Positions 1-39,873 of a stretch of DNA of 39,873 nucleotides are shown here, one piece after another. The stretch is taken from assembly GCA_947311255.1 (NCBI GenBank), contig CAMZKL010000007.1:1-39873 (forward strand), written 5' to 3'. The DNA is from an uncultured Chlorobiota bacterium (lineage in GTDB: Bacteria > Bacteroidota > Bacteroidia > Bacteroidales > JAADGE01). The notes below the pieces were generated by a model, which saw nothing but the letters and a program-made list of their open reading frames with translations, did no database searches and was not told the DNA's origin. The position numbers were made by a program, and so were the translations under genes. The stretch's first letter is position 1; each line of letters begins with the position of its first letter.

Positions 1-528
1 GGAGGACAATCTTCAAAAGCAACACCAACAGCTGCAATTGCAAAATTTGCTGCATCTGGTAAAAAAATTAGAAAGAAAGATTTAGGAGCAATTTCTATGT
101 CTTATGGTTATATTTATGTTGCTCAAATTTCAATGGGTGCAAGTCAGGCACAAACAATGAAAGCAATTAAAGAAGCAGAAGCATATCCAGGACCTTCATT
201 AATTATTGCATACTCACCTTGTATTGCACATGGACTGAGAAAAGGTATGCACCAAGTACAAGATGAAGAGAAAATGGCAGTTGCATCTGGATATTGGACT
301 AATTATCGTTTTGACCCAAGATTAGAAGAGGCGGGTAAAAATCCATTCCAATTAGACTCAAAACCACCTAAGTTTGAATTGTTTAAAGAATTTATGTTGG
401 GTGAAGTAAGATTTAATTCTCTGTTCAAATCATTCCCTGATCAAGCAGATGAATTATTTGCAGCAGCTGAGGACAATGCAAAATGGAGATATAATTATTA
501 TAAGCGTCTTTCAGAAATGGAATTCTAG
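1..528 (+). CDS. nifJ: Pyruvate:ferredoxin (flavodoxin) oxidoreductase, C-terminal part
   Basis: The reading frame is open from the first base, so the gene starts outside the window; 175 C-terminal residues are visible. The enzyme oxidatively decarboxylates pyruvate to acetyl-CoA and reduces ferredoxin or flavodoxin in the cytoplasm. The visible part is the end of the TPP-binding (PP) domain: GGQSSKATPTAA at the first residues, then YGYIYVAQISMGA, then PSLIIAYSPCIAHG, all typical of the single-chain, about 1200-residue PFOR. The internal ATG at 97 is not the real start. A strong terminator follows. Reduced ferredoxin from this enzyme is a plausible electron source for the Mbx-type complex encoded at 24-36 kb. 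Family assignment is firm; the physiological link is inference. Confidence 0.95.
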   Translation, partial: GGQSSKATPTAAIAKFAASGKKIRKKDLGAISMSYGYIYVAQISMGASQAQTMKAIKEAEAYPGPSLIIAYSPCIAHGLRKGMHQVQDEEKMAVASGYWTNYRFDPRLEEAGKNPFQLDSKPPKFELFKEFMLGEVRFNSLFKSFPDQADELFAAAEDNAKWRYNYYKRLSEMEF

Positions 529-556
529 TATCTTTTAGCTTAGATTAAATAAGTTG

Positions 557-590
557 TCGTGCCACCTTTTGGGGTGGCACGATTTTTATT
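557..590 (+). terminator. Rho-independent terminator of nifJ
   Basis: A perfect 10-bp stem (557-566 pairing with 573-582, GC-rich) with a 6-base loop is followed by a T-rich run (583-590). It lies 28 bases after the nifJ stop codon. Confidence 0.9.
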
Positions 591-793
591 TAGGGCTTGT
601 TGAAAAGCTCAGATATGCGTTTGTCTTTCGGTATTTTTAGATGAAGATGTATATAAATACATCAAATTGAACAAGGTACAAAAAAGCCGAATAGCTGAAT
701 AGCAAAATGTTATAAAGTAAATGAAAGTTAAAATTACATTTACTCTTCATAAACCTGTTATTTGCACTTGCACTTTTGTATATAATCAACTAG

Positions 794-1231
794 TTATAAA
801 AATGTTTTCATTTTTATATTAATAATTTTTTCAAAAGAATTGAAAACGAATTTGCCATCTTTAAATTTTGGTGGACCAATTGTTAATTTGTTTTTTGAAA
901 TTCCAAAAGGTTCGTCGGGGAATCCAACAGAAGTTCTGTCGAACTCTCCGTTATTATTTTCATCATGAAATAATGAGACTGCATATGTTCCATAGTCTAT
1001 GTTTGAAAATATAACATAAGCTTTTTTGTTTTTAATGTTTACTTCTTTTAATTGACTTGCCTTTGAGACACTCTTTAAAAACCATTCTTTATCTTTTTCA
1101 TTATATAGCGCAACTTTTATGCTTCCTTTATTACTGCGAATGTCAGTAATTACGATTTTTAGAGTTCCTTTTTGAGCATTTAGGAATATACTCAATGCTA
1201 TAAATAATATAAGAAAGAAATATTTTTTCAT
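794..1231 (-). CDS. Exported DUF2141 domain protein
   Basis: 145 residues from an ATG at 1231. Residues 1-19 form a signal peptide (MKKYFFLILFIALSIFLNA, then Q). The rest is a small beta-sandwich type domain of the DUF2141 family, recognised by the pattern ...GSIKVALYN... then YAVSLFHDENNNGEFD and PDEPFG. Function is not known; family members are exported or periplasmic. The frame stays open upstream to 1345, but the signal peptide fixes the start at 1231, and the upstream part is a dispersed repeat (1232-1400) also found before queD. No operon partner is close on either side. Confidence 0.8.
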   Translation of the reverse strand: MKKYFFLILFIALSIFLNAQKGTLKIVITDIRSNKGSIKVALYNEKDKEWFLKSVSKASQLKEVNIKNKKAYVIFSNIDYGTYAVSLFHDENNNGEFDRTSVGFPDEPFGISKNKLTIGPPKFKDGKFVFNSFEKIINIKMKTFL

Positions 1232-1400
1232 GTGTCTAAAACTGTTTAATTGCTTGATGTAGAATAAGTTGGTTGTGTGTTTATGTTTGTAAAAACTGTG
1301 TTGCTCTGCAAATAGGAACACTTGCTTTATTTTACAATAAACCAATGTACTAGATTATAGTCATCCCCTTTGGTTGCAATGTCTTTGTCATGGGTGTTTC
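1232..1400 (-). repeat. Diverged intergenic repeat, copy A
   Basis: On the minus strand this leader runs up to the ATG of the DUF2141 gene and resembles the leader of queD (21538-21680) in the same orientation. Shared blocks are ACTATAATCTAG (1350-1361 here), a TTTGCAGAGCAAC / CTGCAGAACAGC block, CATCAAnnAATTA, and TTTTAnACACATG at the start codon. Copy A is about 25 bases longer between the first two blocks. The DUF2141 and queD proteins are unrelated, so this is a shared non-coding or relict element and not gene duplication. Confidence 0.65.
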
Positions 1401-1435
1401 ATTAGTAATAATATAAATTAATTAAATAGGAATTT

Positions 1436-2254
1436 CTAAAACGTAGAAATAAGTTTTTTTATTTTAACAAGTTTAACTAAAAGTTCTTCAACAAGGGTAA
1501 GGTTTAACATATTTGCACCATCAGATTTTGCAATTGAAGGATTAGGATGGGTTTCTAAAAAAATGCCATCTGCTCCAACAGCTATCGCAGCTTTTGCAAT
1601 AGTTTCAATCATTTCCGGTTGCCCACCGGTTATGCCGGATGATTGGTTTGGTTGTTGAAGTGAGTGCGTAATATCTACAATTACAGGATATTTATTTTTT
1701 TGCATAATTGGTACCGATCTGAAATCGACAACTAAATCTCCATATCCAAACATTGTACCTCTATCTGTTTGCATTATGTTATTATTTCCAGCTTGTTTCA
1801 CTTTTTGAACCGCAAACTGCATAGATTCAGGAGACATAAACTGACCCTTTTTTATATTTACAAATTTTCCAGTTTTTGCAGCTGCAATTAATAAATCTGT
1901 TTGTCTTGATAAAAATGCAGGTATTTGTAAAACATCAACATATTTAGCAGAAATTTTTGCATCTTCTTCTGTATGAATATCTGTTACAATAGGAACATTA
2001 TATTTATTTTTAACTTTTCTTAATATTTCAAGAGCTTTTATATCTCCTATTCCTGTAAATGAATTTATATTTGAACGATTAGCCTTTTTAAATGAAGCTT
2101 TAAAAATAAATGGAATTTTTAATTTATTTGTAAGGTTTATTAGGTGTTCGGCAATTTCGAATACATTTTCTTCACTTTCAACAACACATGGACCTGCTAA
2201 CAGGAAAAAGTTGTTTTCGTTTGTGTATTTAATATTTGGTATTTTGTTTATCAT
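1436..2254 (-). CDS. kdsA: 3-deoxy-8-phosphooctulonate synthase (KDO-8-P synthase), metal-dependent class
   Basis: 272 residues, the usual length. It condenses phosphoenolpyruvate with arabinose 5-phosphate to make KDO-8-phosphate for lipid A-core assembly, as expected in a Gram-negative cell. Motifs: AGPCVVES (20-27), FKASFKKANRSN, TDIHTEED, QIPAFLSRQTDL, VDITHSLQQP and FLETHPNP...KSDGAN. Cys23 in the first motif stands where the metal-independent E. coli enzyme has Asn, so this is the metal-dependent type. The gene starts 9 bases after rarA and very probably shares its transcript. A 7-bp hairpin (1432-1450) overlaps the stop codon. Confidence 0.96.
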   Translation of the reverse strand: MINKIPNIKYTNENNFFLLAGPCVVESEENVFEIAEHLINLTNKLKIPFIFKASFKKANRSNINSFTGIGDIKALEILRKVKNKYNVPIVTDIHTEEDAKISAKYVDVLQIPAFLSRQTDLLIAAAKTGKFVNIKKGQFMSPESMQFAVQKVKQAGNNNIMQTDRGTMFGYGDLVVDFRSVPIMQKNKYPVIVDITHSLQQPNQSSGITGGQPEMIETIAKAAIAVGADGIFLETHPNPSIAKSDGANMLNLTLVEELLVKLVKIKKLISTF

Positions 2255-2263
2255 ATAACTATT

Positions 2264-3544
2264 TTATTTATATTTATTTCCCCAACGTTTTTTTTGTAAT
2301 TCTTCACTTTTTTTTTCGTGTGGATTGTTTTGTGTTTTATAAAATATTGATCCAGAAATATCATCTGGTAAATATTCTTGATTTATAAAGTTTTCATTAA
2401 ATGAATGAGCATACTTATAATCTTTTCCATACCCAATTTCTTTCATTAGTTTTGTGGGTGAATTTCTAAGATGCAAAGGTACAGGTAGATTACCTGTTTT
2501 TTTCACTATTTCTTGTGCATTGTTAATTGCCTCATAAGCAGAATTACTCTTAGGAGAATTTGCCAAGTAAATTGTAGTTTCTGATAAAATTATTCTTGAT
2601 TCGGGAAAACCAATAATATTTACAGCACTAAAACAGTTATTCGCTATTAATAAGGCGTTTGGGTTTGCTAGTCCAATATCTTCGGCAGATAGAATTAGCA
2701 ATCTTCTTGCAATAAATTTTACATCTTCACCTCCCTCAATCATTCTAGCAAGCCAATAAACTGCTGCATTTGGATCACTTCCTCTTACAGATTTTATAAA
2801 AGCTGAAATTATATCGTAATGCATTTCGCCTTTTTTGTCATAACTTGCAATGTTTGTTTGAAGACTTTTAACAACGTTTTTGTCATTAATTATAATATCT
2901 TCATTTTCGGAAAATGAGTTTATTGTTAGTTCAATAATATTATAAAGTTTTCGTGCATCTCCTCCGGAATACATGAAAAGAGCATGAGTTTCTTTAATTT
3001 TAATTTTTTTTGTTTTCAGCTCTACATCATTGTTTACAGCATTATCTAGAAGTTTTTTGAGATGTTTTTTTTCTAGTGATTTTAAAATATAGACCTGACA
3101 TCTGGAAAGCAAGGCAGAAATAACTTCAAAAGACGGATTTTCAGTGGTTGCACCAATTAGTGTTATTGTTCCGTCTTCAACTGCTCCTAATAGAGAGTCT
3201 TGTTGAGATTTGCTGAACCTGTGAATTTCATCTATGAAAAGAATTGGGTTTGGACGAGAAAAAAATGCTTGGCTTTTTGCTTTGTTTATTACTTCTCTTA
3301 CATCTTTCACTCCTGAATTTACAGCACTAAGTATGTAAAAAGGCCTGTTTAGAGTGTTTGAAATTATTTTTGCCAATGTTGTTTTTCCAACTCCGGGAGG
3401 CCCCCATAAAATAAATGATGGAAGGTTTCCTGTTTCAATAATTTTACGTAAAACAGAATTTTTACCAACAAGATGTTCTTGTCCGATATAACCTTCTAAT
3501 TTTTTAGGTCTGAGGCGTTCTGCAAGAGGTAAGTTTGAGATAAT
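2264..3544 (-). CDS. rarA: Replication-associated recombination protein A (RarA/MgsA AAA+ ATPase)
   Basis: A clamp-loader-like AAA+ ATPase that acts at stalled replication forks. The frame holds the N-terminal PLAERLRP motif, the Walker A GPPGVGKT, Walker B LFIDEIHRF, sensor GATTENPSFE and the C-terminal MgsA region (RGSDPNAAVYWLARM...). The first ATG in frame is at 3376, which would remove Walker A, so it cannot be the start. Upstream of 3376 the frame is open to a TGA inside the previous terminator but has no ATG, GTG or TTG. An ATT at 3544 gives 426 residues, the normal length, starting IISNLPLAERLRP. A promoter (3564-3594) leaves a leader of roughly 12 bases before it. The gene is upstream partner of kdsA. 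Family certain; start codon inferred. Confidence 0.88.
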   Translation of the reverse strand: MISNLPLAERLRPKKLEGYIGQEHLVGKNSVLRKIIETGNLPSFILWGPPGVGKTTLAKIISNTLNRPFYILSAVNSGVKDVREVINKAKSQAFFSRPNPILFIDEIHRFSKSQQDSLLGAVEDGTITLIGATTENPSFEVISALLSRCQVYILKSLEKKHLKKLLDNAVNNDVELKTKKIKIKETHALFMYSGGDARKLYNIIELTINSFSENEDIIINDKNVVKSLQTNIASYDKKGEMHYDIISAFIKSVRGSDPNAAVYWLARMIEGGEDVKFIARRLLILSAEDIGLANPNALLIANNCFSAVNIIGFPESRIILSETTIYLANSPKSNSAYEAINNAQEIVKKTGNLPVPLHLRNSPTKLMKEIGYGKDYKYAHSFNENFINQEYLPDDISGSIFYKTQNNPHEKKSEELQKKRWGNKYK

Positions 3545-3563
3545 ATGTTTTTTTAAAATTAAA

Positions 3564-3594
3564 CAAAAATAGTAAAAAAAAGAGAAGGCGTCAA
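3564..3594 (-). promoter_or_regulatory. Promoter of rarA-kdsA
   Basis: On the minus strand, TTG (3592-3594), 20 bases, then TATTTTTG (3564-3571), an exact match to the Bacteroidota housekeeping form TTG-N17..23-TAnnTTTG. The -33 box lies in the loop of the terminator of the preceding gene, so termination and initiation signals are interleaved. Confidence 0.65.
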
Positions 3595-3604
3595 TGCCTT
3601 CTCA
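3574..3604 (-). terminator. Rho-independent terminator of the SPOR-domain gene
   Basis: On the minus strand an 8-bp perfect stem (3596-3603 with 3582-3589), 6-base loop, then a run of eight T. It lies 25 bases after the stop of the gene at 3629-4681. Confidence 0.88.
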
Positions 3605-3628
3605 TAAAATTATATAAAATATATTTTA

Positions 3629-4681
3629 TTAGTTCTTCATATCAAAACTAACATCAATTTGATTTCCACTTTTGTCAAATACAACAATAAATGCGTCAGG
3701 AACTGTTGACATAAGTAGTTGGTCTCTTAACGAAACAGCTTGAGAGTATGAACCAAATGAGCCTACCCAATATTTGTAATAATAATTTGTGTAAACTTGT
3801 TCAATTTCAGATGTGTTTGGATATTTAGTTTGTAGCTCGTAATTTGAAAGTTGGGTTTTAGATGCAGCAATTTGTACTTTAAAAGTATAGTCCGAAGATG
3901 CCTGAATAACAACTTCTCTTTTCTTTTCTTCTTCGGCTTTTAGTTGACGAATCATTGCTCTTGCATTTGTTACATATTTTCCAGAAGAAAAACTGTCTAT
4001 ATAATCTTTATATGCTTCAATAGTATTAATATTTTGAGCGTTTGCCCATGCTGCATTATCTTTTTCAACAGCCTCTTTCTTTTTTCCTTGATTTAAGACT
4101 AAATCAAGAGCTTCTTTTTGTTTGTTAATAGCATTTTCTTTTAGGGAATGAGCTTCTTTAATTGCTGTTTTTAATTTTGCAGAAGGCATTTTTTTTAGAG
4201 TTTTTTTATTACCTATTGTCTTGTTATATTTTGACATTTTTTTCTCTGCATCTACAACCATTTTAACTGCTTCATTGTTAAGTGCAGTGGCTTCTGTGTG
4301 GTCTCCATCGTCAAAGAAATCAGCAGCTACAATAATTTCAGAATAAACTGTGGAAGCATCTTGGTATGCTTTTAAATATTCTTTTTCAGCTTGAATTCTA
4401 AATTTTTTGGCTTCCCAAGTTTTCTTGTCAAATTTGCTTGCTTTTGTTTTTTTCTTTTTTTTCTTCTTCTTTTTCTTTTTTGTATATTTTGCTTCGATTT
4501 TTTCAGCTAATTTTATTTTTTTATCTCCTTTATCAATATGTTTTTCAGCTTTCTCTAAAACTTTTTTCTGAGAATCGTTAAATAAACCCTCTGCTGCGGA
4601 ATATGTTATTTCTTGCCCGAAAGCAGCTCCTGAAAAAATAAAAAAAATTAATCCGATGAATAATACTTTTGTTAACTTCAT
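3629..4681 (-). CDS. Exported coiled-coil protein with C-terminal SPOR-like domain and poly-lysine run
   Basis: 350 residues. Residues 1-22 are a signal peptide (ends AAFGQ). Residues 30-260 are charged and helical, including eleven consecutive lysines (68-78, plus-strand 4448-4480) and further KK pairs. Residues about 265-350 look like a SPOR peptidoglycan-binding domain: YTFKVQIAASKTQL, then YYKYWVGSFGSYSQAVSLRDQL, close to the usual 'y.v.vG.f.s...A..l...l' pattern. Likely periplasmic and linked to the cell wall, but the exact role is unknown. Monocistronic, with its own terminator. The lysine run is coded by an A-rich slippage-prone stretch. Confidence 0.75.
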   Translation of the reverse strand: MKLTKVLFIGLIFFIFSGAAFGQEITYSAAEGLFNDSQKKVLEKAEKHIDKGDKKIKLAEKIEAKYTKKKKKKKKKKKTKASKFDKKTWEAKKFRIQAEKEYLKAYQDASTVYSEIIVAADFFDDGDHTEATALNNEAVKMVVDAEKKMSKYNKTIGNKKTLKKMPSAKLKTAIKEAHSLKENAINKQKEALDLVLNQGKKKEAVEKDNAAWANAQNINTIEAYKDYIDSFSSGKYVTNARAMIRQLKAEEEKKREVVIQASSDYTFKVQIAASKTQLSNYELQTKYPNTSEIEQVYTNYYYKYWVGSFGSYSQAVSLRDQLLMSTVPDAFIVVFDKSGNQIDVSFDMKN

Positions 4682-4855
4682 GATTTTGGTTTTTGTTAAG
4701 ATATGATTTTAAGTTTGAGCAATAATATTGCCAAGTTTTAATTTGTGTATGAGTTTTGTCTTTTTTTATAGATTTGTTTACAAAAACTAATACAAATTTA
4801 ACAATATATATTAATCTTTAAACTTTTCTTATTAATTTTTTATTGTTTAGTGATG

Positions 4856-5416
4856 CTATTGTTTATTTTTTTTTATTCTGCTAGGGTTTTTATTTATAAA
4901 ATCTTTCCAACTTTTATAAGTTCCTCCTCCAAGAACTTTAGATTGATAGTGGTGGCAAACAGCAACAGCAAGCCCGTCTGTGGCATCTAATTTATCTGGT
5001 ATTTTTTCAAATTTAAGAATGTTTTGTAGAAAAACAGCAACTTGTTCTTTTGAAGCATTACCATTTCCTGTAACTGCAACTTTAATTTTTCTTGGAGCAT
5101 ATTCAAATATGTCAACATTTCTAGCAAGTGCAGCTGCAATAGAAACTCCTTGAGCTCGTCCTAATTTTAACATTGATTGAACATTTTTACCGAAAAATGG
5201 TGCTTCAATTGCAAGTTCATTAACATTATATTCGTCTATTAGTTGGGTTGTTCTATGAAAAATCATTTTTAACTTTTCGTATGGGTCTTTTATCTTTGAT
5301 AAATCAAGATATCCAAAGTTTTCTAACTGTGGAGTTTTTTTTATGACGTTTATTACACCATATCCTGTAAAAATAGTTCCAGGGTCAATTCCCAATATTG
5401 TTTTAGTTTCAGACAA
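4856..5416 (-). CDS. ruvC: Holliday junction endonuclease RuvC
   Basis: 186 residues. It cuts Holliday junctions brought by RuvAB. The four catalytic acids are visible: D11 (GIDPGT), E71 (AIEAPFFGKN), D144 and D147 (DATDGLAVAVCHH). The C-terminal 25 residues are a basic tail. The start codon lies 2 bases after the stop of the LytTR regulator gene, so ruvC is the last gene of the sensor/regulator operon. This is an unusual company for ruvC; ruvA is 15 kb away, upstream of sprA. Confidence 0.96.
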   Translation of the reverse strand: MSETKTILGIDPGTIFTGYGVINVIKKTPQLENFGYLDLSKIKDPYEKLKMIFHRTTQLIDEYNVNELAIEAPFFGKNVQSMLKLGRAQGVSIAAALARNVDIFEYAPRKIKVAVTGNGNASKEQVAVFLQNILKFEKIPDKLDATDGLAVAVCHHYQSKVLGGGTYKSWKDFINKNPSRIKKNKQ

Positions 5417-5418
5417 AA

Positions 5419-6294
5419 TTAATTTTGTATTTGGTTAAGTATTTTTTTTGATAGATTTCTAGAAACAGGAACTGTAAAACTTAAATGATTAAATGTTAAT
5501 TTATAGCCTTGTGCATTTCCTGTTACTTTTTTCAGCTTGGATAAGTTTACTATGTATGATTTATGACAACGAATTATATTTGAGTGTTTTTCAGTTATAT
5601 CTTCTGTATTTTTTAGTGTATTTCTAATCATTTCTTTGATTAATTTGTCATTTTCTTCATAATAAACATTTATATAGTTACCATTTGCTTCAATCACAAG
5701 TAATTGATTTATATTAATACTCAACATGTTTCTTTTATTGTTTGAGTATATAGAAATTTTTTCTTGAGGAGTACTCCTTTTCTTTATTTTTTGTATTGCA
5801 ATTTCAGCATTTTTTATGTTTTTTTTAAGCAAAATATTTTGATAAACAAGTACCATAATAGATACAGGAAAAATTCCTAAAATAAAAACAGACATCATCG
5901 AAAAAATAAGTGTTCCAGCATATGTTTCTGTTTCAAAAGGCGGGCAATAGTTACAAAAAACTGCACTGTATGGGATGTTTAACAAAGCAATTAAAAAAAG
6001 GGTGGTTGTAATATGGATAATCTCTTTCCCTGTTGTCCATTTTTCCTTATTGTGAAATTTTTTAAAGATTACAGGAAAGATTACAAATGTTATCAGCATT
6101 GACAAAAAAGTTATAAAACCATAGCCTAAGAGGAAAATAGTTTTGTGCTTATGTGTTAGGTTTGGTATGTCAAAAGGTTTTAATATTAGAAGAAAAAGCC
6201 CTATAAAAACACCAAATAAGGCAGCTATAAAAATCTTTTTTTTAATAGACTCTTCGTGTGGGTATGGTTTGTTTAAGGTTTTGAAAATTGGCAT
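5419..6294 (-). CDS. Membrane-bound LytTR-family transcriptional regulator
   Basis: 291 residues. Four membrane segments (about 22-44, 51-76, 90-113, 126-152) are followed by a short coil and a C-terminal LytTR DNA-binding domain (about 180-290; INQLLVIEANGNYINVYY and IIRCHKSYIVNLSKL are typical). There is no receiver domain, so it is a one-component membrane regulator rather than an AgrA/LytR-type response regulator. It starts 18 bases after the large PAS sensor gene and ends 2 bases before ruvC. It may relay signals from the PAS protein; that link is inferred only from the operon. Confidence 0.87.
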   Translation of the reverse strand: MPIFKTLNKPYPHEESIKKKIFIAALFGVFIGLFLLILKPFDIPNLTHKHKTIFLLGYGFITFLSMLITFVIFPVIFKKFHNKEKWTTGKEIIHITTTLFLIALLNIPYSAVFCNYCPPFETETYAGTLIFSMMSVFILGIFPVSIMVLVYQNILLKKNIKNAEIAIQKIKKRSTPQEKISIYSNNKRNMLSININQLLVIEANGNYINVYYEENDKLIKEMIRNTLKNTEDITEKHSNIIRCHKSYIVNLSKLKKVTGNAQGYKLTFNHLSFTVPVSRNLSKKILNQIQN

Positions 6295-6312
6295 TAAATA
6301 AAATGATTATAC

Positions 6313-9300
6313 TTATTTTAGTTTATTTTGGAGTTCTTTTTGAAGGTCTTTAAGTTCGTCTATTTGGAATTTTAATTCTGTTTCTCTGGCTTTTAGCTCT
6401 TCTGTTCTCATTATAAGTTCGGTATTGTCGTAACCCATTAAAACTATTTTAATAGTTTCATTATTAGTGTTACAAACAGCTGTAAAAGTTCCTTTTACAA
6501 ATATCTTTTTGTTGTTTTTTCCAATAAAAGGAAACTCTCCGGTTATGTGTTTTCCCTGAAGAAGTAATTTCCATAAGTTTTTGTATTTGTCAGATTTTGC
6601 AAATTCTTCAGAAATTATTATTTTATGATTTTTGGAAATTAGTTCTTCTTTTTTATACCCGAAGAGAGTTGTAAATATTTCATTTACATCTTCTATAGTT
6701 CCTTTTGTATCAAATTCGGCAATAAGGTTTGTTTGTTTTATGCCATCAAATCTACTTTTTGATATTGCTTCTTTTTCTGCAAGTTCAAATGATTTTTGGA
6801 TTATTTTTTCTTGTTGTTCAGAAGATTCCTTTTGCAATAACTGCATATCTTGAATTTGGAAAAATAGTTCTGTTTCTATTGCTTTTAATTCTTCTGATTT
6901 TATCAATAACTCTGTTGTGTCAAAGCCTATGAAAAATATATTTGAAGTTCTTCCACTTCTGTTTTTTATAGCGGTAAATGTTCCTTGTAAAAATATTTTT
7001 TCTTTGTTTTTAGTAATAAAGTTAAAATTTCCATGAACATGAATGCCTGATTTTAAATCTTTCCATATTTTTTTATAACTTTCAGATTCTAAAAATTGTT
7101 TATTGAATAAAATGCTTTGTTGTTTTGAAATAATTTCATTTTCTGAGTATCCGAATAAGTTTAAAAATATTTTGTTAGTTGAAATAATTTTACCGTTTAA
7201 GTCTAATTGAAATGTAATGTTTGTTTGATTTATACCTTCAAATCTACTTGATGAAAGAGCTTCTTCTTCGGCAATTTCTTCAATTTTTTTAGCAAGCTCT
7301 TTTCTTTGTTTCATTGCGGTTTCAACAGCAGAATGTAGAGTTTTTTCATTGGCTTTTAGCATTTCATTAGTGTTTTCTAAAATATATTGCTTTCTTTCTG
7401 CTTCTTTATGCGATTTATTTATGTCTTCAATGTTTTGGCGTAATTGAGCTTCTCTTTCTTTTAGTTCGTTTTCAAGTTTTTTTGCATCTGTTAAATCAGT
7501 TGCCATTGTTAATATGTACAAAATTTTGTCGTTACTATCAATAATTGGAGCATATACAACAGAAAACCAAAATTCTTTTTCATTTAAAATAATGTGCTCA
7601 TTTCTTTGGATGTTTTCTCCTGAAACTAATTTGTCCCAAAATTTTTCATATTCTTCGTCATTTTCAGAAAGAATAAAATCTTTATAGTCAGTATCAATAA
7701 GTTCTGATTCGGGGATTCTTAATAATTCTAATAATCTTCTGTTAACAGAAATAATTTTACCGTCAGTGTTAATGTCAATAACTAATGATGATGTGTCAAT
7801 TGCAGATAAAATTCCGGACATTTCTGCACTTCTTCTTGAAGATTCTTCCTGAACTTGTTGTAATTCTTCAAAGTTTTTCCTCATTTCTTCCTCTTGAACT
7901 TTCATAAGTTCGGTTTGTTTTTGAGATTGTTCAAAAAGTTCAGCAGTTTTCTGATTTATTTTTGTAATTGACAGGAATGAGGCAATATTTCCAGATAATG
8001 TTTCAACGAAACTAATTTCATGATTTTTAAGATTGTTGAACGAAGCAAGTTCTATAACTCCAATAACTTCATCTTCTATAATCATTGGTGTAATTAAAAG
8101 ACTTCTGGGAACAGAGCTACCAAGTCCGGAAGTAATTGTAATGTATGTTTCTGGTATTTCAGTCATGTAAACTGTTTCTTTTTCAATAGCAACAGTTCCA
8201 ACTAGACCTTCTCCCGGCAAAATTATTTTTGTTTTCTTTTTTTTGTGTCCATATGCGTATGATGCTGTAAGTTCAAGAAAATTGTCGTTTTCGTCGTTCT
8301 TAAAAACAAAAACACCTCCTTGGTTTGCATTAACAAATTTAACTAGTTCAGATATTAAGGCTTCTGACATTTCTTTAATGTTTCCTTGATTTTGTCTTAG
8401 AATATCATTAAATTTTGTTAGACCTTCGTTTGTCCAAGTTCTTATTTTGTCTTCTTGATTTCTTTTTTCTGTTTCTTTGTTTGCAGAAACAAGGTTCTTT
8501 CTCATGTCTATTAATGAATTTCCTAATGTGTCTTTTTCACTTAAAGGCTCATATTCTTTTTCATATTTTCCTTGACCAATTGAAAAAGCAAATGCGGAAG
8601 TCTTTTTTAAACCTTCAATTAGGTTATTTACACTTTTAGAAATTTCAGATACCTCATCATTTCCTTCGTAGTTTAATTTCTCATCTGGAAGAATACCTAG
8701 ACTTAAAGGTTTAATAAATCTTTTTAGACGATTTAAAGGGGTAACAATTGAATTTGAAAATCTGAGAAAAAGAATTAAAAAAAGTATTGAGATGGCACCA
8801 AATAGAATAAAAATTAATGTTTTAGTGTTTTGGTGTTTTTCTTTTCTTTTATTATTAACAATTTTCACAAAATTTTCAAGAGGTTTAAATTTTAAATTTC
8901 GCAATTTTCCTTCTAGCCCTTCTTTGTACGATGTTCCTATTTCTTTATTAAGTTTTACTAATGTTGTAAAAGAGTTTCTAAAAGTGGCTAAAGATTTCTG
9001 AAAATTATTAGAAATGTTTGAGTTTAATATGCTTGTATCCGAAATTGAATCCGTAATTTCGTTTTTGGAATTTAATTTTTTAAAATCTTTAAGAAAAGAG
9101 ATGTAGTATTTTTCATCTCCGGAATATAAATATTTGTTAGAATAATTTATCATTTCTGATATTGTGTTCCTTGAAGAAGGATTTGCAAGATTATATGTTT
9201 TTTGCCCGGAAACAATAAGTTTATTAATAAGTCCTGCAGATGGGGAACCTTTTTTTTGAGCTTTTACAACAAGTTCGTCAAAAGTTGAAATGTATTTTTG

Positions 9301-9669
9301 ATGGATTGTTTCTATTTCAGTTAAAATGTTATAAAGGTCAAGATCTTTTGTTATTTTATTAGCAGAAAGTTTTTTTATAATATTTGAAATAGATTTAGAA
9401 GCAGAGTGTAACTTTTTTACATAAGTGTTTTTTCCAGAAATAAAGAAATTTTTGTCTTCTTTGTGTCTCAACAAGAAATGTTGTTCAAACCTCCTCATAT
9501 TAAGATAATTAATTTTAAGTTGATTAATTTCTTGAGTATAGTCATTATATTTTTTCATACTGATGAAAGTAAACACAAAAAATATAGACATAAATAGTAT
9601 TAAAATAATTACAGAAACTGTAATAAAATTAAATCTTGTGCGGATACTATACTTCTGAAAAATATTCAT
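6313..9669 (-). CDS. Membrane sensor with HAMP, GAF and three PAS domains, no kinase or other output domain
   Basis: 1118 residues. Order: TM1 (about 14-36); extracytoplasmic helical-bundle sensor (40-283, with RRFEQHFLLRHKEDKNFFISG like chemoreceptor-type bundles); TM2 (284-304); HAMP (305-358); GAF (about 425-575, GEGLVGTVAIEKETVY); coiled coil; PAS1 (about 618-735); coiled coil; PAS2 (805-925); coiled coil; PAS3 (970-1090); final coil. PAS2 and PAS3 with their coils are an internal duplication (SRFEGINQTN versus SRFDGIKQTN). No histidine kinase, GGDEF, phosphatase or methyl-accepting signalling tip is present, so the signal must go to a partner, most simply the LytTR protein downstream. 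Domain calls are firm; partner is inferred. Confidence 0.88.
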   Translation of the reverse strand: MNIFQKYSIRTRFNFITVSVIILILFMSIFFVFTFISMKKYNDYTQEINQLKINYLNMRRFEQHFLLRHKEDKNFFISGKNTYVKKLHSASKSISNIIKKLSANKITKDLDLYNILTEIETIHQKYISTFDELVVKAQKKGSPSAGLINKLIVSGQKTYNLANPSSRNTISEMINYSNKYLYSGDEKYYISFLKDFKKLNSKNEITDSISDTSILNSNISNNFQKSLATFRNSFTTLVKLNKEIGTSYKEGLEGKLRNLKFKPLENFVKIVNNKRKEKHQNTKTLIFILFGAISILFLILFLRFSNSIVTPLNRLKRFIKPLSLGILPDEKLNYEGNDEVSEISKSVNNLIEGLKKTSAFAFSIGQGKYEKEYEPLSEKDTLGNSLIDMRKNLVSANKETEKRNQEDKIRTWTNEGLTKFNDILRQNQGNIKEMSEALISELVKFVNANQGGVFVFKNDENDNFLELTASYAYGHKKKKTKIILPGEGLVGTVAIEKETVYMTEIPETYITITSGLGSSVPRSLLITPMIIEDEVIGVIELASFNNLKNHEISFVETLSGNIASFLSITKINQKTAELFEQSQKQTELMKVQEEEMRKNFEELQQVQEESSRRSAEMSGILSAIDTSSLVIDINTDGKIISVNRRLLELLRIPESELIDTDYKDFILSENDEEYEKFWDKLVSGENIQRNEHIILNEKEFWFSVVYAPIIDSNDKILYILTMATDLTDAKKLENELKEREAQLRQNIEDINKSHKEAERKQYILENTNEMLKANEKTLHSAVETAMKQRKELAKKIEEIAEEEALSSSRFEGINQTNITFQLDLNGKIISTNKIFLNLFGYSENEIISKQQSILFNKQFLESESYKKIWKDLKSGIHVHGNFNFITKNKEKIFLQGTFTAIKNRSGRTSNIFFIGFDTTELLIKSEELKAIETELFFQIQDMQLLQKESSEQQEKIIQKSFELAEKEAISKSRFDGIKQTNLIAEFDTKGTIEDVNEIFTTLFGYKKEELISKNHKIIISEEFAKSDKYKNLWKLLLQGKHITGEFPFIGKNNKKIFVKGTFTAVCNTNNETIKIVLMGYDNTELIMRTEELKARETELKFQIDELKDLQKELQNKLK

Positions 9670-9714
9670 TTAATAATTTTTTTTAAAAACGTACTAATAA
9701 GAAGCTAAACACAA

Positions 9715-9722
9715 CAAAGATA
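9715..9722 (-). promoter_or_regulatory. Possible -7 box of the sensor-LytTR-ruvC operon
   Basis: TATCTTTG on the minus strand, an exact TAnnTTTG match 45 bases before the sensor start. No TTG at the expected distance upstream, so this is weak. Confidence 0.3.
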
Positions 9723-9802
9723 AAAAAAAAAGTAAAAATTTATAAAAACTTTCTATTTTCTTACATTTCAAAATGATAAAACTTTGTATTTTTGTCAAAA
9801 TT

Positions 9803-10768
9803 ATGTTATATCCAATAAAATTTATACCAATTTTAAAAGAAAAAATTTGGGGAGGAACAAAACTCAAATCTGTTCTAAACAAAAAACTGCAATCTAATAA
9901 GGTTGGAGAAACATGGGAAGTTTCAGGGTTTAAGAATAACTTATCTATTGTTTTAAATGGGCATTTGTCCGGAAGAAACATAAATGAAATATTAGAAGTA
10001 TATAAACAAGATTTAGTTGGAAAAAAAATATATGAAAGATTTGGAATTTTTTTTCCACTATTAATAAAATTTATAGATGCTTCAGAAGATTTATCAGTTC
10101 AAGTTCATCCTGATGATGATTTTGCTATGGAAAAGCATAATGAAAACGGAAAAAATGAAATGTGGTTTGTTGTAGATGCTGATGCTGATGGTGAAATAAT
10201 TGTAGGAGTTAAAAAAACTATCAGTAAAAATGAATATTTAAAATATACAGAAGAAAAGAAGTTGAGAAATGTTTTAAACTCTATTAAGGTTAAAAAAGGA
10301 GATGCAATTTTTATTCCTGCAGGAAGAATACATGCAATTATGAAAGGTGTTTTATTAGCAGAAATTCAACAAAATTCCGATTTAACCTATCGTATTTATG
10401 ATTGGGACAGAAAAGATGATTATGGAAAAAGTAGAGAATTACATACTGAATTTGCTTCTGAGGTTGTTGAACTTAATAGAAAAAGTAATTATTTAATTGA
10501 TTATAATTACAAAAATGATTTTTCAGAATTAGAATCTAATAAATATTTCACTACAAATTTTAATCGTTTTTCTAATGTTCTAAAAAAAGATTATTCTTTA
10601 AAAGACAGTTTTGTTATATTAATGTGTATTAAAGGCGGTTTTAATGTAAAATACAGAGAAGGGTATGTTTCTGTACAAAAAGGAGAGACTGTTTTAATCC
10701 CTGCATCCTTGAAAAAAATAGAGTTAATATCAGACTTTGAAACTGAGTTGTTGGAAGTTTATATTTAG
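9803..10768 (+). CDS. manA: Mannose-6-phosphate isomerase, class I
   Basis: 321 residues from ATG 9803 (MLYPIKFIPILKEKIWGG). An in-frame ATG at 9773 would add ten residues that the family lacks. It interconverts fructose 6-phosphate and mannose 6-phosphate, supplying GDP-mannose for surface sugars. Zinc ligands are visible as Q100 and H102 (SVQVHPDD), E119 (KNEMWFV) and H177 (PAGRIHAI). The short form resembles the Bacillus and Bacteroidota enzymes. A TATTTTTG box (9787-9794) lies very close to the start, without a convincing -33. Convergent with the next gene, 18 bases apart. Confidence 0.92.
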   Translation: MLYPIKFIPILKEKIWGGTKLKSVLNKKLQSNKVGETWEVSGFKNNLSIVLNGHLSGRNINEILEVYKQDLVGKKIYERFGIFFPLLIKFIDASEDLSVQVHPDDDFAMEKHNENGKNEMWFVVDADADGEIIVGVKKTISKNEYLKYTEEKKLRNVLNSIKVKKGDAIFIPAGRIHAIMKGVLLAEIQQNSDLTYRIYDWDRKDDYGKSRELHTEFASEVVELNRKSNYLIDYNYKNDFSELESNKYFTTNFNRFSNVLKKDYSLKDSFVILMCIKGGFNVKYREGYVSVQKGETVLIPASLKKIELISDFETELLEVYI

Positions 10769-10786
10769 GAAATTTACAATGGGGTT

Positions 10787-11314
10787 TTACATCCCAAAGA
10801 ACAATAAAGCTTCTTTTTTTAATACAGAAATAGAATATTCGATAGGTTTTTTTTCAAGATCATTGTACATTTCAATAAAAGCACGAACAAAATCGCCGGA
10901 ATTAGCCCCTTTTTCCATTTTTGTTCCTGTTAAATTTACTAATTTTGAAACTTGTTCTTTTGCACTTACAACAGTTTCCCATGTGGAATTTGTTATGTAT
11001 AATTGTTGAGACAAGTTATGGTTAAATTCTTTTCTTATTGTTCCCAACAATAATATTTGCATTTGAATTGCAGTAAGGTTGTTTTTTTGTAATCTTAGAG
11101 CCATTGCATCTGGTTTTATTCTTTCTAACAAAAGAATAATTCTTTCATATGCTTGAATTTTAACAGGAGTTATTATTTTATTATTTGCTTGAATAGTTTC
11201 ATATTTTCTTTGATGTTTTTCTTTTTCAGAAAAATGTCTTAGAATTAGCAAAACTGCAATTAGTAAAACAATTAGAGGTCCTAAATATTTAGCAAGTTCA
11301 ATAAATATATCCAT
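10787..11314 (-). CDS. Conserved Bacteroidota membrane-anchored protein, unknown function
   Basis: 175 residues. One N-terminal membrane helix (about 7-26, LGPLIVLLIAVLLIL) is followed by a soluble, mostly helical domain with YERIILLLERIKP and an LSQQLYITNSTWE segment. I recognise this as a protein widely kept in Bacteroidota (I believe the DUF7935 family) but know no function. Its -7-like box TATTTTTG is at 11337-11344. It ends tail to tail with manA and diverges from the thiolase gene. Confidence 0.72.
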   Translation of the reverse strand: MDIFIELAKYLGPLIVLLIAVLLILRHFSEKEKHQRKYETIQANNKIITPVKIQAYERIILLLERIKPDAMALRLQKNNLTAIQMQILLLGTIRKEFNHNLSQQLYITNSTWETVVSAKEQVSKLVNLTGTKMEKGANSGDFVRAFIEMYNDLEKKPIEYSISVLKKEALLFFGM

Positions 11315-11373
11315 TTTAATATTTGTTTGTAAAATACAAAAATAGTCATTTTTTATACGATGCTTTAACTTTA

Positions 11374-11405
11374 TTGCAAAAATTAATAAAAATTTATTAT
11401 TTTCG
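11374..11405 (+). promoter_or_regulatory. Possible promoter of the thiolase gene
   Basis: TTG (11374-11376), 21 bases, then TATTTTCG (11398-11405), one mismatch to TAnnTTTG, about 45 bases before the start codon. Confidence 0.4.
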
Positions 11406-11450
11406 CTATTATCTAAAAAAATAATATTAATTCATAAATTAATTATAAAA

Positions 11451-12626
11451 ATGAAAGAAGTATATATTGTATCAGCAGTAAGAACACCAATTGGAAGTTT
11501 TGGGGGTTCTTTGTCTAAAGTTTCTGCAACAGAATTAGGAGCAACTGTAATTAAAGGAGCAATTGCAAAAGCTAAAATAGATGTAAAACTTATTGATGAA
11601 GTTTTTATGGGAAATGTTGTTTCAGCTAATTTAGGTCAAGCACCAGCGAGACAAGCAGCTCTATTTGCAGGTGTTTCTAATACGGTTCCCTGTACAACTA
11701 TAAATAAAGTATGTTCTTCAGGTATGAAGTCTGTAATGATTGCTGCTCAGACTATTATGTTGGGAGATAATGATGTTGTTGTTGCAGGAGGAATGGAAAA
11801 TATGTCAAGTATTCCTCACTATGTACCAGGAATGAGAAATGGTATTAAATTAGGAGATGGCAAACTTGTTGATGGTATGGTAAAAGATGGTTTGTGGGAT
11901 GTTTATAATAATTACCATATGGGAAATGCTGCCGAGCTGTGTGCAAAAGAAATGAATTTCAGCCGGGAAGAACAGGATAGGTATACAATACAATCATACC
12001 AACGGACGGCAGCAGCAAATGAAGCCGGTAAATTTAAAGAAGAAATTATTCCTGTTGAAATTAAAACAAGAAGGGGAGATGTTATTGTTGATACTGATGA
12101 AGAATTTAAAAATGTAAAATTTGAAAAAATTCCCAGCTTAAGACCTGTGTTTGTAAAAGATGGAACAGTTACAGCAGCAAATGCTTCAACAATTAATGAT
12201 GGAGCTGCAGCACTTGTTTTAATGAGCAAAGAAAAGGTTGAAGAATTGGGAATAAAACCTATTGCAAAATTAATAGGCTACGGAGATGCCGCACACGAAC
12301 CGGAATGGTTTACAACTGCACCTGCTAAAGCAATTCCAAAAGCAATTAAAAAAGCCGGGCTTACAGCTGAAGATATTGATTTTTATGAAATAAATGAGGC
12401 TTTTTCTGTTGTTGCACTTGCAGGTATTAAAGAATTAAAATTAGATGAAAGTAAAGTAAATGTAAATGGTGGCGGAGTTTCATTAGGGCATCCTCTTGGA
12501 TCTTCCGGAGCAAGAATTATAGTTACTTTATTAAATGTTTTAAAACAAAACAATGCAAAATACGGAGTTGCAGGATTGTGTAATGGTGGGGGAGGAGCTT
12601 CTTCTGTTGTTGTAGAAATGCTTTAA
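11451..12626 (+). CDS. Acetyl-CoA C-acetyltransferase (thiolase)
   Basis: 391 residues, full length. It condenses two acetyl-CoA to acetoacetyl-CoA or runs in the degradative direction. Catalytic residues are in place: nucleophile C88 (NKVCSSGMKS), H347 (GHPLGSSGAR) and C377 (GLCNGGGGAS), with the NEAF motif in between. The short chain and the acetyl-CoA acetyltransferase-like motifs (ASTINDGAAALVL) favour the AtoB/ThlA type over the long-chain FadA type. No fatty-acid or butyrate genes are adjacent, so the direction of use cannot be told. Confidence 0.93.
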   Translation: MKEVYIVSAVRTPIGSFGGSLSKVSATELGATVIKGAIAKAKIDVKLIDEVFMGNVVSANLGQAPARQAALFAGVSNTVPCTTINKVCSSGMKSVMIAAQTIMLGDNDVVVAGGMENMSSIPHYVPGMRNGIKLGDGKLVDGMVKDGLWDVYNNYHMGNAAELCAKEMNFSREEQDRYTIQSYQRTAAANEAGKFKEEIIPVEIKTRRGDVIVDTDEEFKNVKFEKIPSLRPVFVKDGTVTAANASTINDGAAALVLMSKEKVEELGIKPIAKLIGYGDAAHEPEWFTTAPAKAIPKAIKKAGLTAEDIDFYEINEAFSVVALAGIKELKLDESKVNVNGGGVSLGHPLGSSGARIIVTLLNVLKQNNAKYGVAGLCNGGGGASSVVVEML

Positions 12627-12632
12627 TTTAAA

Positions 12633-12663
12633 TTGGGAGTACAGTTTTAAATTGTGCTCCCAA
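12633..12663. terminator. Bidirectional hairpin between the convergent thiolase and sprA genes
   Basis: An 11-bp stem with one G-T pair (12633-12643 with 12653-12663), 9-base loop. Neither side has a long T-run, but the position between two convergent stop codons (12626 and 12689) supports a shared terminator. Confidence 0.6.
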
Positions 12664-12688
12664 CTTATATAAAAATTGAAATTATTCC

Positions 12689-15600
12689 TTATATATTTGC
12701 TAAATTAAACCTTAAACTAAATCCCATATAAGTATTTTTAGTTTTATAGGATGCAGAAACTCGTGGAGCCATAATTGAACGTTCATAAAATAACCTCAAA
12801 GTAACTTTGTCGAGATTATAATCTGCATTAATTTTTATAGAGATATTTTTATTTCCGGCAGAAATATCATTAATACCTTCATTAATTCTCCTGATAATTG
12901 TAAGGGTGTTCATATAGCTAAAATCTGCTCTGAAATTTAAATCACTTTTAAATAACCTTTCCTGACCTTGTATTGTAAGAGGGAGTTTTAAATTTGGAAT
13001 TTTATATCCGAATCCAATAACATATTCTTTTCTTTGAACCTCTAAAATCTGGTTGTTTGCAAAACTAAGAGCCAATGTTCTGGCTTGTTTGTATTCAAAC
13101 CTGTTTTGCATATCATTTTTCCACTGCATATCTATTCCAATGAGAGGAACAAATTTCTCATCAATTGCAGCACCGCCTAATTTATATTGAGAAATAAAAT
13201 ATGTATTTGTCAGCTCATCTCTTATCTCTCCAATAGGATTATTAGAATCAGTACCCGTACCCTCTTTAAATCTGTAATTAGATTCGAATTGAGAAATTTG
13301 GTACTTAGAGTTATATCCATGATTTATTGTAATTCGTTTAAAATATTTTTTCAAAAAGTCATAATAAGTAAGCCCTTCGTATTTTACACGCCAATTTGGC
13401 ATAGGAATCATTGATAGGAAATTGAATTTTTTAACTGATTGTCCTGAGTATGCAGCCAAAAAAGAATGTAGTAGAACGTCTTGCGATATGGAGCTGTATC
13501 CATTAGGATAGTTGTTTGCTACGTTTCCTAATGTGTCTAAATTTGGGGCATCCATATTGTAATTATTCAAATATATTTTAGACCGTTCATTTGCTAAAAT
13601 TTCTGCAACACTTTTTCTGTTTTCTAAAAATTTTTCATAGCTTGGAGAATTATAACTAACATCATCATATTTTTCAAAAGCTGTTCTAATTGCGAAGAAA
13701 GAAACAGAATAGTTTCCTCTGTCAGATGAAATAGATGGACTTGATGCTCCTCCTGTCCAAAATTGAGTTTGTGTGAAGTTTTTTCTTGTGTCAGCAGTAA
13801 GGTCAATTCTCATTCCTTGAATTGGTTTTAATGTTGCTTTAAGACTATAGTTTATATCACTCGTAATAACCGTGGGATTATTTGATAGTGTATCAGAAGA
13901 AATCCACTTTTCTATTGATGCGTATTTCATAAATTCATTTGTGTTTAACATATACATTCCTTCTCTATTGTCTGGTTGTATTCCTGTAATAAATTGCCAA
14001 CCTGGGGCTTTCCATCCCTCATCAAAACCTAAGAACTTTGTTTTGGGAGTGTATCCGGGAACAATCATTCCATTGTTTTGCCTGTAGTTTAAAGAAATAT
14101 TCCTTACCGACATAAGGGCATAAGTTGTGTAATCAGCAATTGCTCTTAAAATGCCTTCTTTAACTTCTCTTTTTCCTGTAATCACAATATTTATGTTCTT
14201 GGCATCAACATCTGAAATAAATTTAACTTTGTTTTCATTTATAATTTGAGTTTTTCCTTTAATGGTTTTTTTATTCTTATCAAAGGCAATAAGCTCAACT
14301 TTTTCAGTTTTTAGATTATGTGTAATGCTTTTTGCTTTGTCTTTTTTTAATTTTACATTTTCTTTTGTAAATTTAACAGTCTTAAATTTTTTCTTTTTCT
14401 TCTTTTTGCCACGTTTTTTAAATTTGTCATCAACTGATTTTAAATATTTTACTTTTCTGTATAATCTTTGAAAATTAAGTTGAGAACTAAATTGAATAGA
14501 CTGACTATTTCTAATTTCATTTCCTAAACCTTCATCAGAAACGCCCTCAATATCAAGTTCCAAGCCTTTTGTCCAATAATAGTCTGCATCATATCTTAAT
14601 GTTGCAGAAGTCCATGCCAACAATGGAAGTTTGTTAATAGGCAGAGTCCAAATTAAATTGCCCTTTTGATGAAAATCTTTTGTTCTTCCAAGATTTCTGA
14701 TATTTCCTATTACAGTATCTTTATATTGATTCCATTTGTAATTGTCATCTTTGTCAATTTTTCCGTCAGGTTCGTCAATCCAAGCCATGTTATTAGCTGA
14801 ATATGTAAATTTAATGTTTTTTGTAATGTTGTATCTTAAATCATAAGTTCTGTTCCAAATAAATTGTTTGTCGAAAGTTGATTTTAGAGTATCGGAATAA
14901 TTCCCAGCTTTTATGGATTCAATGTTTCTTAGTTGAATTTCATTATAAGACTTTCTCATGTCTGTTCTAAATGCCAGCATGGATGGTGAGTAATAGAAAT
15001 TAACATCTCTAAGGATTTTAAATGCTTTTTTTCTGAAAAGTTTAACTTTTGAAAATGGTCTTATGTTTTTTGGAGAAATATTGTAATTATATGCTATTGC
15101 TCCTGTATGAATTTTTAGTAAATTATGGTCTGTATTAATATTACTTATATATGTTTCATTAAATCCGTAGCTTGCCGTCCAATTTGAAATGTGCCAAGGA
15201 GCTTTTGTTTTTCTTTTTGTTCTGTTGTTTACCGGTTTTCTTTTCTTTTTGCTTGTACCTTCTTTTATAAGTTCAGTTTCTTTTTTCTTTTTAGATTTTT
15301 TTTCAGAGTTTCCATTTATTTTCAGGTTTGTTATGTTAAATGTTTTGCGTCTTAAATAGTCTTGTGTAACATCTAAATGTTCAGACCGTTCTTTTTTTGT
15401 CATAGATTTTAAGACGGTTTTCATTTTAATATCCGGATTAATAGGGTCGTACTCAGGGTCGCTAAATGCTTCTGAGTAACCAAAATATACAGGAATTCTT
15501 ATGCCATATTTTGAAGGAAAAAATTTTCCAAATTCTGTGCTAGCTGAAAAATCGTAGCTTTTGTTTGTTGATTTTTGTCTTTCATTAACTCGTTTTTCAA

Positions 15601-18600
15601 TGCTTCCAAAACCGGGCGTACTGTAGTCTCCTGCAAGAGAAAGAGTTGAAAAGTCTGCAAGATTTGCTTGTAAACGCCCACGAGTTGCCCAGCCTCCTTG
15701 TTCTCTAAATCCTTCTAAACGTAGTTCATTCATCCAAACTTCAATAGATTTGTCAAAACCATCATCAGAAAGTTTATTGTTTTCTTTTTTTCGGTTTCTA
15801 ACACCAATCATTATTGTTCTTATATTGCTAAGATTTGGTGTGCCTATTATACTAATTCTTCTTCCAGTTTCTGCACCAAAATTTTTAATATCATAAACGC
15901 TATATTCTGTTGTTATATCTATTAGGTTTTGGCTTGCAGCTTTGTTTCTGCTTTGTTTTACTTCTTGAAAAACTTCAAAAGGAACGTCTAGCATATTTTC
16001 GGGCTTCCACACGAGTTCTCTGTCTGGGTGGTCTTCGCTTCCGTCATAAGAACCAGGTTCAGTAAGTTTTAGAGGAATTTCATATTCGTAGTAGTTTTCT
16101 TTATAATCAGAACCTAATCTAATGAATGCACACAAATCGTCATCATTAAGAAGCTGACCTTCAATTGCTTCTGCGTGAATAAACATTTGTAAACGTTTGA
16201 ATTGTCTTACGTCAAGATTTGCATTTTTATAAGCTGCACGTGCATCTCCATCGCTCAAATTTTGAACTTTTAAAGAAATTGCTTGTTCGTTTAATTGTGT
16301 AAGGTGTGGGCTTGAAGGAGAAATTTCTCGTGTAACTCCAGGTGGTAATATGTAATTAACCGGAGTTCTTGATGAGTTTTCCTCTACATTAACTGCATTA
16401 ATATCTAGTTGGGCATCAGTAAGTTCAGGTGTTCCAGCTCCTTCAGTTCCTTCTAACATTGATAGTCTATATTTTCTCCAATCTCCTCTTACAAGGTCAA
16501 ATTTTGCAAAACGAAGATGGACTTCATCGTCCCAATCTTTTAAGAATAATCTTACAAATCTAATCGATTTAAAATCTTGAATTGCTCCAATAGTTTTTTG
16601 ATAATCTTCAAGAGGTATTTTAAACTGATACCATTTAACTGTTTCTGTAACTTTATCTCCATCAGGGTCAACTTCTGCTTCTTTTATGTTTGTGATATAA
16701 TTTTGACCAACCACCATTTGGTCAGCTTTAAGTTTTATTTTGTATTGAAAGTAAGATTCATTTTCAGTTAGAGTATAATCTCTGTTTAAATCTTCCATGT
16801 TAGGAGTTAATATACTAGCAGTTCCTTCTGTACTGGTTTCGGAAGTAGATGAGTTTTGTTCTTGGTTATTGTAGCTTTTGTATCTGTCAAGAATACCTGC
16901 TTCATTTGCATCATAAGAGGCATCTTTAAAGAAAATATAATCATCGCCTGATGGGTCTGCAAAGATTTTGTTATAGGCATTAGAGGATGTTCCGGTTTTA
17001 GTTGCTACTTTTGAAATGTATTCAGAAAAGAAAGATTTTTCATCTACGTCATTTAGTCCATCGAGTCCAATGTCTTGAAATTGTCTTACTCCGGCAGGTT
17101 CATTTGCAAAGTTATCTGTTATTCTTGGCAAAATTGGAACTCTTCCCCACACAGTTGTATCGACATTTATAATTTCAGCAGATTTTGGCATTCCGTTTTC
17201 AAAAGATTGTCTTGAGTCTCTTAAAATATCTTCTGAAATAGTTCCAAAATTAAGATAAAGATCACCTCCTGTTGTGTTTACATGATTTCTGTTTTCGATG
17301 AAAGGATCCATTAGCCAGAATTCAACAAATTCAATATTTGCTTCTTCAAAATTATTTGTTGTTAAACTTTGAGAAATTCCTGCCCAACGTGTTGCGGGGT
17401 CAACTAATTCTCCTGCTTCATTGATACCTGAAGAAACTGTCGAAGGATTTACATCATAGTTATAAGGGCCTCTTTCTTTTGGGTAATATGCTAAGTTTAG
17501 GACATATAATAAAGAAGGAATATCATTTTCGAAATCTCTGTCTGGAAAAATTTCTTTTTCGGGAATTTCTCTAACTAAATGGTCAGTTTTATCATCTGGT
17601 GTTAGATAATTAATTGTGCTGTTTTTTCCATCAAGAAAATCTCTATGTATATTATACCATGATAATTTTGCTCTATTATATCCGTAGGATAGTTTGTTTA
17701 TTGAATCTGCTTCTGGGAATAAGTCCGGTTGTCCTTGTGGAGTACTTGCAATTCTCCATCGGAAAGGAGATTTTAAATCAAAAGTTACTTTTGAGCCTTC
17801 AAAGTCGTCAATATGAGCAAAGCCTTCTTTTCCAAGCACCTTAGGATGTCCTGGTATTAAATGAGCAAACTCTCCTGAGAAAGAAATATTTGATTTTGCT
17901 TTTGTTTTGACGAATGGTATATATTTGTCAACAAATTTTGTTAAAAAAGGAACTTCGTGATTGTAATCTATATTTGTTCCCCAAATTGTGTTTGAGATTG
18001 GTTCGTTTCCAATACTTATTTTAGATGTTAAAGGTTTTTGGTGTAGGTGCATTATTGTTGCTCCTATATTAAAATTGTCAGAAACTCTGTAATCAAAATG
18101 AGTACCAATCATAGATTTTGTGCCGACATCAAACATAGAATTGCTTTCTAATGAAATTTTAATTGGTGTTCCGGATTCTAAGAGACTTTGGTTTAGAATT
18201 GTAACACGTCCCATATTATAGTCAACTGTGTAATCTACATTTTCTGTTAGGTTTTGGCCTCCGGCAGTAACAGTAACTGAACCTTCGGGTACGTTCATTG
18301 CATTTAGGTTTATTTCAGAACCGCCGGCAGAATGGTATTCTCCTTTTAAAAAGAACTTGTTTTTTTCAGCTTTTTGTCTTGCGCTGCTTTGTGTTTCATC
18401 ATATAGTTCTTGAAAAACATATTGTTCTGCAATTCTTATTCTTTCGGGGTTTAATTCGTCTCCCTCAATGATTTTTTGTTTTAAATAAGAGCCAAATGGT
18501 TCTACAACAGGGAAATATATTTTTCCGTTTGATGCGTTAATTGTTACTTTATCTATAAAGTCAAAAAAGCCATCAGAACCAGCTTCATTGTTTTTATTTA

Positions 18601-20335
18601 AGTTGTCAAGATTTAATACTTTTAAAAGGACTTCTCCTGCAATGTTTCCAGCAGAAATATAGTTTACAGATGAACCTGTTTTGTCATTTCTGTACATTAC
18701 GTCCATCTTAAAATCTTTACTATTGACCTGATATGCATTAAAAGTGTAAACGTTTTTCATCATTAAGTCCCAAGTTGGGTACTCAGTTGATAAAGTTGTA
18801 GGTTTTAAAAGTTTTAGAAAAAGTGCATCTGGAGCATTTGGTTCTTCTCCTGAAAATTCTCCTACTTTATATGTTTCTCCGTTAGAAGTGTTTTCGTATT
18901 CGTATGCAACAGCAAGAACTTCGTCGTTACTTAATCTTGAATTTAAAGAAATATATCCTAATGATGGGTTAAATGTGTATTCAGAATTAGAAAGTAATCT
19001 TGCGTTTTGTATTTTTTCATAATCTATTCCGGCATTGAAATTTTCTATGCCTGAGAGAAGTGTTGTTGCATTAGAAATATTTCTAATTCCAGCAAAATTG
19101 GTTGTCATTAATTGGTAGAGATTATTTGTACTATTCCTGGGTTCTACTTCATTTGTTGTTGTAAATCTGGTATCTGTTGCGTAAAAATGTTCTTGATTTT
19201 CAGCAAGATCCATAAAAGCAATAATGTTACGAGAGTTTTCAAATTTTCCGGTTCTATTAGTTACCCATACTTCAATTCTTCTTATACTAACATTAGATCT
19301 TATTAGGGGTAAGTTTTTTAATGCTAAATCATATCTGTCTCTAAAATATTGAGATATAAAAAAGTGTTTGTCTGCATCGTAATCGTCTGCTGTTATTTCA
19401 AAAGGGGTTGTTGTTGCCCCACCTGCAACTTCAATTGTTTTACTTTCTCCTTTTTGTTGAGAAAAAACACTTGTAACAAGCAATTTTCCAAATTTTAATT
19501 CTGTTTTTAAGCCAAATAAACTGTGGCTACCAGTTATTAAAGAACCTGACAAAGGCATTGTAACATTTCCTGCTTCTATTTTTTGAATTATTTCATCTTC
19601 CTTACCTTCGTATGCTAATTTTACATTGTTTTCAAATTCAAATGTTGCATCTGTGTCAAAATTAATTCCAAGTTTTACTTTGTCTCCTATTTGTCCGCTA
19701 ACTCCCATCTTGATATTCATGTCAAAATCGAAGTTTACCATTTTTTGTTGTTTTTTTGTGAGTGCCGGATTATCATTTTCGTTTATTTTTAATCCAAACA
19801 AAAGTTCTACTGTACCTTGTGGCTTTATATTTATTTTATTGCTACCAAAAATTTTATCAAAACCCTGAATTGGCACAATAAGGTTTTTATTTACTAATCT
19901 GTCAATAAGATTTACTTCTCCCCCTTTAACACTTTCAAGGGCAGAACGTTCCATCCAATATTTATGATCACTTTTGTTGTTACTGTATTTTACAAATTCA
20001 TCGAAAGACATATAATACGGATTTCGATAATTAATATCTCCAATTTTATCATAAAATACAAATTTTCCTGTTTTGGGGTCGTATTTTACTGTTGATTGTA
20101 TTGCAGAAGGATTTTTTAAAAAAAGTGGTGAGTTTAAAGAGTTGCTTATTGGGTTGTTTGAGTAGTCATCAAAAGGGAATTTTAATGAATCATCATCAAT
20201 TGAATCTTTAATGCCTGGAATTAAATTAGTTTTTATATGTAACAAGCCGGTTCGTTGGCTGGCAAAAGACATTATAAATGCAATAACAATTAAAAAACTA
20301 ACTGTTTTAAAGAATATTTTTGAATATTTTTTCAC
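12689..20335 (-). CDS. sprA: Type IX secretion translocon / gliding motility protein SprA (Sov)
   Basis: 2548 residues, the usual giant size. SprA is the outer-membrane translocon of the type IX secretion system. It starts with a GTG at 20335, confirmed by the signal peptide that follows (MKKYSKIFFKTVSFLIVIAF). SprA_N-type motifs occur (INIKPQGTVELLFGLKINE near residue 170; IRIPVYFGYSEAFSDPEYDP near 1630), and the protein ends in a beta-strand (MGFSLRFNLANI) typical of barrels. Two lysine-rich islands lie in the C-terminal half (plus-strand about 15190-15310 and 14240-14425, including a KKKKKKK run) and look like insertions relative to typical SprA. ruvA lies immediately upstream, an arrangement often kept in Bacteroidota. 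No T9SS cargo is in the window. Confidence 0.95.
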   Translation of the reverse strand: MKKYSKIFFKTVSFLIVIAFIMSFASQRTGLLHIKTNLIPGIKDSIDDDSLKFPFDDYSNNPISNSLNSPLFLKNPSAIQSTVKYDPKTGKFVFYDKIGDINYRNPYYMSFDEFVKYSNNKSDHKYWMERSALESVKGGEVNLIDRLVNKNLIVPIQGFDKIFGSNKINIKPQGTVELLFGLKINENDNPALTKKQQKMVNFDFDMNIKMGVSGQIGDKVKLGINFDTDATFEFENNVKLAYEGKEDEIIQKIEAGNVTMPLSGSLITGSHSLFGLKTELKFGKLLVTSVFSQQKGESKTIEVAGGATTTPFEITADDYDADKHFFISQYFRDRYDLALKNLPLIRSNVSIRRIEVWVTNRTGKFENSRNIIAFMDLAENQEHFYATDTRFTTTNEVEPRNSTNNLYQLMTTNFAGIRNISNATTLLSGIENFNAGIDYEKIQNARLLSNSEYTFNPSLGYISLNSRLSNDEVLAVAYEYENTSNGETYKVGEFSGEEPNAPDALFLKLLKPTTLSTEYPTWDLMMKNVYTFNAYQVNSKDFKMDVMYRNDKTGSSVNYISAGNIAGEVLLKVLNLDNLNKNNEAGSDGFFDFIDKVTINASNGKIYFPVVEPFGSYLKQKIIEGDELNPERIRIAEQYVFQELYDETQSSARQKAEKNKFFLKGEYHSAGGSEINLNAMNVPEGSVTVTAGGQNLTENVDYTVDYNMGRVTILNQSLLESGTPIKISLESNSMFDVGTKSMIGTHFDYRVSDNFNIGATIMHLHQKPLTSKISIGNEPISNTIWGTNIDYNHEVPFLTKFVDKYIPFVKTKAKSNISFSGEFAHLIPGHPKVLGKEGFAHIDDFEGSKVTFDLKSPFRWRIASTPQGQPDLFPEADSINKLSYGYNRAKLSWYNIHRDFLDGKNSTINYLTPDDKTDHLVREIPEKEIFPDRDFENDIPSLLYVLNLAYYPKERGPYNYDVNPSTVSSGINEAGELVDPATRWAGISQSLTTNNFEEANIEFVEFWLMDPFIENRNHVNTTGGDLYLNFGTISEDILRDSRQSFENGMPKSAEIINVDTTVWGRVPILPRITDNFANEPAGVRQFQDIGLDGLNDVDEKSFFSEYISKVATKTGTSSNAYNKIFADPSGDDYIFFKDASYDANEAGILDRYKSYNNQEQNSSTSETSTEGTASILTPNMEDLNRDYTLTENESYFQYKIKLKADQMVVGQNYITNIKEAEVDPDGDKVTETVKWYQFKIPLEDYQKTIGAIQDFKSIRFVRLFLKDWDDEVHLRFAKFDLVRGDWRKYRLSMLEGTEGAGTPELTDAQLDINAVNVEENSSRTPVNYILPPGVTREISPSSPHLTQLNEQAISLKVQNLSDGDARAAYKNANLDVRQFKRLQMFIHAEAIEGQLLNDDDLCAFIRLGSDYKENYYEYEIPLKLTEPGSYDGSEDHPDRELVWKPENMLDVPFEVFQEVKQSRNKAASQNLIDITTEYSVYDIKNFGAETGRRISIIGTPNLSNIRTIMIGVRNRKKENNKLSDDGFDKSIEVWMNELRLEGFREQGGWATRGRLQANLADFSTLSLAGDYSTPGFGSIEKRVNERQKSTNKSYDFSASTEFGKFFPSKYGIRIPVYFGYSEAFSDPEYDPINPDIKMKTVLKSMTKKERSEHLDVTQDYLRRKTFNITNLKINGNSEKKSKKKKETELIKEGTSKKKRKPVNNRTKRKTKAPWHISNWTASYGFNETYISNINTDHNLLKIHTGAIAYNYNISPKNIRPFSKVKLFRKKAFKILRDVNFYYSPSMLAFRTDMRKSYNEIQLRNIESIKAGNYSDTLKSTFDKQFIWNRTYDLRYNITKNIKFTYSANNMAWIDEPDGKIDKDDNYKWNQYKDTVIGNIRNLGRTKDFHQKGNLIWTLPINKLPLLAWTSATLRYDADYYWTKGLELDIEGVSDEGLGNEIRNSQSIQFSSQLNFQRLYRKVKYLKSVDDKFKKRGKKKKKKKFKTVKFTKENVKLKKDKAKSITHNLKTEKVELIAFDKNKKTIKGKTQIINENKVKFISDVDAKNINIVITGKREVKEGILRAIADYTTYALMSVRNISLNYRQNNGMIVPGYTPKTKFLGFDEGWKAPGWQFITGIQPDNREGMYMLNTNEFMKYASIEKWISSDTLSNNPTVITSDINYSLKATLKPIQGMRIDLTADTRKNFTQTQFWTGGASSPSISSDRGNYSVSFFAIRTAFEKYDDVSYNSPSYEKFLENRKSVAEILANERSKIYLNNYNMDAPNLDTLGNVANNYPNGYSSISQDVLLHSFLAAYSGQSVKKFNFLSMIPMPNWRVKYEGLTYYDFLKKYFKRITINHGYNSKYQISQFESNYRFKEGTGTDSNNPIGEIRDELTNTYFISQYKLGGAAIDEKFVPLIGIDMQWKNDMQNRFEYKQARTLALSFANNQILEVQRKEYVIGFGYKIPNLKLPLTIQGQERLFKSDLNFRADFSYMNTLTIIRRINEGINDISAGNKNISIKINADYNLDKVTLRLFYERSIMAPRVSASYKTKNTYMGFSLRFNLANI

Positions 20336-20425
20336 TACGGTATAAATATTTTTAAACTTTTTTAAAGTAATGTTTTATTCATAAGCAAAACTTGTTTTTT
20401 GATGATACATTTTTAATTAACGCAT

Positions 20426-21010
20426 TTATAATACTTTTAGTGCTTTTTTTACAAGTTCTTCAACCGTTATGTCTTTTTCTTTTAATGAAATAGTTTTAAC
20501 AACTTTCTCAACCTTTGTTTTAGGGAATCCTAACATTATTAATGCTGCAGATGCTTCTGTTGATGTATTGTTCTCATATGCAGGCATATCAATGCCATCT
20601 TCATGTTCTGTTTTTTCAATTTTATCTCTTAAGTCCAAAATAACTCTTTGTGCAGTTTTTACACCAATTCCTTTAACGCTTTTTAAAGTATTTACATCGT
20701 CAGTTCTAATTGCTTTTTTAATTTCAGTTGATTTTAATGAAGATAACATAACTCTTGCTGTATTTGGACCAATTCCAGAAACAGAGATTAACAGTCTAAA
20801 AATTTCTCTTTCAGATTTATCTGCAAAACCAAATAGCATATTTGTATCTTCTCTAACAATTTGATGTGTAAAGAGTTTAAAAGTTTCTTTTTTGTCAAGT
20901 ACTGAATATGTGTGTAAAGAAATGTGGACAATATAACCAATGTTATTTGCATCAATTACAACATAAGCCGGATTTAGTTCTGTTATTTTACCATTGATAT
21001 ATTCAAACAT
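20426..21010 (-). CDS. ruvA: Holliday junction branch migration protein RuvA
   Basis: 194 residues. It binds Holliday junctions as a tetramer and loads RuvB. The N-terminal OB-fold (MFEYINGKITELNPAYVVID, then YIVHIS), two helix-hairpin-helix motifs (ISVSGIGPNTARVML and LKSVKGIGVKTAQRVI) and a C-terminal RuvB-interacting domain (ALIMLGFPKTKVEKVV) are all visible. A well-formed promoter precedes it. sprA begins 90 bases after its stop. Confidence 0.96.
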   Translation of the reverse strand: MFEYINGKITELNPAYVVIDANNIGYIVHISLHTYSVLDKKETFKLFTHQIVREDTNMLFGFADKSEREIFRLLISVSGIGPNTARVMLSSLKSTEIKKAIRTDDVNTLKSVKGIGVKTAQRVILDLRDKIEKTEHEDGIDMPAYENNTSTEASAALIMLGFPKTKVEKVVKTISLKEKDITVEELVKKALKVL

Positions 21011-21033
21011 TATTTATAGTTAAGTTTAAAGTG

Positions 21034-21063
21034 CAAATGTAAAAAAGTATCTTTTTCTTACAA
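21034..21063 (-). promoter_or_regulatory. Promoter of ruvA (and probably sprA)
   Basis: On the minus strand TTG (21061-21063), 19 bases, then TACATTTG (21034-21041), an exact match to the Bacteroidota form. The leader to the ruvA ATG is about 17 bases. No equally good promoter is seen in the 90-base ruvA-sprA gap. Confidence 0.72.
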
Positions 21064-21090
21064 AAATTTAAGTTTAACAGATGTTTTCTA

Positions 21091-21537
21091 TTAATTGTCT
21101 TTTGTGAAATATTCTGAGTATGAAGTTTCTGTTTCATATAATTTAATAGAATGTAAATTAACGTCAACAGGAAGATGTTTTTTTATTATGTCTGCAAAAT
21201 GAATTGTCATGTTTTCGCAAGTTGGTTGATAATCTGTACTTATAAATCTTTCGAACATTTCCGGAACATTTTTAAAACTTTTATATGGAGCTTTATTGTT
21301 TAATATAACGGCATGGTCAAAAACATTTACAATGTGTGTTTTAACTATTTTTTTTAGGTCTCCAAAATCAATTACCATTCCAAGTTTTGGGCTTGAAACA
21401 TCTTCAATTGGTTTGCCTATAACTGTAACGAAAAGTTTATATGTGTGTCCATGAAGGTTTTTACATTTTCCATCATAGTTCCAAAGTGCATGTGCAGATT
21501 CAAAATTAAATTGTTTTGTTACTCGTACTGTTTTCAT
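21091..21537 (-). CDS. queD: 6-carboxy-5,6,7,8-tetrahydropterin synthase (QueD / PTPS family)
   Basis: 148 residues. It converts dihydroneopterin triphosphate to carboxytetrahydropterin in the queuosine/preQ1 pathway. The zinc ligands H16, H29 and H31 (SAHALW, NLHGHTYKL) and catalytic C25 (GKCKNLHGH) are present, as is the downstream FDHAVILN with the catalytic His and the C-terminal LYETETSYSEY substrate motif. A PTPS role in biopterin synthesis cannot be fully excluded, but QueD is the usual bacterial assignment. Its leader is copy B of the repeat described at 21538-21680. Confidence 0.9.
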   Translation of the reverse strand: MKTVRVTKQFNFESAHALWNYDGKCKNLHGHTYKLFVTVIGKPIEDVSSPKLGMVIDFGDLKKIVKTHIVNVFDHAVILNNKAPYKSFKNVPEMFERFISTDYQPTCENMTIHFADIIKKHLPVDVNLHSIKLYETETSYSEYFTKDN

Positions 21538-21680
21538 GTGTTTAAAATTATATAATTATTTGATGTTGAGCGGCTTACCTTAATGTCTGTATTAAAAATA
21601 ATTATGCTGTTCTGCAGGTAGTCTGTATGCTAGATTATAGTTGTGCCCTAGGGTGTTAAAATTTTTGTTATGTGTGTTTT
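21538..21680 (-). repeat. Diverged intergenic repeat, copy B
   Basis: On the minus strand it runs to the queD start codon and matches copy A (1232-1400). The ACTATAATCTAG block is at 21630-21641. Read in one frame it gives NYNLAYRLPAEQHNYF before stops; copy A has a related LFAEQHSFY, hinting at a degraded coding ancestor or a conserved structured element. Confidence 0.65.
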
Positions 21681-21722
21681 AGATTATGATTATTAAAATA
21701 TGGGGTAGTTAAAAAACAAAAA

Positions 21723-21758
21723 AAGGTTGTATGAACTTATTTTATTTCATACAACCTT
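21723..21758 (-). terminator. Terminator of rpsT
   Basis: A perfect 13-bp stem (21723-21735 with 21746-21758), 10-base loop, T-run after the stem on the minus strand (7 T, G, 6 T). A T-run on the other side as well may make it bidirectional. Confidence 0.85.
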
Positions 21759-21779
21759 ATTTTTTTTTATTTAGAATTT

Positions 21780-22031
21780 CTATAATGAAGCAGCAAAATT
21801 TGTTAATTTAGATTTTAAATTAGCAGCTTTGTTTTTATGAATAATATTCCTTTTTGCAAGTTTGTCAATTAGACTTGAAACTTTAGGTAACATTTCTTCG
21901 GCTTCTTTTTTATCAGTTGTAGCTCTAAGTTTTCTGATAGCATTTCTAGTTGAAACTGCATAATATCTATTTCGCAGTCTTCTTTTTTCATTTTGTCGAA
22001 TTCTTTTTTTTGCTGATTGATGAGTTGCCAT
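21780..22031 (-). CDS. rpsT: 30S ribosomal protein S20
   Basis: 83 residues, normal length. N-terminal [21 protein letters not shown] and the following alanine/lysine-rich helices are diagnostic. S20 binds 16S rRNA early in 30S assembly. It starts 24 bases after tRNA-Glu and is probably transcribed with it from the promoter at 22148-22178; a strong terminator closes the unit. Confidence 0.97.
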
Positions 22032-22055
22032 TTTTTTCTTTTAAATGTTAATTTG

Positions 22056-22127
22056 CAGTCCGTAGGGGAATCGAACCCCTGTTACCAGGATGAAAACCTG
22101 GCGTCCTAACCCCTAGACGAACGGACC
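22056..22127 (-). tRNA. tRNA-Glu (anticodon TTC)
   Basis: 72 bases on the minus strand. The acceptor stem pairs GGTCCGT with ACGGACT (first pair G-T), the anticodon loop TTTTCAT sits on a CAGG/CCTG stem and reads TTC, and the T-arm is AGGGG-TTCGATT-CCCCT. The discriminator is G; the CCA end is not encoded. Confidence 0.96.
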
Positions 22128-22147
22128 GTTTTTTAGTTAAGCGGATG

Positions 22148-22178
22148 CAAAATTAAGATTAATAATTTTATGTGCAAA
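22148..22178 (-). promoter_or_regulatory. Promoter of tRNA-Glu / rpsT
   Basis: On the minus strand TTTG (22175-22178), 19 bases, TAATTTTG (22148-22155). A full match to the Bacteroidota consensus, about 20 bases before the tRNA 5' end. Confidence 0.78.
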
Positions 22179-22329
22179 CTTTTCAATAAAAAATTTCACA
22201 TATATTTATAAAGTTTTCCGGTTTTTGTTTACGAAAGATGTTGTTAAGTTGTTTTGTGTTTAGTTTCAAGAAGTTAGATTGCAACTCGATTTGGTTTTTT
22301 AGTTAAAAATGTTAAATGTTAAAAAATTA

Positions 22330-22361
22330 TTGTAAGTTAATTTAAATAAATATTAATTTTG
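22330..22361 (+). promoter_or_regulatory. Promoter of thyA-folA
   Basis: TTG (22330-22332), 21 bases, TAATTTTG (22354-22361), exact to consensus; leader of about 40 bases to the thyA ATG. It diverges from the tRNA-Glu promoter; I see no gene in the 279 bases between 22128 and 22406. Confidence 0.65.
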
Positions 22362-22406
22362 AGAAGTGTATATTCATTTTAGTATTTGATTTTATAAATA
22401 AAAATA

Positions 22407-23201
22407 ATGCAACAATATCAAAATTTATTAACTAGAGTTTTATTAGAAGGAGTAAAAAAGGAAGATCGTACAGGAACAGGTACAATAAGTGTGTTTGGAC
22501 ATCAAATGCGATTTAATTTGCAAGAAGGGTTTCCTTTAGTTACTACTAAAAAGTTACATTTAAAATCAATTATTCATGAACTACTTTGGTTTATTAAGGG
22601 ATCAACAAATATAAAATATTTGCAAGATAATGGAGTTAAAATATGGAATGAGTGGGCAGATATTAATGGCGAACTTGGTAGAATATATGGATATCAATGG
22701 CGTTCATGGACAGACGAAAATGGTGAGCATATTGACCAACTTACTCAAATTATTAATCAGCTAAAAGAAAATCCTAATTCTAGAAGACATATTGTTAGTG
22801 CATGGAATGTAGGTGATTTAGATAAAATGAACTTACCTCCATGCCACATTTTATTCCAATTTTATGTTGCAGATAATAAATTGTCTTGTCAGTTATATCA
22901 GCGAAGTGCTGATGTTTTTCTTGGTGTACCTTTTAATATTGCATCTTATGCTCTTTTAATAATGATGGTTGCACAAGAAACTGGATATGAACTTGGTGAT
23001 TTTATTCATACAATTGGAGATGCACATATATATTTAAACCACGTAGAACAAGTAAAACTTCAATTGTCAAGGGAACCTAAAAAACTTCCACAATTATTGC
23101 TAAATAAGGAAGTAAAAAAAGTTGTTGATTTTACATATAATGATTTTACATTAAAAAATTATATTTCACATCCACATATTAAAGGTTTAATATCAGTTTA
23201 G
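22407..23201 (+). CDS. thyA: Thymidylate synthase
   Basis: 264 residues, same length as the E. coli enzyme. It methylates dUMP to dTMP using methylenetetrahydrofolate, producing dihydrofolate. Catalytic C146 sits in [16 protein letters not shown] (21-26), [10 protein letters not shown] and [17 protein letters not shown] are also present. folA follows after 2 bases, so the dihydrofolate produced is recycled by the next enzyme of the same operon. Confidence 0.98.
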
Positions 23202-23203
23202 TT

Positions 23204-23698
23204 ATGACAATATCTATAATAGTAGCAATTTCAGAAAACAATGTAATTGGAAAAAATAATGATTTAATATGGCATATTTCAGCGGATTTAAAAAGATTTA
23301 AGAAATTAACATCCGGACATTCAATTATTATGGGAAGAAAAACATATGAATCCTTACCTTTTAAGCCTTTGCCAAAACGTAAAAACATAATTTTATCTTT
23401 TAAAGATATAAAATTTGAAGGAGCTTTTGTTGTTAACAATATAGGTGATGCTATAAAATTATGCGAAGGAGAAGATGAGATTTTTATTTGTGGGGGAGCT
23501 GAAATTTATAAAAAATTTATACCCTTAGCTGACAAATTATATATTACAAAAGTTCATAAAAAATTTGAAGGGGACACTTTTTTTCCCAAGATAAATTATA
23601 ATGAATGGAAATTGTTTGAAAGCTCAAAAAGATTTTATGATAAGAACTCAGATTTAGATTATACTTTTTTAGATTATACAAAAAAAGAATTAGAATAA
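23204..23698 (+). CDS. folA: Dihydrofolate reductase
   Basis: 164 residues. It reduces dihydrofolate with NADPH. Motifs: NNVIGKNNDLIWHISADLKRFK with the catalytic D28, then IIMGRKTYESLP, and FICGGAEIY (the GG-nucleotide loop). Downstream of its stop a short AT-rich 172-base gap separates it from the convergent CBS gene; I see no clear terminator there. Confidence 0.97.
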   Translation: MTISIIVAISENNVIGKNNDLIWHISADLKRFKKLTSGHSIIMGRKTYESLPFKPLPKRKNIILSFKDIKFEGAFVVNNIGDAIKLCEGEDEIFICGGAEIYKKFIPLADKLYITKVHKKFEGDTFFPKINYNEWKLFESSKRFYDKNSDLDYTFLDYTKKELE

Positions 23699-23870
23699 AT
23701 CGCTTTAAGCTTTTTTTATAAGCACAGAAAAGCAATATCAAATAAAAAATTTTAAAAGATGTGCTGTTTGGTAAAATTAGCCATTATTTTGCAGTAAAAA
23801 TTCTTTTCAATTGAGTTAAAGTTTGAATGTAAAAAGAAAACTGTAAAAAGTAGTGTTTTTTATTTTTAAA

Positions 23871-24344
23871 CTATTTTTTAAAATGACTACTAAAATCGTG
23901 AATTCCAATCGGATTTTTAATGTGTTCTCTTAACATATGACTTTCATTTTCGTAGCTGTCCAACATCATTTTCAGAATATCTTCAACACTAAGCATTCCA
24001 GCAATCTCATTGTTTTCAATTATTGGAATATGTCGTATTCTTCTGTATAACATCACATTCATTAATTCTTTTGCAGTATCGTTCATATCTCCAATCAAAA
24101 TGTTATCTACATTTGTCATTAAATTATTAACTGTTTGCTTTTCTAATGCTATACCGCTTTTATAACATTTGTATAAAACATCTCTTTCAGAAAGGATTCC
24201 GGCAACATTGCCTTTTTTGTCTAAAACCATAACTGCTCCCACTTTATTTTCATCCATTATTTTAACAGCTTCAAAAGCACTTGAATCTGTTGCTACCGTA
24301 AATAAAGTTTTTCCTCTTTGTTTTAAAATATCTGTAATTTTCAT
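23871..24344 (-). CDS. Protein with two CBS domains
   Basis: 157 residues made almost wholly of a Bateman pair: CBS1 about 5-68 (TDSSAFEAVKIMDENKVGAV, GILSERDVL) and CBS2 about 75-138 (MNVMLYRRIRHIPIIEN, GMLSVEDIL). CBS pairs bind adenosyl nucleotides or NAD(P)H and regulate partners. It starts 23 bases after the DHOD-like gene, so it is the last gene of the Mbx operon and might report cell energy or redox state to it; no partner is shown by sequence. Confidence 0.85.
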   Translation of the reverse strand: MKITDILKQRGKTLFTVATDSSAFEAVKIMDENKVGAVMVLDKKGNVAGILSERDVLYKCYKSGIALEKQTVNNLMTNVDNILIGDMNDTAKELMNVMLYRRIRHIPIIENNEIAGMLSVEDILKMMLDSYENESHMLREHIKNPIGIHDFSSHFKK

Positions 24345-24367
24345 GTGTCTATTTTTAGTTTTAAATA

Positions 24368-25351
24368 TTAATGATGATCAGAATAATACTTCATAAATTG
24401 TGAACGCTCAAAAACAATCGGATGCTTAATGTTTGAAGCATTTAATTTTCCGGTTATTTCAGATAATGATGCATAATTTTTAGAATCCATCCAAGCATCC
24501 ATATCCCTCAACATTGTTCCGATATAATTTGTTGAATTTTTATATAGAGTTGATGCAATTTGAACTGTTTTTGCACCGACAAGAATATTCTTTAAAGCTG
24601 TTTCTCCGTTCTCAATTCCAGTTGTAGAAGAAATGTCGCAATTTACTTTCCCCGATAATATTCCGATCCATCTTAAATTATTACTGTTTTCTTCCGGAAC
24701 ACTATAAATTCTGTTTGAAGTTAAAGTTTCTGTTTCTAAATCAATATCTGGATTATAAAAACGATTAAACATAACCAAAGATGAAATTCCGGAATTAGAT
24801 AATTTGACTAAAGTATTTGCCATTCCGGAAAAATAAGAACTAATTTTAAGAGCAATCGGAATTTTTAAAATTGATGTTATCTTTTCAATCAAGTCAAAAT
24901 AAACAGCTTCAATTTCTTTGCCTGAGAGTTCTGCATCTGAAGGAAGAATAAACATATTTAGTTCGATGGCATCTGCTCCAGCGGATTCAATTTTTTTTGC
25001 AAAATCAACCCATTCACCTGCAGACATACAATTTATACTGGCAATAATCGGAATATCAACTGCTTTTTTAGATTCTTCAATTAATGTTAAATATTTATTA
25101 ACATTGTGTTCTTTTGTATAATAAGAAACATAATTTTCAGCATCTGTGTATGTATTAAACATATTATTAACACCCAATGAATCAATTTCCATTTGAATTT
25201 GTTCTTCAAATAAAGATTTCAAAACAATTGCGCCAATTCCGTCATCTGCCAATGTTTTAACTTTTTCAAGAGTATCTGTTAATCCTGAACTTGCTGCAAT
25301 CAAAGGGTTTTTTAATTTTAACCCCATATATGTTGTGCTTAAATCAGCCAT
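24368..25351 (-). CDS. Dihydroorotate dehydrogenase-like FMN protein
   Basis: 327 residues, beta/alpha-barrel of the DHOD family: MGLKLKNPLIAASSGLTDTLEKV at the N-terminus, IIASINCMSAGEWV, ADAIELNMF, PIALKISSYFSG, and a C-terminal VGAKTVQIASTLYKNST. The usual catalytic segment around the second Asn (SVNTP) of true DHOD is not evident (SINCM... and LVMFNRFYNPD instead), so pyrimidine synthesis is unlikely. It starts 3 bases after the NuoI/GltD fusion gene and belongs to the Mbx operon. In analogy to Nfn- or dihydropyrimidine-type flavoproteins it may be an accessory electron carrier; that is inference. Confidence 0.82.
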   Translation of the reverse strand: MADLSTTYMGLKLKNPLIAASSGLTDTLEKVKTLADDGIGAIVLKSLFEEQIQMEIDSLGVNNMFNTYTDAENYVSYYTKEHNVNKYLTLIEESKKAVDIPIIASINCMSAGEWVDFAKKIESAGADAIELNMFILPSDAELSGKEIEAVYFDLIEKITSILKIPIALKISSYFSGMANTLVKLSNSGISSLVMFNRFYNPDIDLETETLTSNRIYSVPEENSNNLRWIGILSGKVNCDISSTTGIENGETALKNILVGAKTVQIASTLYKNSTNYIGTMLRDMDAWMDSKNYASLSEITGKLNASNIKHPIVFERSQFMKYYSDHH

Positions 25352-25354
25352 GTT

Positions 25355-27151
25355 TTATTTGTTTTTTAAAAAATTATCGATTCCGTAAGCAGCTTTGTGT
25401 CCGTTTGCAATTCCGTGAATAACATCCGGTCCTTGAATAATATCACCGCCTACAAATAACCATTTTGCATCTGATTGGATGTTTTCGTCAACCGTTATTC
25501 TTCCTCTCGGTCCGAATTTTAACTCGGCTTTAATATCTTCGGTTATATAATTAATATCCATTCCTTGTCCGATAGATTCAACAACCATATCAGCTTCAAA
25601 GAAGTTTTTATTGTCTTCATCAAATTTCGGATTGAATCGACCTTCTGCATCAAAGATAGACAAGCATTTTACAACATGCAACCCTTTGATTTTTCCGTCC
25701 TTAATTTCAATTTCTTTCGGTCCCCAACCTGCATTAACAATTGCTTTTTCTTCCCTTGCTTCCAGAACCTCTTCAACATCTGCCGGTAAGTTTTCTTCAC
25801 TTTCAAGTGCGGTTGCAATCATCTGTACTCTTCCGTATTTTTGATTTTGTAAACGAGCCAATGAACGTGTAATATCCATTGCAACATTTCCGCCGCCAAT
25901 TACAACTATCTTCTCTGCAACATGTATTTCTTTACCTTCTGTTATTTTATTTAATAATTCTATTGCTTGATAAACATTTTCGTGGTCAGTTCCTGGTATT
26001 CCGGTACTTCTGCCAAGATGTAAACCGGTTCCGGCAAATACCGCATCGTATTTATCTCTTAATTCGGACAATGTAATATCTTTACCGATTCTTGTATTGT
26101 ATTTAATATCAACACCAAGAGAAAGAATGTAATCAATATCTTTATCTATTTGGTTGTAAGGCAATCGATATTCCGGAATTCCGTAACGCATCATTCCGCC
26201 GGCTTGTGCAAATTGTTCAAAAATTGTTACTTTATAACCTAAAAGCGATAAATAGTGTGCTGCAGATAATCCTGCAGGACCTGAACCTATAACAGCAACT
26301 GTTTTTCCGTTATTTTCAATACCGTCTGTTCCTAAAATACGCTTATAATCAGCAGATTCTACTTGGTCGGCAATGTATCGTTTTAGCCATCTTATTGATA
26401 ATGGTTCTCCGTTATGTCCGACAGAACAAACCGTTTCACATTTATGTGTACAAATACGACCGCAAATTTCCGGTAAGGGGTTTGTTTCATACAATACTTT
26501 TAATCCGTATTCCATGTCATCTTCCCGAACAGCCTTGATATATTCAGGTATTCCCATATTTGCCGGACAAGTTGCAATACAAATACCGCATTCTACACAA
26601 CGATCGGCTTCTAATTGAGCTTGTTCTTTTGAATATCCTTTTATCATTTCAATGAAAGAATGGTCACGCTCTTCGGGGTGAAGTTCTTCCATTGTTTGAC
26701 GTTTCTGTCCGTAAAATTCGTAATTAGGTGTTGGTTTCTTCCAGCCCAATTCATTATTATCCCATTCTTTATTTTCAGCTCCGGGTACAAACCTGAATTC
26801 TTCCGGATCTTCTGCAACCCAAGTATATTCATTCGATAAAGTTAAAGAGCCGGTCGTACAAACATCTACACAAAGTGCACACCAACAGCACCTTCCGTAA
26901 TCCACCATCGGTCTTAATCCACTATCTCCGTCTTTTGTATCATAACCTTTAACTGCAACTAAATCAATTGCTTCGTTTTCACAAATTTCTTCGCATGAAC
27001 CACAACCGATACATGTTTTTAATTCGTTTTTATGAAAACCTCTGTAACGTTCTGCACCGGGTCTGTCATTTAAAGGGTCTTTAACCGTTACAGGTTCCCT
27101 GAAAACTTTTTTCCAAGCGGTAAATGGAGTTAATATATCTTTTATTGCCAT
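25355..27151 (-). CDS. NuoI/MbxN-like 2[4Fe-4S] ferredoxin fused to GltD/NfnB-type NAD(P)H:acceptor flavoprotein
   Basis: 598 residues. Residues 1-125 are a NuoI-like module: cluster 1 C47-C50-C53-C57, cluster 2 C88/C91/C94-C98 (RCCWCALCVDVC) followed by GSLTLSNEYTW as in NuoI. Residues about 145-598 are GltD-like: Fe-S ligands C185-C188-C191-C195 and C230-C234-C238-C242, FAD-binding VIGSGPAGL (288-295), NAD(P)-binding VIGGGNVAMD (417-426), and C-terminal FVGGDIIQGP. Genuine glutamate synthase is unlikely because no gltB is nearby. Its place right after the NuoD-like gene is where Mbx clusters carry mbxN, so the protein probably docks on the Mbx-type complex and passes electrons between NAD(P)H and its clusters. 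Confidence 0.88.
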   Translation of the reverse strand: MAIKDILTPFTAWKKVFREPVTVKDPLNDRPGAERYRGFHKNELKTCIGCGSCEEICENEAIDLVAVKGYDTKDGDSGLRPMVDYGRCCWCALCVDVCTTGSLTLSNEYTWVAEDPEEFRFVPGAENKEWDNNELGWKKPTPNYEFYGQKRQTMEELHPEERDHSFIEMIKGYSKEQAQLEADRCVECGICIATCPANMGIPEYIKAVREDDMEYGLKVLYETNPLPEICGRICTHKCETVCSVGHNGEPLSIRWLKRYIADQVESADYKRILGTDGIENNGKTVAVIGSGPAGLSAAHYLSLLGYKVTIFEQFAQAGGMMRYGIPEYRLPYNQIDKDIDYILSLGVDIKYNTRIGKDITLSELRDKYDAVFAGTGLHLGRSTGIPGTDHENVYQAIELLNKITEGKEIHVAEKIVVIGGGNVAMDITRSLARLQNQKYGRVQMIATALESEENLPADVEEVLEAREEKAIVNAGWGPKEIEIKDGKIKGLHVVKCLSIFDAEGRFNPKFDEDNKNFFEADMVVESIGQGMDINYITEDIKAELKFGPRGRITVDENIQSDAKWLFVGGDIIQGPDVIHGIANGHKAAYGIDNFLKNK

Positions 27152-27214
27152 CTTTTTTAAATTATAAATTTTGAATTATAAGTTATGAATGTCTAATAAA
27201 CAAAACTTAATACT

Positions 27215-28411
27215 CTATCGTTCTATTTCCGGCGGACAAGTTTGTAATGAAACCATAATTGAGTGTACATCTGCAATATTTGCATTAATCAACAATTTTT
27301 CCAATAAAACAACTGCATGTGTATAACTCGGACCTCTTAAATTAATTCTTCTTGGTTTTGTACTGCCGTCGGAAACCGTATAAAACCCATATTCACCTCT
27401 TGATGATTCTGATCTTACATAAGTTTCTCCCGCAGGAATTTTCCAATGTAAAACGTTAGGTGTTTGAGCTTTGATGTCTCCTTTTTTTGGCATTTTTGCC
27501 ATTATTTGTCGAATTAAATCCAGTGTTAAGACCAATTCTTTTTTACGTATCATTGAACGAGCAAAAATATCGGAATCTGTTTCATGTGTTATGTCAAAAT
27601 CTAATTTATCATATACCAAATACGGATAATCTTTTCTGACATCACGTTTAAATCCGGCAGCTCTTGCATTAGGTCCGACAATTCCGTATTTATTAACCCA
27701 AGAGGGTTTGATATAACCGACTCCTTTTGTTCTTTTCTTAAAAACGATATTGTTAAACATCAAATTCTCAATATTCTTAACAAATTCGTCAATTTTACCA
27801 AGCACCTCTTCCATTCTTTTTTTAAATCCGTCAGGAAGTAATCCGCGAACACCTCCGGGAATAATATACATGTGGTAAACACGACCACCGGTTAGTTCTT
27901 CAAACAGGTCAAGAACCAAATCTCTTAAATACACACCCCATTGAACTCCGATACCGAGCGATAATGTACCTGCTTGTCCGGGAACAGTTCTTAAGAGTGA
28001 TTGTAAACGAGCCATTTCTAAAACCAATGTTCTTAACCATTCTGCCATTTCAGGAACTTCAATTCCAGAAAGTTCTTCGGCTGATTTAGCTAATAAATAT
28101 TCATTATAATCAGGTTCGGCAACGCACATTCTGATACAAGTGGGAAAACATTGTATCCAAAGTCGTCTTTCCATCAATTTTTCAAAACCTCTGTGCAGAT
28201 AACCGACATGTGTTTTTGCGTCAACAATTTCATCTCCGCTCAGAGTTAACTCAATAGCCATGTTTCCTGTAACTCCGGGATGATTAGGACCATGCCAAAG
28301 TTTAACAAATTTTCCGGAAGATAAATCAATATCTAATTTACCGTTTTTCTTTTTGGCAGGATATTTACTCCTGTCCGGTTGCCGGTTGAATATATTTTTT
28401 TGTTCTTTCAT
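27215..28411 (-). CDS. NuoD / hydrogenase large subunit homologue of an Mbx-type complex (MbxL-like)
   Basis: 398 residues. The 49-kDa core: HPGVTGNMAIELTLSGDEI, THVGYLHRGFEKLMERR, and the end MVSLQTCPPEIER. Nickel-iron hydrogenases need CxxC at both ends; here the first is QCFPTC (C88-xxx-C92, then C96) and the last Cys pair is absent (only C392). CxxxC with loss of the second motif is, as I recall, the Mbx/Mbs signature. The NuoC gene overlaps it by 4 bases (ATGA). It should carry the active or quinone/sulfur-site core at the membrane's cytoplasmic face. Not a hydrogenase by these residues; true complex I is disfavoured by the operon. Confidence 0.86.
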   Translation of the reverse strand: MKEQKNIFNRQPDRSKYPAKKKNGKLDIDLSSGKFVKLWHGPNHPGVTGNMAIELTLSGDEIVDAKTHVGYLHRGFEKLMERRLWIQCFPTCIRMCVAEPDYNEYLLAKSAEELSGIEVPEMAEWLRTLVLEMARLQSLLRTVPGQAGTLSLGIGVQWGVYLRDLVLDLFEELTGGRVYHMYIIPGGVRGLLPDGFKKRMEEVLGKIDEFVKNIENLMFNNIVFKKRTKGVGYIKPSWVNKYGIVGPNARAAGFKRDVRKDYPYLVYDKLDFDITHETDSDIFARSMIRKKELVLTLDLIRQIMAKMPKKGDIKAQTPNVLHWKIPAGETYVRSESSRGEYGFYTVSDGSTKPRRINLRGPSYTHAVVLLEKLLINANIADVHSIMVSLQTCPPEIER

Positions 28412-28965
28412 TTATGCAAGTTTTTTTTCATGTATTCTGCGGGATCATTTGTTTTTCGACCCGGTCTTGGGAAAAAGGTTTCTTCTGCATATACTTTTGT
28501 ATCAAAATCACGTCTGTATGGCGGTATATCATTCCAACCTTCTAATATAAAATTTTCATCAACTCGAGGACTGCCGGGAAAGTCAATTCCGAACATTTCT
28601 TTTAATTCTCGTTGATATGTTGCAATTTGTTTCCAAAGTTTATGGGCTGTTTCCATTGTTGCTTCTTCTCTTGAAATCATTGTTCTAACGGCAATATCAA
28701 GTTTTTGCTTCGGATTATTTAAGATGTAAGTTAATTGAAACTTTCCGTCTTCAATCCAATCAACCGCTGTTAATAAAACAAAATGTTTAAAACCCAAATT
28801 AGTTTTCATGTGAGTTATAAGAGCAATTGTTTTTTGTTTTTCGCAAGTTACAAAAGTCATATTATCTCTTCTGTGAACAATATCTGTAATTTCAAATCTG
28901 CTTTTTATATCATCAATAATTGACGATTTAATATTGACAATTGATGATTTATTCTTTTTTTCCAT
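28408..28965 (-). CDS. NuoC-like 30-kDa subunit (MbxK-like)
   Basis: 185 residues. The complex I 30-kDa family is recognised by REEATMETAHKLWKQIATYQRELKEMFGIDFPGSP and LEGWNDIPPYRRDF. It stabilises the hydrophilic arm together with the NuoB- and NuoD-like subunits. Start at 28965; the first 30 residues are lysine/isoleucine-rich and not conserved. Its stop overlaps the start of the NuoD-like gene. Confidence 0.92.
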   Translation of the reverse strand: MEKKNKSSIVNIKSSIIDDIKSRFEITDIVHRRDNMTFVTCEKQKTIALITHMKTNLGFKHFVLLTAVDWIEDGKFQLTYILNNPKQKLDIAVRTMISREEATMETAHKLWKQIATYQRELKEMFGIDFPGSPRVDENFILEGWNDIPPYRRDFDTKVYAEETFFPRPGRKTNDPAEYMKKNLHK

Positions 28966-29085
28966 TATTTTTTTTTATTTTTCTTTACAGACTTATTTAC
29001 TTTTGCCCATTTTTAAATTTGTTAAAAAGAATTTTATTTTTTATTTTTCAATAATAAATAGACAATCAAAAATAATCAATTGGAC

Positions 29086-29769
29086 TTACCAATTATAATC
29101 AGGCATATTCCAATCGTTAATAATCTTTTTTTGATTCGCTTTATACCAATCAAATTTTTCGGCATATTCATTTGCTCCTTCTCCCCTTCCGGCTTTTATG
29201 CGTTCTTTTAATTTCATAAACCCTGCAAGCAAAGCTTCCGGACGCGGCATACAGCCTGCAACATAAACATCAACAGGAATAAAGTGGTCTAATCGATTGA
29301 TTGTATTGTAACTGTCCCAATACATTCCGCCGTTAATAGTACAAGACCCCAAAGCCAAAACATATTTAGGTCCTTGCATTTGTTCATAAGACCTGATTAC
29401 GCGCTTCAATGTTTTAACAGCCAAATACCCTGAAATTATAAATACATTTGATTGTCTGGGAGTCGGTCGCATTGCAACACCAAATCTGAAAGCATCAAAT
29501 CTGGGAGTCATCAAAGGTGGTATTTCAATACTTCCGCATCCTGTACCAAAGCCCAATACCCAAAGGGATTCTGCTCTTGACCAGTTTAAAAATTTCTCAA
29601 CTATTTTATTTGTTTTTGGTTTTTTTATTTCAGGTCGATCGTCTAAAAAATAATCATTTAAAGGATCTACTTTTATAATTGAACCGTCAGGAGCTTTTAC
29701 TTCTCTGATTTTATTTTCTTCGTGAAGAAATTTTTCGTGATTTTTATTTTCGTTTGTCATTTTCTTCAA
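29086..29769 (-). CDS. NuoB-like small subunit (MbxJ-like) with only three cysteines
   Basis: 227 residues. The first 55 residues are a charged extension. Conserved features: WSRAESLW, GFGTGCGSIEI, TPRFDAFRFG, PRQSNVFIISG, ALGSCTINGGMY, VAGCMPRPEALL. In complex I the proximal cluster (N2) is held by CC at the first site plus two more cysteines. Here only C78, C143 and C173 exist in the whole protein; the second of the tandem pair is Gly79. It may use a non-cysteine ligand. It starts 3 bases after the NuoH-like gene. Confidence 0.9.
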   Translation of the reverse strand: MKKMTNENKNHEKFLHEENKIREVKAPDGSIIKVDPLNDYFLDDRPEIKKPKTNKIVEKFLNWSRAESLWVLGFGTGCGSIEIPPLMTPRFDAFRFGVAMRPTPRQSNVFIISGYLAVKTLKRVIRSYEQMQGPKYVLALGSCTINGGMYWDSYNTINRLDHFIPVDVYVAGCMPRPEALLAGFMKLKERIKAGRGEGANEYAEKFDWYKANQKKIINDWNMPDYNW

Positions 29770-29772
29770 ATC

Positions 29773-30678
29773 TTACATAAAAATAATAATTGCAATTACA
29801 CCGAGTAACAACGGTATTTTTAAGAACCATTGTACGGATTGTTCTATTCTGAATCTTGGAAAAACGATACCCACAAAAACTGACCAGAAGTAGATAAAGA
29901 ATGATTTTACTATAAGTTCAAACCAGTTTCCTGCTCCGCCAAAGAATAAGTTCATAAAAAGAACGGCTTCAATAACATGAAGAATTGCCGCATTTGTTCT
30001 TAACACTCCCAAGAAACTTGAATGGTATTCTGTTGGAGGTCCTATCGGAATTTCGTTCGGTGCTTTTACTAAATTAAACGGTGAATGACCAAATGCACCA
30101 AGCAATGATAACATGGCTGCAACTGTTGCAAAAGGATTTGTGAAAAGAGTCCAGTGCAAAATTCCGCCTTGTTGTGCTGCAACAATTTCTGATATTGAAA
30201 GTGTGTTGTATTGTATTGCAATAGAAATTACAGCTAATGTCATTGGGACTTCAATGGTTGTAAATTGAGATAAACCCCTGCTTATACCAATCGCTGAATG
30301 GGGATGTCCTCCTTCCCCTGCTCCAAGTGCCATTCCTAACATTCCAAAGAATTGGAAATACATAATAAGCACTAAATCGCCGGCAAAAGAAAAGTTACTG
30401 AAATGTTGTGATGCAAAAATTAAAGGCATAAATAAAAAGATTCCTACACCTCCTGAAACCCTGAATATAGGGCCGAGATAAAACATTACTCCGTGAGTAA
30501 TAGAATCTCTTAAGGAATATAATTTAATAATATTAATCCAAGGCTGATAAAACGGTATTCCGTATCGTCCGGCAACGCGTGCACCTATTTTTCTCATTGT
30601 AGCACTCATCAATAATCCCCAATTAAGGATGATGAAAAGACCAAGAAAAACATATAATAATTTTATAACAATATCCAT
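29773..30678 (-). CDS. NuoH-like membrane subunit (MbxM-like)
   Basis: 301 residues with about eight membrane helices. NuoH/respiratory-chain NADH dehydrogenase subunit 1 motifs: RVAGRYGIPFYQPWINIIKL, the loop GAGEGGHPHSAIGISRGLSQ, FNLVKAPNEIPIGPPTEYHS and FRIEQSVQWF. It links the hydrophilic arm to the proton/sodium-translocating membrane arm. It is followed by the NuoB gene after 3 bases. The gap before it (30679-30819) holds a palindromic repeat. Confidence 0.93.
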   Translation of the reverse strand: MDIVIKLLYVFLGLFIILNWGLLMSATMRKIGARVAGRYGIPFYQPWINIIKLYSLRDSITHGVMFYLGPIFRVSGGVGIFLFMPLIFASQHFSNFSFAGDLVLIMYFQFFGMLGMALGAGEGGHPHSAIGISRGLSQFTTIEVPMTLAVISIAIQYNTLSISEIVAAQQGGILHWTLFTNPFATVAAMLSLLGAFGHSPFNLVKAPNEIPIGPPTEYHSSFLGVLRTNAAILHVIEAVLFMNLFFGGAGNWFELIVKSFFIYFWSVFVGIVFPRFRIEQSVQWFLKIPLLLGVIAIIIFM

Positions 30679-30704
30679 AACTACTTTGTTTCTATATTAG
30701 TTTT

Positions 30705-30800
30705 ACCACAAGGGACACAAAAGTTTGTACAATGCACACTATGTACCGAAATATTTAATCTTTGCGTTCTTTGTAAATTCATTGTGAACTTTGTGCTTGT
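30705..30800. repeat. Imperfect inverted repeat in the gap between antiporter and NuoH genes
   Basis: The left arm (ACCACAAGGGACACAAAAG, 30704-30722) is roughly the complement of the right arm (TTTGTAAATTCATTGTGAACTTTGTG, about 30770-30795). Both arms are built of ACAAAG/CACAA words. It looks like a palindromic intergenic element inside the operon. Confidence 0.5.
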
Positions 30801-30819
30801 TTTTTATTATTTAATTTCT

Positions 30820-33800
30820 TTAAAATACAATTAAATATATGATTACTAGATACATAATAATATGTAATGCGTATGTTTGTCCGTTTCCTGTATAAACTCT
30901 TCTGACAAAACCTGCTGTTCCTTTTACTGTTTCTGACATATAATTCCAGAATTGTGTAATGAAAGGAGCAACCAATAATCCCAATGCTTTATTATATCCT
31001 GCATACATATTATGTGCTACATGTGTTGTTTCCGGTCTTTCCGGTCTTTCGCCTGAATACACAATATTAAACTGTTTCACTTTTTTAGATTTGCGATTGA
31101 ATAAAGCCAACCATGCAAATAAAATTGTAAACATTATGCCTATAATTATCATAACTCTGTAACCGCTCCAATATCCTAATGTGGTGCTTGCAGTTGTATC
31201 ATTCCAATTAAGAGTTTCTGACGGAAAGTATCCGGCAATTGCATCACCGATCGGTTGTAAAATAAGATCCGGTCTTGCAGAGAAAATCATTATACCGATA
31301 ATCAAGATATAAATAGGAATAATAAACCAAATTGAGATTTCTTTTACATTTCTATGCTCGTCTTTTAATTGCCCCAAGAAAACAGCATATATTAATCGGA
31401 AACAATATAAGAATGCAATAATTCCGGCAAAGAACACAATTGCCCCTTGGAAATACCAACCTTTAAGAATAACCGCATTATAGAATAACCATTTACCGGC
31501 AAAACCTGATAATGGCGGCACTCCTGACAGAGTAATAATTCCGATTAAAACCGCAATAAAAGCAAGAGGCATACGTTTAATTAATCCGCCCATTTCGTAC
31601 ATTTTATGTGTTTTTACACGAAGTACAACAGCCCCGATTGCCAAGAACAACACAGCTTTAAATAAAAAGTGATTAATTGAATATGTAATACCGGTTAACC
31701 ATCCGAGATGTGTCATAATTGCAAATGCAAATAAGATGTATCCTAATTGTCCGATACTTGAATATGCTAATAATTTCTTTGCGTCTTCTTGAAATGATGC
31801 AGCAAGATTTCCGACAAGAGCTGTAATTGCTCCTAACCAACCCAAAATATATAAAATAGGATTTGTTCCGGCACTTTCGGCTCCCATAGCAATAAATAAA
31901 ATGATTAATCCGAATACACCAGCTTTCAATAAAATGGCAGAAACCATCGGTGAAACATCAGATTCTGCTTCGGCATGGGCTCCGGGTAACCAAATATGTA
32001 ATCCGACAGTTGCTGTTTTGGTCATAAATCCGATTGCCAGCATTAAATAAATAAGATTTGCATGCGATGTAATCATACTTAAAGCATCTAATGAAATACC
32101 GGCTTGTGCATTTGTCATTGCAAACCCGATAAGCATTAAATATGCTCCGGCAACAGAAAACAACATATAGCTGTATCCGTGAGGCATAGAGCGTTTTCCT
32201 CTGATAATAAGAATGTATGAACCGAGAGTCATTAATTCCCAAGCAAAAAAGAACTGCAACATGTTTTCAGCTTGAATGATGCCACCTAAACCAGCAAACA
32301 TAATTAAAGCCGCAGGATAAAAACCTTGACGTTTTCCTTTTGCATAGAAGCCGGCAATTAATGTTAAAATACCACCGCCTATAAATATGGTACCGAATAT
32401 AAATCGTAATAAGTCTTTTTCATATAATTCCGGTAAGAATGTGTAACCATAATATGCCATTCCTGCAATTGCAATTATGTTTTTTACGAAAGCCGGCAAG
32501 AAATCTACAAAGAATAAAGCTGCAATAAAAAATAAAGGAAGATAGTTAATAATATCGCCGCCTTCAACAAAAGTTGAACTAAAAAATCCAACAACATAGG
32601 TTAATATTCCGACAATTGCTACGGGTATTATTTTATGAACAGGAACTTTAATTGTTTTCTTTTCGGAAACCTCACCTTTTATAACATAACCTAACCATTT
32701 AAACAAATATATACCTTCAAAGAAAGATCCGAGAAGTATTGCTGCCACCCAAATCATATTACTTTTTGCGGCAAGAACCATAATCAATTCCCATTTTCCG
32801 AAGAATGAAGGAAAAGGAGGAAATCCGATTAAAGTAAAAACAAATGTTCCGAAAAGAACCAATAAAAACGGTTTTTTACGCAATGCAGACCATTTTTTGA
32901 TATTGTCTTTTTTAACAATTCCTGCCAACCAGAATAATCCGGCTTTTGCAAGAAAATGTGCAACAACTATTGTAAATGCAATAAATTGAAATTTATCTCC
33001 GAGAACAGGACCGAAACCGATAATCATAACCAATAAGCCGATTTGACCTACGGAAGAATAGCCTAATAAACGTTGTGCATTTTTTTGTTTAATACCTAAT
33101 AAGTTAGACCCTACAAAAGTAATAATTCCGAGATTTGCCAATAAATCATAACTGTCAAACGAACCGATTGCTGCAATTTTATAAAGTACAAAAAGTACGG
33201 CTGTCCCGGATGCAGAAGAAATAATTGCTGAAAGCCCGGGTTTCGCACTTTGGTATACATCTAATGCCCATCCGTTTGCAGGAAAAGGTTTTAGTTCTAA
33301 AAGAATTGCTCCCAGAATTAAGAATACTGCAATTGCACCGCCTTTTGAGGCAGTCATATTTGCATTAATGAAATCTTGAATATTCAAAGAACCTGTGAAG
33401 TAATAAGCAAAAATAATTCCGAGTAATAATAAACCGGCAATAATTCCGGTTGCAACCATATATTTAAAGCCGGAAGAAACGGCATGTTTCTTTTTATGCA
33501 ATACAATTAAACCGGCAGTTGCAATGCTTTGAACTTCAAGAAATACAAATAAGTTAAACATATCTTGTGTTAACACAATAACATTTAAACCCATGAGTAA
33601 AATGATGTAAACAGCAATTGCATTTTTACCTTGTTTTACCAGTGTTTTAAACAAATAAATACCGCTTAACAGTCCGACAAAATTTATCATTAAGCTAATC
33701 ACAGCCTCTTGATAACCCATTTGTAAATTAACGGAATAAGGCGGTTTAAATCCTGCCGTAAAAATTTGAATTGTTTCTTGCCCTCCGGAATAAAAAGCAT

Positions 33801-33945
33801 ACACCCATTGAGCAGAAATAAAGGTTAACATACCAACGGCTGCTAACATAATAAATGCACTTATCTTTTGCGACAGTTTTCCTGTGAAACCCAAAGCAAA
33901 TGCAGTTCCCAGTGCTATTGTGATAATATGTATCGGTGAAATCAT
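30820..33945 (-). CDS. Fusion of two MrpD/NuoN-type antiporter subunits (MbxH-MbxH'-like)
   Basis: 1041 residues, twice the size of one antiporter subunit. The N-terminal half (1-480) is one Proton_antipo_M unit with the TM5 glutamate E137 (NLFVFLEVQS) and TM7 lysine K219 (LLELKPFPANGW). The C-terminal half (485-1041) is a second unit with E570 (FFFAWELMTLGSY), K643 and K674 (HIWLPGAHAEAESDVSP between them). Mbx/Mbs complexes are known to have two such subunits, H and H'; here they are one chain. The ion (Na+ or H+) cannot be told. 141 bases separate it from the NuoH gene, 202 from mrpC. Confidence 0.88.
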   Translation of the reverse strand: MISPIHIITIALGTAFALGFTGKLSQKISAFIMLAAVGMLTFISAQWVYAFYSGGQETIQIFTAGFKPPYSVNLQMGYQEAVISLMINFVGLLSGIYLFKTLVKQGKNAIAVYIILLMGLNVIVLTQDMFNLFVFLEVQSIATAGLIVLHKKKHAVSSGFKYMVATGIIAGLLLLGIIFAYYFTGSLNIQDFINANMTASKGGAIAVFLILGAILLELKPFPANGWALDVYQSAKPGLSAIISSASGTAVLFVLYKIAAIGSFDSYDLLANLGIITFVGSNLLGIKQKNAQRLLGYSSVGQIGLLVMIIGFGPVLGDKFQFIAFTIVVAHFLAKAGLFWLAGIVKKDNIKKWSALRKKPFLLVLFGTFVFTLIGFPPFPSFFGKWELIMVLAAKSNMIWVAAILLGSFFEGIYLFKWLGYVIKGEVSEKKTIKVPVHKIIPVAIVGILTYVVGFFSSTFVEGGDIINYLPLFFIAALFFVDFLPAFVKNIIAIAGMAYYGYTFLPELYEKDLLRFIFGTIFIGGGILTLIAGFYAKGKRQGFYPAALIMFAGLGGIIQAENMLQFFFAWELMTLGSYILIIRGKRSMPHGYSYMLFSVAGAYLMLIGFAMTNAQAGISLDALSMITSHANLIYLMLAIGFMTKTATVGLHIWLPGAHAEAESDVSPMVSAILLKAGVFGLIILFIAMGAESAGTNPILYILGWLGAITALVGNLAASFQEDAKKLLAYSSIGQLGYILFAFAIMTHLGWLTGITYSINHFLFKAVLFLAIGAVVLRVKTHKMYEMGGLIKRMPLAFIAVLIGIITLSGVPPLSGFAGKWLFYNAVILKGWYFQGAIVFFAGIIAFLYCFRLIYAVFLGQLKDEHRNVKEISIWFIIPIYILIIGIMIFSARPDLILQPIGDAIAGYFPSETLNWNDTTASTTLGYWSGYRVMIIIGIMFTILFAWLALFNRKSKKVKQFNIVYSGERPERPETTHVAHNMYAGYNKALGLLVAPFITQFWNYMSETVKGTAGFVRRVYTGNGQTYALHIIMYLVIIYLIVF

Positions 33946-34040
33946 ATTTATTTATGTTAATATCTTTATTATCTAATTTTTTGTAATCTTACCTTTTTAA
34001 TAAACTTACACTTTAAAATATTATATTGTTTCAATGTTCT

Positions 34041-34090
34041 ATTGTTACATTGTTAAAAAAAACAATGCAACAATTTAGCAATGTAACAAT
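34041..34090. repeat. Perfect inverted repeat with nested alternative hairpin
   Basis: ATTGTTACATTG (34041-34052) and CAATGTAACAAT (34079-34090) are a perfect 12-bp pair. Inside, CATTGTT and AACAATG (34048-34067) form an alternative hairpin. It lies within the operon between mrpC and the fused antiporter gene and is not followed by a T-run on the coding strand. Confidence 0.6.
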
Positions 34091-34147
34091 TACCATTTCA
34101 GATCTTTAAAATTCTGAATTTCTAATGTCCCTTTTTGTTTGTATAAT

Positions 34148-34459
34148 TTAATTACATAAGCTAACATTAGCCGTTACACCCAATCCGATTACGATTGCCG
34201 TAAGAACTAATGCCTGCGGAACCGGGTCAACAATTTTATCAGCAACATCTTTAATTCCGACGGCATCATCTAAAATCGGAGCTGTTTTTCCTCTTACATA
34301 TGCAATACTTACCATAATAACATGAAGTCCGGTATCAAAAATTGTAAATCCGATAATCATTTTTATGATATTTTTTTGCGTAAGAATTCCCCAAATTCCG
34401 ATAACGACTAATAAGAATCCTGTGATAATTGATATATATTCTAAACTGAAATATTTCAT
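34148..34459 (-). CDS. mrpC: MrpC/MnhC (NuoK-like) antiporter subunit
   Basis: 103 residues, three membrane helices. The NuoK-like pattern is visible (GFLLVVIGIWGILTQKNIIKMIIGF, then DPVPQALVLTAIVIGLGV, the last being the MnhC signature). Part of the Mrp-type module of the Mbx-like complex (MbxG position). The last few residues (ANVSLCN) are atypical but the length is normal. Confidence 0.88.
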   Translation of the reverse strand: MKYFSLEYISIITGFLLVVIGIWGILTQKNIIKMIIGFTIFDTGLHVIMVSIAYVRGKTAPILDDAVGIKDVADKIVDPVPQALVLTAIVIGLGVTANVSLCN

Positions 34460-34480
34460 TGTGTTATTTTTTCTGTTTTA

Positions 34481-34530
34481 CCATTAAAAATTAAGGTTTA
34501 TTATCTTAATGTTCCTTAATACCTTAATGG
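34481..34530. repeat. Tandem ATTAAGG words and inverted repeat before mrpC
   Basis: ATTAAGGT (34490-34497) and ACCTTAAT (34521-34528) are inverted, flanked by CCATTAA/TTAATGG. On the minus strand ATTAAGG occurs in tandem (three near copies between 34505 and 34530). Confidence 0.5.
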
Positions 34531-34537
34531 TTTTATT

Positions 34538-35248
34538 TTATTTTTCTGCTTGAATTTCATTAAACGATCCTACAATTCCGGATAATTCTGCACCAACTTT
34601 TAAACCTATAAAAGAATAAATTATAGGTATTGCACCCGCACTTAAAATTTCTCCGAAAGTTCCGAGTTTTAAAATATGGTTATCTAAAAATCCGCCGGCT
34701 AAAACTATCCCCAATATTCCGATAACTACAAATGAAAAACCTGAAATTGATTCGACAAATGCCAAAACACCGTGTTTAACTTTTTGAACAGGGTTTGCAA
34801 TCATCATTAATACAAAACCGGTTGCTATAACCGCACCACCCTGAAAACCTCCGCCGGGAGTTAAATGTCCGTTGATAAAAATATACATCCCGAACATAAA
34901 AATTAGAGGCACTAATGCTTGTGATCCTGTTTTCAGAATTTCACTTGCTTCTCTTAATTTTTCAACACGTTTGCCGTTTTTTGAATCTTTTTTTGATAAT
35001 TTCAAAAAGAATCCGATAATTGCCGCCGTTAAAAATAATATAACAACTTCTCCGAGAGTATCAATACCTCTGTATGTAACCACAATTGAAGTAACTAAAT
35101 TTTGTGCACCAACTTCCTGTACACCGTTTTCTGCATAGTATTTTCCGAGATTTGATAATTCGTCATTCCCTTCATAAGAAATAAAAAGGCTTACAAAAAT
35201 CAATGAAAATGCAATCAGAATTGCCAGTATGAAACTATTTTTAAGCAT
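34538..35248 (-). CDS. mrpB: MbhE-like domain fused to MrpB/MnhB
   Basis: 236 residues. N-terminal part (1-80): TM helix then TSIVVTYRGIDTLGEVVILFLTAAI, the MbhE-type (MrpA C-terminal) domain. C-terminal part (105-236): LVPLIFMFGMYIFINGHLTPGGGFQGGAVIATGF, the MnhB signature. In Mbx clusters the E and F (MrpB-type) subunits are adjacent; here they are one chain. Its start overlaps the stop of the upstream DUF4040 gene by 8 bases, showing translational coupling. Confidence 0.88.
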   Translation of the reverse strand: MLKNSFILAILIAFSLIFVSLFISYEGNDELSNLGKYYAENGVQEVGAQNLVTSIVVTYRGIDTLGEVVILFLTAAIIGFFLKLSKKDSKNGKRVEKLREASEILKTGSQALVPLIFMFGMYIFINGHLTPGGGFQGGAVIATGFVLMMIANPVQKVKHGVLAFVESISGFSFVVIGILGIVLAGGFLDNHILKLGTFGEILSAGAIPIIYSFIGLKVGAELSGIVGSFNEIQAEK

Positions 35249-35486
35249 TGTTTTTTCGGATTTTATTCAGTACATAAAAAAATATGACGGTAGATAAACC
35301 ACTACCGATAGCTGCTTCTGTCATTGCTACATCCGGTGCAGCCAAAAGCAAGTATAAAACAGATGCAAACAAACTGACAACACCTGCCGCAATTATTGCA
35401 ACCTCTAATTTTTTGTTATGAATTGCCATTACAGCCATTATTAACATTACAATTGCCAGAACTATTGCTATAAGTATATATTCCAT
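35241..35486 (-). CDS. DUF4040 protein, MbxD/MrpA C-terminal-like subunit
   Basis: 81 residues with three membrane helices. LLLAAPDVAMTEAAIGSGLSTVIFFYVL is the hallmark of the DUF4040 (MbhD) domain, which corresponds to part of MrpA. Start 12 bases after mrpG, end overlapping the next gene by 8 bases. Confidence 0.87.
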   Translation of the reverse strand: MEYILIAIVLAIVMLIMAVMAIHNKKLEVAIIAAGVVSLFASVLYLLLAAPDVAMTEAAIGSGLSTVIFFYVLNKIRKNNA

Positions 35487-35497
35487 AATAAGTTCAA

Positions 35498-35890
35498 TTA
35501 ATTTTGTTTAGTTTCTTCTTTTTCGGAAGTTTCTGTAATGTTTGTTTGCTTCTTAACCGTAAGCACCGGTTTTTTGCTCATTTTATCAACAACCGAACGT
35601 TTTGATAAAGGAATGCCGATATAATGGGCGGCTCCTGCCAAAACATGTGATGATATCGGATTTGATACCAATACAAAAACGATTAACACCAGTATTTTAC
35701 CGTACCAATCTAAATGTATAATTCCTATTCCGACCAAAGTTAACATTGTTCCGAGCGTGGTTGCTTTTGTCCCGGTTTGAATTCTGTTATATACATCCGG
35801 CATCCTTACAAGCCCGAGTGCTCCGAGGAACAAAAATATTGCTCCGATTAATGTAATAACAGCTCCTATTATTTCTATAATTTCATTCAT
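35498..35890 (-). CDS. mrpG: MrpG/MnhG antiporter subunit
   Basis: 130 residues. Three membrane helices with GAIFLFLGALGLVRMPDVYNRIQ, GTKATTLGTML and SNPISSHVLAGAAHYIG, all family signatures. The C-terminal 25 residues are a hydrophilic tail. It begins 9 bases after the true end of mrpF. Confidence 0.92.
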   Translation of the reverse strand: MNEIIEIIGAVITLIGAIFLFLGALGLVRMPDVYNRIQTGTKATTLGTMLTLVGIGIIHLDWYGKILVLIVFVLVSNPISSHVLAGAAHYIGIPLSKRSVVDKMSKKPVLTVKKQTNITETSEKEETKQN

Positions 35891-35899
35891 AATAATTTT

Positions 35900-36162
35900 T
35901 TATAAACCTCGTTCAAAATAACGTGCAATAATTAATACGGCAATAAAACTTAATAAACCGTAAACCAGTGCAATGTCCATATATATATAACTCTGCCGGC
36001 AAAATGAGAAATTAATCCTATTAATGCTATTGAGCTTATTGTAAGAACATCCAAAGCAATAATTCTATCGACAGATGTATCTCCTTTAATAAACCGATAA
36101 AGTGTTAAAATAACAGCTAAACCGATAAATCCTAGTGCGATGTATAATATTAAATTAACCAT
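35900..36162 (-). CDS. mrpF: MrpF/MnhF antiporter subunit, frameshifted
   Basis: The frame from ATG 36162 stops at 35950 after 70 residues and ends in unrelated residues (IWTLHWFTVY). A shift at the (AT)5A tract 35979-35989 restores MDIALVYGLLSFIAVLIIARYF and a stop at 35900, giving 86 residues, the usual MrpF length with three helices. The tract holds one AT dinucleotide too many. Either a sequencing error, a slippage (phase-variable) site or an inactivating mutation. Start overlaps mrpE stop by 8 bases. N-terminal part (VDRIIALDVLT) is normal MrpF. Confidence 0.82.
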
Positions 36163-36649
36163 AAATTACCTCCAAATATTTTTCAAATTTTTTAACAATA
36201 TCTTTTGTTGCTCCTTCAATATCAGTATGTTCGACATTTATACAATGAATAAAAAATGTGTCCCCTTCCACTTTAACTGTTAATGTTCCCGGTGTTAATG
36301 TGATGGAATTAGCCAAAATCATTCTGCCTAATTTAGATTTCAATTTTGTTTCAACTTCAACTATACCCGGGTTAATAGGTAAAGAGGGAGAAACAACACG
36401 TCTTGCAACATCAAAATTTGATTTGATGAGTTCTCCCAAAGACACAAAAATATAGGTGAAAAAATACAAGATTCCTTTCGGACTAAAATTCATTTCAGAG
36501 AATATTTCACATTTCCCGCAAAAAACCAATGAGATAAAAAGTGAAAGCATTATTCCTATTCCTAGAGTTGTTAAATCATATTTACCGTTGAGCAAAAACC
36601 AAGTAGCCAAAAGCAAAAAGAAAGCAACTATTATATTTTTAATTTTCAT
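36155..36649 (-). CDS. mrpE: MrpE/MnhE antiporter subunit
   Basis: 164 residues from ATG 36649 (MKIKNIIVAFFLLLATWFLL); a longer frame to 36685 lacks support. Two membrane helices, ATWFLLNGKYDLTTL, then the conserved cytoplasmic part with ILANSITLTPGTLTV and FFIHCINVE. First gene of the Mbx operon. Its -7 box (36671-36678) leaves a leader of about 15 bases. Confidence 0.9.
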   Translation of the reverse strand: MKIKNIIVAFFLLLATWFLLNGKYDLTTLGIGIMLSLFISLVFCGKCEIFSEMNFSPKGILYFFTYIFVSLGELIKSNFDVARRVVSPSLPINPGIVEVETKLKSKLGRMILANSITLTPGTLTVKVEGDTFFIHCINVEHTDIEGATKDIVKKFEKYLEVIYG

Positions 36650-36670
36650 TTGTTTTTTTTTAATCGAGGG

Positions 36671-36678
36671 CAAACATA
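36671..36678 (-). promoter_or_regulatory. -7 box of the Mbx operon
   Basis: TATGTTTG on the minus strand, exact TAnnTTTG, 22 bases before the mrpE ATG. No TTG at 17-23 bases upstream, as expected for an activator-dependent promoter. Confidence 0.5.
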
Positions 36679-36721
36679 TTAACATATCTTAATACTCCTA
36701 TTATTCCAAAACATCTAACAA

Positions 36722-36737
36722 TGTGCATAATGTCACA
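36722..36737. promoter_or_regulatory. Candidate Crp-type operator of the Mbx operon
   Basis: TGTGC-ATAATG-TCACA differs from the Crp consensus TGTGA-N6-TCACA in one base. Its centre is about 58 bases upstream of the last base of the mrpE -7 box, near -65 from the likely start, a class I activator position. Confidence 0.45.
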
Positions 36738-36795
36738 AAACAAAACTAATCATATAAATACTTGGTTATTAGTGTATTAAAAGATAAACGGAAAA

Positions 36796-36811
36796 AATGT
36801 TAAGGAACATT
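36796..36811. promoter_or_regulatory. Candidate Fnr-type operator before the regulator gene
   Basis: AATGTT-AAGG-AACATT, a perfect palindrome with 4-base spacer (layout as for Fnr sites). Its centre is about 45 bases upstream of the predicted start from the TAAATTTG box at 36834-36841. Confidence 0.4.
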
Positions 36812-36833
36812 CATACTTCAATGTATAATTTGA

Positions 36834-36841
36834 TAAATTTG
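36834..36841 (+). promoter_or_regulatory. -7 box of the Crp/Fnr regulator gene
   Basis: TAAATTTG, exact TAnnTTTG, 14 bases before the ATG at 36856. No TTG at the standard upstream distance. Confidence 0.4.
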
Positions 36842-36855
36842 CATAAAAAAATTAT

Positions 36856-37539
36856 ATGTTTGAAAATCCTCAATGTGCAACTTGTTTATTCAAATCGTCA
36901 GCGGTAAAAACACTAGACGTTACTCAAATAGGTCAATTGGAGCAGAATTGTGCAATTGCGAGCCTAAAAAAAGGAGACATTATATTTAAGCAAGGTGTTT
37001 TTTCTTCAAATATTGTTTTTTTAAAAAAGGGTATTGTAAAACTTTTTGTTGAAGATGATTATAATGAACAAATATTGAAAATTGTAAAAGGTCCTACATA
37101 TTTAGGAATACCTACAACATTAGATGTGAAATTTAATCATTATTCTGCAAAAGCATTAGACGATGTTAATGCGTGCTTTGTGGAAATAAACACATTTAAA
37201 AGTTTTGTACATAATAATGGGAAATTTGCTTATGAAATTATTGTAGAATTATGTAAAAATGAAATAAACTTATTTAATAAATATATTAGTAGGTCACAAA
37301 AAAATGCGAGAGGAAGGATTGCTGATGCAATTTTGTTTTTGTATGAAGAAATTTTTAATGATAAAACATTTGTAATGCCATTAACTCGACAAGAATTAAG
37401 TGATTATGTTGATACTTCAAGAGAAAGTGTAAGTCGAATTCTTACGGAATTTACAAACGATAAAATTATTGAATTAAAAGGGCGTAAGATTAATATTATT
37501 GATTTTGACAAACTTAAATTGGTAAGTCAGACGGGTTAG
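36856..37539 (+). CDS. Crp/Fnr-family transcriptional regulator
   Basis: 227 residues. Cyclic-nucleotide-binding-type beta-roll (about 35-130) and a C-terminal winged helix-turn-helix (about 165-215; LTRQELSDYVDTSRESVSRILTEF, with the Fnr/Crp recognition helix E-SVSR). N-terminal C7xxC10, C32 and C107 recall Fnr ligands, but the spacing does not match E. coli Fnr, so a cluster is only possible. The cAMP-contact motif of Crp (GELxx...RSA) is missing, arguing against cAMP. It diverges from the Mbx operon, sharing a 206-base control region with it, and sits 3.4 kb before nqrA's end of the window; likely a redox regulator of these units. Confidence 0.88.
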   Translation: MFENPQCATCLFKSSAVKTLDVTQIGQLEQNCAIASLKKGDIIFKQGVFSSNIVFLKKGIVKLFVEDDYNEQILKIVKGPTYLGIPTTLDVKFNHYSAKALDDVNACFVEINTFKSFVHNNGKFAYEIIVELCKNEINLFNKYISRSQKNARGRIADAILFLYEEIFNDKTFVMPLTRQELSDYVDTSRESVSRILTEFTNDKIIELKGRKINIIDFDKLKLVSQTG

Positions 37540-37981
37540 ATGACATTGAAATCTTCTTTTATATTACCATTTTTAGGTTCTTTTTCGAATTTAATAGTTA
37601 AAGATTAAAATATTAGTTTTAAATAAAGAATAAATAAGTGCCGAACTTTGAATGAAAAACAAAAAGTGTTTTAGCTGTATTTTAGAATTTTGAAGTTGCA
37701 CATTAACATACAGAAATGCTTTTATTCTGGGAAAAGAAATTTTGTTTTTGTCGGATTTAAAAAAAAACGGAGTTGAAATACTGTTTTTACAATTCTTGAT
37801 TTAAAGAACTTAACACAACAAATTAAAATATTATATTTGTTGTTTGAAAAATAAAAAGTATAAAATATTTGAAATTTTATTAAAAGACAAAAAGAGTGAA
37901 ATTTATATTTCAAAGAAATCAAAACACAAAAAAATGACTGTTTAAAAACTTAAATAACTATTAAGGAAAATCTTTTTTTAT
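37540..37981. other. 442-base gene-free stretch
   Basis: Very AT-rich. A 66-codon frame on the minus strand (37722-37922) has no family features and low-complexity composition; I do not call it. The only structure seen is a 9-bp inverted repeat ACAACAAAT/ATTTGTTGT (37815-37823 and 37835-37843), without a T-run. Confidence 0.6.
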
Positions 37982-38464
37982 TTAAAATAAATTATCACTG
38001 CTATTTGCATTTTCATAACCAACATCAGCTTGCAAATTATTATTTTTTGAAGCAAGAACTGCCAAGGCATCACATCTTTCATTTTCCGGAATATTTGAAT
38101 GACCTTTAATCCAAATTAATTTTACATTATGCTTTCGGTAAACCAATAGAAATCGTCGCCATAAATCATGGTTTTTTCTTTTTTTAAAGCCCTTTTTTTC
38201 CCAATTAAAAACCCATCCTTTTTCAATAGCATCAACAACATATTTTGAATCGGAATAAATGGTAACATTACTTCCTAAGTTTTTTAACTCTTCTAAACCA
38301 ATAATTACTGCAAGAAGCTCCATTCTGTTATTTGTTGTTAACCTAAAACCATCAGACAATTCTTTTCTGTGATTTCCAGACATAAGAATAGTACCATATC
38401 CACCTGGTCCAGGATTTCCTCTTGCAGCACCATCAGTGTACATAACTATATTATATAAAGACAT
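37982..38464 (-). CDS. rnhA: Ribonuclease HI
   Basis: 160 residues from ATG 38464 (MSLYNIVMYTDGAARGNPGP); ten more upstream residues to 38494 are not conserved. It cuts the RNA of RNA-DNA hybrids. Catalytic D11, E49, D72 and D132 plus H122 (IKGHSNIPENERCD) are in place, and the basic-protrusion segment WEKKGFKKRKNHDLW is kept. A CAAAATTA (minus strand TAATTTTG, exact -7 box) lies at 38494-38501 without a matching -33. Confidence 0.96.
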   Translation of the reverse strand: MSLYNIVMYTDGAARGNPGPGGYGTILMSGNHRKELSDGFRLTTNNRMELLAVIIGLEELKNLGSNVTIYSDSKYVVDAIEKGWVFNWEKKGFKKRKNHDLWRRFLLVYRKHNVKLIWIKGHSNIPENERCDALAVLASKNNNLQADVGYENANSSDNLF

Positions 38465-38565
38465 ATAATTTTTTAAAATGATTATAAAGGACACAAAATT
38501 AATAAACTTTTAAATTTAACATAAAAAGTAAGTAAGGCTTTGTTTTTTTGTAAAAAAAATAAAAA

Positions 38566-38579
38566 GTGATGCCAATCAC
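38566..38579. promoter_or_regulatory. Candidate Fnr-type operator upstream of nqrA
   Basis: GTGAT-GCCA-ATCAC is a perfect 5-4-5 palindrome, close to the Fnr form TTGAT-N4-ATCAA. Its centre is about 45 bases upstream of the start expected from the CATCTTTG box at 38601-38608. Confidence 0.4.
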
Positions 38580-38709
38580 ATATTAACGTGAATATATTTA
38601 CATCTTTGCATATGTGTTATTCAGCATAATATAAGTTAAAAAATACAATATACTTCCTTATTTACAGATATTTATGTATTCATATAAAATGTTATTAGTA
38701 TAAGTAAAC

Positions 38710-38739
38710 TTGTGTTTTATTTAAAATATTCTAATTTTG
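38710..38739 (+). promoter_or_regulatory. Promoter of nqrA
   Basis: TTG (38710-38712), 19 bases, TAATTTTG (38732-38739), exact Bacteroidota consensus, about 25 bases of leader to the ATG at 38771. Confidence 0.65.
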
Positions 38740-38770
38740 AGCAAAATTTTAAAATTTTCATGTTGATATT

Positions 38771-39873
38771 ATGTCAAAAGTTATAAAAATTAAAAAAGGT
38801 TTAGATATAAAATTAGTTGGTTCTGCCGAAAAAGAACTAGTTAATCTAGAAACTTCTAACTCTTATGCTGTTAAACCTACTGATTTTCCTGGATTAACTC
38901 CAAAAGTTTTAACAAAAGTCGGCACAGAAGTAAAGGCTGGAACACCCTTGTTTTATGATAAGTATAATCCTGAAATTGTTTTTAGTTCTCCAATAAGTGG
39001 TACTCTTTCAGCAATAAACAGAGGAGAAAGAAGACGTATCTTAGAATTTGTTGTAAAACCAGATGGAAAAAATGAGTATGAAAAATTTAAACAAGCAAAT
39101 CCAAATAATTTAAGCAAGGAAGAAATAAAAGAAAACATATTAAAAGGTGGGTGTTGGCCATTTATTAGGCAGAGACCTTTTGCTATAATTGCAAATAAAG
39201 ATGAAACTCCACGTGATATTTTTATTACTACTTTTGATTCTTCACCTCTAGCTGCGGATATTGATTTTATAGTAAAAGATGATTTTGCATCATTCCAAAC
39301 AGGTGTAAATGCACTAGCAAAGCTTACCGACGGAAAGGTTTATCTTGGAATTAAAACAGGAAAATTATCTTCTCCATTTAATAATACATTAAATGTTGAA
39401 AAAGTAGAATTTGCTGGTCCACACCCTGCAGGAAATATTGGTGTTCAAATTAATAAAATAAAACCTGTAAATAAAGGCGAAATTGTATGGACGCTTAATG
39501 CTGCCGATGTTATAGTTATAGGACGTTTATTTGAAACAGGAAAGTATGATGCAACAAGGATAGTTGCCCTTGCTGGTTCAGAAGTTAAAACACCAAGATA
39601 TTATAAAACATTAATTGGAGCTCCTATATCTGACATAATAAATAATAATTTAAAAACAATTGATGCAGATTTTAGAATAATTTCAGGAAATGTATTAACC
39701 GGAGAACAAGTTACAAGAAAATCTTTTGTAGGTTTTTATGATAATGTTGTAACAGTTATTCCAGAAGGAAATAAAGCAGAATTTTTAGGTTGGGGAATGC
39801 CGGGATTAAATAAATTTAGTATTTCAAGAACATTTTTTGCATGGTTAAGCCCAAATAAAGAAAGAGTTATTGA
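38771..39873 (+). CDS. nqrA: Na+-translocating NADH:quinone reductase subunit A, 5' part
   Basis: ATG at 38771 opens MSKVIKIKKGLDIKLVGSAE; the frame runs off the window, with 367 residues visible of an expected 445-450. NqrA is the cytoplasmic subunit of the six-subunit Na+-Nqr pump. Family marks: AVKPTDFPGLTPKVLTKVGTEVKAGTPLFYDK (biotin-like fold), SPISGTLSAINRGERRRI, GGCWPFIRQRPFA, FAGPHPAGNIGVQINKI and RIISGNVLTGEQV. The other nqr genes should follow outside the window. With the Mrp-containing operon upstream it points to a sodium bioenergetics region. Confidence 0.95.
   Translation, partial: MSKVIKIKKGLDIKLVGSAEKELVNLETSNSYAVKPTDFPGLTPKVLTKVGTEVKAGTPLFYDKYNPEIVFSSPISGTLSAINRGERRRILEFVVKPDGKNEYEKFKQANPNNLSKEEIKENILKGGCWPFIRQRPFAIIANKDETPRDIFITTFDSSPLAADIDFIVKDDFASFQTGVNALAKLTDGKVYLGIKTGKLSSPFNNTLNVEKVEFAGPHPAGNIGVQINKIKPVNKGEIVWTLNAADVIVIGRLFETGKYDATRIVALAGSEVKTPRYYKTLIGAPISDIINNNLKTIDADFRIISGNVLTGEQVTRKSFVGFYDNVVTVIPEGNKAEFLGWGMPGLNKFSISRTFFAWLSPNKERVI

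Follow-up and report, generated by a model that had tools for sequence, protein, structure and literature searches.

An MBS/MBX-type respiratory gene cluster with a fused antiporter subunit in a Bacteroidales-type genome

There are 12 ORFs on the minus strand (positions 25355-36685) of a 39,873-nucleotide stretch of DNA from an uncultured Chlorobiota bacterium (the window) that together form an MBS/MBX-type gene cluster. Motifs, PDB scores and trees agree with the first-pass annotation that this is an Mbx/Mbs-type cluster and encodes neither a hydrogenase nor complex I. By homology, the encoded complex probably saves energy: sulfur compounds would receive electrons that come from NADH, to which its electron-input arm looks adapted, or from ferredoxin. 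Its two antiporter-like subunits, H and H', are one protein, and this fusion appears to be new here.

Gene content and organisation

The MBS/MBX subunits A, B, C, D, E, G, H, H', M, J, K, L and N are all represented in the one cluster (Table 1), and the matches are far above chance, as for L with a NuoD model (E=1.8e-110) and J with a NuoB model (E=4.5e-60). The gene order is common to many other genomes in the locus comparison. As in the MBS of Pyrococcus furiosus (PDB 6U8Y), every subunit type, an Mrp module and a three-Cys proximal cluster site are present. Genes for NuoEFG are absent from the operon.

Pfam and model matches confirm the gene identities and order, in one orientation, that had been proposed from the sequence, along with three short overlaps (28408-28411; 35241-35248; 36155-36162). 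Thirteen genes had been counted, two of them antiporters, and there are instead 12 ORFs because both antiporters form a single ORF. The range originally given, 23871-36649, also spans two unmentioned co-directional genes, for a dihydroorotate dehydrogenase (DHOD)-like protein and a CBS-domain protein, and it leaves out the mrpE start, which the longest ORF places at 36685. The frame of mrpC is lost near its end, whereas the C-terminus is intact (about 120 amino acids in total) in the six relatives compared.

Table 1. Features of the cluster and its linked genes (positions in the window)
Feature	Position	Strand	Evidence
mrpE / MbsA-like, 176 aa	36155..36685	-	Pfam MNHE, E=6.7e-39
mrpF / MbsB-like, 70 aa	35950..36162	-	Pfam MrpF_PhaF, E=1e-5
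mrpG / MbsC-like, 130 aa	35498..35890	-	Pfam PhaG_MnhG_YufB, E=2.3e-23
MbsD-like, 81 aa	35241..35486	-	Pfam MbhD, E=1.4e-19
MbsE-like (MbhE + MrpB), 236 aa	34538..35248	-	Pfam MnhB, E=3.9e-23; MbhE, E=6e-8
mrpC / MbsG-like, 103 aa, frame lost after residue 97	34148..34459	-	Pfam Oxidored_q2, E=6.1e-16
Fused antiporter subunit H-H' (MbsH + MbsH'), 1041 aa	30820..33945	-	NuoN-type models, 6u8y_X
MbsM / NuoH-like membrane anchor, 301 aa	29773..30678	-	Pfam NADHdh, E=8.2e-41
MbsJ / NuoB-like, 227 aa, predicted three-cysteine proximal [4Fe-4S] site (C78, C143, C173)	29086..29769	-	PDB 6u8y_J, alignments
MbsK / NuoC-like, 185 aa	28408..28965	-	Pfam Complex1_30kDa, E=1.3e-23
MbsL / NuoD-like, 398 aa, C96 and C392	27215..28411	-	PDB 6u8y_L, alignments
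MbsN (NuoI) fused to NfnL/GltD-like FAD-NAD(P) arm, 598 aa	25355..27151	-	PRK13984, 6u8y_N, fold
Dihydroorotate dehydrogenase-like flavoprotein, linked gene	24368..25351	-	PRK07565, 415 bits (cut-off 303)
CBS-domain protein, linked gene	23871..24344	-	Two CBS stretches
CRP/FNR-type regulator, divergent, possibly of the operon	36856..37539	+	Pfam HTH_Crp_2, cNMP_binding

Subunits J and L

The best PDB match of J is 6u8y_J (220 bits; the next scores 136) and that of L is 6u8y_L (308 bits, against 194 for Thermus complex I and 125 for MBH). By alignment, the proximal-cluster site of J has three cysteines and no fourth, in the window as in all 90 bacterial MBS-type rows, and the [4Fe-4S] cluster is predicted to be held by only three. 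A tandem Cys following C78, which is present in E. coli NuoB and in the genome's own complex I (HycG has CxxC), is absent from 90/90 bacterial MBS-type J rows, a set that includes four identical pairs. The position of MbsJ C25 is Gly in the window, unlike in P. furiosus, and Gly or Ala in all of these rows. According to the accessible text of PMC7684303, the three-Cys cluster of the P. furiosus enzyme is the proposed catalyst, and both C25A and C85A/C385A enzymes remain active.

Subunit L also keeps the equivalents of the MbsL cysteines C85 and C385. C96 is the MBS-equivalent first Cys, and C392, in the sequence TCPPEIER, aligns with C385. It had been noted that L lacks both nickel-iron motifs and has no Cys at its end; complete [NiFe] motifs are indeed absent, one Cys of each pair being kept, but C392 contradicts the latter statement. 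Among L rows of relatives (n=80), the first position is C in 70, while the second is C in 49, Y in 27 and uncovered in 4. The positions of the quinone His and Tyr (Nqo4 H38 and Y87) are T48 and V97 in the window and T/V in 80/80 bacterial MBS-type rows, whereas H/Y is found in E. coli NuoCD and in the genome's own complex I.

A tree comparison with complex I and nickel-iron hydrogenases had been specified beforehand as a check. In both trees, which contain P. furiosus on a long branch as the only MBS reference and do not include Thermotoga Mbx (the 80 kept loci of the contig scan name no Thermotoga), L and J group with MBS-type rows, and both E. coli NuoCD/NuoB and the complex I of the genome itself fall elsewhere. 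L is likewise separated from HycE, whose branch in the L tree is very long, and no hydrogenase row is part of the J tree. P. furiosus MbsJ sits among bacterial unfused rows, and MbsL lies outside all bacterial rows.

These observations bear on two alternative identities. The cluster belongs to the superfamily of respiratory complex I and shares NuoB/C/D/H/I and antiporter-like subunits with it, and complex I models do match L and J, two NuoB models and one for NuoD (PRK06075) scoring above their cut-offs. Nevertheless, a quinone-reducing, complex I-like NADH dehydrogenase is very unlikely, as this reading is rejected by the missing quinone residues and tandem Cys, by the scores and by the trees. 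A group 4 [NiFe] hydrogenase (Mbh) would account for the Mrp-linked organisation, and Mrp-linked clusters have been annotated elsewhere as group 4g hydrogenases (PMC8542988, in the part available). However, the four Ni-binding Cys are not found in L, PF00374 has no match at E<=0.01 in the genome, and MBH scores are far below those of MBS. Motif, score and tree therefore reject the hydrogenase reading, which the sequence had already refuted and whose probability we regard as negligible.

The two fused proteins and their relatives

Residues 1-459 of H-H' resemble NuoN-type models and residues 514-1036 resemble MbsH' (6u8y_X). The latter is both the top-scoring PDB chain and the closest fold to the AlphaFold model (pLDDT 88.8, pTM 0.90), and MBS H (6u8y_H) is the sole chain of the 60 listed whose best stretch falls in the N-terminal half. 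The protein is a single ORF in 48/92 loci examined (L018/L036 and L020/L060 being identical contigs counted twice), spread over many bacterial phyla, which rules out a frameshift or misassembly. The label 'fused' changes once in the J tree, where rows from cut contigs were set aside; the program counts nine changes in the L tree because nine cut-contig rows were left unlabelled. The fusion has one supported origin.

Unlike P. furiosus MBS, in which H and H' are separate, H-H' lacks the H C-terminal tail and the H' TM2-TM3 hairpin stretch that are seen in eight unfused bacterial loci. Both halves of H-H' retain the Glu and Lys residues of the pumps (E137, K219, K256 and K334; E570, K643, K674 and K763), each of them either without variation or conserved to 90% or more. 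Among the matches listed in a literature search, whose scope excluded supplements and subscription journals, none was recognised as describing a bacterial MBS with fused H-H'.

Subunit N, which unlike that of P. furiosus bears an NfnL-like arm, matches the NuoI+GltD fusion family PRK13984 (E=1.3e-264) with 879 bits, below the cut-off of 946. That cut-off is passed by T. maritima only, among 14 control genomes (a genome-level match), and so this fusion, once proposed as a novelty, already exists in T. maritima, presumably within its MBX. The best NuoI-type PDB match of the N-part is 6u8y_N, and Cys for four [4Fe-4S] sites, assigned by motif, are retained in 61/61 fusion proteins. The AlphaFold model (pLDDT 86.1) has its best Foldseek match in the P. 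furiosus NfnI large subunit (5jca_L, E=2e-45). The arm thus shares its fold with NfnL/NfnB of the electron-bifurcating transhydrogenase, and it has eight FeS cysteines in common with 4ylf_B. The scanned products of the operon include the NfnL-like arm but nothing resembling NfnS.

A further difference from NfnB lies in the YRR motif, which binds NADP. It is replaced in 30/61 fusion proteins, including that of the window, and an NAD-type loop takes its place in the window's subclade, a change that appears to be new here. The available portion of PMC7596348 states that YRR holds the NADP phosphate in NfnB and that DsrL-1 enzymes without YRR use NAD(H). The loop replacement therefore leads us to predict NAD(H) as the more likely nucleotide of the arm.

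The order also harbours a second, unfused type (type B), in some cases side by side with the fused type within one genome, and this seems likewise to be new here. These Bacteroidales loci (such as L022, L023 and L089) share the operon content and the N+GltD fusion with the window. They differ in having separate H (~498 aa) and H' (~617 aa) and the YRR loop, in lacking a ~50-aa N-terminal extension of J, and in carrying the DHOD-like gene, where present, upstream instead of downstream. Loci of the fused type (type A) occur in records of Thiothrix, Sedimenticola, Thiosymbion and Sideroxyarcus, and named isolates that carry it include Prolixibacter denitrificans (L046) and Thiothrix caldifontis (L045).

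When genomes were drawn from the whole phylum, the window's own genome was the only one (1/395) with a fused-antiporter match at E<=1e-150; an order draw was used because few of the phylum-draw genomes listed belong to its order. Among the 60 nearest relatives, a full-length fused match is found in 8, including the genome itself, and a cut match in another (G010), while a broader tally of 43/60 also includes paralogs such as complex I subunits. Lineage novelty is weaker than was suggested because Mbx has been published for Thermotoga (PMC9431562), as had been noted, and a putative Mrp-Mbx complex for a sulfur-oxidising Riftia symbiont (PMC11636981), both according to the accessible text.

A DHOD-like gene adjoins the MBS-type operon in 19/86 other loci, and this recurrent pairing is another apparently new feature. 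The CBS gene is downstream of the operon in 7/86 and a divergent upstream CRP/FNR gene is present in 11/86. Neither the flank clusters of at least three loci nor the seven loci inspected by eye showed a recognisable gene of sulfur metabolism next to the operon.

Possible reactions of the complex

We consider it moderately probable that the complex passes electrons from NADH (or ferredoxin) to polysulfide or sulfane, coupled to proton pumping and sodium export; acceptor, donor, direction and ion pumping are all proposed by homology. NADH electrons would enter at the FAD of the arm fused to N, and reduced ferredoxin may enter too, at the N clusters. A chain of [4Fe-4S] clusters would then carry the electrons as far as the proximal one in J, where S-S bonds in polysulfide or some other sulfane would be cleaved. 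Through L and M, the energy would reach the two proton pumps of H-H', and the Mrp module would convert part of it into sodium export. Counting against this reading are the mrpC frameshift in the assembly, the lack of recognised sulfur-metabolism genes in the flanks covered, the differing positions of P. furiosus MbsJ and MbsL in the two trees, and the potential span from NADH to polysulfide, a narrow one for driving two proton channels. In addition, the genome has RnfC and a complex I cluster (L025), and NADH and ferredoxin therefore have other outlets.

Perhaps the fused arm is instead the electron exit of an ion-pumping ferredoxin:NAD+ oxidoreductase, with sulfur not the physiological acceptor. 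In favour of this, the ferredoxin-type subunit N carries, as part of the same polypeptide, an NfnL-like arm that has FAD and nucleotide motifs, and P. furiosus Mbx is so described in the available part of PMC6349859. However, the conserved three-Cys site of J would then have no job, and RnfC, of the complex that performs that reaction, is encoded in 323/393 genomes of the order, including this one. The latter also leaves the complex unsupported as a stand-in for Rnf, and we find an exit role of the arm unlikely, if worth keeping in mind. Running in reverse, the complex could use the ion gradient to drive NAD+ reduction by sulfane or persulfide oxidation. The best candidates for this would be the proteobacterial relatives that oxidise sulfur, given the type A records above and the predicted use of NAD(H), and the accessible text of PMC11636981 lists the Riftia symbiont MBX with complexes whose function or direction is unknown. 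The window genome is of the Bacteroidales type, however, and MBS itself operates reductively (PMC7684303, same text), so that reversal seems quite improbable here.

A bolder extension of the favoured reading, reduction of sulfane with NADH or ferredoxin, is that the fused clade is a distinct MBS. Its NfnL-like FAD would confurcate electrons from NADH and reduced ferredoxin onto sulfane, the neighbouring gene product, DHOD-like in Bacteroidota or ferritin-like mostly in Proteobacteria, would dock on the arm, and the covalent H-H' would fix two pumps as one unit. If this doubtful proposal, a long shot at present, were true, the pump would gain useful driving force.

MBS is viewed as intermediate between pumps of the hydrogenase type and complex I, and to our knowledge its detailed biochemistry rests on one hyperthermophilic archaeon. 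Mrp-linked clusters like that of the window can pass for group 4 hydrogenases, which calls for caution in annotation. If lineages such as Bacteroidota and sulfur-oxidising Proteobacteria have a fused form that is apparently linked to NAD(H), it would offer a simpler membrane arm for study, and it would suggest that energy-saving sulfur chemistry extends well beyond hot vents.

Family placement and gene layout

The predicted complex is encoded by twelve ORFs, not the thirteen genes counted in the first-pass annotation, though the cluster itself stands, as does its assignment to the Mbx/Mbs type rather than to complex I or the hydrogenases. In a PDB sequence search, the NuoD-like subunit L scores 308 bits against the Pyrococcus furiosus sulfane reductase MBS (6u8y_L), 194 against Thermus complex I and 125 against the hydrogenase MBH, and the NuoB-like subunit J scores 220 against 6u8y_J, 136 against the next chain and 100 against MBH. 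For the antiporter protein, the top chain is MBS H' (6u8y_X), at 204 bits over residues 514-1036, followed by MBS H (6u8y_H) at 155; of the 60 chains listed, only 6u8y_H has its best-matching stretch in the N-terminal half. For the NuoI part of N, 6u8y_N tops the NuoI-type chains (81 versus 42 for the next), and the GltD part, as expected, gets higher scores from Nfn-type chains.

Phylogeny agrees in that neither L nor J groups with complex I. MBS-type L proteins and P. furiosus MbsL are separate from both complex I and HycE (78 rows, support 99/96), and MBS-type J proteins are separate from complex I (100/100) in a tree of 91 rows that has complex I as outside reference and no hydrogenase rows. 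Long branches were flagged in both trees, and the position of P. furiosus differs between them: MbsL lies outside all bacterial rows, whereas MbsJ lies, on a long branch, among bacterial rows from loci with unfused antiporters (90/80).

Contig C7, which makes up the window, belongs to a 2.8 Mb genome in 75 contigs; this genome also encodes a complex I cluster (L025, contig C73) and RnfC (C1:5768-7054). The reading frame of mrpC is lost after residue 97 at a place that is intact in 6/6 relatives compared, reflecting either a sequencing error or a real mutation.

Features of the window and its MBS/MBX-type cluster
Feature	Position	Strand	Remarks
MBS/MBX-type cluster, twelve ORFs	36685 down to 25355	minus	order: mrpE, mrpF, mrpG, MbsD, MbsE (MbhE+MrpB), mrpC, fused H-H', M, J, K, L, N+GltD
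mrpC	34148-34459		frame lost
J	29086-29769		type A, with ~50-aa N-terminal extension that type B lacks
DHOD-like flavoprotein gene		co-directional	3-base gap after cluster
CBS-domain protein gene		co-directional	next after DHOD-like gene, gap 23 bases
CRP/FNR-type regulator		divergent	170 bases upstream of cluster
Thymidylate synthase-like and dihydrofolate reductase-like genes	22407-23698		adjoining, recognised by eye
SprA_N motility/secretion (SprA-type) protein	12692-20335		2548 aa

The fused antiporter and two types of locus

What had been read as two antiporter genes is a single fused ORF in the window, and both parts share one ORF in 48 of the 92 loci examined (two contigs counted twice). 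In 25 loci (one contig counted twice), H and H' are complete and separate, their ORFs spanning about 490-506 and 590-621 aa; the remaining 19 loci are truncated at a contig end, broken (L102) or, in one case, complex I (L025). One contig-cut locus, L040, still carries both parts on one ORF. In the J tree, one change separates 48 fused rows, including the window, from 24 unfused rows (98/95, 100% of 200 bootstrap trees), a count that leaves out 19 rows belonging to neither group. All L rows labelled fused fall within one 49-row clade (99/91), of which 40 are labelled; the other nine are unlabelled because their contigs are cut, and thus the program counts nine changes.

An AlphaFold model of H-H' built with 38 sequences is confident (pLDDT 88.8, pTM 0.90), and MBS H' (6u8y_X) is the structure it matches best in fold (TM 0.80 normalised by target). 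In comparison with eight unfused loci, the fused protein is missing two stretches: the C-terminal tail in its H part and the TM2-TM3 hairpin stretch in its H' part. Glu and Lys residues commonly assigned a role in proton pumping are retained in both halves.

A single scan of named genomes kept the 80 best among at least 569 loci and so is no census; the near relatives come from records labelled Bacteroidales or Bacteroidetes. Like the SprA-type protein of the window, this fits Bacteroidota. Fused (type A) loci carry the record names Bacteroidales, Prolixibacter denitrificans, Thiothrix caldifontis, Sedimenticola, Thiosymbion and Sideroxyarcus, as well as several Spirochaetes, Cloacimonadota, Neomarinimicrobiota, Calditrichia, Krumholzibacteriia and Aminicenantes, among others; binning errors are possible where the records are MAGs. 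Three Chromatiaceae loci (L104, L105, L107) have a third form, with separate H and H' and an N that lacks the GltD arm. In an even draw of 393 genomes from the window's own order, 56 encode J-like proteins at E<=1e-60. Judged by J identity and the J N-terminal extension only, 36 genomes have type A, 29 have the unfused type B and 9 carry both. The two types co-occur more often than independence would predict (odds ratio 5.6; Fisher p=4e-4), though related genomes do not count as independent, and the joint carriage suggests that the two types have different jobs.

Proposed catalytic site and electron-input arm

The proximal [4Fe-4S] cluster of MBS is held by MbsJ C28, C93 and C123, with C25 too far away, and its Cys-free iron is the proposed catalytic site (PMC7684303). 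These three Cys are retained in 90/90 bacterial MBS-type J rows (four identical pairs included), and the C25 position is Gly in 89 and Ala in one. This position is likewise not Cys in complex I, but there a tandem Cys is present that the bacterial MBS-type rows lack. Thus, no fourth Cys ligand is available.

The first-pass annotation saw no Cys at the end of L, yet C392 is there and aligns with MbsL C385, just as C96 aligns with MbsL C85. Among 80 bacterial L rows, 70 have Cys at the C96 position, 7 have Ala, 2 have Ser and 1 has Thr; at the C392 position, 49 have Cys and 27 have Tyr, and 4 rows do not cover it. This variability agrees with the dispensability of these residues in MBS, where C85A/C385A enzymes, like the C25A enzyme altered in MbsJ, retain activity (PMC7684303). 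At the two positions where E. coli NuoCD and the window genome's own complex I have the quinone His and Tyr, 80/80 rows have Thr and Val.

Subunit N joins a NuoI domain and an NfnL/GltD-like flavoprotein in one chain. This fusion is not the novelty it had been taken for, given that T. maritima, alone among 14 control genomes, passes the PRK13984 cut-off. Every one of the 61 aligned fusion proteins retains nine Cys in its NuoI part and eight in its GltD part. In NfnB a YRR motif anchors the NADP phosphate, and this motif also sets NADP(H)-using DsrL enzymes apart from NAD(H)-using ones (PMC7596348). It is present in 31 of the 61 proteins and replaced in 30, including the window's (L020 and L060 are one contig). 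The L tree includes 28 of these 30 (L020 and L063 were omitted), and they all fall in a single subclade of 35 rows (99/100), with no YRR protein seen among its members. We predict from these sequences that the replacement is a switch towards NAD(H).

Recurrent neighbours and possible function

A DHOD-like gene adjoins the operon in 19 of 86 loci, always on the same strand: it follows the type A operon in 11 loci and precedes the type B operon in 8. Its presence at opposite operon ends points to a functional link with the complex. A ferritin/rubrerythrin-like gene, close behind or overlapping N+GltD, occupies the downstream spot in ten further loci of type A, most of them proteobacterial (L044, L045, L049, L051, L053, L055, L057, L059, L064 and L077); it was recognised by eye in L045, and the family was confirmed with Pfam in the two tested. 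No sulfur gene was recognised among flanking-gene clusters spanning at least three loci or in the seven loci inspected by eye.

Sulfane reduction is the most likely role of the window complex by homology, because of the chemistry of MBS, the induction of T. maritima mbxA by sulfur (PMC9431562) and the growth and expression data that exist for the bacterial MBS of strain 3DAC (PMC10356935). The Ca. Stygibacter genus has been described with an Mrp-linked group 4g [NiFe] hydrogenase (PMC8542988), and the Ca. Stygibacter frigidus MAG (L067) has an MBS-type complex. PF00374 gave no match at E<=0.01 in that genome, with matches in 2/6 genomes searched. The hydrogenase call is possibly a misannotation, but that paper lists the MAG at 58%, which we take as completeness (PMC8542988).

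The claim of novelty for the lineage is weakened, as a putative Mrp-Mbx complex has already been published for a sulfur-oxidising vent symbiont, where it is grouped with complexes whose function or direction is unknown (PMC11636981). Of most use among the new findings are the H-H' fusion, the predicted coenzyme-loop switch and the two coexisting types.
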